Source: a virus. From it: 40,836 nucleotides of DNA. Below, piece by piece: positions 1-40,836 of this stretch; positions within the stretch are counted from its first letter, which is position 1; the number at the start of each line of letters is the position of its first letter. The notes under the pieces were generated by a model. It ran no database searches. It saw only the letters and a program-made list of their open reading frames with translations, and was not told where the DNA came from. Made by a program: the position numbers and the translations under genes. The stretch is from the IMG/VR virus record IMGVR_UViG_3300025128_000111, positions 1 to 40,836 of that record; one strand, given 5' to 3'.

Positions 1-722
1 CTGCCAACTGTCTGTGCCAGGGTCCCTGTAGCTGCTGCCGCAGTGGACAACTTCATGCAGCTTGTGTCGTACTTTGGAATCAACCGATCCATGTTGGTTT
101 GGCTGACTATCGTGGCTGTGGTGTTGCTCACCGTCCAGCTTGTAGTTGTATTACCCACCGGATTCGACAAGACGTTCCATTCAGCCGTCACTGACTGCGG
201 GTCTTCCACAAAGATGTACATCGGGCCTGAACGGATGTCTGGGTTGATGTCATACCAGTCACTCAGTCCGTCCGACGTGGATGTATCGTCGTAAATTAGT
301 CGGAAGGCGTGTTCAAATACATCTTCGCGTAGCCTGGCTTCATCCAAACACTCGAACTTGAGAGACGGATCGTACCGATGTATCTGGTAATCCGTACCAC
401 TAGCCACTGTTTCAGTAAACGGAGGGTCAACAAACACAGTCCCGGTAGCTGAGATGAATTGGGTGATTCGTCGTACCTGATACTCCAGGTTGCTTCCCGC
501 TTCTGTAATGCGGACGTAGAAGTCGAGTATCTGATCATCACCAAAACGAGCTAACGATGTGTCTACTAACGTGGTGAACGTACCGGAACCGGCACTCGTA
601 GTCTCACTAGCCCAATAATCGTTGATGAACTTTGATAGCCCTACAAGTAGGTCACACCCTGAGATGGTGGTAGTTCCACTTGTACCTGTGGGGAATCCTA
701 TACCTACTGGTCCAGCTACCAT
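1..722 (-). CDS. Partial tail protein, second copy (N-terminal part)
   Basis: This is the first 240 or so codons of a tail structural protein. It starts at the ATG ending at 722 and runs off the left edge with no stop codon. It is a close homologue of the complete 456-residue gene at 36568-37938: both begin with a glycine-rich N-terminus, then share a conserved region around a DYQIHRYDPSLKFECLDEA-like segment. It has one extra codon relative to the other copy, near the ITEAGSNLEY segment. The start is preceded by the GGAG-type ribosome site also used by the other copy. It lies just downstream of the small fibre-partner gene. The function is inferred from position between fibre and propeller genes; no catalytic motif is visible. 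Confidence 0.8.
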   Translation of the reverse strand, partial: MVAGPVGIGFPTGTSGTTTISGCDLLVGLSKFINDYWASETTSAGSGTFTTLVDTSLARFGDDQILDFYVRITEAGSNLEYQVRRITQFISATGTVFVDPPFTETVASGTDYQIHRYDPSLKFECLDEARLREDVFEHAFRLIYDDTSTSDGLSDWYDINPDIRSGPMYIFVEDPQSVTAEWNVLSNPVGNTTTSWTVSNTTATIVSQTNMDRLIPKYDTSCMKLSTAAAATGTLAQTVG

Positions 723-735
723 GTCAGGCTCCTAT
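1..735. repeat. Imperfect long direct repeat, left copy A
   Basis: This segment matches about 37220-37952 in the same orientation with scattered substitutions and one 3-base indel. Homology stops abruptly at the last codons of the upstream small gene, just after the shared CAGGCTCCTATC on the plus strand. It is part of the terminal redundancy or duplication. Confidence 0.9.
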
Positions 736-1025
736 CTACCTTGTGCTGTTTTTTCAGCGTCTTCTAGATCGTCAAAATATTTTTTTAGCGTGGCATTTAC
801 AACGACCCAATCACTGCCGTCAAAGGAGTAACAAGCACCGTCTCGATAGCCAGAAGGGAGAGTCACTCCAGTCACAACCTCGTAATCTGCATCTGTAAAT
901 GCGAACGATTCTTCTGTCGCGCCGCCGCTAGTTCCGGATACTTTTGTCGCGTTCAACGTGACGGTTACAGAATCTTCCCAACTCATCCAAATAGAATTGT
1001 CTGCCTTTTTACGAAGTACAATCAT
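732..1025 (-). CDS. Small fibre-associated protein, variant 1
   Basis: A 97-residue protein follows the tail-fibre gene with an ATGA stop/start overlap. Its sequence is rich in Thr, Ser, Val and aromatics, with a D/E/K-rich C-terminal helix, and it has no signal peptide or membrane segment. At the equivalent place in the other copy (37948-38205) there is an 85-residue protein with no visible similarity. It therefore travels with the fibre C-terminus as one exchangeable unit. In many phages a small gene directly after a fibre gene encodes a fibre assembly chaperone or tip protein. That role is inferred here only from position and co-variation. Confidence 0.6.
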   Translation of the reverse strand: MIVLRKKADNSIWMSWEDSVTVTLNATKVSGTSGGATEESFAFTDADYEVVTGVTLPSGYRDGACYSFDGSDWVVVNATLKKYFDDLEDAEKTAQGR

Positions 1026-3622
1026 TGCAAGCTGCTCCCTGTCTGCGTGATAACCACATCTGACGCTGAAGTAGCAAACCCGATAAAGGTATTTGTGCCA
1101 ACTGTACTTGTAATTGCACCAGACGAATCTGCATACACCTTCGCTGCGGGGGTTAGACCTGATTGTTGAGTGTCTTTAGAGCTCAGCCACTTCACATCGA
1201 CTGATTGCCCATTAGTTACAGTGGACTGCGCAATACCAATAAATGTGGCGCTGTTATCAATTCCTGTTGTCGGCTGATACGAACCCGCTTGGAGATAATA
1301 CGGAGATGCCCACGACATACCACTCCACAAATACTTCTGATCGTCGGGACTATACGAAAGACCCCAATCGCCGTTGCTTGCCAGAGTAAAGTTCACTAAA
1401 CCCGTAGTACCAGATGGCAACACAGGTGAGGTTGGTGACGATGCCGCAATGTAATGACCTGACGAAGCGTCATACGCATACGAAAAGATACGTGGCCGCT
1501 GGTAGTCGTTATAGTCCTTTGACATAACAGTAACGGTAGATAATCCATCATCAAGCTGCTGTGTCAAAGGGTTATAGCCCTTATAAAAATATCCATCACC
1601 AGAGGTAAACGTCTTGAAACTCCACGTCATGGTCGTACCGCTTGTCCATGTACCTGCGGCTGTGGTGTTTACGTCTGGACTGTCGGTCCATATTGCAAAC
1701 CATTTTGAATCAGCGCTTCGGTAACACAACTGTAGATTGTTGTTAGAGAAATACGACGTTGACAATGTTTCGACACTACCCCAAGTAATTGAGCCACCTG
1801 CGACAGCACCAATCATATAATTAAGATTAGGAGAACCACTTGTTGCCGCTGCGTTTTGCCATATAAGTAAAATAATATTGTTGTCAGGATCGTATGAAGC
1901 CTTAATAGCCCCTTTTTGGTCGCTATATGATGTACTGTCCAAAGTAGACGTTGCAATGTTGCCGCCAATAGTGATTGTAGTACTACCCGCACTTCCGTTA
2001 TCAACGTCACAGAAATGAGTGCCTGTAGAATTCTGCCAAAAAATTAACGAGTACCCTAAGTCTGGAACATATAAGCCACACTTAGCGTATGTAGTAGAGC
2101 TTTGAGAAAACTGCGTGTTGTTACTCACAGTAAACGCAGAACCGTTACTAGATACTGCAAACAAATAACCATAGTTACTTGCATTGCCATTACTTAGCGC
2201 AACGTACCCAACTTCACCCGTATCGTCATACCACACTGTTGGATAACTAGACGCAGAGTTGTTGGCGTTATAGCTTGTATTGTTTGCAGCTATAGGGTTC
2301 GTTGTGGTTAACGCACCTGATGCAGTTGCAAACCCACTGATTGTTATACCACCGTAATACGGAGTACTTGGATACTGATAGTTCTGATTCATCCTGACGT
2401 GATGGTCGACAGACTTATCGTAGTAACTTGTACCTGCTGGAGTACTCAGGCCCCACATTGGTGAGGACCAGCCGTACCCACTGTTATTTGTTGTACCGTC
2501 ACCAGCAGCGTTAGCGACTAGCGTATTTGCTATTTGTGAGACTGTCCCTGCGGCATCTAATACCACTGCACGGCCAGCAGCGATACTACCGTTAGCAGTA
2601 AATGAGCCTTCTGCGCCACCCGCAGCAGCTACCCATGTAGGTGGATTTGCAGTTGCGTCAGTGCCATTACTCGTCAGTACCGTTCCCGCAGCGCCAAAAG
2701 CTACGCCTGTCAGCACATCGCTGTTGTTTGTGAACACTGCTTTGTTTGCCCCAACACCAAGAGCTGCATCTACTTCACTAAATGTAGGGGCACTTGTAGC
2801 TCCTGCGGATGTCAGTACCGTATTTGCTGCTCCTAGCGGAAGCTCGGTTACGTCACCGCTTGAATCGGAATAAAAGACTTTATTGTTTCCTGCATCCAGC
2901 ATTGTGGCTGCAATTTGTGAAATCGTGGCGCTCTTAGTGGTATTAGAATCATCTGTGTCTGAGATAAGAATCTTATCGTCACCAGCCAGGGCTGCGGCAG
3001 CGGATGAAGCTGCGTTAACGCTCACGTCTACAGCATCTGCGGATGCGACAATCGCATTACCATCGCCTACATCGAGTGTGACATCGCCAGTTAAGCCACC
3101 CCCGGTTAAACCATCACCAGCAGTTACGCCTGTAATGTCTCCTGTGGTACTAGAAACGGTCTGTGTGCCTGTATTATCCTGCCAGTGAAGGGCGTTTGTC
3201 GTGGTGTTGTACCACATATCGCCTGTTTGAAGGGTCGCTGGGTCGCCAGCAGTGCTCCTGGCCATGTTGAATCGGTCGTTAGCATCGACAGTAGTGCCCG
3301 TAAGGGGTGCGTCTCCAGCGTCTAATACGCCATAATCAGAGCCTAACTGTACGTCTCTGCTAGTAAATGTGAAGCCCGTAAGGGTTGGGATCATCGTGAC
3401 ACGTAGTAATGCCACTGCGTCTGTACCATCAAAGTACGCCTGAACGCGCCCTGATGCGTCTGTAATAAGAGGGTTGGCGATAGTCGTTACGCCGGTAAGC
3501 CCTGCATACATTGTCTGTGTAATGTTGGTTGTTGTACCTACCTGTGCCACCTGAATACTAGCCCCGGCTATCGGCACACCTGAGCTGTCGAGTACCTGGT
3601 ATCTCAGTGCTTGACGAACCAT
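1022..3622 (-). CDS. Tail fibre / receptor-binding protein, variant 1
   Basis: This 866-residue protein probably contacts the host surface. Residues 1-110 form a conserved head-proximal domain with a motif typical of phage fibre N-termini (YQVLDSSGVPIAGASIQV). A Gly/Thr/Asp-rich shaft follows, with a GDGLTGGGLTGDVTL-like repeat near residues 169-184. Residues 243-281 and 290-330 are two copies of a repeat ending in a TVLTSNG-type motif plus PTW/F. The C-terminal 500 residues are Tyr/Ser/Asn-rich, beta-propeller-like and aromatic, and are probably the receptor-binding part. The first 281 residues align without gaps to the fibre at 38209-40596 and the rest does not. The start is ATG at 3622 with the AAGGAG ribosome site. 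A terminator lies just upstream. Confidence 0.8.
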   Translation of the reverse strand: MVRQALRYQVLDSSGVPIAGASIQVAQVGTTTNITQTMYAGLTGVTTIANPLITDASGRVQAYFDGTDAVALLRVTMIPTLTGFTFTSRDVQLGSDYGVLDAGDAPLTGTTVDANDRFNMARSTAGDPATLQTGDMWYNTTTNALHWQDNTGTQTVSSTTGDITGVTAGDGLTGGGLTGDVTLDVGDGNAIVASADAVDVSVNAASSAAAALAGDDKILISDTDDSNTTKSATISQIAATMLDAGNNKVFYSDSSGDVTELPLGAANTVLTSAGATSAPTFSEVDAALGVGANKAVFTNNSDVLTGVAFGAAGTVLTSNGTDATANPPTWVAAAGGAEGSFTANGSIAAGRAVVLDAAGTVSQIANTLVANAAGDGTTNNSGYGWSSPMWGLSTPAGTSYYDKSVDHHVRMNQNYQYPSTPYYGGITISGFATASGALTTTNPIAANNTSYNANNSASSYPTVWYDDTGEVGYVALSNGNASNYGYLFAVSSNGSAFTVSNNTQFSQSSTTYAKCGLYVPDLGYSLIFWQNSTGTHFCDVDNGSAGSTTITIGGNIATSTLDSTSYSDQKGAIKASYDPDNNIILLIWQNAAATSGSPNLNYMIGAVAGGSITWGSVETLSTSYFSNNNLQLCYRSADSKWFAIWTDSPDVNTTAAGTWTSGTTMTWSFKTFTSGDGYFYKGYNPLTQQLDDGLSTVTVMSKDYNDYQRPRIFSYAYDASSGHYIAASSPTSPVLPSGTTGLVNFTLASNGDWGLSYSPDDQKYLWSGMSWASPYYLQAGSYQPTTGIDNSATFIGIAQSTVTNGQSVDVKWLSSKDTQQSGLTPAAKVYADSSGAITSTVGTNTFIGFATSASDVVITQTGSSLQ

Positions 3623-3862
3623 TATGTCTCCTTAGTTAAAAAACAGGTGGGCTACTCCCCAGTACTGCCCACCCATTCTTTATCTGCTTAACCCCAGTTA
3701 ACTGGTAGCAAGAACGCAATCATCTTGGTATTGTCCCCAGCAGAGATTCCTTTAATAGTGGAATCATTCTGCTCGAAACGACCAGACTCAACCGTTACAT
3801 ACTTCACGTCATTCGCAGCCATAGTGATAGCCAGGTTGCCCTGACCCTGTACCTGCGCTGGT
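2780..3862. repeat. Imperfect long direct repeat, left copy B
   Basis: This segment matches about 39754-40836 in the same orientation. It covers the 5' part of the fibre gene, the terminator and the 3' part of the decoration gene. Nucleotide substitutions are frequent in the fibre part and rarer in the decoration part. Confidence 0.9.
3637..3673 (-). terminator. Rho-independent terminator after decoration gene
   Basis: On the minus strand, GGTGGGC and GCCCACC form a 7-bp stem at 3667-3673 and 3646-3652, with an inner TACT/AGTA pairing. It is followed by TGTTTTTTAA. It sits between the decoration gene and the fibre gene and is repeated at the right end. It would separate highly expressed capsid genes from fibre genes, with readthrough or a separate promoter feeding the fibre. 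Confidence 0.85.
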
Positions 3863-4065
3863 GGTCTGTCACCAGCCGTGATTGTTACGTTGTTTGCACC
3901 ACCAGCAGAGTCAATGAATCCCAGAAGTACAGGTGAACCAACACCCGTCACATCCAAAGAGAATCCATCAGCACCGGTGGCAATCGCGGTCCAAGCCGCA
4001 ACTGGCAAATCTGCGCTTGCTTCATTAAGGGTTAGTTCTGTGAGTGTTACTGCTGTAACTGCCAT
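3688..4065 (-). CDS. Head decoration-type protein
   Basis: This 125-residue protein is rich in Ala, Thr, Val and Gly, with no charged patches and no membrane segment. It follows the major coat gene by 16 bases and has a strong ribosome site (AAAGGGGA). Size, composition and position right after the coat gene fit a capsid decoration or stabilising protein. The 3' part is present again at the right window edge (40662-40836). The call rests on context rather than a recognised motif. Confidence 0.6.
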   Translation of the reverse strand: MAVTAVTLTELTLNEASADLPVAAWTAIATGADGFSLDVTGVGSPVLLGFIDSAGGANNVTITAGDRPPAQVQGQGNLAITMAANDVKYVTVESGRFEQNDSTIKGISAGDNTKMIAFLLPVNWG

Positions 4066-4081
4066 TTTCTAATCCCCTTTC

Positions 4082-4933
4082 TTATTGCGAAATACAGTCG
4101 GCGTTAGCCAACACGTATGGTCGCGTAATTTTGTATCCGTACAAGTGCAAGCCTTTGATAGCGTCGGAGAAGGCTGACTCAGGTCGGTATCCTTCAACAC
4201 TATTAATCTGCTCTGCGTAGGTAACACCGTCCGAGTGACCGGCGATAACGTAGTTTCGTCCTGCACCAGCAGAAGGAAGGTTGTTAGATACAACAATCCT
4301 CATCCCGGCAGCAGCACCAATGATTCCGTTCTCTAGGTCTTCACGGTTTGCTTGTGTACCGTATGACACGAAGTTTGCGTTTTTCTGTAACCAACCGTGA
4401 TAGAACGGTGGAATTATGCACCAACGGCCAGCTCTTGGCACGTTGTTGGTGTCTAGTTTCACAGCTAAATCAACAAGGTTTTCATACGCATCCACGTTTG
4501 CACCATCACCAATAATCATGGCTCCCAGTGCGTTATTCACATCGCCTTGCGCTTGCATAGCGGCCAATACCGAAGTGTCGGCTGCATCTCCAAGCCCCCA
4601 GGCAGCGTCACGCATAGCTACGTCCATTAGCGCACCATCATCACGTACTTGTCTCGCGTCTACATCATCTACTTCAAATGCAAAGTACTTCGCCTGATCT
4701 ATCGTGAGCACCTGTTGAGAATCGTCGAGAGTCTCAGGTGTGATAGCAGTCGTGTTCTTTACATAATCAGCAATAGTTACACGCCCGATTGATGTAATTC
4801 GGACGGTATCCCCCATCTGGTCTATGTCACCTTCATAGTTTCGGTTACATAGGTTTACGGCAACGTGGGAATCGTTGAGATTCTCCAATAGAGTTGCAGC
4901 CCATAACGAAGGAATAAATCTGTCTACAGACAT
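4082..4933 (-). CDS. Major capsid protein, P22 coat-like
   Basis: This 283-residue protein is the likely shell subunit. The N-terminal pattern (FIPSLWAATLLENLNDSHVA), followed by a region with GDTVRITSIG and then YxKN-like residues, resembles the P22 gp5-type coat family found in many tailed phages. It lies between the scaffold gene (4953) and the decoration gene (4065), the canonical place. It is shorter than P22 coat (about 430 residues) but in the usual range for the smaller family members. A gap of 19 bases with a good ribosome site precedes the ATG. No cleavage motif is obvious, consistent with a separate scaffold. Confidence 0.82.
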   Translation of the reverse strand: MSVDRFIPSLWAATLLENLNDSHVAVNLCNRNYEGDIDQMGDTVRITSIGRVTIADYVKNTTAITPETLDDSQQVLTIDQAKYFAFEVDDVDARQVRDDGALMDVAMRDAAWGLGDAADTSVLAAMQAQGDVNNALGAMIIGDGANVDAYENLVDLAVKLDTNNVPRAGRWCIIPPFYHGWLQKNANFVSYGTQANREDLENGIIGAAAGMRIVVSNNLPSAGAGRNYVIAGHSDGVTYAEQINSVEGYRPESAFSDAIKGLHLYGYKITRPYVLANADCISQ

Positions 4934-4952
4934 GATCTCTCCTAGCTAATAG

Positions 4953-5765
4953 TTAGCCACCTCGGAGAGCTTTATTTCGGACTTCCTTTGGAATCTTCAT
5001 AATCTCTTGTGGTGACATATTTTTAAGTTTTTCTAATGTCAGCACCTGAGAACTTGATGAGGCGCGAGATGGCGTTTCGCCAGCCGCTTGTTTTCGTTGA
5101 GCTAATCGGGAATCGGGAGTGTCGTTGGCAGTCATATTATCTATATACTCCTTAGCGTTACTTACCGCTTCCTCTAATGATTTACCGGGAGTGTCCCAAA
5201 TAGGCATTGCTGCCACTTCTTCTGCTGGGATTCCTTTGGCTTCGGCATAGCCGTACACACGATTTGATGCTTCTGCTGCGCGTCTTGCACCTTCATCTAT
5301 TTGTTCATCTGATACTTGACCAGATGCTTCCGGTGAGGCTCCATTCAATTCCTGGCGTAACTCCTGCTTGGCTTGCGAAAGCGCACGGGTATATGAGTCT
5401 TCTGTCCGTTGGTCGGCAAGAGCACTCTTTCCTTCTTCTGACATCACATCGGATAAACCAATGTCCATCAGACTGCGTATTCCGGCAATAGAAGCCTGTG
5501 TTGTCTCCAGGTCCTGCTTGGTAGCAAACTCCTCAAGGCGATTTGTGAGGCGGTCTAAAGAACTGGTTGCGCGGTTAGTAACGTGTTTACTGTCACTAAA
5601 GTCTTTCCTCAGTTGGTCTAGCTGCGACTGTAATGTCTCGATTTGGTTCGACGGGTCAATCTCTGTCTGTACGTCCACGTCCTCGCTCAGAGCCGTAGCT
5701 TCGGAGTCTTCGGCGAGATCCGCTTCTGTAGTCCACTCGGTCTGAGCATCTACTTCTTGCGTCAT
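4953..5765 (-). CDS. Capsid scaffold protein
   Basis: This 270-residue, strongly acidic protein has a long predicted coiled coil at about residues 40-95 (QIETLQSQLDQLRKDF and the heptads after it). A charged, disordered Ala/Ser-rich middle follows, then a basic C-terminal tail ending in NKALRGG. Acidic N-terminus, coiled coil and basic coat-binding tail are the usual scaffold design, and it directly precedes the coat gene. A good sigma70-type promoter lies just upstream, so the scaffold, coat and decoration genes may form a separately boosted transcript ending at the terminator at 3637-3673. Confidence 0.75.
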   Translation of the reverse strand: MTQEVDAQTEWTTEADLAEDSEATALSEDVDVQTEIDPSNQIETLQSQLDQLRKDFSDSKHVTNRATSSLDRLTNRLEEFATKQDLETTQASIAGIRSLMDIGLSDVMSEEGKSALADQRTEDSYTRALSQAKQELRQELNGASPEASGQVSDEQIDEGARRAAEASNRVYGYAEAKGIPAEEVAAMPIWDTPGKSLEEAVSNAKEYIDNMTANDTPDSRLAQRKQAAGETPSRASSSSQVLTLEKLKNMSPQEIMKIPKEVRNKALRGG

Positions 5766-5774
5766 TGTTCCTCC

Positions 5775-5792
5775 TTAGAACATCTGTGCTAA
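5775..5792. promoter_or_regulatory. 18-bp imperfect dyad, possible operator
   Basis: TTAGAACATCTGTGCTAA has 7 of 9 symmetric pairs (pattern TTAGNACANNTGTNCTAA). It lies directly downstream of the -10 box of the scaffold promoter, where a bound protein would block transcription. A near copy lies at 31215-31232. It loosely resembles Gram-positive LexA-type boxes. The binding protein is unknown. Confidence 0.45.
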
Positions 5793-5793
5793 T

Positions 5794-5823
5794 AGTGTAC
5801 CCAATTATTTGTGAAATGGTCAA
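5794..5823 (-). promoter_or_regulatory. Sigma70-type promoter for scaffold-coat genes
   Basis: On the minus strand TTGACC is followed after 18 bases by TACACT. It reads toward the scaffold gene, whose ATG is about 30 bases from the -10. The 73-base gap between this gene and the giant upstream gene is the only real break in this part of the operon. Confidence 0.7.
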
Positions 5824-5838
5824 CAAAAAGTAAATATA

Positions 5839-8800
5839 CTATCTACTAATAAGTGATCTGCCTTGTGCAGTTCTTGGTGTGTACCCTCGCGTGAGTACAA
5901 GAGCTATATCTAGTTGAGGATCTCTGCGCCGCATTAGTACACGTTTTGCGTCTTTACGACTGTCGATGGCCCGCTTGATACCTTCTAGCCGTCTTTTCGT
6001 GCGTATGTCGGGTGTTTGGCGTATCAATCGCTCTAGTTCGCTATAAGTAGAAACAGGTCGGCCAGCTAATACGGACACGCGGTCCGCCACTTCCTGAAAT
6101 GCCTCATCTGCCGCATCCCAATACCCTGACGCATTGACGTAGTTTTTATAGCGAATAAACTCATGGATTTCCTCTGGATGACGGGTGTAATCGGTCTCTA
6201 GATATCCGCTAAGAAAGTTATTCTGTTCGTCAGTGAACGTCGTGCGGAGTTCCATTTGTTTTTGATCCAGGATGTCCCAATCAAGGTGGTTGCCAAATAA
6301 CTTCACTTCCGGGTCGTCATATAACTCAAACCAAGCGTCGAGCGCCTGGAGGTTAGGGTCCTCCGACAACGCATAGTCAAGACCGTGCATTTCGTCGATT
6401 ACCCGCTTTTGTGCAGCAAACGTGCGTTGCAAATCGCCGTAAATCTTACTAAGTTGATCTCTGGGTATCTGGCCGGACTCTACCGCGACCGCCAAGTTTC
6501 GCTCCATTTGGAACAATTCAGCCGCTAGTTCTTCTTTTTTAATCTGCGCTTGTGCGCCCACATCACCCGAAGCTGCTCGCTTTTCTAACCTGGCATCAAT
6601 AGCTTCGACAATTTCAGGATACTTTTGCTCGACTTCAGACTTCTGAATACGGGTTAATTGCTTCCAATCTTTGCCGTATATTTCCTGCGCCCGTATGTCC
6701 CTGCGCTCGTAGGGTGTTTGTGGGGTCGCTTTCAAACCGACGACGTTCGATATTAAGCCAAGTCCTAGCGGATTTCCATAAGTGTCCACATCAGTGATGT
6801 TGAAATTGGGAGTGCCAGTAACGTCTTCAATAGTGTCTTGAAGCGTAAATGGGAGTTTCTGCTGCATCAGGTTAATAACACTCAGACCAATCTCCCTCGG
6901 ATCGTCTGACCTTAGCTTCACTGGTTCGCCCATAAACGTCTCTTCTGTGATCACATCAAACACCGTGCCGAGTGCAGGACTCGCCTTTGTTCTGAAGAGA
7001 CGCACAGCACCTGAAGATGGTCCTTCTGTGACCATCGTGCCGAACAACCCTGCAAGCGAATCCCACGTACCGAACAAGGACACGTCCTGCCCTGCTGCGT
7101 TGATACGCATGAAGTTGGAGTTGTAGTGGGGATTTCCCTCAGCGTCGTACCGGACGGGACTCCAATCAGTATCATAGTCCTGCATCTCATTCATCCAGTA
7201 CGTCGTGAGGCCCATCAGCGCCATAGTCCTCATCAGGTAATCACGCGCTAACCGACCATCAGCCCCCGGTTGAGACGCTGCTTTCTGCAACAAAGACAAC
7301 TGCGAATTGAAGTATCGTGGTGCAAAGAAGACCGCTGACGACAAGGTGCTAGGATTACCGGCCTTAAAACCTGTTGCTTCGTTAATTGACTGAATAATAC
7401 TTTCTGACTCACCCAAACCCTTTGCGCGAGCTAACGCCCCTTTTCCGAGTGCTCGACCGATCAGGTTACTATTGTTTTTCGCGTTCTTGTACAACATAAT
7501 CCGCAGTGCGTTACCAGTACGGCTGAAGTGATGGTTTGCTAGTTTTACCGGCTTACCTATGAGGGGTGCTTTCGTCAGACCGCCAGGGAACAAGAACTCA
7601 CCAACATCGTCCAGTGCGGCAAAGTAGCCGCCCTCCTTGATGAAATCGTCAATCGTTCCTTTGTTTTTGACTACCCAACGGTTGTAAAAACGGGGGCTGA
7701 ACAGTGCTGACGTACTCATCGCCATCATCTTGGCTGCACCAATCGGGTCCACACCAGCCGCTAACAGACCCTGAATACCGATAGCTGAGAGGTCGAGAGT
7801 TGCCATAAGCGGACGTGAGAAGTCATTGAACTTCCGCATAATGCCACCAATACCCTGACGATCAGCCATCTCGAAGAACTTATTCATCTCGTCAGCAAAC
7901 TCAGCATCATAGAATCTGCCGCCAGAAATGAAATTGTTTAGTTTTGCTTGGCGACCAGAAATCATTTCCGCCGCTTGTGGTGCTCCGGCACTCTGCTGTG
8001 CGTATTCGTATGCTGTGCGGGCAGTGTCTCGTTTTGCTTTTGCTTCTTCCAAATTCTCCAGCAGGTCCCTGACGCGGGTTTGAGCGGGTATGTTGTCCGC
8101 TAATACTTTTTGCACACTACCTAATTCGTCTTCTATTTCTAGTATTCGTCCATCCAGTTGGTTCATCCGCAGCGTGTGGGCGTTTGTCTCCCGTAAGAAC
8201 TCACGCGCATCTTGTGACTGGTTGGTTGCCAGATCGAACGCTGCTCGCTTCGTCTGAGACATATTCGCAATTCGCTGCGTTAGGCTTTTGTCACCCCGTA
8301 GGTATTCTGTATCAGCTCGCCTGATCAACTCCATGACTTTGTGTATGTCGTTGTCGTCCCCTACCTCGCGCAGTTTTGTGGAGAAATCCTTCAACTTTGC
8401 GAAATACTTCCGACCTTCAAGACCAGCTTCTCGCATGTCAGTGGTCATGTTATCTATCGCATCAGCTAGTTTGACCGCGTGATCGCGTGTACCAGCTACC
8501 AGTTTCGGCATTTGCGTGTTGAGTTTTGCCATTGCGCGGGCTTCGCGGGTTCTAAGTGTGCTCACCGCTTGCGCCCTGATTCCCGACAATGCCTTAGTAA
8601 TTTTAATTACGTCCCCTTGTGCAGCTAGGTACGATTTTCTCGCACCAGCCCACGTCCCTTTAGACATCAGGCGGTCTAGTAATGTCATTTGCCCGATACC
8701 TGGTACGGGTCGCGTCAAAGATTCTTGCAGCCATTTTGCGTTGATTCGATCAACACCAGCTTTTAGTCGTAATCCCATAACCTGAGTCACGTCACCAAGG

Positions 8801-10713
8801 TAAGTACCAGGATCATCGGGATTAGCGTTACGCATGTCTTTTGCGTTTTCAAACATCTGCCTCTGGTATTCAGCTCCTTGAGAGAACCCCGGCAATCTGC
8901 CTTCTTCAAAGAACGCTCCACCAAACGACCGTTGACCACCGCTCAACAACGCTTCCGATCCTTCACTTACAAATCTTGGGAAATACCCTCTTCCTTTAGC
9001 GTCCCCAAGCCGTTCCACAATGTCACCAAAGTACGGCATCGTACCTGCGTTCCACCTGTCGCGCATCACCTCGACCACTTCGTCAGGAATATCAGCTAAT
9101 GACTCTCCTGTTATATCCTCAAACTCGATTCCGGCGAGTCGTTCTGCCTCGCGTTGCACATCAATTTCGCCACGTATCTGTTCAATAGCATCTTCGTATG
9201 GTTTTCCTTTTTCTGTGAACTTATACGAACCATCTTCAGCTAGGGCCAATATCCCGTTGTCGCGAAGCCAAGGGTCTACTGTGCCATCCTCCAGAATCAC
9301 CGACTCAAGCGATCTGCCGTCCACCTCAGCATCTTTCATTATCTGCTCGAACTCGATGACCTTATTGGATACGTGACCGCCACCAGCCATGCCACGCATC
9401 GCCCAATTATGCTGTAATAACGCTGCATCTTCACGACCACCAAGGAATCCTGGCGTTTCATCCCAATTTTTTATCAACGTGCCGTCAGCCGTCCGGAACT
9501 GGCCGCTCGCTATGTCGTCAGCGAGTTTTCGTATTTCCTGCTGGTTACGTGCCACTCTTGTAGCGTATTCACGTATGTGCGCCCTACGACGTACATCGTC
9601 CCCTGATCTTGCTCCTAGTATGTCAGCCCGTGCATCCGCATCGGCCCATAGTGCTTCGCGTCGTTTTTGTTCGAGTTCGTTCGCTGTGCCGATTTCACGA
9701 TCAGCCTCTGCTACCCGTTGACGCTCTCTCGCCAGATCTGTCTCTGTTTCGCTTGCTTTAGCCCTCGCGTCGTCGATTTGCTGGCGAATCCTGCGCCGTC
9801 CTTCATCAGTACCCGGATCAGGCTTCCGTAATAGCTTCCCGATATTTTGTTGCTCTCTGTCTAAGCGGTTAGTAAGTGAGTCCACAATGCGTCGAGATGC
9901 GGCTATTTCGGGCGAATCAGCCATCAACTCCGCTTGAAGTTCTTTTTTTCGCGTCTGGCGGCGTTCGAGTATCTTGTTGAACTCCTGCTTGTCCAACGCC
10001 TCTTCCACAGCCGCTAATGCCTTTTCGTTCGCTACGTTGATATTGAGCCGTTTCATCGCCCCCATAGTGGCCCGCGCACCACCAAGACCACCCAGTAACC
10101 CTACTGCTAACGGCGCACCGATCTTAAACAGTCCAGGTGCGGTCTCGGGTATCGACTCTGCGGTTTTTTCGGAAGCTGCTCGGAAACCGGCTACCGTCCC
10201 TGCCTCAGCAGCTAGTCGTGTTGGAAAACTGAGTCCACGCGCACCGGCAACGGGAGCTACAGCAAACTGCCCTACCCGCGCTCCAGCACCTAGCCCTCGG
10301 AGAGCGGCTCGTTGTGCGCCTGTCGAACGCGCTGCCGCCTGACGAGCTAACGACGCACCACGCCCCAGCTTACCGGCTAGTCCAACACCCCCTAGCGCAA
10401 TACCCAAAGTGGATGGACGTGTTAACTCCTGTAGTGCCAAGTTTCCCGCTTCATCAAACGGACCTGGTAAGTCAGGTATGCGGATACCTAGTCGCTCAGA
10501 AATAGGTCGGTCAATTGTTTCCCATTTATCGAGTATTGAGCCGAAGAATCCCGGTACGCTAATACCACGCCGTTCCTCTTCCTCTTGCTCCTTAACCGTT
10601 TGTTTATCGGTTGTCGTTCCGGTTGGGATACCAAATTGCGTGGGCGCACGTTTACGCGGTACGCCTTGCGAACGAACCTGGCTAGAAAAGTCATACTGGA
10701 TAGGTTTTGCCAT
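5839..10713 (-). CDS. Giant internal virion / DNA-ejection protein
   Basis: This 1624-residue protein starts in a TAATG overlap with the stop of the 781-residue gene upstream. The N-terminus (residues 1-60) is basic and disordered. An Ala/Gly-rich hydrophobic region follows around residues 95-215, then long charged helices (about 220-400 and 700-920). A region around 990-1300 contains short hydrophobic stretches and has the character of large polyvalent or ejectosome proteins of podoviruses. No lysozyme or protease motif is evident. Position between portal and scaffold, great size and helix content support a protein carried in the head and ejected with DNA to form a channel. This is inferred from context, and the family is not firmly recognised. 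Confidence 0.6.
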   Translation of the reverse strand: MAKPIQYDFSSQVRSQGVPRKRAPTQFGIPTGTTTDKQTVKEQEEEERRGISVPGFFGSILDKWETIDRPISERLGIRIPDLPGPFDEAGNLALQELTRPSTLGIALGGVGLAGKLGRGASLARQAAARSTGAQRAALRGLGAGARVGQFAVAPVAGARGLSFPTRLAAEAGTVAGFRAASEKTAESIPETAPGLFKIGAPLAVGLLGGLGGARATMGAMKRLNINVANEKALAAVEEALDKQEFNKILERRQTRKKELQAELMADSPEIAASRRIVDSLTNRLDREQQNIGKLLRKPDPGTDEGRRRIRQQIDDARAKASETETDLARERQRVAEADREIGTANELEQKRREALWADADARADILGARSGDDVRRRAHIREYATRVARNQQEIRKLADDIASGQFRTADGTLIKNWDETPGFLGGREDAALLQHNWAMRGMAGGGHVSNKVIEFEQIMKDAEVDGRSLESVILEDGTVDPWLRDNGILALAEDGSYKFTEKGKPYEDAIEQIRGEIDVQREAERLAGIEFEDITGESLADIPDEVVEVMRDRWNAGTMPYFGDIVERLGDAKGRGYFPRFVSEGSEALLSGGQRSFGGAFFEEGRLPGFSQGAEYQRQMFENAKDMRNANPDDPGTYLGDVTQVMGLRLKAGVDRINAKWLQESLTRPVPGIGQMTLLDRLMSKGTWAGARKSYLAAQGDVIKITKALSGIRAQAVSTLRTREARAMAKLNTQMPKLVAGTRDHAVKLADAIDNMTTDMREAGLEGRKYFAKLKDFSTKLREVGDDNDIHKVMELIRRADTEYLRGDKSLTQRIANMSQTKRAAFDLATNQSQDAREFLRETNAHTLRMNQLDGRILEIEDELGSVQKVLADNIPAQTRVRDLLENLEEAKAKRDTARTAYEYAQQSAGAPQAAEMISGRQAKLNNFISGGRFYDAEFADEMNKFFEMADRQGIGGIMRKFNDFSRPLMATLDLSAIGIQGLLAAGVDPIGAAKMMAMSTSALFSPRFYNRWVVKNKGTIDDFIKEGGYFAALDDVGEFLFPGGLTKAPLIGKPVKLANHHFSRTGNALRIMLYKNAKNNSNLIGRALGKGALARAKGLGESESIIQSINEATGFKAGNPSTLSSAVFFAPRYFNSQLSLLQKAASQPGADGRLARDYLMRTMALMGLTTYWMNEMQDYDTDWSPVRYDAEGNPHYNSNFMRINAAGQDVSLFGTWDSLAGLFGTMVTEGPSSGAVRLFRTKASPALGTVFDVITEETFMGEPVKLRSDDPREIGLSVINLMQQKLPFTLQDTIEDVTGTPNFNITDVDTYGNPLGLGLISNVVGLKATPQTPYERRDIRAQEIYGKDWKQLTRIQKSEVEQKYPEIVEAIDARLEKRAASGDVGAQAQIKKEELAAELFQMERNLAVAVESGQIPRDQLSKIYGDLQRTFAAQKRVIDEMHGLDYALSEDPNLQALDAWFELYDDPEVKLFGNHLDWDILDQKQMELRTTFTDEQNNFLSGYLETDYTRHPEEIHEFIRYKNYVNASGYWDAADEAFQEVADRVSVLAGRPVSTYSELERLIRQTPDIRTKRRLEGIKRAIDSRKDAKRVLMRRRDPQLDIALVLTRGYTPRTAQGRSLISR

Positions 10714-13058
10714 TAAACTGCATACCCCCTGAACTTAGCGAGATCTCGGTTTCGTTCCATGCTTGGCGCACCAAACTGTCTGCGTGACTGGAACGCCACA
10801 TCTTCCAACGGTACGTTGAACTCAGTCATTAACCGTGTATTCAACATTTGTTGTTCAGTCGGAGTTAACGCTTGGAGCTGCTGGAAGGTTGGCAGTGGCA
10901 ACCCTCCGAACTGAAGCGGTGTAGGCATCTGACCTGATAACACAGAGGCTACTGCCGGTGGTGTCGTGGCTCGACTCTGCGCGATCAACTCGGCTTGCGT
11001 AGTGGGTCGGGGCATCGGCACATCAGGCACGTTCAACAATGGCGTGGGCGAAAAACTCGGTCCCACCTGTGTGCTCCACTGTTCAAAGCCCATTTGTGGT
11101 CCACCATAATCCGAAGTAGACAGCCAGTCCCCGTAGCTTGGAGCATCCGGCATCGTGGATGTCTGCACCGTGTCATACATAGCGTATTTCGGATCGTTCG
11201 GGTCCGGCGCACCTAGTTGACCCTGTGCCGCTAAAAGACTGGAAAGCGTCTGTTCCGCTTGAGCTTTTGCCGCTTCCATCTCAGGAGTCATTGTGCCTTG
11301 CTGCTCAAACAACGTGTATGAATCTACGGCTGCTTGCGCTCCGGCTATCGCTTTAGCAAATGATTTTTGGTGCGATTGATTGGCCGTAACTGCATCGGTG
11401 TATGCCTGATTCGTGCCACTATAGACCGTTTCTTCGCCATAGGTCGGTTGCATCTCATTGACAAACCGACCGTACGCGGCCCTGGCATCTGCATCCTGAG
11501 CCGCCTTGAATTGAGTAAACTCGTCCCTAGCTCGTTGTTGATCCGCTTGAGAACGGCGACGGTTCTCAGCAGTAGTCGCGTCTACCTCGAACTGCTGAAT
11601 CTTTGCCATCTCACTGTTGAGGTTGTTAATCAAATCAGCCTGTGTAATCTCTGGTAACGGAGAAATACCACCACGAGTAAAGTACGTTCGGGCCAGCACA
11701 TCGCCACCAGAACGCAAAATATCAGCTACCAACTGCCCTTGATTTGTGGCTGCGTTAGCCATCTGGGGCGCTGTCTGAATGAACGTGCGGTAGTTCCTAC
11801 CCAGTTCCTCAAGACTATTGAAGTAGTTATTCGCAGCTAATGTGCGCTCCATACGGCCTTCAGTCGTATCGAACTGACGCTGCGTTTCGCCAAACGTAGT
11901 ATCGAACTGTCGTATATCTTCACCAAATCGGTCGCGGTCGAGACCATACCCTAAGTTAAACTGACGTTGGTTCTCGCCAAAGTTACGATTAAACTGGTCT
12001 CTCAACCGATCATCCGTGACGTTAAACTGACGAACATCCTCTCCATATCCACGTTCACCTGAAAATACGTTGTAAGACGTGCCTAGCGAGTCGCCAACAA
12101 TCCGCCCTGTCTCGTCTACACGGAATGTTTCGTACTGGCCTGTGTTTGGGTTGAGGCGTTCCTGAAACGTAAATTGTTCTTGCGCTTCGCTAATCAGCTC
12201 GCGATCACGCGGATTCGCTGTGTCATATACCCATGTACCCTCTGAATCCGTGAACGTGGCCCATTTCTTGTCGGGCTTATCTGGAAATGGCTCGTTGCGT
12301 ATTTTGACAGCGCGGTCGTCGTTATCGTCGTCTATGGTCCATACACCGATACTTATGTCTGCGCGGTTTCCGAGTGAATCTTCGCCATACCGGAACAACT
12401 GCAATTCGTTATTGCCAATATCTACGGCGTACCCGTTGACTACATCCTCTCCATTTATATCTTTAACGTAACCAATCTCTTTGTGGATGGCGTTGGTGTG
12501 ACGCTGAGATAAGGTTGGTGTGGTCCGTTCACCTGTAGTCGATGTGATTTCTTCTATTGCAGCTCCCTGCTCCATCCCGGATACAGGCGCAGCATCAGCC
12601 CCAGTACCGAGCGCACTGCGGATAGCTCCTTCAGCCTTCTCCAATTCTTCCCATGTGCTCGCCTTATCCAGAGCGTCGCGGAGCCGTCTTAGCTCCCCAG
12701 CAGTCAGATTAGGAATCTGCGCTACATAATCCTTATCATCAATTCGCGTGGCTTCACGCACCGCCGCCTTTGCGTCTTTCTTTGCTGCATAGTTGAACTT
12801 TGGTTTTGCGCCGTGCTCGATAGCTTTTTTTCTGACAGCGTCTATTGCTTTCATTCGCTCTAGCGGATCTCGCGACGCACGTAGCATGTCGGAAAGTTCT
12901 TGCTCTTCGGCTACAGACAAATCATCTGCGACCTGCGCGATAAGGTCCTCGACTTCGCCTTGCTGCTTGTTTACCGCGTACTGGAATTCTGGTTGAAATT
13001 TACCAATAAATTCCAAACTTTTTACTAGCGCATCCTGAATGACTTTCCAGCGTTTCAT
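10713..13058 (-). CDS. Large helical virion protein with degenerate repeats
   Basis: This 781-residue protein has TAATG overlaps at both ends (10713 and 13058), so it is translationally coupled to its neighbours. Residues 1-160 are charged alpha-helix. Residues about 170-320 are beta-like. Residues about 325-405 contain a series of degenerate repeats of the form FGEDxRQFDTT. The C-terminal third is Gln/Pro/Ala-rich and disordered, ending with MERNRDLAKFRGYAV. Together with the giant protein downstream it probably forms the internal core or ejection apparatus. Its exact role is unknown. Confidence 0.6.
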   Translation of the reverse strand: MKRWKVIQDALVKSLEFIGKFQPEFQYAVNKQQGEVEDLIAQVADDLSVAEEQELSDMLRASRDPLERMKAIDAVRKKAIEHGAKPKFNYAAKKDAKAAVREATRIDDKDYVAQIPNLTAGELRRLRDALDKASTWEELEKAEGAIRSALGTGADAAPVSGMEQGAAIEEITSTTGERTTPTLSQRHTNAIHKEIGYVKDINGEDVVNGYAVDIGNNELQLFRYGEDSLGNRADISIGVWTIDDDNDDRAVKIRNEPFPDKPDKKWATFTDSEGTWVYDTANPRDRELISEAQEQFTFQERLNPNTGQYETFRVDETGRIVGDSLGTSYNVFSGERGYGEDVRQFNVTDDRLRDQFNRNFGENQRQFNLGYGLDRDRFGEDIRQFDTTFGETQRQFDTTEGRMERTLAANNYFNSLEELGRNYRTFIQTAPQMANAATNQGQLVADILRSGGDVLARTYFTRGGISPLPEITQADLINNLNSEMAKIQQFEVDATTAENRRRSQADQQRARDEFTQFKAAQDADARAAYGRFVNEMQPTYGEETVYSGTNQAYTDAVTANQSHQKSFAKAIAGAQAAVDSYTLFEQQGTMTPEMEAAKAQAEQTLSSLLAAQGQLGAPDPNDPKYAMYDTVQTSTMPDAPSYGDWLSTSDYGGPQMGFEQWSTQVGPSFSPTPLLNVPDVPMPRPTTQAELIAQSRATTPPAVASVLSGQMPTPLQFGGLPLPTFQQLQALTPTEQQMLNTRLMTEFNVPLEDVAFQSRRQFGAPSMERNRDLAKFRGYAV
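11860..12080 (-). repeat. Degenerate RQFxxT coding repeats
   Basis: Within the 781-residue protein, units such as GEDVRQFNVT, GENQRQFNLG, GEDIRQFDTT and GETQRQFDTT recur roughly every 14-22 residues. They look like related helical or fibrous repeats. Confidence 0.75.
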
Positions 13059-13339
13059 TACATGCCTCCCTGCTGTGGTTGCTGCGGATTCATGATCTGC
13101 TGCAACGCCTCAATAATCGCTATCTTTGCTTCCATGCAGAACGGGTCGGTACAGGTACTTAAATCTGAGCCGTGACCATGTGCAGCGAAGGTTTCTTGCA
13201 TTTGATCAAACGTGGCTGAAAAGACAGTCGCCTCTTCGGGCGTGGCAAAGGCATCAGCAATGTATTCCAATGCCATTGCATTTAATACCGTCACTTGCCT
13301 GGCTGCGTCACTCATCAGTGCCGCGAGTTCTCCGGCCAT
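13058..13339 (-). CDS. Small hypothetical protein after portal
   Basis: This 93-residue helical protein lies between portal and the 781-residue gene, with TAATG overlaps on both sides. It has a DxSTCTDPFCMEAKIAI-type segment with two cysteines spaced CTDPFC and a Gln/Pro-rich tail. Its size and place suit a small head or neck component. No family is recognised. Confidence 0.7.
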   Translation of the reverse strand: MAGELAALMSDAARQVTVLNAMALEYIADAFATPEEATVFSATFDQMQETFAAHGHGSDLSTCTDPFCMEAKIAIIEALQQIMNPQQPQQGGM

Positions 13340-15189
13340 TACCTCATCCCGTTCACTACGTTTGTTTGTCTATCCATAGCTACCTGTTCTTCCATCCCGG
13401 TAGGAGTAGCTACTTCATTCATTGTTATTTCCTCAACACTATTTTGTTGTTGCCCTGCGCCTTGTTGGGGCGCTGCCTGTTGCAGTAAGTCAGATTGGAA
13501 CGAACGCAATACTTCAGCGGCCTGAGACTGGAGTCCCTTGAGCATCATCATGGTGCGCACCTGTTGTGCCTGGGGTGACATAAACAACGTATTCACTGAC
13601 GCTTTCAGAAGTTCCTGCTGTGGATTCTCAATGCCTGAGTTCTCCATAGCGGTCTCTGCACTCAACATCCCGTTATAAGTGCGGTACAACTGAGACCACA
13701 CCATCATGTCCCGCATCTCAATCGCTGAACGATCAGAGGTGTGAAGCTCTACATCGACTGCATAGAAATCATCCAGCTCGGCTGGCTTGATAGTAATCTC
13801 ACTGGACTGTCTTCTCGGACCACCCGCAATACTGATAGGTGATTCGAGTATGTGTTGTACGTCCTGAAACACCTGTCTCGATGCCACACCTACACAGGCT
13901 TCAAGCGCAGCCACACAACTTGATAATTTAACAGCGGCGTTACGCACATTCAGGTCAGCCTCTGTCGCTGACTCCACCCCACGTTGAGGTTGACCACCTA
14001 ACGCACCGAGCTTGGAAATCTCTGACGTAAAGCCATGCACCTTGTCCATCATCTGAAATGCTGAAATAGGCACTTCCGGTAGTTTCACAAACTGAATGTC
14101 CTGATCGTCCACTAGGTTGATGCGCTTACCGGGACCCACTTCTATCGGGGTACTGTCGTCCATAATGTTTCTGGTAATCACAGGAGCGAACGTGGAGTAC
14201 CGTAATTGGATGTCTACCGCAGTAAGCTGACGTGCTTCCGCCTGTAATACAGGGTGTATGTACCTCAAAATACCTACATATCTGTCAGCAGGGTCGTTGT
14301 CTGCGGTAGTCTCACCCCAACCAGAGTCACGGATGATGTACGGAATATAGCCGTCATAGTCTTTCTTCTCGTCAGTGGAGGCCGGAGTTTCCCAACAATA
14401 GGGGTTCATATCGTCCATCACCCGTTTACCTTGTACCCACATCACATGGGAACCTGGATCATCACCGTGAGGACGGGTGTACATCTCTACGAATTCCATC
14501 TTCTCAGTAGAGCTTCCATCAAACTCATCGGCATATTCTGGGAATCTGCGTCTTGCTTCGTCAGGGTAAATCTCGTAGAACTCGTACACATACTTCGGGT
14601 CACTAGGAGTGTCGATGTCATGCACGATGGTTTCGTTAGGCGGCACACTGACTTTCCACAGGAACTGAGACTGTGTGAGCTTCTTTAATCGGTTGCGGAA
14701 CTTCTGTTTTTCGCCTCTGGACGCATCTGCCATAGGGGGATCGGGTATTAATTCCCACCGAATCTCTTTTTTTAGGATGATTCGACCGTCTTTTACGAGC
14801 TTTTTACGCCCAATACCTAGCGGATTAGAGTAATCCATCTCCACTCGATGCCAAAAAGAGGCTAGAAACTGGCGCTTTCGCTCAGCTAAGTCCTGCTGAA
14901 ACTGTTGATCGTTGTCTGTTTGCTTGGCTGGTACAAAGATTTTAGGTGACGTGAGGATGTGGTCAGAGGCATTGTCTACAGCCGCTCGTGCAGTGGGAGG
15001 GATGGTCGCTGACATGCCTGATTCTCGGTATTCACGGGGAATAATCTCCCCAATGTTGGGGTAATTGCCGTTGTAATAGTCCGTATCGTCACGGATTTTA
15101 TCAAAATAGCCGTTCCACACCTGATATCTGAGGCGTGTGAAGCGACCGAAATCATCATCAATGTCGTTTATGTAGTCATCAGTAGTCAT
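13339..15189 (-). CDS. Portal protein
   Basis: This 616-residue protein would form the dodecameric DNA portal. It follows the large terminase by 3 bases, as portals usually do. Its length and its acidic N-terminus followed by an aromatic-rich helix (YYNGNYPNIGEIIPREYR) fit the family. So do the mixed core with ATEADLNVRNAAVKLSS-like helices and the Gln-rich helical C-terminus. No other gene here could be the portal. Identification is by size, composition and synteny, with no single diagnostic motif. Confidence 0.82.
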   Translation of the reverse strand: MTTDDYINDIDDDFGRFTRLRYQVWNGYFDKIRDDTDYYNGNYPNIGEIIPREYRESGMSATIPPTARAAVDNASDHILTSPKIFVPAKQTDNDQQFQQDLAERKRQFLASFWHRVEMDYSNPLGIGRKKLVKDGRIILKKEIRWELIPDPPMADASRGEKQKFRNRLKKLTQSQFLWKVSVPPNETIVHDIDTPSDPKYVYEFYEIYPDEARRRFPEYADEFDGSSTEKMEFVEMYTRPHGDDPGSHVMWVQGKRVMDDMNPYCWETPASTDEKKDYDGYIPYIIRDSGWGETTADNDPADRYVGILRYIHPVLQAEARQLTAVDIQLRYSTFAPVITRNIMDDSTPIEVGPGKRINLVDDQDIQFVKLPEVPISAFQMMDKVHGFTSEISKLGALGGQPQRGVESATEADLNVRNAAVKLSSCVAALEACVGVASRQVFQDVQHILESPISIAGGPRRQSSEITIKPAELDDFYAVDVELHTSDRSAIEMRDMMVWSQLYRTYNGMLSAETAMENSGIENPQQELLKASVNTLFMSPQAQQVRTMMMLKGLQSQAAEVLRSFQSDLLQQAAPQQGAGQQQNSVEEITMNEVATPTGMEEQVAMDRQTNVVNGMR

Positions 15190-15192
15190 AGG

Positions 15193-16497
15193 TTATCCAA
15201 ACGTCACATAGTCGCGTTGCATTACACCCGAAGCAGTTCCCCGTCGGCGCTTCGCTTTCATGACCGCCAGTCCAGCAGCCATAATCGAATCATCGTGGTA
15301 TCCCGGAGGGTGGGAGTATTTCACTCCCCCTCCAGGCAATACCGTTCCCTCGAACAATCCCATCTCTTTTTTCAAGATTTCATCGTCCTCGCCGAAATGC
15401 ACACGCCCGTGTTCTACTTCCGCCGCAAGAGTAGACACCAGTGTGGCCTTCGATTGGTTAGTAAATTTGAAACTAGACACTGAACAGCCCTCGTTTCGCA
15501 GTATGTCTGCGACCGGTTCCCCAATACCAGAGCCATCTAGGTGGATGGTTTGACACTTATACCGCTTGTAGAGGTTGGCTATTCGTGGTCCGAGCAGGGT
15601 GTAATCCAGTCCGTTAAAGCGATCTGTCGCTACGAACTGCATTTTCTTGATATCAATCACATAAGCGACGGTATAGTCTTCGATTTTGCCTAAATCCAAG
15701 CCCATAAGGTACGCAGTATCCGTCGGATCTTCCCAGCGAGAGTCGAAACAGTCCTCGAAATTTCTGAATACCTGTCCATCATCTTCCACCCATTCCGCTA
15801 AATACTGCTGTCTGTACTGCGTATCCGTGAGGTCACGCTTAAATTCTTCCAGTGCGTCTTCATCAATGTTCGGATGTGCGAGCGATGTTACTGACGCAGA
15901 GTAGTACCTGGGGTCGTCTTCCTGCCCTACATTCCAATAGGTACGGAAGTTCCCCTTCCCTCTGGCTATACCTATTGCGACTAACCTGCCGTCAGAATCA
16001 GCAAGAGCGGGCATAAAGTTAGCCCATGCTTCCGGATTTAGGTCGTGAGCCTCATCCACAAAGGCCGCTGTCACACGGTCTCCCTGCAATGACGTAGGGT
16101 CGTCAGCCGATTTAGCCTGTATTCGCGCTCCGTTGACTAACTCAATCAGCTTACGAGTCTTGTCATGGGACGCATAAAAGTCTCTTAGAGCAGCTCCCGG
16201 TCCGACAAATAAATTCCAGACCGGCTCCCACACCTTCATGGTGAGTTCGTAGTTGGGGGCTATGACATAGATATAGGGGGCGTGTAACACGCCGAACTGC
16301 TCTTCTTTGGGACGTAACGCCTCACGGACTATCTCCGCTTTAATCGCAGTCGTCTTCCCAGCACGACGACCACAGGCCAGTATTAAACGCTTCTTATTGT
16401 ATTGTCGATGCACATGGTCCCGTTGCCACTCCCACGGCTCATACGGGTCACCATCATTGATGAACTGCCAGATACTAGGACTCTGAAATGACTTCAA
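15193..16497 (-). CDS. terL: Terminase large subunit
   Basis: This 434-residue ATPase-nuclease pumps and cuts DNA during packaging. Walker A is CGRRAGKTT at residues 42-50 and Walker B is AFVDEAHD at 145-152. The RNase H-like nuclease domain shows LDLGK with Asp268, HLDGSG with Asp321, and YHDDS with Asp402/403. The length is normal. The chosen start is TTG at 16497, overlapping the small terminase gene. It is supported by a strong AGGAGGAAGTGA ribosome site just upstream and the absence of a nearby in-frame ATG. Confidence 0.95.
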   Translation of the reverse strand: MKSFQSPSIWQFINDGDPYEPWEWQRDHVHRQYNKKRLILACGRRAGKTTAIKAEIVREALRPKEEQFGVLHAPYIYVIAPNYELTMKVWEPVWNLFVGPGAALRDFYASHDKTRKLIELVNGARIQAKSADDPTSLQGDRVTAAFVDEAHDLNPEAWANFMPALADSDGRLVAIGIARGKGNFRTYWNVGQEDDPRYYSASVTSLAHPNIDEDALEEFKRDLTDTQYRQQYLAEWVEDDGQVFRNFEDCFDSRWEDPTDTAYLMGLDLGKIEDYTVAYVIDIKKMQFVATDRFNGLDYTLLGPRIANLYKRYKCQTIHLDGSGIGEPVADILRNEGCSVSSFKFTNQSKATLVSTLAAEVEHGRVHFGEDDEILKKEMGLFEGTVLPGGGVKYSHPPGYHDDSIMAAGLAVMKAKRRRGTASGVMQRDYVTFG

Positions 16498-16918
16498 TCA
16501 CTTCCTCCTTTGGCTTCAACGCCAAATCCAACAACTTATCCATCATCTTCTCGTTGGCTCCCTCAGAAACTTCCTTCGGACGACCGACATACAACTCCAT
16601 AAACAATTTCTGAGCACGTACCTCGCCCTTCTTAGCAGACGTAATCATCGCCTGGTACACATCCTGAAAGTCTTTCTCGGCCTCCAACATGAACTGAGTA
16701 CGTGCATTACTACGAGACTGATTAGTCTTCTCCGGAACAAAGATTGCACCACTCCCCTTCACAGGTAACCCAGATGCCGCATCACGCAGCACCGGCATAC
16801 GTGGCCCGTTGTCCGATATACGCACAGCACCAGACTCTACGTCCCGTACAATGTCCGTATATGTACGCTCCCCATAATCCCTATTGGGGTCCAGTCTCTC
16901 AATAAGCTCTTCACTCAT
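16475..16918 (-). CDS. terS: Terminase small subunit (probable)
   Basis: This 147-residue protein lies just upstream of terL and overlaps its start by 23 bases. The central part (FQDVYQAMITSAKKGEVRAQ) followed by LFMELYVGRPKE resembles the helical segment common in phage small terminases. That subunit recognises the packaging site and stimulates TerL. The acidic C-terminus could contact TerL. Identification depends mainly on position. Confidence 0.7.
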   Translation of the reverse strand: MSEELIERLDPNRDYGERTYTDIVRDVESGAVRISDNGPRMPVLRDAASGLPVKGSGAIFVPEKTNQSRSNARTQFMLEAEKDFQDVYQAMITSAKKGEVRAQKLFMELYVGRPKEVSEGANEKMMDKLLDLALKPKEEVIEVISES

Positions 16919-17106
16919 GCACGTTTCCGCAATTTAGATAACGTCTTAGCTAAACGAGCTTGCTTCACAGTCCTCGGTGAATACCGACCAGGACTCTTTA
17001 ATACAGCACTCCCAAACGCAGCAGTAGACTTACCAGCCTTCTGAGCTTTCGCCCTAAACGCCCCAGGACGCTTAATAGCTCCCTTAATCCAATTCTTCTT
17101 AGCCAT
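16915..17106 (-). CDS. Small basic phage protein
   Basis: This 63-residue protein is very rich in Lys, Arg and Ala (over a third basic), with an ATGA overlap into the small terminase gene. Highly basic small proteins of this look (KKNWIKGAIKRPGAFRAKA) recur in phages and are probably nucleic-acid-binding or packaged. No specific function can be assigned. Confidence 0.65.
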   Translation of the reverse strand: MAKKNWIKGAIKRPGAFRAKAQKAGKSTAAFGSAVLKSPGRYSPRTVKQARLAKTLSKLRKRA

Positions 17107-17108
17107 AA

Positions 17109-17159
17109 CTAACCCCTCTTCGGCTTCCTATACGGTGGCGTTCTCTTACCCTTCGGCAT
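17109..17159 (-). CDS. Possible 16-residue basic leader peptide
   Basis: An ATG at 17159 opens a 16-codon frame (MPKGKRTPPYRKPKRG). It ends two bases before the ATG of the 63-residue basic gene. It is the first possible frame of the late operon. Its basic composition matches its neighbour, but the length makes it uncertain. Confidence 0.35.
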   Translation of the reverse strand: MPKGKRTPPYRKPKRG

Positions 17160-17171
17160 ACTTAACTCCCT

Positions 17172-17221
17172 ATTACATAATAATTGTAATGCTATACGCT
17201 ATAATCTGAACAGGGCTTCAA
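17172..17221 (-). promoter_or_regulatory. Probable late-operon promoter/operator region
   Basis: The minus strand carries TTGAAG (17216-17221) and several AT-rich -10-like hexamers (TATAGC, TACAAT) before the late operon. A dyad with perfect 6-bp arms, ATTACA and TGTAAT (17172-17190), overlaps the likely initiation zone. Exact boxes cannot be fixed by eye. Confidence 0.4.
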
Positions 17222-17240
17222 CACAGCCCCTCCTTTCATC

Positions 17241-17287
17241 GAGTGTTTCCCCTGATTTCAACCAATCGCAAGCCAGGGGAGACACTC
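17241..17287. repeat. Inverted repeat with 14-bp arms
   Basis: GAGTGTTTCCCCTG (17241-17254) pairs with CAGGGGAGACACTC (17274-17287) with one mismatch across a 19-base spacer. There is no T-tract, so it is not a standard terminator. It may be a structured RNA, an operator or part of the packaging site. Confidence 0.75.
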
Positions 17288-17491
17288 AAAATCCGAGATA
17301 CCGTGAATTATCTTTAAGTACCCCTCCCCCCAGGCTAGGGCCGCGCGACCCTTCGACCCCTACCCAAAGCCTTTTTAACTGTTAAAGTGGATAGGCACTT
17401 GAACAATTAAAGCAAAATCAGCTTATATTCTGCCTACTAAGCATATGCAAATATCTCTTATCGCTATTGCTCACAAGGAAATAATAAAAGC

Positions 17492-17512
17492 CGTCACACT
17501 AAAACGTCACAC
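17492..17512 (-). repeat. Tandem GTGTGACG sites
   Basis: CGTCACAC occurs at 17492-17499 and 17505-17512 (plus-strand reading), spaced 13 bases. The same TGTGACR motif with 12-13-base spacing flanks the integrase/tRNA region near 29.67 and 29.99 kb. An AGCCGT/ACGGCT inverted pair encloses the repeats. Confidence 0.6.
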
Positions 17513-17570
17513 AATCACGGCTCATTATTTGCCGGATATGTTGCACCCCGGAACGCATAACTAGCCCGGG

Positions 17571-17624
17571 TTGTCAACTTGATAGCTTGCTCGGTACATG
17601 CGAGTCTATATCTCAAGCTGTCAA
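17571..17624. repeat. Large imperfect stem-loop
   Basis: TTGTCAACTTGATA at the left pairs imperfectly with TATCTCAAGCTGTCAA at the right, and an inner CTCG/CGAG stem closes a short loop containing GTACAT. It may be a regulatory RNA or protein-binding structure. Confidence 0.5.
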
Positions 17625-17718
17625 TCATTTAACTACTTTCACACTTCGCTACCTTTTGAACTTCTTCGCTACGCCATAACCTTTATTTTGTAATGACTAA
17701 ACATATTTTTGAAATCTA

Positions 17719-17727
17719 TGCTATTAT
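17719..17727 (+). promoter_or_regulatory. Extended -10 promoter for plus-strand small genes
   Basis: TGCTATTAT forms an extended -10 element about 55 bases before the first small gene. A -35 box is poor, as is common for extended -10 promoters. Confidence 0.45.
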
Positions 17728-17781
17728 TTCTAATAGAGGTACTCAGTAGAGCTACCCAATACAGAGAGAGAGAGTAGAAAC

Positions 17782-17961
17782 ATGAACACAGTTATCCACG
17801 TCGAAGTGAAAGAGAGTTATGGCAACCAACGTATATACGCAGCATGCAACTTATCCGAAAAACTGTTAGCCCTAACAGGCCAGAAGACATTCACGGATCG
17901 CAACATTCAAATAGTCAAGGATCTCGGGTACGAGTTTCGAGCTATTGCACCAGCTATCTAA
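17782..17961 (+). CDS. Small conserved phage/plasmid-type protein (59 aa)
   Basis: The ATG at 17782 is preceded by an (AG)n-rich ribosome site. The protein begins with a beta-like segment, MNTVIHVEVKESYGNQRIYA. It then has LLALTGQKTFTDRNIQIVKD and a final LGYEF. This pattern, an early Tyr-Gly-Asn...Ile-Tyr-x-Ala-Cys region followed by TGxKTxT and a LGY end, is one I associate with short proteins on phages and plasmids of unknown function. It is the first gene of the plus-strand early set. Confidence 0.7.
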   Translation: MNTVIHVEVKESYGNQRIYAACNLSEKLLALTGQKTFTDRNIQIVKDLGYEFRAIAPAI

Positions 17962-17988
17962 ACGATTAACAAGAGAGAGAGTAAAACA

Positions 17989-18144
17989 ATGCACAACGAG
18001 ATTTTAAAATATTTAGATCTAACTGATGAGCAGACACAACGATTCATGAAACGTGCTGATCAGTTAAGCAACTTCAAACTATCACGACTTGACAGACACC
18101 ATGTCTTGATCGGAGTGGCTAACAGAATAAAGAGAGAGAACTAA
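17989..18144 (+). CDS. Small hypothetical protein (51 aa)
   Basis: The ATG at 17989 follows AAGAGAGAGAG at the usual spacing. The 51-residue product is helical and charged (LTDEQTQRFMKRADQLSNFK), ending NRIKREN. Its start and stop fit the rhythm of the small-gene series. No family is recognised. Confidence 0.65.
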   Translation: MHNEILKYLDLTDEQTQRFMKRADQLSNFKLSRLDRHHVLIGVANRIKREN

Positions 18145-18202
18145 GTAAAAACCGGTGCCAGGTGGGAGATCCGGCACTAAAAAAAGAGAGAGAGATCAAA
18201 AC

Positions 18203-18523
18203 ATGAAACACGAGATAAGCAGAGACGAATTTTTTGATGCGTTTATAGGCCGTAACGGCTGGAGTGATACCTACTCCAACAACTTTAGCTATGAAGGACT
18301 AGACGCGCTATTCGAATACTTAGAAGAGTTAGAAGACAGCATTGGCGAATCAATCGACTTTGATCGCGTCGCTATAGCTTGCGACTTTTCAGAGTATGAG
18401 TGCTTTGAACGCATAAATGAAGCCTATGGCGACAGATTCGAAAGTATCGAAGATCTACACGATTACACAACTGTGATCGAAGTGGGACACGATACGGATC
18501 GGATCATCATTCAACAATTCTAG
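18203..18523 (+). CDS. Acidic small protein (106 aa), conserved-looking
   Basis: The start at 18203 is chosen because an (AG)n ribosome site lies 8 bases before it; an in-frame ATG at 18155 lacks one. The protein is very acidic, with a helix YEGLDALFEYLEELEDSIGE (about residues 31-50). A segment IDFDRVAIACDFSEYECF follows, and it ends in a DRIIIQQF strand. The pattern of a GL-x-x-L-x-x-Y-L-E-E helix followed by a xAIxCxxSEY motif resembles a family I have seen repeatedly in phages and plasmids, function unknown. High acidity makes a DNA-mimic or anti-defence role possible but unproven. Confidence 0.75.
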   Translation: MKHEISRDEFFDAFIGRNGWSDTYSNNFSYEGLDALFEYLEELEDSIGESIDFDRVAIACDFSEYECFERINEAYGDRFESIEDLHDYTTVIEVGHDTDRIIIQQF

Positions 18524-18609
18524 ATCGAATGTTCAAAGCTGGGCCGAAGTTATAGCGAAATTTCGATCCAGATTTGAGCATTTGATCACGCTCAAGAATC
18601 GAGGAAAAC

Positions 18610-19164
18610 ATGAACGATCAAAAAGTATTTGTAGGCACGGCATCGCATCAATGGAACGATCCGTTTACCTACGCAATAGGCACGACTCAATCAGAGGTTG
18701 ACGAGTATCTAAAAGAGTCGAGCATAGAAGAGTCTAAACATAATTTGGATGATTGCGACTCTTTGGGAACAGAGGATTGTCAACACAATGGCTGCGGCTC
18801 TTCTGTTGGTGTAGCTGATGATATTAGTTATGGATCTTACGAGATCGATAGTGTTGAAGAATTCGGATCGCTAATGAATGATGAAGAGGTTATCAAGCTA
18901 GGAATTCTAGACGAGATCTGTATCACTTCCGATATCGTGCAACACAACGGAAAAATTAACCTAGTAGCTAGTTATGCTCCATTTACTGATAACGGCTTTA
19001 ATAATCCGAACTCGGTAGAAGTACGCACGAGTTACATGGATTACTCATTCGATACAGCTACAGGATTAATTGTTTACGACCTATTAGACGAGATAAGCGA
19101 GACTTTGATCGCGATAGAGGACGGATCAATTAATGCCCGTCAAGCGAATGATTTTATCGCATGA
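18610..19164 (+). CDS. Acidic hypothetical protein (184 aa)
   Basis: The ATG at 18610 follows GAGGAAAAC. The protein is strongly acidic, with a Cys pair region (CDSLGTEDCQHNGCGSS, about residues 55-71). A mixed alpha/beta C-terminal half has a YDLLDEISETLIAIEDG helix. It shares its stop with the start of the next gene (ATGA). No known domain is recognised. It is the largest protein of the plus-strand accessory set. Confidence 0.7.
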   Translation: MNDQKVFVGTASHQWNDPFTYAIGTTQSEVDEYLKESSIEESKHNLDDCDSLGTEDCQHNGCGSSVGVADDISYGSYEIDSVEEFGSLMNDEEVIKLGILDEICITSDIVQHNGKINLVASYAPFTDNGFNNPNSVEVRTSYMDYSFDTATGLIVYDLLDEISETLIAIEDGSINARQANDFIA

Positions 19165-19343
19165 ATAAAACAATATTGATCGATAAAACAAAACGACCCC
19201 GGAATCGTGATGCGAAGATACTTGCTCGCCTAATGGGAGTGAGTATCTTCACACAAGACAATCTAAAACTAATGAGTGCTTTGGGATTCACGATAAGGAC
19301 CACAGAAGTAATGCGAACCAGTCTAGTATTGACGAGCAATTAA
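19161..19343 (+). CDS. Small basic protein (60 aa)
   Basis: The ATGA overlap with the 184-residue gene couples their translation. Unlike its neighbours it is basic (MNKTILIDKTKRPRNRDAKI), with a helix-rich middle (LARLMGVSIFTQDNLKLMSA). The tight coupling of an acidic protein followed by a small basic one could mean a complex, by loose analogy with toxin/antitoxin or protein/inhibitor pairs. No family is recognised. Confidence 0.6.
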   Translation: MNKTILIDKTKRPRNRDAKILARLMGVSIFTQDNLKLMSALGFTIRTTEVMRTSLVLTSN

Positions 19344-19356
19344 GAGAGAGAAAATA

Positions 19357-19686
19357 ATGGATGTAATCAACAAAACAAGTATCGCCCAGAACGTAGGGAT
19401 TCCGATTGAGGAAGATAACGAGACAATGATCTATCTCGTCGATAACGAATCGCTCGTCATTCACACTAGAGAAAGTCTGATCGAATACTACAAAGACACA
19501 AACCTATTCGACGACGACTGTGCCGATAGTTGGTCCACTTTTCATGACATGGGAGAAGCTGTCAACTTTTGGGATGTCCTCAAGATTTACGAAGAATGGG
19601 GATCGGAAAGTGAGGACTATGATTTCGGAGATACCATCGGCGTGACTTGGTACAACGATAATTTCAAAATAACGCGAATTGCATAA
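19357..19686 (+). CDS. Acidic hypothetical protein (109 aa)
   Basis: The ATG at 19357 follows TTAAGAGAGAGAAAATA. The protein is very acidic, with aromatic-rich stretches (FDDDCADSWSTFHDMGEA) and a C-terminal strand-rich end (TWYNDNFKITRIA). Size, charge and place resemble the 106-residue protein, but no alignment is evident. Function unknown. Confidence 0.7.
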   Translation: MDVINKTSIAQNVGIPIEEDNETMIYLVDNESLVIHTRESLIEYYKDTNLFDDDCADSWSTFHDMGEAVNFWDVLKIYEEWGSESEDYDFGDTIGVTWYNDNFKITRIA

Positions 19687-19698
19687 AGGAATAAAACA

Positions 19699-19911
19699 AT
19701 GACTAACCCTGAAATTGTAGAGATCATGATTCGTGAGTTTGCCGGGGTACTCGATAAAAATATCGAAGATCTTCGGAACTCACTCGATAAATCGGAACGA
19801 TTAACACCAGATCAGGAAGCCTTATGGTGGCTGACGACCGGTAAAATCTTTGCGTTCACACAATCACGAGCGCATGTGCAAGTATTACAAGACTATTTTG
19901 GAGAGAACTAA
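19699..19911 (+). CDS. Small hypothetical protein (70 aa)
   Basis: The ATG at 19699 follows AAAGGA. This 70-residue acidic, mostly helical protein has EALWWLTTGKIFAFTQSRAH in its middle. It lies one base before the next gene's ATG. No family is recognised. Confidence 0.65.
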   Translation: MTNPEIVEIMIREFAGVLDKNIEDLRNSLDKSERLTPDQEALWWLTTGKIFAFTQSRAHVQVLQDYFGEN

Positions 19912-19912
19912 C

Positions 19913-20152
19913 ATGAACTATTGGATAACTTTTGAAGTCGATTCACCTATCGACACTGAACACGAGCCAGGTACCAAAGAATTTTACGAAATCGTGATGG
20001 AACGCGCGTTCCACTTTCAAGGCGTATTGGAATCGCTATCTGTGATTGAGACGGCTGCTGAGGACGGAGTGGATAACGCGACTCAGCAAAAATACGAAGT
20101 CACTGAGTGGGATGTGTACGACGATGAGAACGGAAAAATCAAAAATTGGTAG
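19913..20152 (+). CDS. Acidic small hypothetical protein (79 aa)
   Basis: The start at 19913 (GAGAGAACTAACATG) is preferred because the frame further upstream overlaps the previous gene and lacks a ribosome site. The protein is acidic with alternating strand/helix character (MNYWITFEVDSPIDTEHEPG; then VTEWDVYDDENG near the end). It is the last gene of the plus-strand set; the convergent minus-strand operon ends 65 bases on. Confidence 0.65.
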   Translation: MNYWITFEVDSPIDTEHEPGTKEFYEIVMERAFHFQGVLESLSVIETAAEDGVDNATQQKYEVTEWDVYDDENGKIKNW

Positions 20153-20217
20153 CTAATCTGAATGACTATTGGTATTACTAAGGGTATTAACGCGCCGCTA
20201 TGGGCCATACAGAGAGA

Positions 20218-20583
20218 CTAATTTATCTCAAATAGCCCAAAATAGCGGCGTTTAGCCTTATTTACCCAAGATATGACTACTAACCCGGTCTTACCAGTTT
20301 GAGCTACAGCAGCTTCCTTCTGGCCTAATCCGCGCTGCAACCATTTAGGGATATCGCCTTGAAAACTTTTGACTTCCACTGCTAAGCCATCGGTGTCAGC
20401 CGAGCCGCACAGCAAGCAGATACCACCTGGCTGGGTCTCCACATCAGCGATGGCCGAGCCGGTACTTGGATTACGGAAGCTCCTAGTCTGAGTTAGTCGA
20501 GCAAGGATGTCACGCACCTTACGCTCTACCGCTAGTCCTCGACTGCGATTGTTGCGCCCCCTCTTACTGGCTTCAGTGGTCAT
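20218..20583 (-). CDS. PD-(D/E)XK-type nuclease / resolvase-like protein
   Basis: This 121-residue protein has a basic N-terminus (KRGRNNRSRG), a helix, then GSAIADVET (Asp48) and AVEVK (Glu70, Lys72). A Gln88 helix follows (GLGQKEAAVAQ). This D...ExK...Q arrangement is typical of PD-(D/E)XK nucleases such as Hjc-type Holliday-junction resolvases, VRR-NUC proteins and phage resolvases. A CLLCGS pair may be structural. It would process recombination or replication intermediates. The ATG at 20583 lies one base after the upstream stop; an ATG at 20631 and a TTG at 20637 are alternatives. It is the last gene of the early operon. Confidence 0.65.
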   Translation of the reverse strand: MTTEASKRGRNNRSRGLAVERKVRDILARLTQTRSFRNPSTGSAIADVETQPGGICLLCGSADTDGLAVEVKSFQGDIPKWLQRGLGQKEAAVAQTGKTGLVVISWVNKAKRRYFGLFEIN

Positions 20584-20584
20584 G

Positions 20585-21025
20585 CTAGTACCACTCTGAG
20601 CCGTTCTGGTGTCGGTCAACGAATTGATCATCTTCAATTTGGTATTTGCTCATTCTTACTTCCAGTGGCTTCGTTGTTCTCCACGCTTCCCACAATGCTT
20701 TGTTCGCTTGTAGTCTCTCAGCACTCCCTTCGGGCATTTCCCACGGACGCTGCAACAAGTAGTTAATTAGTGCCTGTTCGAGATACTTCGCCTCTGCCCA
20801 GTCAGAAAAACTATTAACCCAACCGTTGTCGCCATTGAAATCCAAATTCTCACGAATGCCCTCTAGCTGATCGCACACAAGCTCTGGCTCAGTTTTGCTC
20901 TGTGGTCGAACTCTGGTGGTGACGGTTGTCTCCCACTCTTCCCGTCCAGTTTCTGTACCCCATTGTGTGTAGCGCAATATAGGCTTTGTCAGCTTATCGA
21001 TTCTCTTCTCAAGTTTTACTGTCAT
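20585..21025 (-). CDS. Hypothetical early protein (146 aa)
   Basis: This acidic, Trp-rich protein overlaps the end of the HNH gene. It begins MTVKLEKRIDKLTKPILRY, has a Trp-rich helix (NSFSDWAEAKYLEQALINY), and ends near SEWY. Neighbours are nucleases, so a DNA-metabolism role is plausible. No family is recognised. Confidence 0.7.
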   Translation of the reverse strand: MTVKLEKRIDKLTKPILRYTQWGTETGREEWETTVTTRVRPQSKTEPELVCDQLEGIRENLDFNGDNGWVNSFSDWAEAKYLEQALINYLLQRPWEMPEGSAERLQANKALWEAWRTTKPLEVRMSKYQIEDDQFVDRHQNGSEWY

Positions 21026-21335
21026 ATCTTCTTCTCCTTAATCCCATCTCTGTTGCTTGCTTTACTTCTCTACCTATGAAGTCGTGACATGCACGGCAAA
21101 TCGCCATACATTGAACCCATGTACCCCTCGCGTCCGTCGAGCAGCGTTCCAGTATCGACCCTCCCTGTGACCTGGCTAACACTTCATGTACATCTACACT
21201 CTTACCTGTACATACATCTGGTACTTGCGCTTCACACTGCGGATATTCTTTCAGTAATTTCTCCACCAACTTCCTACGCTCGACATACTTAGCTGCCATC
21301 TTCTTAGACCTTGGCTTCATGCGAGAGCGTTTCAT
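21009..21335 (-). CDS. HNH endonuclease
   Basis: This 108-residue protein has a basic N-terminus and the order C34...C42, VHEVLARSQGG (His50), then CRACHDF (Cys80, Cys83, His84). This is a zinc-supported HNH fold. The ATG at 21335 overlaps the upstream stop (ATGA). It is not next to terL, where packaging HNH proteins usually sit. It lies instead in the methyltransferase/PAPS-like cluster and may act in recombination, host DNA cleavage or self versus non-self discrimination. Confidence 0.8.
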   Translation of the reverse strand: MKRSRMKPRSKKMAAKYVERRKLVEKLLKEYPQCEAQVPDVCTGKSVDVHEVLARSQGGSILERCSTDARGTWVQCMAICRACHDFIGREVKQATEMGLRRRRYDSKT

Positions 21336-22129
21336 CAATCCACCTCTGTCATGCAACCACATGCACCAAAATCGTCACCGAATGCCAACTGGTTCTCAGT
21401 CCCGGCATCAATACGCTTGCGTAATTCCACTAACGGAAGCGGTACAGTCTCACCTCCTGCTCGGTCACGCAGAATGGCAACATTCTTACCGAGCTTGGAA
21501 CGCATTGCTTCCTCCTGGCGCTCCCACTCTGTAAAGATATGTTTGACATCGGGGTTCTTGTACACTCGGCTAAACGTGCCGATACCAGCCCTCACGCACA
21601 AGCCCCCACAGTTGTTATGTTCTGCGCCTGTTGAATACAACCGTGGGGCTTTTACTCGGCCCTCGTCCAGTACCTTATCTACCTCCGTGTGCTTGTCCCA
21701 CAATGGCTTCCATAACAGTGGGAAATCTACTTTGTAAGGCTCCCACCTGTGCTGTACGCCCTCAGTTCTATGAGCCTCGGTATAGTCGATGCCGAAATAC
21801 AGTGTTGTGTCGTCAGGATCACACTGCGAACGGACCCACGTCTGAGCTACCTCGTTCTTTAATACTCGTGAACACACTGGCACTCGGTTGTTACCTAAGA
21901 ATGATTGCTCGTCGAATAACTCCCAGATGGTCCGACCATCAGCCAAGCTCACCAGTTGAGCACCAGGTATTAACGCAGCAGACTGAATCAGAAAACGATA
22001 TAAGTCCAAGTCCTCGACTTTGGTATCCGTAAACAACAGCACTATCGGATCGTCGTTATATTCCTGGCGCAACCTATACGCTGCCCCGAAGGATGCCTTA
22101 CCGCCGCTAAAAAATACGACGTGCTTCAT
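21335..22129 (-). CDS. PAPS reductase-like PP-loop protein
   Basis: This 264-residue protein belongs to the adenine-nucleotide alpha-hydrolase (PP-loop) fold. The loop is FFSGGKASF (residues 6-14), followed by FTDTKVEDLDLYRFL, the usual second motif of PAPS reductases. Cysteines at 86, 174, 178, 257 and 259 could hold an iron-sulfur cluster or act in catalysis. Family members include CysH, DndC (DNA phosphorothioation) and many phage proteins of unknown role. The Asp often found in SGGxDS is Ala here. ATGA coupling to a Cys-rich peptide and a C5 methyltransferase suggests DNA modification or nucleotide sulfur chemistry rather than host sulfur assimilation; this is inference. Confidence 0.75.
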   Translation of the reverse strand: MKHVVFFSGGKASFGAAYRLRQEYNDDPIVLLFTDTKVEDLDLYRFLIQSAALIPGAQLVSLADGRTIWELFDEQSFLGNNRVPVCSRVLKNEVAQTWVRSQCDPDDTTLYFGIDYTEAHRTEGVQHRWEPYKVDFPLLWKPLWDKHTEVDKVLDEGRVKAPRLYSTGAEHNNCGGLCVRAGIGTFSRVYKNPDVKHIFTEWERQEEAMRSKLGKNVAILRDRAGGETVPLPLVELRKRIDAGTENQLAFGDDFGACGCMTEVD

Positions 22130-22278
22130 TTCTTTTTCTTTCTGGGCATACTGTTATCTAGGTTCACTTCATCCTTGAGACGTGGGTAGACAGCCTTAAC
22201 TCCACAGGTCTTGCAATACCTGGTATGGGTGGATTCATCCTCGAACCCCGGATACTGCCAGTAGTGTTTATGGTTCAT
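22126..22278 (-). CDS. Small CxxC protein (50 aa)
   Basis: The ATG at 22278 overlaps the stop of the Cys-rich 65-residue gene (ATGA), and its own stop overlaps the next ATG in the same way. The product has RYCKTCG (a CxxC half zinc site) and ends in PRKKKK. Perfect coupling on both sides argues that this short frame is real. It may be a zinc-ribbon partner of the enzymes around it. Confidence 0.65.
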   Translation of the reverse strand: MNHKHYWQYPGFEDESTHTRYCKTCGVKAVYPRLKDEVNLDNSMPRKKKK

Positions 22279-22472
22279 AACCTCTCCAACTCTTCTTGCA
22301 CCCAATCCTCAAGCAGACAAGTGCAGTCATATACATGCAGTGAGTGAAAATCACACCACCAGTCCTCGCACATTTCGCACTGCCTGTCCCACCACTCCAA
22401 TACTCGGTGCTCGCCAGTGGGTTCTTCGCAATCCTCACCACATATCACCTCACTGCACGTCACTTTGTTCAT
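22275..22472 (-). CDS. Cys-rich zinc-finger-like protein (65 aa)
   Basis: The ATG at 22472 overlaps the methyltransferase stop (ATGA). About nine Cys and two His are arranged as CSEVICGEDC, then CEMCEDWWCDFH and a final CxC, enough for two zinc sites. It is very acidic. Its place between the methyltransferase and PAPS-like genes suggests an adaptor for that module. No family is recognised. Confidence 0.7.
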   Translation of the reverse strand: MNKVTCSEVICGEDCEEPTGEHRVLEWWDRQCEMCEDWWCDFHSLHVYDCTCLLEDWVQEELERL

Positions 22473-23278
22473 TGAGTGAGTGCCTCCCAACATTCGTGCC
22501 AGGCCAATGCTGCGGTGTCAGGGACGACTCCGTTTCCAATAATGCGGATACGGTCGTTGCGACCGATGTCCAGCCAATGCCCCATCCCATCATCCACTCG
22601 CAGAAATTCGGATTTAAGTAGCGATGGTTGTAGTCCTCCCGCCACACCCACCCATCTTGGGTCCGTGGGTCCGTATGCGAATCTCGACGGGCGCTCCATT
22701 TCGATTGCGGATCTACCTGACGAGCCAACGATGCCGATGGTTTCTTCTTTGCATCCGTTGCCAGAGGCGTAGCCCAAGATAAAAAGCCGTTGTCGTCTAT
22801 GCTGTGCCCCTGTTTCCTCCGCCGTAGCGAGTGTCGCCGCAACTGAGTAACCCATGCCTTGAAGACTGAGGGCGACCTCACTGAATCCGAGTGACAAATG
22901 ATGGGCGACGTTTTCAAAGAAAACCCAAAGAGGCTGAGCTGCTTTGATTCCTGCTTCGATGTAGGGCCAGAGATGCCTGGGATCGGCGGCTCCCAATTTA
23001 GGCCCGACTGCTGAGAACGGCTGACATGGGTAGCCACCCACGATTCCTTCCACTTGTCCACGCCACGCTGCGAAGTCGAAGGTTTTAAGGTCAGACCAGA
23101 TAGGAGCATCAGCCAACGTTCCTTGCGTAATATTGCTGACCAACGTCGCGGCGGCGGTGACTTCTCTCTCAACGTAACAGACTGGGACAGTAGTTCCGCC
23201 TGAGCCTCGGTCAACCCCGGTGTCGAGTCCTCCTGCACCGCTGCAGATGCTGAGGTAGGGATGTAGATCCACACTCAC
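22469..23278 (-). CDS. C5-cytosine DNA methyltransferase
   Basis: This 269-residue protein shows the ordered motifs of the family. Motif I is SICSGAGGLDTG (10-21), motif IV is GGYPCQPFS (81-89, catalytic Cys85), and motif VI is FENV (121-124). Motif VIII is QHRRQRLF (159-166) and motif X is GNGVVP near 250. It methylates C5 of cytosine in a short DNA site. The target-recognition region is only about 70 residues, so the enzyme is shorter than usual. A GTG at 23278 with GGAGG four bases upstream is the best start; GTG at 23272 is an alternative. It leads a tightly coupled gene set. Confidence 0.9.
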   Translation of the reverse strand: MSVDLHPYLSICSGAGGLDTGVDRGSGGTTVPVCYVEREVTAAATLVSNITQGTLADAPIWSDLKTFDFAAWRGQVEGIVGGYPCQPFSAVGPKLGAADPRHLWPYIEAGIKAAQPLWVFFENVAHHLSLGFSEVALSLQGMGYSVAATLATAEETGAQHRRQRLFILGYASGNGCKEETIGIVGSSGRSAIEMERPSRFAYGPTDPRWVGVAGGLQPSLLKSEFLRVDDGMGHWLDIGRNDRIRIIGNGVVPDTAALAWHECWEALTQ

Positions 23279-23377
23279 TCAACCTCCGTACATGCTGTGG
23301 ACCCCCTAAAGGGGTCCAACAACGCGGTGTACGGTAAGGCGTACATACTATGTCCGTACATGTACGAAGCCTGTACG
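23279..23377. promoter_or_regulatory. GTAC-rich control region before methyltransferase
   Basis: Ninety-nine bases hold five copies of GTACA/TGTAC elements, including a perfect 12-bp palindrome, CGTACATGTACG (23355-23366). An 8-bp stem hairpin (TGGACCCC/GGGGTCCA, 23298-23318) lies nearer the gene and lacks a T-tract. It may regulate the methyltransferase operon. Confidence 0.55.
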
Positions 23378-24697
23378 CTAACCATTTTTCATACCCCAGA
23401 ACTTTTTGTTCTTCACCGTATGAGTGATTTCAAACCACCCTTCTTTTTCGCCGTCAGTGAGCACACGCCGTATCTGAGAATCTTTAAGCCTGGGACTGTT
23501 TCTCTTCTGTGCGACAGAATCTCTAATAGTCTGTACATCTACAGAAGCAGTCTCCGACTCTTTGAATACCTCGAATACCGCAGCTCGTATAGTCTTGTCC
23601 CCTTCCTCATCACTTTCTTTTTGCATGTCTTCTGAATACGCAGACGCAGATACCTGTGTGTACTTGGCACTCAGTAATCGAAACGATTCATCGTTATCGA
23701 ATTCCACCTCATAGGCCATGACTGGACGCTTTGGCCCTCGGTTGACCTTCGTGTGCTTCAGATAAATAATCGGGTCTTCTTCTTCGTCTTGCTTTTTCTT
23801 AATAAGCCACTGGTTTCGTACTGAATTACCGGCATACACACTGCCGTAGGATGTTTCCTCGGCTTGAGCACTAGCGTTCTCGCCCAATGCACTTTTAGCT
23901 AGGTGACTTAGGGTAAGTACCGGGATGTTGAACGACTTACATACGTTCATTGCTTGGAGAATCAGTGCCGCGTCAGATGGATCTCCCCCTGCACCCATCC
24001 CAAGACTGTCTATCACCACAGCCTTTAAGTCATGTTCTTCAATCTCATCCAGTATTCTCTCTTGTGAATGCACCAATGAACGATCCATCCGGCGGTAATA
24101 CACGTCGTCTGAGGACACATTGAAGCCTTGTGCCAATGCGTGTAATCGCTCTGCATGAGTGTTCACGCCGTCTTCAAAGTCGTAATAAGCTGTTTTACCG
24201 ACTACTCCAGGCACAGATCCTAGAATTGGCTCTCCTGAACTGATACTTAACAGCATCGTAAGAGCCAACATGGACTTTCCGGCGGCTCCGTTTCCGTACA
24301 GAAGAGAGATGCCCTCTTGTGCAATGAACGGTTCTAATGCAAACGCAGCGGCGCTTGTCTCAGGCTGCGTCTGATTGAGCTGTAAGAATTCCTCACCACC
24401 ACGCCGGTATTCTTCGACTGACGTGTACGACAGGTTAACTATGCGGGTGCGCCACTCGTCAAAAGGTGCATTTGTTATCGGGTTTTCGGCCAGAGCCTTA
24501 GCAAATGTCTTCTGAGTGGACGCAGCCATCAACAGGTCAAGTGTCCCGGAATACATAATGCCGCCATTAGATGCAAACACCGCTTCGCAATACACCTTGT
24601 TGTTCTTGTCAGAGAAGTTCCTGAGCAACGCGGTGGTTCCGTCTCCCCATTTGTAGGCATGTTTGTTGGTGTGAAACTTAGTAAGCAGCTCAGTCAT
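23378..24697 (-). CDS. RecA-fold ATPase, RepA/AAA_25-like replication helicase
   Basis: This 439-residue protein has Walker A YGNGAAGKS (134-142) and Walker B LKAVVIDSLGMG (224-235) in a RecA-type core. A winged-helix C-terminus (about 370-430; RRVLTDGEKEGWFEI) follows. This layout is typical of phage and plasmid RepA-type or DnaB-like ATPases used for replication initiation or unwinding. The N-terminal 120 residues are family-specific. It overlaps the previous gene by 8 bases. It is probably the main replication protein, since no DNA polymerase is encoded. Confidence 0.8.
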   Translation of the reverse strand: MTELLTKFHTNKHAYKWGDGTTALLRNFSDKNNKVYCEAVFASNGGIMYSGTLDLLMAASTQKTFAKALAENPITNAPFDEWRTRIVNLSYTSVEEYRRGGEEFLQLNQTQPETSAAAFALEPFIAQEGISLLYGNGAAGKSMLALTMLLSISSGEPILGSVPGVVGKTAYYDFEDGVNTHAERLHALAQGFNVSSDDVYYRRMDRSLVHSQERILDEIEEHDLKAVVIDSLGMGAGGDPSDAALILQAMNVCKSFNIPVLTLSHLAKSALGENASAQAEETSYGSVYAGNSVRNQWLIKKKQDEEEDPIIYLKHTKVNRGPKRPVMAYEVEFDNDESFRLLSAKYTQVSASAYSEDMQKESDEEGDKTIRAAVFEVFKESETASVDVQTIRDSVAQKRNSPRLKDSQIRRVLTDGEKEGWFEITHTVKNKKFWGMKNG

Positions 24698-24983
24698 TAA
24701 ACGGATCTCCTACCTGAATAGGTGTCGATGTCGCTTCCGTCTCATCAATCTGAGGTAACTCACTCTCCATATCGCTGCTGTACCATTCTGCAATTAGTTC
24801 CTCCTCATACGTCGGTCTAGGTACTAACCGCCGGTACTGGATGGCATCTGTGATACTGCACCCGTGACGGCCACCGTCCTGTGCATTACGCACTCGCCCA
24901 TCGTCGTACACAGGGTCACCACACCAGGTACATGGTTGAGTTGCGATACCCATGCGAGTAGTAAGCCAATGTTTCATTGTCAT
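24690..24983 (-). CDS. Small CxxC protein (97 aa)
   Basis: This 97-residue protein has CTWCG near residue 18, a Cys-His pair near 40, and an acidic C-terminus. It lies between the possible annealing protein and the replication ATPase. The TTCC-type zinc site suggests nucleic-acid or protein binding. The start is either ATG at 24983 or 24977. Confidence 0.65.
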   Translation of the reverse strand: MTMKHWLTTRMGIATQPCTWCGDPVYDDGRVRNAQDGGRHGCSITDAIQYRRLVPRPTYEEELIAEWYSSDMESELPQIDETEATSTPIQVGDPFND

Positions 24984-24989
24984 ACTGGC

Positions 24990-25736
24990 CTAGAACACGA
25001 CATGCTTGGCTTTGAAATCTGCCTGAGTCACGTAACGTAGACAGTAGCGTTCTGGCTCAGAAGAATCTTGGGCTGTGCATTTATAAATAGACTCACTCGC
25101 CCCTACCTTTTGAATCTTCCAGTTATCGTTGCCCTCCCTCTGGTGAGGGTCCCATTCAATCGGCCACATCCGGGCTGGCTCGCTCGCATAGTCGCCTTTA
25201 CCCATGTGCTTGGCACAACGTGGCTGCATCTCTCCTTTGAAATCGCTGACCACATACATAGGGTTGCCGTCTTTGTGTATAGGAATAGCACTACCCTGAA
25301 CCTGGCTTACAAGCTCTGTCTCAGGTTGGGCCAACACTTCTTCTAGAAGAGAGTGTTCCTCAATGTCGTTAGGGTTAGCTGCTTTCGGAGCATCGGTGCG
25401 TACTGCACTCATCTCTTCTCGGCTTGGCCTGTTGCCTGTCTCAGTTGCGACCTTGCCGTAGATTGCTCGGTTAGAAATAGCTCTACCAATCGCGCTGGTA
25501 GAACAATTCTCTGTGTATTTCTCGATCATACCCCCGGCCCACTCCTTAGCAATGCCGGTTGATAGAGGGCACAAGTTAGCTTGCTCTTCTGCGTTCTTCC
25601 ATAAAAAAGCACGTATAGTACACGAGCTATCAGTCTCGGACACGATCTCGGTAGTGATTCTGCCGTCAGGAAACTCAGCGTAAAACAATGGAATGCGGTC
25701 TTTCACCATTTCATAATCGTCTAAATTAAATGCCAT
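24990..25736 (-). CDS. Possible ssDNA-annealing/recombination protein
   Basis: This 248-residue protein begins with a pattern common in Gram-positive phage early regions: MAFNLDDYEMVKDRIPLFYA, then PDGRI. A CSTSAIGRAISN segment resembles the TSAxGRALA motif seen in some phage single-strand-annealing (Erf/Rad52-like) proteins. Two late Cys/His-containing segments (RCAKHMGKGDYASEP) could bind zinc. Its place next to the replication ATPase fits. The start overlaps the previous stop (TAATG). The function is a low-confidence family guess. Confidence 0.5.
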   Translation of the reverse strand: MAFNLDDYEMVKDRIPLFYAEFPDGRITTEIVSETDSSCTIRAFLWKNAEEQANLCPLSTGIAKEWAGGMIEKYTENCSTSAIGRAISNRAIYGKVATETGNRPSREEMSAVRTDAPKAANPNDIEEHSLLEEVLAQPETELVSQVQGSAIPIHKDGNPMYVVSDFKGEMQPRCAKHMGKGDYASEPARMWPIEWDPHQREGNDNWKIQKVGASESIYKCTAQDSSEPERYCLRYVTQADFKAKHVVF

Positions 25737-26098
25737 TAGTCTGTAACTCCTTTTGCCATAACAATGGCGTAATCCAACTCACGCTCTGTCAGTCGAATGC
25801 TGTATTTCAGGGCCTCTCTACGTCCCTCGTTTTCGGCGATGATCGAAGCGGCGCTAGTGACCTCTGCCTCTGCTGCTTTCCAACCGAAATCATCACCTTG
25901 TTTCCGGCGAATCCATTTATCGCGCTCATCTTGATTTTTTCCTACCGGCAGTCCCCATCCATCCTCTAAAGAAAGCTGTAATTCTTTCGCCCTCTTCACC
26001 TCGTTCCGACTGGTATTCAGGGTTAGGTGGGTGACTTCAAACTGGTGGATATTGTCACGCTGTTTCTGGACCAAATCACCAAAGTCGTCGTTAGCCAT
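25736..26098 (-). CDS. Coiled-coil early protein (120 aa)
   Basis: The start at 26098 gives an 8-base overlap with the upstream stop; another ATG at 26113 is possible. The 120-residue protein is charged and helical (NDDFGDLVQKQRDNIHQFEV; RREALKYSIRLTEREL). It is a probable coiled-coil partner of the recombination protein. No family is recognised. Confidence 0.65.
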   Translation of the reverse strand: MANDDFGDLVQKQRDNIHQFEVTHLTLNTSRNEVKRAKELQLSLEDGWGLPVGKNQDERDKWIRRKQGDDFGWKAAEAEVTSAASIIAENEGRREALKYSIRLTERELDYAIVMAKGVTD

Positions 26099-26510
26099 GT
26101 ATCGTGCTCTCAATCTTGTTAACTGCCCAAATCAACCCACCATCAACTCGTTGGTGAAATGCGTAGTTGCGAATCAAACGCAAAGCAGCTTCTCTGTTTT
26201 CCGAATATCCTTCTATGACGATGGCTCGCCTGTTGTAGTTGTTACGCACGTACCAGGTCTGACTCGACTCGATGTACTTCACGCTCCACGTCTCACGGGA
26301 CATACTTCCTACACGCCAGTGCGTACCGAATGTCGTAACGGTGCGTTCCTGATGTATTGGGTCGTTGAACAATTCGGACTCTGTAGTCTCATCTGGTATC
26401 ATTGGAAAGTCAGGCTTGTGTTCATGGGCCTGATCTCTCTGCCGGGTGGGTTGATCTCCATCCGGCAATTTATTTGAAGTTACTTCGCCACACTCGTATT
26501 TCTCTGCCAT
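26091..26510 (-). CDS. Hypothetical early protein (139 aa)
   Basis: The ATG at 26510 (MAEKYECGEV) is preferred. An open frame continues to an ATG at 26663, but it would then overlap 194 bases of the winged-helix gene. The C-terminal half has SSQTWYVRNNYNRRAIVIEG and ends in a helix (RLIRNYAFHQRV). Function unknown. Confidence 0.6.
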   Translation of the reverse strand: MAEKYECGEVTSNKLPDGDQPTRQRDQAHEHKPDFPMIPDETTESELFNDPIHQERTVTTFGTHWRVGSMSRETWSVKYIESSQTWYVRNNYNRRAIVIEGYSENREAALRLIRNYAFHQRVDGGLIWAVNKIESTIHG

Positions 26511-26829
26511 GATTGACAGCTCTTTGAGACATGACGGTTTCAGTTGATTTAACAATCCAGCCAAGTCGTTGTGCTCTGTTAAGAATTGGACCAAGTGCGC
26601 GATTCTCTCTCGGCGTATCGGCTCCCAATGCTTCCCAGATGGCATCTGCTGTAAATATGTCATTGGATTTTGCTATTACTTTCACTACTTCGAGTGCTCT
26701 GTCTCCCCAATCAGGGTCAGTGCCTCGTTCTACTTTTTGTATGCCCTGACTACGGGCGCTCAGTACGTCCTCAAACTTGGGCTGGACCACCGGCTGCACC
26801 CTTAGATACAAAATCGAGTATGTCCGCAC
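26470..26829 (-). CDS. Winged-helix DNA-binding-type early protein (119 aa)
   Basis: The core pattern (GDRALEVVKVIAKSNDIFTA, DAIWEAL, NRALGPILNRAQRLGWI) looks like a helix-turn-helix/wing domain often seen in early phage operons. A role in early regulation or replication is likely. The ATG at 26829 overlaps the excisionase gene by 59 bases; GTG codons at 26799 and 26790 are shorter alternatives. Confidence 0.6.
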   Translation of the reverse strand: MRTYSILYLRVQPVVQPKFEDVLSARSQGIQKVERGTDPDWGDRALEVVKVIAKSNDIFTADAIWEALGADTPRENRALGPILNRAQRLGWIVKSTETVMSQRAVNHGREIRVWRSNFK

Positions 26830-26983
26830 CTACAAAAAAGCGAGTCCCTTGCCTTCGGCCAGAGAACGTCCGCCCCACTAATCCCTTTTGTCGAATCCAG
26901 GTTGATAACGTAGGTTGCGATATACCGAAAATCTCTTGGACTTCGGTGAAGGTATAGATGCCGTTCGGTTCAATTATGTTCAT
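26771..26983 (-). CDS. Excisionase / MerR-type HTH protein (70 aa)
   Basis: This 70-residue protein has a winged helix-turn-helix of the MerR/excisionase type (YTFTEVQEIFGISQPTLSTW, then IRQKGLVGRT). It is the first gene of the leftward early operon, with AAGGAG upstream. In temperate phages such a protein directs excision with the integrase or controls early transcription. Confidence 0.75.
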   Translation of the reverse strand: MNIIEPNGIYTFTEVQEIFGISQPTLSTWIRQKGLVGRTFSGRRQGTRFFVGADILDFVSKGAAGGPAQV

Positions 26984-27006
26984 TCAAATACTCCTTTCCG
27001 TAGGTA

Positions 27007-27035
27007 AGCATAGAAGTCAGGAACTCTTTTTGCAA
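27007..27035 (-). promoter_or_regulatory. Leftward early promoter
   Basis: TTGCAA (27030-27035) and TATGCT (27007-27012) on the minus strand are separated by 17 bases. They read into the excisionase gene 24 bases on. Confidence 0.65.
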
Positions 27036-27110
27036 TACCGTTTCGCTTTTTTTATTAGTTTTTGTTTTCATCTTTTTGATTATTTTGTTATTTCTTATTC
27101 ATTTTTCTGC

Positions 27111-27140
27111 TTGACACGTTTCAACTTTTAGATGTACAGT
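27111..27140 (+). promoter_or_regulatory. Repressor promoter
   Basis: TTGACA (27111-27116) and TACAGT (27135-27140, preceded by ATG) are separated by 18 bases. This is the same 18-base spacing and type as the scaffold promoter. It reads into the repressor gene at 27174. Confidence 0.7.
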
Positions 27141-27156
27141 TCTCTTGGGAGTACAT
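27132..27156. promoter_or_regulatory. Inverted ATGTAC/GTACAT operator candidate
   Basis: ATGTAC (27132-27137) and GTACAT (27151-27156) form inverted arms with a 13-base spacer. They overlap the -10 of the repressor promoter, a usual place for autoregulation. The same GTACAT element clusters before the methyltransferase gene. Confidence 0.5.
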
Positions 27157-27173
27157 AACTGGAAGGAGTTTGT

Positions 27174-27656
27174 ATGACAGAAGATAACCAGATTGGGGAC
27201 TGGTACAAAGTAGACGCAATAGCCGATAGAGTTCGGACACGTCTACGCCTACGCCGGGAGTTGTTGGGAATGAAACAACAACTACTTGGCACACTGCTAC
27301 CCGACCCACCGAAACAGTGGTTCATCGGGCGCATCGAGCTAGGGGAGATCCGTCTTCCTACTGCGCGATTGCTCCAGATATCACGACTACTGAGAGTGCC
27401 GGTACCCTGGCTGCTCGGTATAGATGGATTTGAGGAGCTTGCGGATGATGATCCGTACCTTGATTTCCATACCGCAGCGAAACAGATACTCGGCTCGCAG
27501 TATGACCATATAGCTGATGCCTTCCCTGACAAGGGAGATGAACTGGATGTCGTGCTACAGGCAGTAATAGAAAAGCGAATAGTGAATGAGGGGGTGGAGT
27601 ACGATGGAGGTAACTACATTACGAGAATACAATCACAAGCCAGTAGTGTTTCCTGA
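27174..27656 (+). CDS. Cro/CI-type repressor with N-terminal HTH (160 aa)
   Basis: This 160-residue protein has an HTH_XRE-like domain at about residues 14-82: RLRLRRELLGMKQQLLGTLL, an IELGEIRLPTARLLQIS turn, then VPVPWLLG. The rest is acidic and may be a dimerisation region. It is divergently transcribed from the excisionase gene, the classical genetic switch arrangement. It is preceded by GGAAGGAG. Confidence 0.75.
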   Translation: MTEDNQIGDWYKVDAIADRVRTRLRLRRELLGMKQQLLGTLLPDPPKQWFIGRIELGEIRLPTARLLQISRLLRVPVPWLLGIDGFEELADDDPYLDFHTAAKQILGSQYDHIADAFPDKGDELDVVLQAVIEKRIVNEGVEYDGGNYITRIQSQASSVS

Positions 27657-28341
27657 GAACGCAGAGGGCTTGGTGTACGACATAGCGGGAGAGAGAAAGC
27701 GCATTGAGGGCATTAGCTCACGGGATATAATCGATTATCCAGGGGAAATCGGATATGAGTTTTCCCGTGACCCGATGCGATTGATGCTGTCATTTGATTG
27801 GGAGTGGCACAAGCTACCTTCCAAGAGCCAAGTGCAGTTTATGTTGGAGCCGACAAAAGATGAGTTCGGTGTGAAAACAGAGCAACCGCCATTCGTGGCA
27901 CACAGGCACGTTGATGTGGACCCAAACTTAGGGAAAAACCACTACTCACATCTTGCCGTGTTTCCATACTACGCAGCACTCACCATTTATGACTGTTGCG
28001 ATGTAAAGGAACGTGAAGTACGAGTGGATCGGTTCGGTAATCCGATGCAGGACTTACTGGACGCAATGGATGATCCGTCAGTGAACTCTCATCGGTACAC
28101 TAATCCGTTTGCCCACTGGTATCAGGCAACGGTTTGGAGTCGGTACTTTCTGGGGCGCAACGATCTCTACAGCAGGAAACTCGCTGAAAGAGTGTTCGAG
28201 ATGGACCAGAAGTTCGGTGTACGGATACCGAATGTGACGAGACCGGGGCAGAACAAGTACACGAAACTGCTCAAAGCCACTGACGTGATGAACGCTCGCA
28301 CTGCTATTAGGGAGGCGCATCATGCAATCGCACGAATGTAG
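27604..28341 (+). CDS. Unknown protein in immunity/integration region (245 aa)
   Basis: The ATG at 27604 overlaps the repressor end by 53 bases; an ATG at 27586 is an alternative. Sequence segments such as VAHRHVDVDPNLGKNHYSHL and NPFAHWYQATVWSRYFLGRN are aromatic and His-rich, with no HExxH (so not an ImmA-type protease) and no HTH. The end overlaps the integrase start by 20 bases. Being co-transcribed with the repressor and integrase, it could be expressed in lysogeny. Confidence 0.7.
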   Translation: MEVTTLREYNHKPVVFPENAEGLVYDIAGERKRIEGISSRDIIDYPGEIGYEFSRDPMRLMLSFDWEWHKLPSKSQVQFMLEPTKDEFGVKTEQPPFVAHRHVDVDPNLGKNHYSHLAVFPYYAALTIYDCCDVKEREVRVDRFGNPMQDLLDAMDDPSVNSHRYTNPFAHWYQATVWSRYFLGRNDLYSRKLAERVFEMDQKFGVRIPNVTRPGQNKYTKLLKATDVMNARTAIREAHHAIARM

Positions 28342-29641
28342 CGGCCCTGATTGCCGACGTACTGTGTATGAAGACAGTTTCATGTGGCGTAATCGACAGC
28401 GAGTAGGGAGCAAAATTTATCGCATTTATGCGTGCTCTGAAGAATGTTTCAACTACTTTACGGAGTATCAGAAGGTACTTCAACAAGCTAACACAGCATC
28501 TCGGGCTGGCGATGAACTGTCTGGAAGGTTTGCTGACTTCGTTCCACTCTTCCTGCGTGAGTACGCCAAGCTGCGTAGGCGACGGACGACCGGAGTAACG
28601 GTGTCTGCAATGGAACTTCAGTTTCGCAACGACCGTGCAAATTGGTGGGTCGGTAAACTCGGTAACAAATACTTTGAAGAGATCGATTGGGACATGATCG
28701 ACAAGATCTTGTTGGAACAGTTCGAGACGCGCTGGAAGGCCGGGACATGCAAAAAGTATTCAGATACGCTGTCGCTTATTTTTCAAGCGGCCAGTCAGGA
28801 ACGAATATTTCGCCCGAGTCCCTACGCATCTGACCCATTGAAAGCACAGAACCCAGGTAGAGGCCACCACTTCGGTGAGGCTAACACTCATGTGCTTCAT
28901 CGACTCAGCCGAGAAGAGCTAGAGTTGGTTGGCACGATTGGAGCAGGAGTACCGAACTGGTCCACATGGTCCGCTCACGTCGCTACTCAAATAGCGTGGC
29001 GAGCTGGTTTGCGACGCGGTGAGGTGATGGGTCTGCAATGGAAGGATGTCACCGACACCGAAGTTGCTGTCACACAGTCACTGGTGTGGACTGGCCCTGC
29101 CAAATTTGAGATCACAGAGGGTTCTAAGGGCGGTCTGAAGGAGCGTCGAGCGCCGTTTCTGGTGATGTCCGAATGGGGCGAACACCCAGACACAATGAAG
29201 CGGCTGTTGGCTACACACAGAGCCAAGATAGGTGAACTGCAACTGGCTATCGGTGGTGCATGGACTAGCGCACGAATCAACGAGCCGGAAGCATACTTGT
29301 TCCCGGATACTCGGGGCGATTTACAGCGACCTGAGTTTTGTTCTAAGCTCTTCATGCAATACTGCAAGCAGTTAGGGATAGTGCGTATTCGTGAGTCACA
29401 ACGACGCGAAGCAGGAAAATCCGAGAAGAAAGAGTATCCACCCAGGTTCCACGACCTACGGCATACCTATGGCTTTCTACAAGCCCACAGAGGATTACCT
29501 ATCGCAACCGTCCGTGACCTCATGGGACACGCTGATATCCAGACAACTAACTTGTATTTCGATAATGACTCGGACAAAGCAGCCGCTGATCATTACGAAG
29601 AGCAGGAAAGGAGGCGAGTGCTACCCTCAAATGCACTTTAG
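28322..29641 (+). CDS. int: Tyrosine integrase with N-terminal zinc finger
   Basis: This 439-residue site-specific recombinase has catalytic Arg231 (AGLRRGE), Lys in the beta-hairpin near 269-273, His377 and Arg380 (HDLRH), His403 (MGHADIQTTN) and nucleophile Tyr412. The core-binding domain lies at about 65-180. The first 45 residues are unusual: Cys6 and Cys11, then Cys38 and Cys42, form a small zinc-finger-like module of treble-clef type. It should catalyse integration and excision at the attachment site 0.4 kb downstream. Confidence 0.93.
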   Translation: MQSHECSGPDCRRTVYEDSFMWRNRQRVGSKIYRIYACSEECFNYFTEYQKVLQQANTASRAGDELSGRFADFVPLFLREYAKLRRRRTTGVTVSAMELQFRNDRANWWVGKLGNKYFEEIDWDMIDKILLEQFETRWKAGTCKKYSDTLSLIFQAASQERIFRPSPYASDPLKAQNPGRGHHFGEANTHVLHRLSREELELVGTIGAGVPNWSTWSAHVATQIAWRAGLRRGEVMGLQWKDVTDTEVAVTQSLVWTGPAKFEITEGSKGGLKERRAPFLVMSEWGEHPDTMKRLLATHRAKIGELQLAIGGAWTSARINEPEAYLFPDTRGDLQRPEFCSKLFMQYCKQLGIVRIRESQRREAGKSEKKEYPPRFHDLRHTYGFLQAHRGLPIATVRDLMGHADIQTTNLYFDNDSDKAAADHYEEQERRRVLPSNAL

Positions 29642-29686
29642 TAGACATACTGGTGGGGAACAGTAAGAAAGGTGTGACACATTCTT

Positions 29687-29887
29687 GTGACGCAAACATC
29701 AACAAGCCACCTATTACTGGGAATCAGGTACTTAGAGCACATGCTTCCCAAAGTGATCTCGGAGCAAAAATTATGTAGCAAATGTCAAATAAATGAGGTC
29801 GAATTTCAAGAATCAGACCCTTCGTTCACGGAGTCAGAACTTGAGAATCTCTATATTTTATTTGAGCAGTTGGCGATGGATATTTAG
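29687..29887 (+). CDS. Possible small protein (66 aa)
   Basis: A GTG at 29687 opens 66 codons (internal ATG at 29741 gives 48). It has LCSKCQ (CxxC) and an acidic end. The start lies in the arm-type repeat and there is no clear ribosome site, so it may not be expressed. Confidence 0.3.
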   Translation: MTQTSTSHLLLGIRYLEHMLPKVISEQKLCSKCQINEVEFQESDPSFTESELENLYILFEQLAMDI

Positions 29888-29941
29888 AGAAAAGGAGCCA
29901 GATACAAAAATAAACTACACTGATATAAAAGTGTAGGAAGT

Positions 29942-29980
29942 GTGGCACAAAGAGGTGGGAATTCATCTCTTTTGTGCCAC
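29942..29980 (+). terminator. Long hairpin, possible terminator
   Basis: GTGGCACAAAGAGGTG and CATCTCTTTTGTGCCAC pair over about 16 bp with one bulge and one GU pair, around the loop GGAATT. It is followed by TTTACT and later TTTTT. It could end the integrase transcript, or be part of the attachment site architecture. Confidence 0.6.
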
Positions 29981-30017
29981 TTTACTGTGACACTTTTTGT
30001 GACAAAGCGTCACACTA

Positions 30018-30092
30018 GCGGGAGTAGCTCAGTGGTAGAGCGCGATCTTCCCAAGATCGATGTCGCGAGTTCGATCCTCGTCTTCCGCTCCA
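30018..30092 (+). tRNA. tRNA-Gly (anticodon CCC)
   Basis: A full 75-nt cloverleaf: acceptor GCGGGAG/CTTCCGC with one GU pair, and a D-arm GCTC...GAGC. The anticodon arm is CGATC-TTCCCAA-GATCG with anticodon CCC. The T-arm is GCGAG-TTCGATC-CTCGT, and CCA is encoded. It lies 2 bases from the stop of a convergent small gene. A tRNA next to an integrase is a typical attachment site, so this may be a host-derived attP core that keeps the tRNA whole. Confidence 0.93.
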
Positions 30093-30093
30093 A

Positions 30094-30198
30094 TTACTCT
30101 TTAGCCTTCTTCTTAGTTGCCTTTGGTTTAGGTGCTGGGTACACAGCGGGTACACCTACAGCACTGGCCTTCTTACCGTTCTTTATAATACCGCTCAT
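30094..30198 (-). CDS. Small Lys/Ala-rich basic protein (34 aa)
   Basis: The ATG at 30198 directly follows the holin stop (TAA then ATG). The product ends in a basic PKPKATKKKAKE stretch. It ends 2 bases from the tRNA. Tight coupling to the holin supports it, but short length leaves doubt. Confidence 0.45.
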   Translation of the reverse strand: MSGIIKNGKKASAVGVPAVYPAPKPKATKKKAKE

Positions 30199-30465
30199 TT
30201 ATTTCTTACCCTTCTTGGCCGACATGAACCGGCCTGTCTTTGGGTCACGCTTCAACGTGACCAGGCTTGCCGAATCATCTCCTACTAATTTCTGAGCTAC
30301 ACCAGATTTCACTACACTGGCAGCAGCACTAATAAATACTGTGGCGATGAGTGCCATAGCATCCATGTCCACGTTTGCGAGTGACATCCCCGCAGTGACT
30401 CCTATCGCAGCTTGAACCCCGGTAGACACCGCTCTCTCAGCAATGTCCTTATATTCTTCGTTCAT
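30199..30465 (-). CDS. Holin, r1t-like
   Basis: This 88-residue protein has two hydrophobic, Ala-rich segments (about 16-29 and 33-56) and a basic charged C-terminus with SASLVTLKRD. Length, N-terminal charged helix and order resemble r1t-type holins. It follows the M23 lysin gene by 3 bases. It would make membrane holes that release the lysin. Confidence 0.7.
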   Translation of the reverse strand: MNEEYKDIAERAVSTGVQAAIGVTAGMSLANVDMDAMALIATVFISAAASVVKSGVAQKLVGDDSASLVTLKRDPKTGRFMSAKKGKK

Positions 30466-30468
30466 CGT

Positions 30469-31101
30469 TTACTCCATATCCTCGACCTTACCTTGAAGGT
30501 CGTCGATTACATCATTGAGGATGCTTTGCCCTGCATCTATTAGATCGTTGGCTTTCTTCTGGCGCTCATCGAACTCAGCCTGGTTAACAGATATTGAGTC
30601 TTCATTGCCATCATCCAGAAACTTGAACGCATCGTTCAATCCCTTTGACCTAGAGAAGTAGGGGTTGGCTGCTACCGTACAGCCCCAGTGTAAGTGGGGT
30701 CCTGTGCTCTGGCCGGTACTACCAATTACGCCTAAGAGGTCTCCTGCTTTGACGGATTCAGAGCGGCGGACACTTGGCGCGGCATATAGATGAGCGTATA
30801 AAGTGTAGCCAATAAGGTTCCCATCGCTATCATTGTGCCGCAGGAAAGTAGCATTACCAAAAATAGCCGCCACATTTTCCCGCCACGCGACTGTTTCTTC
30901 GGTCGTGAATACATCGTTAACTACTCCATCCATCGGTGCTAACACCGGTGTGCCTTCAGCGGCTGCAATATCTACACCCGAATGTCCCTTGCCCTGACTT
31001 AGTTCGGGCCTGACAACTCCGTAGAATGAAGTGACGCGACCACTCACAGGCAAACCGTTGTAGGTGGTTCCGTTTAGACTTCCTGCGAACTTTAGTCTCA
31101 T
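30469..31101 (-). CDS. M23 peptidase endolysin
   Basis: This 210-residue LysM-free peptidase has the M23 zinc motifs GHSGVDI (His40, Asp44), LYAHL (His104) and GPHLHWG (His136, His138). It cleaves peptidoglycan peptide cross-links. It lacks a signal peptide, so release depends on the holin. The C-terminal 60 residues are acidic and coiled, probably a wall-binding or oligomer part. Confidence 0.88.
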   Translation of the reverse strand: MRLKFAGSLNGTTYNGLPVSGRVTSFYGVVRPELSQGKGHSGVDIAAAEGTPVLAPMDGVVNDVFTTEETVAWRENVAAIFGNATFLRHNDSDGNLIGYTLYAHLYAAPSVRRSESVKAGDLLGVIGSTGQSTGPHLHWGCTVAANPYFSRSKGLNDAFKFLDDGNEDSISVNQAEFDERQKKANDLIDAGQSILNDVIDDLQGKVEDME

Positions 31102-31133
31102 CGAATACCACCTCCCTTATCCACCCAACAATG

Positions 31134-31150
31134 ATCACTGTGACAGTGAT
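31134..31150. promoter_or_regulatory. 17-bp perfect palindrome upstream of lysin
   Basis: ATCACTGT-G-ACAGTGAT has perfect 8-bp arms and lies 33 bases before the lysin ATG in the leader. It could be an operator or an RNA hairpin timing lysis. It also contains TGTGACA. Confidence 0.55.
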
Positions 31151-31211
31151 AGTGAGCATCAGTTCTATCAGTTAAGGAACTCCATACGTCACCCCTTTTT
31201 TTACTGTGTTT

Positions 31212-31217
31212 ATTATA
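31212..31217 (-). promoter_or_regulatory. -10 box for lysis genes
   Basis: A perfect TATAAT on the minus strand lies within the end of the nuclease gene, reading to the lysin gene. A -35 box is weak. The TTAGNACA-type dyad (31215-31232) overlaps it. Confidence 0.5.
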
Positions 31218-31599
31218 GAACATTTGTGCTAAACCATGAGGATCTCTTGCCTCCGTCATACGGCCTGGCAAGCCCTAAATCGATCATCATTTCATTGACG
31301 TTTTTACCGTCCGCAAACAGAGTCCCAAGTATGCGACCAAACTTACCTTTACCGTGGGATTGCAGTGCTATAACGTCCGCTTCTTCAAGGATGTGTCTGA
31401 GTTGATCCCTCGCTTCGTACCCCAAAGCGCGTTCTCGTTCGTCTTTAGTGCGTATCTCCGGACAATTTATTCCTAGTGACCTGACGGATTGTTTCTTCAA
31501 AATTATTGAAAACCCTAAATCGATGTCACACTTAATGGTGTCACCGTCGTACACGCTGATGCTGTCGATGTCGAGCCGGTAGGTAAATGGCTCACTCAT
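31213..31599 (-). CDS. Thermonuclease (SNase) homologue
   Basis: This 128-residue staphylococcal-nuclease-like protein has VYDGDT (Asp18, Asp20), VRSLGINCPE (Arg40, Glu48) and FGRILG (Arg89), and NVNEMMIDLGLARPY at the end. It would hydrolyse DNA or RNA. No signal peptide is visible. It lies at the end of the tail/lysis operon and starts in an ATGA overlap. Possible roles are host DNA breakdown or packaging debris clearance. Confidence 0.85.
   Translation of the reverse strand: MSEPFTYRLDIDSISVYDGDTIKCDIDLGFSIILKKQSVRSLGINCPEIRTKDERERALGYEARDQLRHILEEADVIALQSHGKGKFGRILGTLFADGKNVNEMMIDLGLARPYDGGKRSSWFSTNVL
31215..31232. promoter_or_regulatory. 18-bp dyad, second copy
   Basis: ATAGAACATTTGTGCTAA matches the scaffold-promoter dyad at 5775-5792 in 16 of 18 positions. 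It overlaps the -10 of the lysis promoter, but it is also inside the end of the nuclease coding region. Confidence 0.4.
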
Positions 31600-31718
31600 T
31601 TACAGCTCCCACACGTTTTGACCATGCGATAGCCTGACTCCACCTCTAGCCGAACTATCTTAACTTTTTGCGGAGGTATATCTTCGTGACATACCCAACA
31701 GCTATACGGTTCACTCAT
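31596..31718 (-). CDS. Small CxxC zinc-site protein (40 aa)
   Basis: The ATG at 31718 is preceded by ATGGAGGAAGGCA, a strong ribosome site. The 40-residue product has CWVCHED and CGSC, a four-Cys zinc ribbon. It overlaps the next start (ATGA). A longer in-frame start at 31778 lacks a ribosome site. Confidence 0.6.
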   Translation of the reverse strand: MSEPYSCWVCHEDIPPQKVKIVRLEVESGYRMVKTCGSCK

Positions 31719-31800
31719 TGCCTTCCTCCATCTCTGGGTCGAATCCACATGGACACTTCTCCCAATACTCTTCTTCACAATCCGGGCATCGTCGTGGCAT
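31711..31800 (-). CDS. Very small Cys-rich protein (29 aa)
   Basis: The ATG at 31800 opens a 29-codon frame with CPDCEEEYWEKCPCGF (two CxxC/CxC pairs). It overlaps the 40-residue zinc-site gene. Two such tiny zinc peptides in a row before the nuclease are unlikely to be chance. Confidence 0.5.
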   Translation of the reverse strand: MPRRCPDCEEEYWEKCPCGFDPEMEEGNE

Positions 31801-31926
31801 TAGTTAGTCCCTCTTCTTATCTATTTCATTGGTAAAAGCGACAAAGAGTGCCGATAGTCCGGCACTGACTGGTAGGGTTAAAACTGCTAAGGCTGTTAAA
31901 AGTGTTTAATTCCTGACCCCAGAGGG
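31801..31926. other. Gap with hairpins and a start-less membrane-type frame
   Basis: Two small perfect hairpins, AGTGCCG/CGGCACT (31847-31866) and CTGACCC/GGGTCAG (31913-31930), frame this gap. On the minus strand a frame encoding a hydrophobic helix (TALAVLTLPVSAGLSALFVA) ends just before the 29-residue gene. It has no ATG, GTG or TTG. Confidence 0.5.
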
Positions 31927-32103
31927 TCAGAGACCTTCTATGTTTTGCAGCGTTTCTACGTTACCCGTAGCAGACCAAATAATCCTGGCCCCCAACGCAA
32001 GCCACACCATCACCACAGGTATGAACACCATACCCACCAGGAGCTGTACCCCCGTAATAGTGGTTCCACCACCCTTGCGCTGTTCTCGTTCTTCATCTGC
32101 CAT
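31927..32103 (-). CDS. Single-pass membrane protein (58 aa)
   Basis: The start at 32103 (MADEEREQRKGGG) fits a short overlap with the SLT gene's end. Residues 16-37 form a strong transmembrane helix (VGMVFIPVVMVWLALG). The charged N-terminus would face the cytoplasm. It may be a second holin/antiholin or lysis accessory. Confidence 0.65.
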   Translation of the reverse strand: MADEEREQRKGGGTTITGVQLLVGMVFIPVVMVWLALGARIIWSATGNVETLQNIEGL

Positions 32104-32653
32104 AACAGCTCCACGCGTTCCAGCTCTGTAACATCCAAATCTCATAAGCGATCTGTGCGTTCTCCACAGGGTCGAGCACGTTACGAGTCCCCACTAACTG
32201 AGACCAATAGTTCATGTTGATTTGAAACAAGCCATACGAATCTCCCGAGTCGCCTATAGCGTCCGGTCTACCCGTGCTCTCACACATGATGATGTGATAG
32301 ATCTGCTCGAACATACTGTTGTCCTGTATCCAAGAGCCGTCCTCAATCTGTATGACGTGTCCAGTTACGTGCGAACGCCAGCTTGTCTGAGCCAGGATGG
32401 TTTTGATTTCGTGCTTGGATAGATATTCAACTTCACGTTCAGCCGTAGGTACTGAGACTTCAATGTCTTCTACCATCCTGTCACCCACACCCAACGTCAC
32501 CGGCCCTACAGGGGTGATAAGGAGCGGAGTCACAACCTCAACCACAGGTGGTGGTATTGGAACCGCATAGCTGATGTGGACTACGTCGGGGATGGTGGCT
32601 GGCATGAGTAGGAATACTCCTAAAGCGACACCGATTCCCAACGAGCGTTTCAT
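32093..32653 (-). CDS. Secreted SLT-type lytic transglycosylase
   Basis: This 186-residue enzyme has an N-terminal signal/anchor (residues 3-22), a Pro/Val-rich linker, then a lysozyme-like SLT domain. Catalytic Glu125 is in MCESTGRPDAIG and GLFQIN lies at 141-146, with a Trp-rich end (WNAWSCYGR). It cuts glycan strands of peptidoglycan. The signal and short linker imply export by the host or a virion role in entry. It overlaps the membrane-anchored beta protein gene by ATGA. Confidence 0.8.
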   Translation of the reverse strand: MKRSLGIGVALGVFLLMPATIPDVVHISYAVPIPPPVVEVVTPLLITPVGPVTLGVGDRMVEDIEVSVPTAEREVEYLSKHEIKTILAQTSWRSHVTGHVIQIEDGSWIQDNSMFEQIYHIIMCESTGRPDAIGDSGDSYGLFQINMNYWSQLVGTRNVLDPVENAQIAYEIWMLQSWNAWSCYGR

Positions 32654-33636
32654 TTTACGATGATGGATTTCTCTACGTTGTTAGATGCAGTCATAGTGCT
32701 GTACAAAGTCGCAGCAGATATAACTAGCTCAAAGGTGTCGAGCGAAGCATCCGCCCCGAACGTTGAGTTCTGAAGGGTGAACGTACCGGCATGGAGGTTG
32801 TTGATAGTTATACCCCCACCGTAGGCTCGAACATTCGAGATAGTCAGTTTCTTACATTGACTCGAAGCCGTGATAGTTGAGATTTCAATTTTGTCGAATG
32901 AGCTTCCCCCGCCACCAACGGAGGGGATACTGACTGCACCACGCTCTGACTGCACCGTTATCGCCGCAGGGGTACTGCTTAACGTACCGCCAATACTGAT
33001 ACCAGATGCCTGGTTATTAAGAATATTCATAGTGTGGAACTGGCTGTTATCTATGGTGAGCTTCGTTGCAGTGACGTTATCTAATATGACCGTCTCACAT
33101 TCAAGCACCTTCCCGGTAGCCCCAATGATTTTGATAGTGTCAGTGGCACTGCCGAAAGTCGCTCCAATGTCTACGTCGTTAATTGTGATGTTGCTTGCTC
33201 TAGCTCCACTCATGTTGATCTTGAGGGTGTTGGTCATAAGCTGACGTTCTTCGAGTGTGGCGTTCTCAGGTATTACCCAGTCCTCACCAACCTTGAGTGT
33301 CTGGTCAGGCTTAACAGCAGCGACATTATAGATGGCCGGATCTGGGAAATGGCTTGCGGCTTGAGTGAACACGACCGACGTACCAATGGCAAAACCTGTC
33401 ACCAAAAGACCGATGGCCCCACCCAATATTCCAATTTTCCAAACGCCGCCCGTAATCGTCATGCCACGCACGGAAGCAATCTTCAGATTAGGCGGTTGCC
33501 ATCCTCCGAATGACGGCATACGTAGATTTATTTCTGGGGTTTTCCAATTAGGAAACCTCAGTCTAATAGGTGGTAGATGTACGTCCTTTAGAGCGAATAC
33601 ACGCTTGAAGAAGGGTGGTTTCTTTTTCTCATCCAT
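32650..33636 (-). CDS. Membrane-anchored beta-helix-like protein
   Basis: This 328-residue protein has a basic, Pro-rich N-terminus (1-60) and one transmembrane segment (about 66-90). A long Thr/Ile/Ser/Asn-rich region of short strands follows (ATKLTIDNSQFHTMNILNNQ; YGGGITINNLHAGTFTLQNS), as in right-handed beta-helices. Such a cytoplasmic tail plus surface-exposed solenoid is unusual among tail genes. It may be a fibre-like virion protein or a host-surface change. Function unknown. Confidence 0.65.
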   Translation of the reverse strand: MDEKKKPPFFKRVFALKDVHLPPIRLRFPNWKTPEINLRMPSFGGWQPPNLKIASVRGMTITGGVWKIGILGGAIGLLVTGFAIGTSVVFTQAASHFPDPAIYNVAAVKPDQTLKVGEDWVIPENATLEERQLMTNTLKINMSGARASNITINDVDIGATFGSATDTIKIIGATGKVLECETVILDNVTATKLTIDNSQFHTMNILNNQASGISIGGTLSSTPAAITVQSERGAVSIPSVGGGGSSFDKIEISTITASSQCKKLTISNVRAYGGGITINNLHAGTFTLQNSTFGADASLDTFELVISAATLYSTMTASNNVEKSIIVK

Positions 33637-34466
33637 TATGCGTTCCTTGTGATTTTCATGTAGCTACCCACCAGTAGTGATGTGTTACTACCGTTCGCAG
33701 TGTTTTGCGCCCATTGGAAATTCAAATTCCCTGCGGTTGAACTGTTGTGAATTGTGGCAAACAACGGCACGACGACTTTGTTGTCTGCTGCTGTACCTTG
33801 TCCTGACAGAGCCATTGTTTGAGTCTGGTCGTGCATGGAGTTGTAGGTTGTGATCGCTCCACCACCAGAAGGAGCAGCCGCGTTGATTGCTGACGCTCCA
33901 GTCTGGCCCCATTCAATCGTGCAACCCGATACCGATCCGATGTCCCACTTAAACTTCACGTCCGGTGTTGTACCAGATAGATAGATCAGCACGAACTCTG
34001 CGACGTATGTTGCGTTCGCTACTAATGCAGTGGTGAAGTCCGTCAATGTGGTTAACGTAGCGGTGTTGTTAATCGTTTGCTCGGCACTAAGTAGCGCCAG
34101 GTTGGTACTCGCACCATCAGCCACCTCTACCACCTGAGAGCCGTTGCCATACACCAACACATTCTTTGTGGAGTTGTAGGACATACGCCCTGCTGTGACA
34201 TCAGAAGGGGCTGATTGATTGGTAATCTGTAATGTCGTAGGAGTGACTACCCCAGCAGAGTTCACTACCAGCGCATCGACAGCACTGGAATTTTGTACCT
34301 TAAAGAACTGACTGCCACCAGTGTTGGACATCCGTATATAGAAGTCTGTTCCTGCCGCTGCTTTCATAAGTGCTGAAAAGTCTCTCGTACCCTCCAGTGC
34401 TTCTTTGTATTGGTTAATGTCTGAACTATTCGCCACATTGCCTGACGTAACACTGTTAAGAGCCAT
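33636..34466 (-). CDS. Tail fibre-like protein (276 aa)
   Basis: The start at 34466 overlaps the previous stop (TAATG). The N-terminus (MALNSVTSGNVANSSDINQY) and following mixed strands are common in fibre or short tail-spike proteins of phages. A VADGASTN-like transition marks the shift to a Gly/Ser/Thr-rich jelly-roll-like C-terminus. It is probably a virion attachment component. Confidence 0.6.
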   Translation of the reverse strand: MALNSVTSGNVANSSDINQYKEALEGTRDFSALMKAAAGTDFYIRMSNTGGSQFFKVQNSSAVDALVVNSAGVVTPTTLQITNQSAPSDVTAGRMSYNSTKNVLVYGNGSQVVEVADGASTNLALLSAEQTINNTATLTTLTDFTTALVANATYVAEFVLIYLSGTTPDVKFKWDIGSVSGCTIEWGQTGASAINAAAPSGGGAITTYNSMHDQTQTMALSGQGTAADNKVVVPLFATIHNSSTAGNLNFQWAQNTANGSNTSLLVGSYMKITRNA

Positions 34467-36568
34467 TATGCGTACACCTTTCCGGTATCCCATGCACTCA
34501 CGTCGTAAACCAAATCGTCACCCAGATCCGTGAGTTGGTTAATCTGGGCAAACGACACTGTATATACCTGTAGGTCACGACCATCCTTCGCCATCACGCC
34601 AGCGGCGCGTAGGTTGAGCATCTTGACTGAATAGGTCCGATTAAAAATGTCGGTGAGGGTGATGAGTCTGTCTGAAGCGTTAAATAAAAAGTTCTCGCTG
34701 ACCTTTGCTCCGTGCCGGGAATTACCGCCACCCTTCAGTGGGAGATCGTCACCAACCAAGATGTCGCACTCGAACAAACGGCGGCGCTTCGGAGCAATCG
34801 TGGTGTCCAGTACCACTGAGTCAATCGACGCGACGTTCTTTTCTGTCGCACGAGTCATTTTCAGGATGTACCGAATCTTGTTGAACCTGATTTCTGTAGT
34901 GATACGGAACGACGCATTATCGTCTGTCGCTATACCAATGGACGTACCAGTAATGTCACCTTTACGCACGTTTTCAAGGAACGTATCCGCATAGTTCGTT
35001 GTATCCGTCACATAGCTAATCGTTGTAGGAGACGATTCATTGGCAGTGGTCGATAGCACACGCGCACCGTTCAATAACTTCTGAGATGCTGCTTGCCCGA
35101 CATCCACCCAGGGACCCACCACATACTGACCCTGCGTATAATCATCATCAAAGGCGTAGTCTGGATCGGTGTCAGGTAACATGCCTACCTTTGGAAGCCT
35201 GAACCCACCAAGATACCCGTATGACGGAGCGCCTATACCTGTCGCATCAGTGCCAAAGAGTAGGTAGGGGTTAGTGTCTGTGATTAATCCTGCACCAAAT
35301 ACGCCGATACCTTTAATAGCTGGGTACTGTATATATGTGAGAGTGTGGAAATTAGTTGTACCTGGTAGCCCCTTCATGATGTAGCTCACGCCTCGGTCGT
35401 TTACAAGCGAGAAATACAGCCACTCAGAGTCGCCACTAATCCCGGTAATACGTCCGTCTAACTCTTCTGAACCAGCCTGAGCCGCACTAGGAGGCCATAC
35501 AATCGTCTGTGTATTGTTGTTTGGGTCTATCTGTAAGATGCGTCTGCCGTATTGGACGTATATATTGCCGTCACTCCACACATACGGACGCGACCCGTTA
35601 CCGGCTCGTGAGTACCACGGCTCTGCATTACCTGTGTTATCCCAGACGCTGAGAGAATCAGATCCGTCAGTGCGCCAGATTGAATTTACTTTGAACACAT
35701 ATATAAAGTTGCCACCGATGATCATCCCAGCGACGGTGTCGTTGAGCGAGTCGCCTAACGCAATGGCCGCTGACCACGCAGCACCGCCGTTTTGACCGTT
35801 GACGTTAGATCGCACTTCACCAGCCCCGTTTACACCCCAAAGATACGGACTGCCCGATGTCTCTCCACGAATGGCAAAAAACAACATTTCTGCGTTTGAT
35901 AAATTGCTTTGGGTCCAAGTCACTCCATCATCGGTAGAGTAGTAGTACTTAATAGCTGCACCAGTAGACGTAACCATCCCAGCCACAAACAACGTGCCGT
36001 TAAAGTCGATGATGTCTGTCATTGCAAAACCGGACGCGAAACTGAAATTAGCCTGGGTCCACGTCGGTGTAGCTCCACCAGTAAAGTACCAAAGATACTG
36101 TCCACCAAACGCCCACACATACCCTGTGCTTGGTGCGTAATAAAACTTCACCTCTGGATTCGGATCTCGTGTATAGCCTGTGGAGGATGTGAAAAACAAT
36201 GAGGACGCAAGCGACGTCTGATGATACTGGACATCAGGACCGGCATAGAGCTTTCCTGCGTAGCTTGCATCCACACCACGAGTAAACGAATACTTGGTTA
36301 GGGACCCGGCTTCTTCATACTCGACTGAGTTAAACGCACAGCCACCCTGCCAGTTCTCATAGGCCACTGGAACTTCTACCTCGATAGGCACAGAAGCGTA
36401 ATCGAATGACGCGGTATTGAATTGTGGTGTGACCTGCTCAGATAGTGACGCACGGTAGCCGAGTATGCCGTCAATATCGTTCAGCATGAACCCTAGCTTC
36501 TGATTATCTACCTCCAGGTAAATGTCGTAAGGGGTATCTACCCGTGAGCCGGTACTGATGAGTGCCAT
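34466..36568 (-). CDS. Beta-propeller tail protein (700 aa)
   Basis: This large protein has repeated short segments like STGYVWAFGGQYLWYFTGGA and YYSTDDGVTWTQSN, which are BNR/Asp-box or propeller blades. The SxDDGxTW motif is the Asp-box. It ends in a mixed alpha/beta part. It could be a tail hub, a receptor-binding or glycan-binding protein. The start is in a TAATG overlap with the 456-residue gene. Confidence 0.65.
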   Translation of the reverse strand: MALISTGSRVDTPYDIYLEVDNQKLGFMLNDIDGILGYRASLSEQVTPQFNTASFDYASVPIEVEVPVAYENWQGGCAFNSVEYEEAGSLTKYSFTRGVDASYAGKLYAGPDVQYHQTSLASSLFFTSSTGYTRDPNPEVKFYYAPSTGYVWAFGGQYLWYFTGGATPTWTQANFSFASGFAMTDIIDFNGTLFVAGMVTSTGAAIKYYYSTDDGVTWTQSNLSNAEMLFFAIRGETSGSPYLWGVNGAGEVRSNVNGQNGGAAWSAAIALGDSLNDTVAGMIIGGNFIYVFKVNSIWRTDGSDSLSVWDNTGNAEPWYSRAGNGSRPYVWSDGNIYVQYGRRILQIDPNNNTQTIVWPPSAAQAGSEELDGRITGISGDSEWLYFSLVNDRGVSYIMKGLPGTTNFHTLTYIQYPAIKGIGVFGAGLITDTNPYLLFGTDATGIGAPSYGYLGGFRLPKVGMLPDTDPDYAFDDDYTQGQYVVGPWVDVGQAASQKLLNGARVLSTTANESSPTTISYVTDTTNYADTFLENVRKGDITGTSIGIATDDNASFRITTEIRFNKIRYILKMTRATEKNVASIDSVVLDTTIAPKRRRLFECDILVGDDLPLKGGGNSRHGAKVSENFLFNASDRLITLTDIFNRTYSVKMLNLRAAGVMAKDGRDLQVYTVSFAQINQLTDLGDDLVYDVSAWDTGKVYA

Positions 36569-37938
36569 TATTGATAAGGACTACGGATCGTGGGTCGTTG
36601 CGGTATGACGTATCCCCACGCTTTCGTCGCATCCTTCTTTCTGTCTATGATCTGGATTCTTCTGGCAATGGTTTCAAACTCTTCCGTAGTCAGCCCTTCA
36701 CGCTCGAACAGGATTTCTGCTGCGGCTCCGTACAGTACCTGTGCTGACCCCTGGTCAAGCTCCATCGTGTTCGTACATTGGGTCGCTGGGACACTCCCAA
36801 GCTCTGACAGATACTGTCTCCCGACCATGCGGATCTGCCGTCCATTGGTGGGAACCCAAGAGAGCTGAACCTTCTGTGTAGTGGCATCACGTCTGATGAG
36901 GTGTGCTTCGCGCCACGGGTACACGTCCTGTATAAGATTGGACTCCCCGTAGTAGAGCCATGCGCGGTTAAAGAATGCGGTCGCACCTGTTGATGTCCCT
37001 CCTGCCACAATTAAGGTCGCTGTCAACGTGGCGGCGTTCGTCGGAGAGATGTTCTTCTCTACCGTAAGCAGCTCCCAACCTGTACCTCCATGCAACGAAG
37101 AAGCAGTATCACCATCATCGTCAGTGAGCTGAATTTTGACCCCAGAGGTGTCACGAGTATTCACCCACATTCCGAACGTCATGCGCCGTCCTGCGGCTTG
37201 TGAGGCTGTTATGGACATGCTGCCGACTGTCTGTGCCAGAGTCCCTGTAGTCGCTGCCGCAGTAGCCAATTTCATGCAGCTTGTGTCGTACTTTGGAATC
37301 AAGCGATCCATGTTGGTTTGGCTGACTATCGTGGCTGTGGTGTTGCTCACCGTCCAGCTTGTAGTTGTGTCACCCACCGGATTAGACAAGACGTTCCATT
37401 CAGCCGTCACTGACTGCGGGTCTTCCACAAATATGTACATCGGGCCTGAACGAATGTCTGGGTTGATGTCATACCAGTCACTCAGTCCGTCTGACGTGGA
37501 TGTATCGTCGTAAATTAAGCGGAAGGCGTGTTCAAATACATCTTCGCGTAGCCTGGCTTCATCCAAACACTCGAACTTGAGCGACGGATCGTACCGATGT
37601 ATCTGGTAATCCGTACCACTAGCCACTGTCTCGCTAAATGGCGGGTCTACAAACACAGTCCCGGTAGCAGACACAAACTGAGTAATGCGCCTTACGTCGT
37701 ATTGCAGGTTCCCTGCACCTGTGATTCTGACATAGAAATCAATGATCTGATCGTCACCAAAACGTGACAACGATGTGTCTACGAGCGTATTGAACGTACC
37801 TGACCCTGCACTCGTGGTGGTACTAGCCCAATAATCGTTGATGAACTTACTAAATCCTACTAATAAATCACACCCTGAAATAGTAGTAGTCCCACTAGAG
37901 CTAGTGGGAAATCCTATACCTACTGGTCCCATTACCAT
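36568..37938 (-). CDS. Tail protein (456 aa), complete copy
   Basis: This 456-residue protein follows the fibre partner gene with ATG at 37938. The N-terminal 180 residues are neck/tail-like (DYQIHRYDPSLKFECLDEAR). Residues about 180-340 form a carbohydrate-binding-like beta sandwich (ATTGTLAQTVGSMSITASQ; GRRMTFGMWVNTRDTSGVKI). The end is helical (AAEILFEREGLTTEEFETIA). It is probably a tail-tip, adaptor or fibre-connecting protein. Its N-terminal half is repeated at 1-722. Confidence 0.7.
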   Translation of the reverse strand: MVMGPVGIGFPTSSSGTTTISGCDLLVGFSKFINDYWASTTTSAGSGTFNTLVDTSLSRFGDDQIIDFYVRITGAGNLQYDVRRITQFVSATGTVFVDPPFSETVASGTDYQIHRYDPSLKFECLDEARLREDVFEHAFRLIYDDTSTSDGLSDWYDINPDIRSGPMYIFVEDPQSVTAEWNVLSNPVGDTTTSWTVSNTTATIVSQTNMDRLIPKYDTSCMKLATAAATTGTLAQTVGSMSITASQAAGRRMTFGMWVNTRDTSGVKIQLTDDDGDTASSLHGGTGWELLTVEKNISPTNAATLTATLIVAGGTSTGATAFFNRAWLYYGESNLIQDVYPWREAHLIRRDATTQKVQLSWVPTNGRQIRMVGRQYLSELGSVPATQCTNTMELDQGSAQVLYGAAAEILFEREGLTTEEFETIARRIQIIDRKKDATKAWGYVIPQRPTIRSPYQ

Positions 37939-37952
37939 GTCAGGCTCCTATC
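37220..37952. repeat. Imperfect long direct repeat, right copy A
   Basis: Same orientation as 1-735, with scattered substitutions and one codon indel. Confidence 0.9.
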
Positions 37953-38205
37953 GTCGCTCGTTATTTCCGTATGTATCAGAATTAAAATACGGGCGGTCGT
38001 GTACCGTGGCGAGCAAGTATTCCTCAGCCGTCGCCGTTATAAGCTCCCATTCATCAGTCGTGATGTCGGTGCGCTCCCATGACTGCGACGCATCAAAATA
38101 ATCCGTTTCCGTTACTGACAATTTTGTATCGTCGAGCGCGACCGTATCCGTATCTTTGAAAATCCATCGGATTTCACGCGATACCTTAGATCTAATTAGT
38201 TTCAT
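37948..38205 (-). CDS. Small fibre-associated protein, variant 2
   Basis: This 85-residue acidic protein sits exactly where variant 1 (97 residues) sits in the left copy, but shares no visible sequence with it. It has DTVALDDTKLSVTETDYFDA and a helical TAEEYLLATV end. It starts 4 bases after the fibre stop. Co-variation with the fibre C-terminus suggests a cognate partner, such as a chaperone or tip protein. Confidence 0.6.
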   Translation of the reverse strand: MKLIRSKVSREIRWIFKDTDTVALDDTKLSVTETDYFDASQSWERTDITTDEWELITATAEEYLLATVHDRPYFNSDTYGNNERR

Positions 38206-38208
38206 TGG

Positions 38209-40596
38209 TTACGCTCCTGATTGTGCTTGGTTGCCTGTATCTGTTATCAGTATTGATGTCGCTGTGGTGGCTGTACCAATTTTCCCATAGCCTAAATCAG
38301 TCATCGAATAACCACCTGCTGCCGTCAAATACACATCGCTTCCGCGCGTTAGTCCGCTTACATCGGTATTAGTTCCACTGATAATCGTGATGGTTCCAGC
38401 CGAACCACCCGAAATAGCCGCCTCAGAAATACCAAAGAAATTTGGGGCCGTTGTTTGGCCTGTCGGCATCGTGTAGATATTGCCCATCCCGTTATTTCCG
38501 TTGTTGTTATTCCAGCAGACGACCATCTTGCCGCCTGTGTACGGGCCGCAGCCTTGATTGTAGCCATTCGCACCTGTGCCCATAGTGTAGTTATAAATAA
38601 CATCCAAGCCCGCTCGGACATATTCCATATTTTGCCCGATTCCTAAAGGTACGCCATGCACATCGTCATCGGTTCCAGAATAGGTCGCATACAAATTCCC
38701 GCTTGTCTGGTCAACTGCCACATTTATCAAGGGCGGATACGAAGCGGTGACCTGCGTAACTCCGCTCAGGGAATATGGTCGCGCCGCAATAATTTCATTC
38801 GTGGTAACGCGTAGAGCGATCAAAGTCGGCTCGCCGTCGTTGTCACTTTTGAACCCAACATGATGAAAGTCGTTCACATCGTCGTAATCCATATTGAACG
38901 AATGGTCGCTCGAACTACACGGCATGGATGGATTTATAACTATCGCCTGTGATGTAAGTGCTACTGTCGGGGTCGCGTTGGTGTAACTGTACGACTCGGC
39001 TATAAGTGCTTTAGTTTTATAACCGAGCCTGACGATTCTGTTTGACCGCGAATCCCATGTGAATTTTTGATAATAAAACGTGCCCGCAAGACCGCCCGCT
39101 GTTGTTGAGTCGCTCGCTGCGGTCGCTGTAATTGTTGAGCCTGAGATGGACATCTTGTAAAAGTCAGCCCGCGAGCTATTGTTCGAGTCAGCTACACAGG
39201 CAATCGTTACGCCGTCGGTCGCGTTGTACAGCACATTATTTCCGTGATATCCCGTCGGGGTATGTGCGCCCGTTCGGATACTGATAGGCGTTCCGTTGTT
39301 CGTCACTGTCGTGCCTGAAAATGTACAGGAGGCAATTTTGTGGTCGTAGGTGCTCGCCGTGAGTGAATAGATAACCCACAACTGGTTCAAGGTTTCATCA
39401 TAGACTGCATCTAAGAATTCACAGCCCGTGTAGGCTGATTCCAAGCCGACAGGCGTTCCCCATGTAATAGTCGAACCTGATACAGACCCCATCGCTACAG
39501 TGGGCACATTACCTGCTCCCGTATCGGTGTACGCAACCCAGACATTTCCCGTGTCTGGGTCATAACCTGTTTTAACCCACTTCACCCCCGAACCCTCAAA
39601 CTGAACACCCGTTGAGGGGCGCGACCCATCTGCGCGAGTGTCAGCAATCGTCGACACAGTGCCGTCGCTATTCAACGCAACTGCGACACCAGCACCAGAT
39701 ATAGCACCAGTCGCAGTCATTTCTTTTGTGCCCCCACTCGCAGGAATGGCAGAGAAATTTGGAGCACTCGTCGCACCTTGCGAAGTGAGAACTTCCCCCG
39801 ATGCCCCCAGAGGTAACTCTGTGATAGCCCCACTAGTATTGGAATAGAACACTTTATTGTTGCCAGCATCCAACATTGTGGCTGCGATCTGAGAAACTGT
39901 CGCGCTCTTGGTTACGTTAGAATCATCGACATCAGCGATGAGGAACTTGTCACCTTCTGCCAGGGTAGTAACTGCTGCTGAAGCGGCATTGACGCTGACA
40001 TCTACGTCGTTTGCATCCACGTTGATAGCGTTACCCGCACCTACATTGAGAGTGACATCGCCCGATGCGCCGCCCCCGGTCAGACCATCCCCTGCGGTAA
40101 CGGCTGTAATGTCTCCTGTAGCAGAACCGACTGTCTGTGTGCCTGTATTGTCTCTCCAATGCAGTACGTTTGACGTGGTGTTGTACCACATATCACCTGT
40201 TTGCAGTGATGCTGGATCGCCACCTGAACTGCGAGCCATGTTGAATCTGTCTGTGGCATCGACGGTAGTACCCGTAAGGGGTGCGTCTCCTGCGTCTAAT
40301 ACGCCGTAATCGGAACCGAGTTGTACGTTCCTCGTAGTAAATGTAAACCCTGTGAGGGTGGGAATAACTGTCACACGCTTTAATGCCACTGCGTCTGCAC
40401 CATTGAGGTACGCCTGTACCCAACCTGATGCGTCACTAATGAGAGGGTTGGCGATAGTTGTCCCGCCTGTAAGCCCTGCGTACATCGTCTGTGTGATATT
40501 GGTGGTGGTGTCTAATTGTGCGACCTGAATACTGGCCCCAGATATTGGTACACCGGAGCTGTCGAGTACCTGGTATCTCAGTGCTTGACGAACCAT
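38209..40596 (-). CDS. Tail fibre / receptor-binding protein, variant 2
   Basis: This 795-residue protein has a first 281 residues aligned without gaps to variant 1 (about four in five residues alike by eye). It keeps the GDGLTGGG shaft motif and one copy of the TVLTS-type repeat (residues 243-281); the second copy of variant 1 is absent. The C-terminal 500 residues are Thr/Ser/Gly/Asp-rich and beta-propeller-like (VKTGYDPDTGNVWVAYTDTG; SHDHSFNMDYDD-like segments), unrelated to variant 1. This is the classic pattern of swapped receptor domains. Confidence 0.8.
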   Translation of the reverse strand: MVRQALRYQVLDSSGVPISGASIQVAQLDTTTNITQTMYAGLTGGTTIANPLISDASGWVQAYLNGADAVALKRVTVIPTLTGFTFTTRNVQLGSDYGVLDAGDAPLTGTTVDATDRFNMARSSGGDPASLQTGDMWYNTTSNVLHWRDNTGTQTVGSATGDITAVTAGDGLTGGGASGDVTLNVGAGNAINVDANDVDVSVNAASAAVTTLAEGDKFLIADVDDSNVTKSATVSQIAATMLDAGNNKVFYSNTSGAITELPLGASGEVLTSQGATSAPNFSAIPASGGTKEMTATGAISGAGVAVALNSDGTVSTIADTRADGSRPSTGVQFEGSGVKWVKTGYDPDTGNVWVAYTDTGAGNVPTVAMGSVSGSTITWGTPVGLESAYTGCEFLDAVYDETLNQLWVIYSLTASTYDHKIASCTFSGTTVTNNGTPISIRTGAHTPTGYHGNNVLYNATDGVTIACVADSNNSSRADFYKMSISGSTITATAASDSTTAGGLAGTFYYQKFTWDSRSNRIVRLGYKTKALIAESYSYTNATPTVALTSQAIVINPSMPCSSSDHSFNMDYDDVNDFHHVGFKSDNDGEPTLIALRVTTNEIIAARPYSLSGVTQVTASYPPLINVAVDQTSGNLYATYSGTDDDVHGVPLGIGQNMEYVRAGLDVIYNYTMGTGANGYNQGCGPYTGGKMVVCWNNNNGNNGMGNIYTMPTGQTTAPNFFGISEAAISGGSAGTITIISGTNTDVSGLTRGSDVYLTAAGGYSMTDLGYGKIGTATTATSILITDTGNQAQSGA

Positions 40597-40610
40597 TATG
40601 TCTCCTTAGT

Positions 40611-40647
40611 TAAAAAACAGGTGGGCTACTCCCCAGTACTGCCCACC
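40611..40647 (-). terminator. Rho-independent terminator, right copy
   Basis: Same stem (GGTGGGC/GCCCACC) and T-tract as 3637-3673. Confidence 0.85.
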
Positions 40648-40661
40648 CGTTCTTTATCTGC

Positions 40662-40836
40662 TTAACCCCAGTTAACTGGTAGCAAGAACGCAATCATCTT
40701 GGTGTTGTTCCCAGCAGAGATTCCTTTAATAGTGGAATCATTCTGCTCGAAACGACCAGACTCAACCGTTACATACTTCACGTCATTCGCAGCCATAGTG
40801 ATAGCCAGGTTGCCCTGACCCTGTACCTGCGCTGGT
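40662..40836 (-). CDS. Partial decoration protein, second copy (C-terminal part)
   Basis: The last 57 or so codons and stop of the decoration gene enter from the right edge. The sequence is nearly the same as 3688-3862, with few substitutions. This makes the right edge meet the gene whose complete copy is at 3688-4065. Confidence 0.85.
   Translation of the reverse strand, partial: PAQVQGQGNLAITMAANDVKYVTVESGRFEQNDSTIKGISAGNNTKMIAFLLPVNWG

Follow-up and report, generated by a model that had tools for sequence, protein, structure and literature searches.

The 40,836-bp record analysed here (the window), classed as a virus and without end repeats, very probably represents one marine tailed-phage genome assembled about 1.1 times from two co-existing genotypes that have a near-identical core, one of which, genotype A, would carry an imported fibre block, with one cassette expected per virion. 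The observations that carry this reading are the homology of the two ends, the single-copy state of the locus in relatives, the linkage of allele B to the core, the closure of the map in a relative, the breakpoints in allele A, and the co-variation of the fibre with a small ORF. The record should be read neither as a 40.8-kb genome nor as a phage with two fibre systems.

Homologous ends of the record

Self-BLASTN of the window returned only two repeats, both in the same orientation with E=0: positions 1–736 match 37220–37952 at 87.9% identity, and positions 2864–3862 match 39838–40836 at 83.1% identity. The second repeat reaches down to 2828 in an ungapped search and, in a weak part, to 2780 in a global alignment, and self-comparison detects no DNA similarity between ~740–2780 and ~37955–39750. 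These results confirm the initial annotation, according to which 1–735 and 2780–3862 are homologous to 37220–37952 and 39754–40836 and enclose an unrelated middle block. Identity varies along both repeats. The left end is 94–98% identical to its inner copy across most of 1–410 (88% over the first 50 bases) and 63–80% identical further inward, at 450–735. On the right side identity is 55–84% across most of 2780–3580, with one 50-bp bin at 92%, and 96–100% in the outer part at 3580–3862.

On the minus strand the gene order is capsid, 125-aa protein, fibre, small ORF, and 456-aa protein (Table 1). The contig is truncated inside the 456-aa gene on the left and inside the 125-aa gene on the right. 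The partial genes at the edges are the same genes as those inside, as had also been proposed: 240 codons of the 456-aa gene are kept at the left edge, and the 5' part of the 125-aa gene lies beyond 40836.

Table 1. Features of the window at and around the fibre locus, with the capsid and terminase genes.
Feature	Position	Strand	Remarks
Left flank of allele A, in the 456-aa gene	1..410		native-clade, ~96–97% to 37220–37629
456-aa gene, 5' part (240 codons), allele A, cut by contig end	3..722	-	
Putative imported segment of allele A, between breakpoints 405–414 and 3575–3587	411..3575		informative-site test and sliding identity
97-aa small ORF overlapping the fibre stop, allele A	732..1025	-	
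Putative tail fibre / receptor-binding protein, allele A, 866 aa	1022..3622	-	conserved N-terminal ~280 aa, exchangeable C-terminus
125-aa protein, phrog_24894 (unknown function), shared flank	3688..4065	-	
127-mer identical to the contig right end	3736..3862		putative fork vertex, from alleles A and B to the shared core
Major capsid protein, phrog_267	4082..4933	-	
Terminase large subunit, Terminase_6N/6C	15193..16497	-	
456-aa gene, complete copy adjoining allele B	36568..37938	-	
85-aa small ORF, allele B	37948..38205	-	
Putative tail fibre / receptor-binding protein, allele B, 795 aa	38209..40596	-	modelled beta-propeller-like domain ~290–640
Last 127 nt of the contig	40710..40836		identical to 3736–3862

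Circular map and probable assembly fork

A separate contig of 6,718 bp (L004) carries allele B and matches window positions 35272–40836 at 99.7% identity (16 differences in 5,565 bp). Past window base 40836 this contig continues into window positions 3863–5015 with 1153 of 1153 bases identical, and allele B is thus joined directly to the core that the window joins to allele A. All 16 differences lie within 35336–35879 of a 700-aa gene and form a local SNP cluster. One unit measures 36,974 bp if it contains allele B and 37,219 bp if it contains allele A. The relative G001 (37,655 bp) is collinear with the window over the entire map and carries a single A-type cassette, and sequence from its start recurs at its end (1–92 with 37146–37237 and 98–220 with 37533–37655), corresponding to a map of ~37.1 kb. 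The initial annotation had suggested closure into a circle of ~37 kb, and both L004 and G001 support it. The contig of G001 (L069/L070) likewise extends beyond its start, and a ~290-bp variant insertion sits at the overlap, a strain-variant closure of the same kind. The record is thereby supported as one marine phage genome with a circular map of ~37 kb, the contig having been carried past its own start to about 1.1 times around.

The last 127 nt of the window are exactly those of 3736–3862, and base 128 differs; this is the only 127-mer repeated in the window, and no 128-mer is repeated. The assemblers metaSPAdes and MEGAHIT leave maxK end sequences where repeats or within-population variants break contigs, and k=127 was the largest k used with metaSPAdes in the COBRA study (PMC10914622). 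The 127-nt end overlap is consistent with a fork in a de Bruijn assembler, with assembler and k=127 read from the sequence itself. No exact k-mer overlap with the core exists at the left end, where identity to the sequence at 37220 breaks at base 6, and we therefore infer the linkage of allele A to the core on that side from the homology of ~96%.

Two probable alleles of one fibre locus

The 456-aa gene is single-copy in 17 of the 17 relatives that have it (21 relatives searched), and the fibre N-terminus occupies one place in each of the 26 records that have it (29 records searched), where two distant records giving two adjacent pieces of one 889-aa frame were scored as having one place. Searches with the 456-aa gene and the fibre N-terminus found a second copy of the cassette in no relative. 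The A-type cassette occurs singly and at the same place in G001 and G007, as does the B-type cassette in L004, G002, G003, G017, and G022. Between the window and L004 the core is 99.7–100% identical, whereas the fibre blocks of alleles A and B at the same locus are unrelated. The evidence favours interpreting the two contig ends as alleles of one fibre locus in co-existing versions rather than as two cassettes of one genome.

The affinities of the allele A cassette contrast with those of its flanks, in that the outer flanks are 96–99% like B whereas ~411–3575 matches a different clade. Breakpoints were determined from informative sites on each side using four references (G004, G005, G011, and G001) and 2000 permutations. 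The breakpoints at 405–414 and 3575–3587 agree for the four references, none of the 2000 permutations reaches the observed contrast in any test, and sliding identity agrees with these positions, both of which fall within coding sequence. Outside the breakpoints A follows B; with G004, for example, the site counts are 92 versus 9 and 47 versus 2. Inside the right breakpoint each of the four tests places A with the other clade (142 versus 54 sites with G004). Inside the left breakpoint the preference for B is lost, with A leaning to the other clade with G004 (42 versus 17) and G005 (40 versus 30) and about even between the clades with G011 and G001. As judged from these affinities, allele A is a recombinant with a segment swapped in from a related phage clade. 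The B cassette resembles G002/G017 in the fibre N-terminus and the small ORF, and the core does too, so that B probably represents the resident type and A an imported one, a direction read from the shared affinity.

Genotypes A and B would thus co-exist with a near-identical core, presumably in one sample. Genotype B would carry the usual receptor-binding cassette of its clade, comprising the fibre, its small partner ORF, and the start of the 456-aa gene. In genotype A precisely this block would have been replaced by ~3.16 kb from the related clade, through homologous recombination within the conserved flanks. The assembler would then have built A, core, and B in succession, stopping one k-mer (127 nt) after the fork on re-entry into the core, and each virion would be expected to carry a single cassette.

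Alternative explanations

The initial annotation offered either a mixture of strains or a true duplication, and of these the mixture is favoured while the duplication finds no support. Under duplication one genome would hold both fibre cassettes and the ends would be divergent paralogues, in keeping with the presence of both cassettes on one contig, and some phages do carry several fibre genes. Such a genome is extremely unlikely, however, because each copy sits in the same gene context, abutting the same core, and B runs straight into the core of A in L004 (1153/1153), so that carrying both would need the core to be duplicated too; in addition, no relative has two copies and the contig stops after exactly one 127-mer of the core.

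A pure chimera, with allele A deriving from an unrelated phage and joined to the core through a short shared sequence, would account for the left end lacking a k-mer overlap with the core, and assembly joins can be wrong. It is nevertheless very unlikely, since A is flanked on both sides by native-clade sequence (1–410 and 3587–3862, ~96–99% identical to B) in which SNPs relative to B are scattered, and since the change to foreign sequence lies ~150 bp away from the 127-mer, which places the switch within the sequence of allele A itself rather than at the joint made in assembly. A programmed switch, in which an invertible or shufflon-like cassette flips one genome between A and B, might also leave two alternative cassettes on a single core, but its probability is close to negligible: no flanking inverted repeats of note were found, the only recombinase found is a tyrosine integrase at 28322–29641, far from the locus, the breakpoints fall within coding sequence, and neither allele is an inverted copy of the other. 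The replacement of a cassette in one of two co-existing genotypes is thus retained as the best explanation.

Predicted function of the fibre genes

Neither fibre has a match in Pfam or PHROG or among isolated phages. A PDB search with the two fibre profiles gave weak or chance matches only, one of them a weak match to a phage neck fibre (E=0.00055). The model of the allele B fibre has a mean pLDDT of 52.5 and contains a strand-rich domain of moderate confidence at ~290–640. This moderate-confidence domain resembles sialidase-type beta-propellers and the Photorhabdus lectin PHL, with a TM-score on target of up to 0.66, and also matches viral proteins, including one of Lentibacter phage vB_LenP_ICBM2. 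The model of the allele A fibre, with a mean pLDDT of 39.4, is too poor to interpret. The label of fibre, given in the initial annotation, finds no family match, but the partial fold match, the sequence layout, and the exchange pattern speak for it. Receptor binding is the likeliest reading of these genes, in which case the exchange between A and B most likely changes the surface receptor that is bound and may affect host range.

Fibre tips and small ORFs among relatives

Comparison across relatives reveals that the fibre N-terminus is conserved and the C-terminus exchanged. By pairwise comparison the C-termini fall into at least six groups; apart from short stretches, members of different groups show little or no similarity. 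The small ORF after the fibre groups as the fibre C-terminal type in every relative compared, with weak similarity across groups. Exchange extends to distant genomes: G014 and G016 share 76–78% of the allele A C-terminus and 80% of the small ORF, while their 456-aa gene and capsid are only ~38–62% alike. G011 and G021 have 83% of the C-terminus in common and 90% of the small ORF, although relative to allele A the fibre N-terminus is 96% alike in G011 and ~50% in G021. No significant family match was found for the small ORFs, and a role as a chaperone or cap for the fibre is a guess. A tentative and rather doubtful extension is that at least six interchangeable fibre tips circulate as a common pool within the lineage, and that each of them is tied to a specific small partner protein. 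These blocks might be exchanged between genomes, including phages with ~40–60% identical neighbours, via conserved anchors located where the fibre gene begins and within the N-terminal portion of the 456-aa gene. The sharp breakpoints together with the paired small ORF make the module boundaries testable.

Remainder of the genome and host leads

The tyrosine integrase lies next to a complete tRNA-Gly (CCC) gene at 30018–30092, a likely attachment-site region, which suggests that the phage is temperate; no relatives of the integrase were found in the viral contig collection. Further genes include PAPS reductase-like (PHROG 424; 21335–22129), C5 cytosine methylase (22469–23278), M23 peptidase (30469–31101), and SLT lysozyme-like (32093–32653) genes. 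Isolated phages include none close in terminase, 456-aa gene, or fibre, the latter two being undetectable there. A search of bacterial genomes with TerL found one 16 kb contig (L079, PAAV01000053.1) with a terminase 84% identical, binned in a Chloroflexi MAG (NAT137), which may be a host lead or a mis-binned phage contig. No host is claimed, because a capsid gene was not found in this MAG and the tRNA comparison gave mainly 75–79% matches.

Comparison with known systems

Near-identical marine phages are known to vary in their tail fibres, at what are called metaviromic islands (Mizuno et al., 2014, PMC3909814), long reads show alternative gene arrangements within viral islands (PMC6487183), and in haloviruses a tail-fibre genotype has been tied to a host strain (PMC11631230). 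The window resembles metaviromic islands in its near-identical core and its divergent fibre block at the same locus, and differs from them in that both alleles are full on one record and the breakpoints are mapped to ~10 nt in assembled sequence. The exact end overlap of 127 nt, at what would be a fork between strain variants, is like the maxK breaks described for COBRA (PMC10914622), although here the overlap joins the end of one contig to its own interior because the genome map is circular. The distant Alteromonas phages A5 and V22 share modules of a tail fibre and its cognate chaperone (PMC10579305), and the fibre tip and small downstream partner described here likewise move together between distant phages; the small ORFs here have no significant family match, and the likeness is one of arrangement. 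The host-recognition variation is of a known kind, in a new lineage and with unusually clear breakpoints, and provides a well-mapped natural example of the exchange of a host-recognition module in an uncultured group of marine phages.

Follow-up and report, generated by a model that had tools for sequence, protein, structure and literature searches.

The locus analysed here raises the question of whether the C-terminal part of a phage tail fibre and the small gene behind it are exchanged as one functional unit, and what the small protein might do for the fibre. The window, that is, the whole 40,836-nucleotide stretch of IMG/VR record IMGVR_UViG_3300025128_000111, carries the locus twice, and all gene features described below lie on the (-) strand. 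Allele 1 comprises a fibre gene (1022..3622; 866 aa, shaft plus receptor-binding C-terminus, delineated from its open reading frame and an alignment with 13 other fibres), a small partner gene (732..1025; 97 aa, with a 4-base overlap with the fibre stop) and a partial next gene (3..722). Allele 2 comprises a fibre gene (38209..40596; 795 aa), a small partner gene (37948..38205; 85 aa) and the complete next gene (36568..37938; 456 aa), to which that of allele 1 is 93% identical over 240 aa. The next gene is the one called ‘tail gene’ in the earlier note on this DNA.

The two copies of which that note speaks are not two loci of one genome. Only one locus is involved, and its two alleles lie where the contig, having run past the end of a circular map, overlaps itself. 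The record closes with 127 bases (40710-40836) that are an exact repeat of 3736-3862 (the assembly joint, 3736..3862, to which no strand applies), and in L007, an independent contig, base 40836 is followed without a break by base 3863 (1153 of 1153 and 5549 of 5565 bases identical). A length of 127 is a usual maximum k-mer size of SPAdes. Although both copies sit in one record, a real duplication, by which one phage would carry two receptor specificities, is extremely improbable and was rejected, since the overlap extends to both record ends and terminates in the exact repeat, the joint is unbroken in L007, and the records of all nine relatives searched hold one fibre/small-gene locus apiece. 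Relatives in IMG/VR have a single locus each, in the order capsid, decoration, fibre, small gene, next gene. Caution is thus advisable wherever duplications seem to occur at the ends of viral contigs, as these can be strain alleles.

As in an exchange module of the Mu S/U type, a conserved fibre N-terminus is found here with unrelated C-termini at one locus. The conserved shaft (residues 1-280; 2783..3622), delimited by identity to relatives, is 81% identical between the two alleles and 78-96% identical to 10 aligned relatives (11 sequences). Both fibres of the window align closely up to about residue 281 and diverge beyond, which is where the earlier note had placed the left border. The break reflects the absence from allele 2 of one shaft repeat of about 49 residues (residues about 281-330 of allele 1; 2633..2782, from the fibre alignment), and a fixed left border at residue 281 was therefore rejected. 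Against other relatives the left edge falls mostly at residues 305-328, in the last shaft repeat, and the left crossovers of cross-lineage swaps cluster in residues about 281-330. The exchangeable C-terminus of allele 1, or tip, comprises residues 331-866 (1025..2632).

On the right, the border proposed earlier, the small gene's last codon, came close. The sequence TAGGAGCCTGACATGGT (718..734), spanning the small-gene stop, the ribosome site and the next-gene start, recurs identically in allele 2 (37934..37950, with a 15-base core at 37936-37950); DNA similarity between the alleles returns at base 736, so that both have the TAG stop and the next gene's ribosome site in common. Each allele contains the 15-base junction TAGGAGCCTGACATG once, and the window has no further copy of it (shuffles: mean 0.07, maximum 1, with at most 2 mismatches allowed). 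Of 13 cross-lineage alignments, 12 place the right edge between -4 and +6 bases relative to the next ATG. The exact position varies, however: the cassette common to L004 (clade A) and L140 (clade B) brings along its entire ribosome site, which is unlike all others, and the sequence changes at the start codon, and in L141, L143 and L144 it changes 4 bases ahead of the start codon. It is doubtful that TAGGAGCC(TGACATGGT), the stop/ribosome-site/start sequence, is a fixed recombination joint that is conserved because cassettes are joined there; if it were, receptor cassettes could cross between lineages with unrelated next genes and without a homologous right arm.

The related proposal that shaft DNA and next gene act as recombination arms fits only some of the exchanges. 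It agrees with the next gene of the window alleles and with L034 and L021, whose shaft codons 120-235 are 96% identical and whose cassettes differ, indicating a crossover in shaft DNA. Cross-lineage swaps, in contrast, lack such an arm on the right, where the shared homologous stretch is no longer than about 8-18 bases. Nor did the window's own exchange spare the supposed arms. According to a mismatch map, the block replaced between the two alleles in the population covers 411..3581 on the allele 1 side, with 3 mismatches in 3582-3862 versus 24 in 3461-3581 and dense mismatches from 411 upward, and it extends through almost the entire shaft and into the next gene by about 104 codons. The last crossover between the alleles lies outside the cassette on both sides: 97-100% identity is regained before codon about 14 of the fibre (base 3581/3582), and about 95% after codon about 104 of the next gene (base about 411).

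Co-inheritance of tip and small gene was assessed for 25 non-redundant loci (300 pairs), with six near-identical loci excluded (L005, L007, L015, L017, L035 and L136). Similarities of tip and small gene correlate with r = 0.93, a value reached in none of 9999 permutations, and the correlation of either with capsid, decoration or next gene is -0.09 to -0.02. At a threshold of at least 50%, 27 pairs share both, none the fibre only, two the small gene only (at 51-53%) and 271 neither; the mismatch that the earlier note had named as contrary to its proposal, one partner shared and the other unrelated, was not encountered beyond these two borderline pairs. Sixteen of the 159 cross-clade pairs share both tip and small gene at this level, and none shares just one. 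A scan with the small gene retrieved 5 loci in 4 distinct phages, with a matching tip in all, and a scan with the tip retrieved 4 loci, with a matching small gene in all. Consistent with the pairing, L146, which lies outside the 25-locus count, is 79% identical to allele 1 in both tip and small gene. The downstream partner is thus inherited together with the C-terminus, again as in modules of the Mu S/U type.

The exchange is not confined to one lineage. Six cassette types found in clade A recur outside it, each in a second or third lineage (B/B' or C), the clades A, B, B' and C being labels based on gene order and capsid identity and not on a tree; capsids of lineages sharing a type are about half identical. 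For example, a stretch of 2021 bases is 95.6% identical between L004 of clade A and L140 of clade B; their small proteins are identical and their capsids 52% identical. Independent swaps with the same borders, as anticipated by the earlier note, are therefore present, and its central claim, that the fibre C-terminus and the partner gene are exchanged as one unit, gains support from the co-inheritance and the recurrent cross-lineage swaps alike. Tip and small gene are inherited together and have repeatedly moved between lineages; on the right the border stays within a few bases of the ribosome site and start codon of the next gene, and on the left it falls among the last shaft repeats. This suggests that phage lineages whose capsid proteins are about 50% identical draw on one pool of host-range cassettes. 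About ten matched tip/partner pairs form a natural set, with tips 23-37% identical between types and partners up to 100% identical where a type recurs in different lineages; in this set the exchange borders and the specificities of partner and receptor become open to separate testing.

We consider it likely that the locus is a receptor-binding cassette equipped with a dedicated fibre chaperone and exchanged by recombination. Given that the fibre end and the small gene are exchanged as one block, the two appear to work only as a matched set. In the mechanism that we propose, the fibre would keep its N-terminal shaft, and its C-terminal tip, predicted to consist of a small trimerisation-like domain into which a β-propeller lectin domain is inserted, would be exchanged between phages; the gene directly behind the tip would encode a dedicated assembly chaperone exchanged along with it, and the need for tip and partner to match may hold the pair together. 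Within a lineage, ordinary or phage-recombinase recombination could take place in the shaft and next-gene DNA, and between lineages the short shared stretch at stop, ribosome site and start codon may serve on the right.

For the tip, AlphaFold2 yielded a model of middling confidence (mean pLDDT 69.6) with a predicted β-propeller lectin domain at fibre residues about 369-786 (model residues 39-456; 1265..2518). The model (i) aligns with the BP39L lectin over 327 residues (VIA-align Z 28.6), followed by PLL/PHL lectins, and (ii) attains a best Foldseek E of 7.9e-7, and at this confidence it conforms to the propeller fold of PLL/BP39L. The likeness to the PLL/BP39L lectins is one of fold (Z 26-28.6), with sequence identity of just 7-10%, and the propeller would here be inserted in a phage fibre. 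The tip may bind a cell-surface sugar.

The small protein was modelled with high confidence (pLDDT 94.7) as a compact fold of 97 aa. The best of 950 chains compared with it is the tail-fibre chaperone of phage Mu (5yvq_B; Z 3.1, rmsd 2.2, 52 residues), a weak match, with other entries reaching up to 2.8; no other tail-fibre chaperone is among the structural-library matches listed, which excludes nothing. A viral library placed a tail fibre assembly protein at rank four (E 0.52). Foldseek against the PDB gave no match at E ≤0.001, the 50 matches listed all having E ≥0.75 and 5yvq_B not being among them. At the level of sequence, the 24 members of the small family gave no chaperone-family match at E 0.1 in Pfam, PHROGs and NCBIfam (Caudo_TAP, Phage_tail_APC, DUF4376 and their PHROG/NCBIfam equivalents), the few weak profile matches being to unrelated or unnamed families, and no homology to Mu U, U' or the Phage_tail_APC protein of L144. 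Even the two small proteins of the window do not align with each other (BLASTP E 0.11). A second, short fibre comes next in L141, L143 and L144, and its downstream neighbour is a gene of Pfam Phage_tail_APC (E 2.5e-17 to 4.8e-19). We infer that each small protein serves only the tip with which it is paired, by folding or capping it.

The small protein might instead stay permanently in the fibre tip, touching the receptor as an adhesin or capping subunit within a two-protein receptor-binding head. Some known phages do carry a separate tip adhesin (T2-type gp38), and both the compact, confidently modelled fold and the co-variation of small gene and tip across cassette types would suit such a role; we nonetheless regard it as unlikely. 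Within a type, conservation is usually higher in the small gene than in the tip (91% versus 76% for L018/L141), unlike what is expected of a receptor-contact surface; the nearest structural neighbour is, if weakly, a chaperone; and the second fibre of B' phages is followed by a gene of a known chaperone family. A role of the small protein in the infected host rather than on the fibre, through superinfection exclusion or masking of the receptor to which the tip is matched, is very improbable: strict matching of small gene and tip would likewise be predicted, but the small gene is co-directional with the fibre gene and often overlaps it, as is seen with structural partners, and its weak structural neighbours include fibre chaperones.

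Plain linkage, with a small gene functionally unconnected to the tip that travels only through its position between the tip and the first conserved DNA at the ribosome site of the next gene, is decidedly unlikely, yet it bears on how the pairing is read. Tip and partner are adjacent, so that linkage alone could explain much of the co-transfer: the spacing is at most 22 bases at 23 of 23 loci checked, and no common DNA lies between them where a crossover could split the pair. However, a small gene of one divergent family has been kept at all 25 loci compared; identities of tip and small gene still correlate among the 10 cassette types (45 pairs; r = 0.48, 29 of 9999 permutations), though recombination had long to act; and the small gene is under purifying selection in all 16 pairs (dN/dS at most 0.31; 0.12-0.31 for allele 1 against 5 relatives). 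Some further observations count against the chaperone-cassette reading that we favour, namely a frameshifted small gene in L137, which entered the comparisons as a shortened reading, and one of only 69 aa in L016. Cassettes also recombine internally, as follows from W1/L020 and W1/L135, in which similarity is higher in the small gene and the 3' end of the tip than elsewhere in the tip (small-gene dS 0.01 and 0.06 versus 0.21 and 0.36).

The source phages are uncultured and probably marine. Among 50,697 records of isolated phages, fibre, next gene and small gene found no protein match, and only capsids matched, at less than 60% identity; scans with next-gene and capsid alignments revealed no relative in a bacterial and archaeal genome collection that could point to a host. 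The principle of exchange is already known, and the fibre/partner family appears to be undescribed: no account of it was found in the open-licence literature, covered chiefly by titles and the beginnings of abstracts. Marine metaviromic islands likewise have variable fibre C-termini in otherwise similar co-occurring phages, and their genes include fibre assembly proteins; the passages concerned describe neither tip/partner pairing nor borders or cross-lineage cassettes (PMC3909814). Carotovoricin tail fibre loci of Pectobacterium, according to the passages concerned, are also exchanged across species by recombination in conserved flanks (PMC13195805). These loci, however, belong to tailocins and additionally vary by DNA inversion, and no invertible copy is present here.

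The S/U and S'/U' genes in the invertible G segment of phage Mu share with the present locus a constant fibre N-terminus and a variable C-terminus that is swapped together with a downstream assembly gene. In the Mu record, the G boundary falls within S, with S' and U' inverted behind; here there is no second inverted copy (no inverted pairs of at least 40 bases in the window), each of the nine relatives' records searched has one locus, and exchange occurs between genomes. The Alteromonas phages A5, V22 and P24 are similar in that a fibre and its cognate chaperone are common to distantly related marine phages; in the passages concerned, their host recognition module is a block of about ten genes at 45-96% similarity, with a DUF4376 chaperone composed of a helical body and a β-hairpin (PMC10579305). 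The block described here, in contrast, consists of one C-terminus and one small β-rich protein, and its right border is fixed to a few bases.

Fibre tip and small partner protein vary in concert. An earlier note had proposed that the fibre C-terminus and the small gene behind it are exchanged as one functional unit, which related phages sharing a tip over unrelated small genes, or the reverse, would contradict. When the tip, taken as the part beyond the last shaft repeat, was compared alongside the small protein in all 300 pairs of 25 non-redundant loci, both were at least 50% identical in 27 pairs and neither in 271; the tip never reached that level without the small protein, the small protein alone did so in two pairs (allele 2 of the window with locus L010, 51%; L010 with L013, 53%), and the proposal is thus supported. 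The two similarities correlate with r = 0.93, a value reached by 0 of 9999 permutations over the 300 pairs, and their correlations with the capsid, decoration and next/tail genes range from -0.09 to -0.02.

The viral collection was scanned with the shaft, the next gene, two fibre tips, the capsid, a second-lineage gene, a small gene and the border sequence as queries, and the relatives were placed in three groups, with labels of our own. Clade A comprises phages of the window's kind, with capsids 83-100% identical to its capsid; clade B/B' has capsids at 52-61% and a fibre N-terminus in which about one or two shaft repeats are left; and clade C is L122 (capsid 51%). In all groups the small gene lies directly behind the fibre gene, with spacings from a 4-base overlap to a 22-base gap, and its products form one very divergent family, M1 alone being invariant among 24 aligned. 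The cross-clade subset of 159 pairs comprises 16 with both proteins at least 50% identical, and none with the tip only or the small protein only. Examples of concordance are allele 1 of the window and L135 (tip 86%, small protein 98%, capsid 53%), L004 and L140 (94%, 100%, 52%) and L003 and L122 (83%, 90%, 52%). When ten cassette types are each represented once, r is still 0.48 (a value equalled in 29 of 9999 permutations), so that tip and partner diverge jointly over the long term too. In L137 (5640-5855) a frameshift breaks the small gene, the rest of the cassette being intact, either through assembly error or by real loss. The fibre regions of L135 and L136 (contigs 2788500220_000004 and _000003 of one IMG dataset) are nearly identical.

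Of the common swap borders anticipated in the earlier note, the right one stood: the edge lies at -4 to +6 bases from the ATG of the next gene in 12 of 13 cross-lineage alignments of shared cassettes. As these alignments have loci in common and represent six cassette types, they do not amount to 13 separate exchanges. In the remaining one, L003/L122, the match continues for 524 bases into next genes that are mutually related; in a fourteenth pair, allele 2 and L138, DNA match is absent. The left edge, claimed at about residue 281, was found instead at fibre residues 305-328 in 11 of the 13, the others lying at 294 (L034/L139, which align in two pieces) and at 275 (L009/L143, whose shaft is one repeat shorter). 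Of the 25 loci listed, 23 have TAGGAGCC at the right joint and 20 have TAGGAGCCTGACATGG, even though clades A and B differ in which gene comes next and clade C has a diverged one; the three B' loci change in sequence after TAGGAGCC. L004 and L140 have a common ribosome site unrelated to that of the other loci, which evidently travelled with the cassette, and L011 carries a small gene of our cassette type T4 whose final residues and stop are those usual in type T1, marking a crossover inside the last small-gene codons. A 17-base border scan returned 26 stretches, 22 from the fibre locus and four (L119, L127, L130, L133) from unrelated sequence, matches of a kind that can arise by chance in a collection this large.

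The two copies described in the earlier note were borne out and placed exactly at both ends of the 40,836-base IMG/VR virus record, which is classed as linear: bases 1-3862 match 37220-40836. The final 127 bases recur without mismatch at 3736-3862, where the match ends; 127 is a common maximum k-mer size in SPAdes assemblies, and the first bases have no comparable exact repeat (5 bases only). Moreover, L007, from another metagenome, runs continuously across the joint, its bases 1-1153 being identical to window 5015-3863 (1153/1153) and its bases 1154-6718 matching 40836-35272 (5549/5565). Hence, the record is a self-overlapping circular map of ~37 kb in which a single fibre locus is present as two strain alleles. 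Each of nine relatives' records searched holds one such locus, second matches being repeats within the same fibre gene or a split alignment.

All fibre-locus genes discussed lie on the minus strand. Between allele 1 (fibre 1022-3622, small gene 732-1025) and allele 2 (38209-40596, 37948-38205), DNA identity is 97-100% up to about fibre codon 14, 57-92% per 60 bases in the shaft and nil in the cassette; in the next gene it begins at 70-82% and, past about codon 104, rises to 88-100%. Over shaft codons 120-235, allele 1 shares 95% identity with L003 and 72% with allele 2; over the upstream stretch (up to 420 bases) it shares 99% with allele 2 and 77% with L003. This L003-like shaft beneath an allele-2-like upstream stretch, together with the identity map, shows that the latest event swapped about bases 411-3581 and had its arms in decoration and next-gene DNA. 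Shaft DNA acts as an arm too, since these codons are 96% identical between L034 and L021 under different cassettes. The recombination arms named earlier, shaft and next gene, are thus both supported, although the window's own latest exchange used decoration DNA rather than the shaft.

The small protein is modelled confidently (pLDDT 94.7) with six strands, a hairpin and a C-terminal helix. A Foldseek search of the PDB gave no significant E-value, and no sequence-family profile matched the small proteins; realignment over 950 chains ranked first 5yvq_B, from the Mu tail fibre/chaperone complex (Z 3.1, rmsd 2.2, 52 residues), a match weak in score in itself but pointed in identity. An unnamed 96-residue protein heads the matches in a viral structure library (E 6.1e-5, TM 0.69), with a tail fibre assembly protein ranked fourth (E 0.52). 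Across small-gene pairs (n = 16) dN/dS is 0.00-0.31, indicating purifying selection in 16/16. In three clade B' loci (L141:2107-3179, L143:4887-5991, L144:4861-5933) a second short fibre of 220-234 residues, bearing the first fibre's N-terminal motif, lies between small gene and next gene, with a Phage_tail_APC gene directly behind it (E 2.5e-17 to 4.8e-19); a known chaperone family thus occupies the same post-fibre position as the small gene.

The tip is predicted to be a beta-propeller (pLDDT 69.6; best Foldseek E 7.9e-7), closest among solved structures to BP39L (Z 28.6) and Photorhabdus lectins (Z 26-28), a type with seven blades. Two conserved stretches flank the propeller; the C-terminal one has weak matches to the cyanophage A-1(L) neck fibre (E 0.0035) and, for L135, to Phage_cement_2 (E 0.012, under Pfam's cut-off). 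The clade B gene before the fibre (L135:3500-3913) has matches to a PHROG head protein and to Podophage GP4 fibre I (PF23140, E 4.2e-26), so that the fibre may belong to the head or neck instead of the tail.

Most probably the tip, judging from its fold, binds a surface glycan, and the small protein, as its position, co-variation and weak structural match suggest, is required for folding or capping it. Particles whose tip lacks the partner would then be dead, and therefore only exchanges carrying both would survive. Plain linkage, favoured by tip and partner having no shared DNA between them, may contribute to their co-transfer alongside such selection. Exchange of the fibre C-terminus with its chaperone is established in Mu and in T4-type phages. 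Published work describes the same for the marine Alteromonas phages A5, V22 and P24 (PMC10579305), and variable fibre C-termini within marine phage populations as metaviromic islands (PMC3909814). As far as our literature searches go, the fibre and partner family appears new, as do the propeller lectin tip, the number of independent exchanges with the pairing unbroken and the near-fixed right joint.

The window further encodes a capsid protein of P22-like/PHROG 267 type, a large terminase and an integrase. A 94-base stretch of DNA matching a Pelagibacter phage, the sole named pointer, suggests a marine origin. The tyrosine integrase gene (28322-29641, plus strand) is followed by a tRNA-Gly (ccc) gene (30018-30092), which makes the phage probably temperate; this tRNA gene may mark the attachment site. 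A C-5 cytosine DNA methylase (22472-23278; PF00145, E 6.9e-26) and a Peptidase_M23 protein (30472-31101; E 3.1e-20), possibly a lysis or virion-associated peptidase, are likewise encoded.
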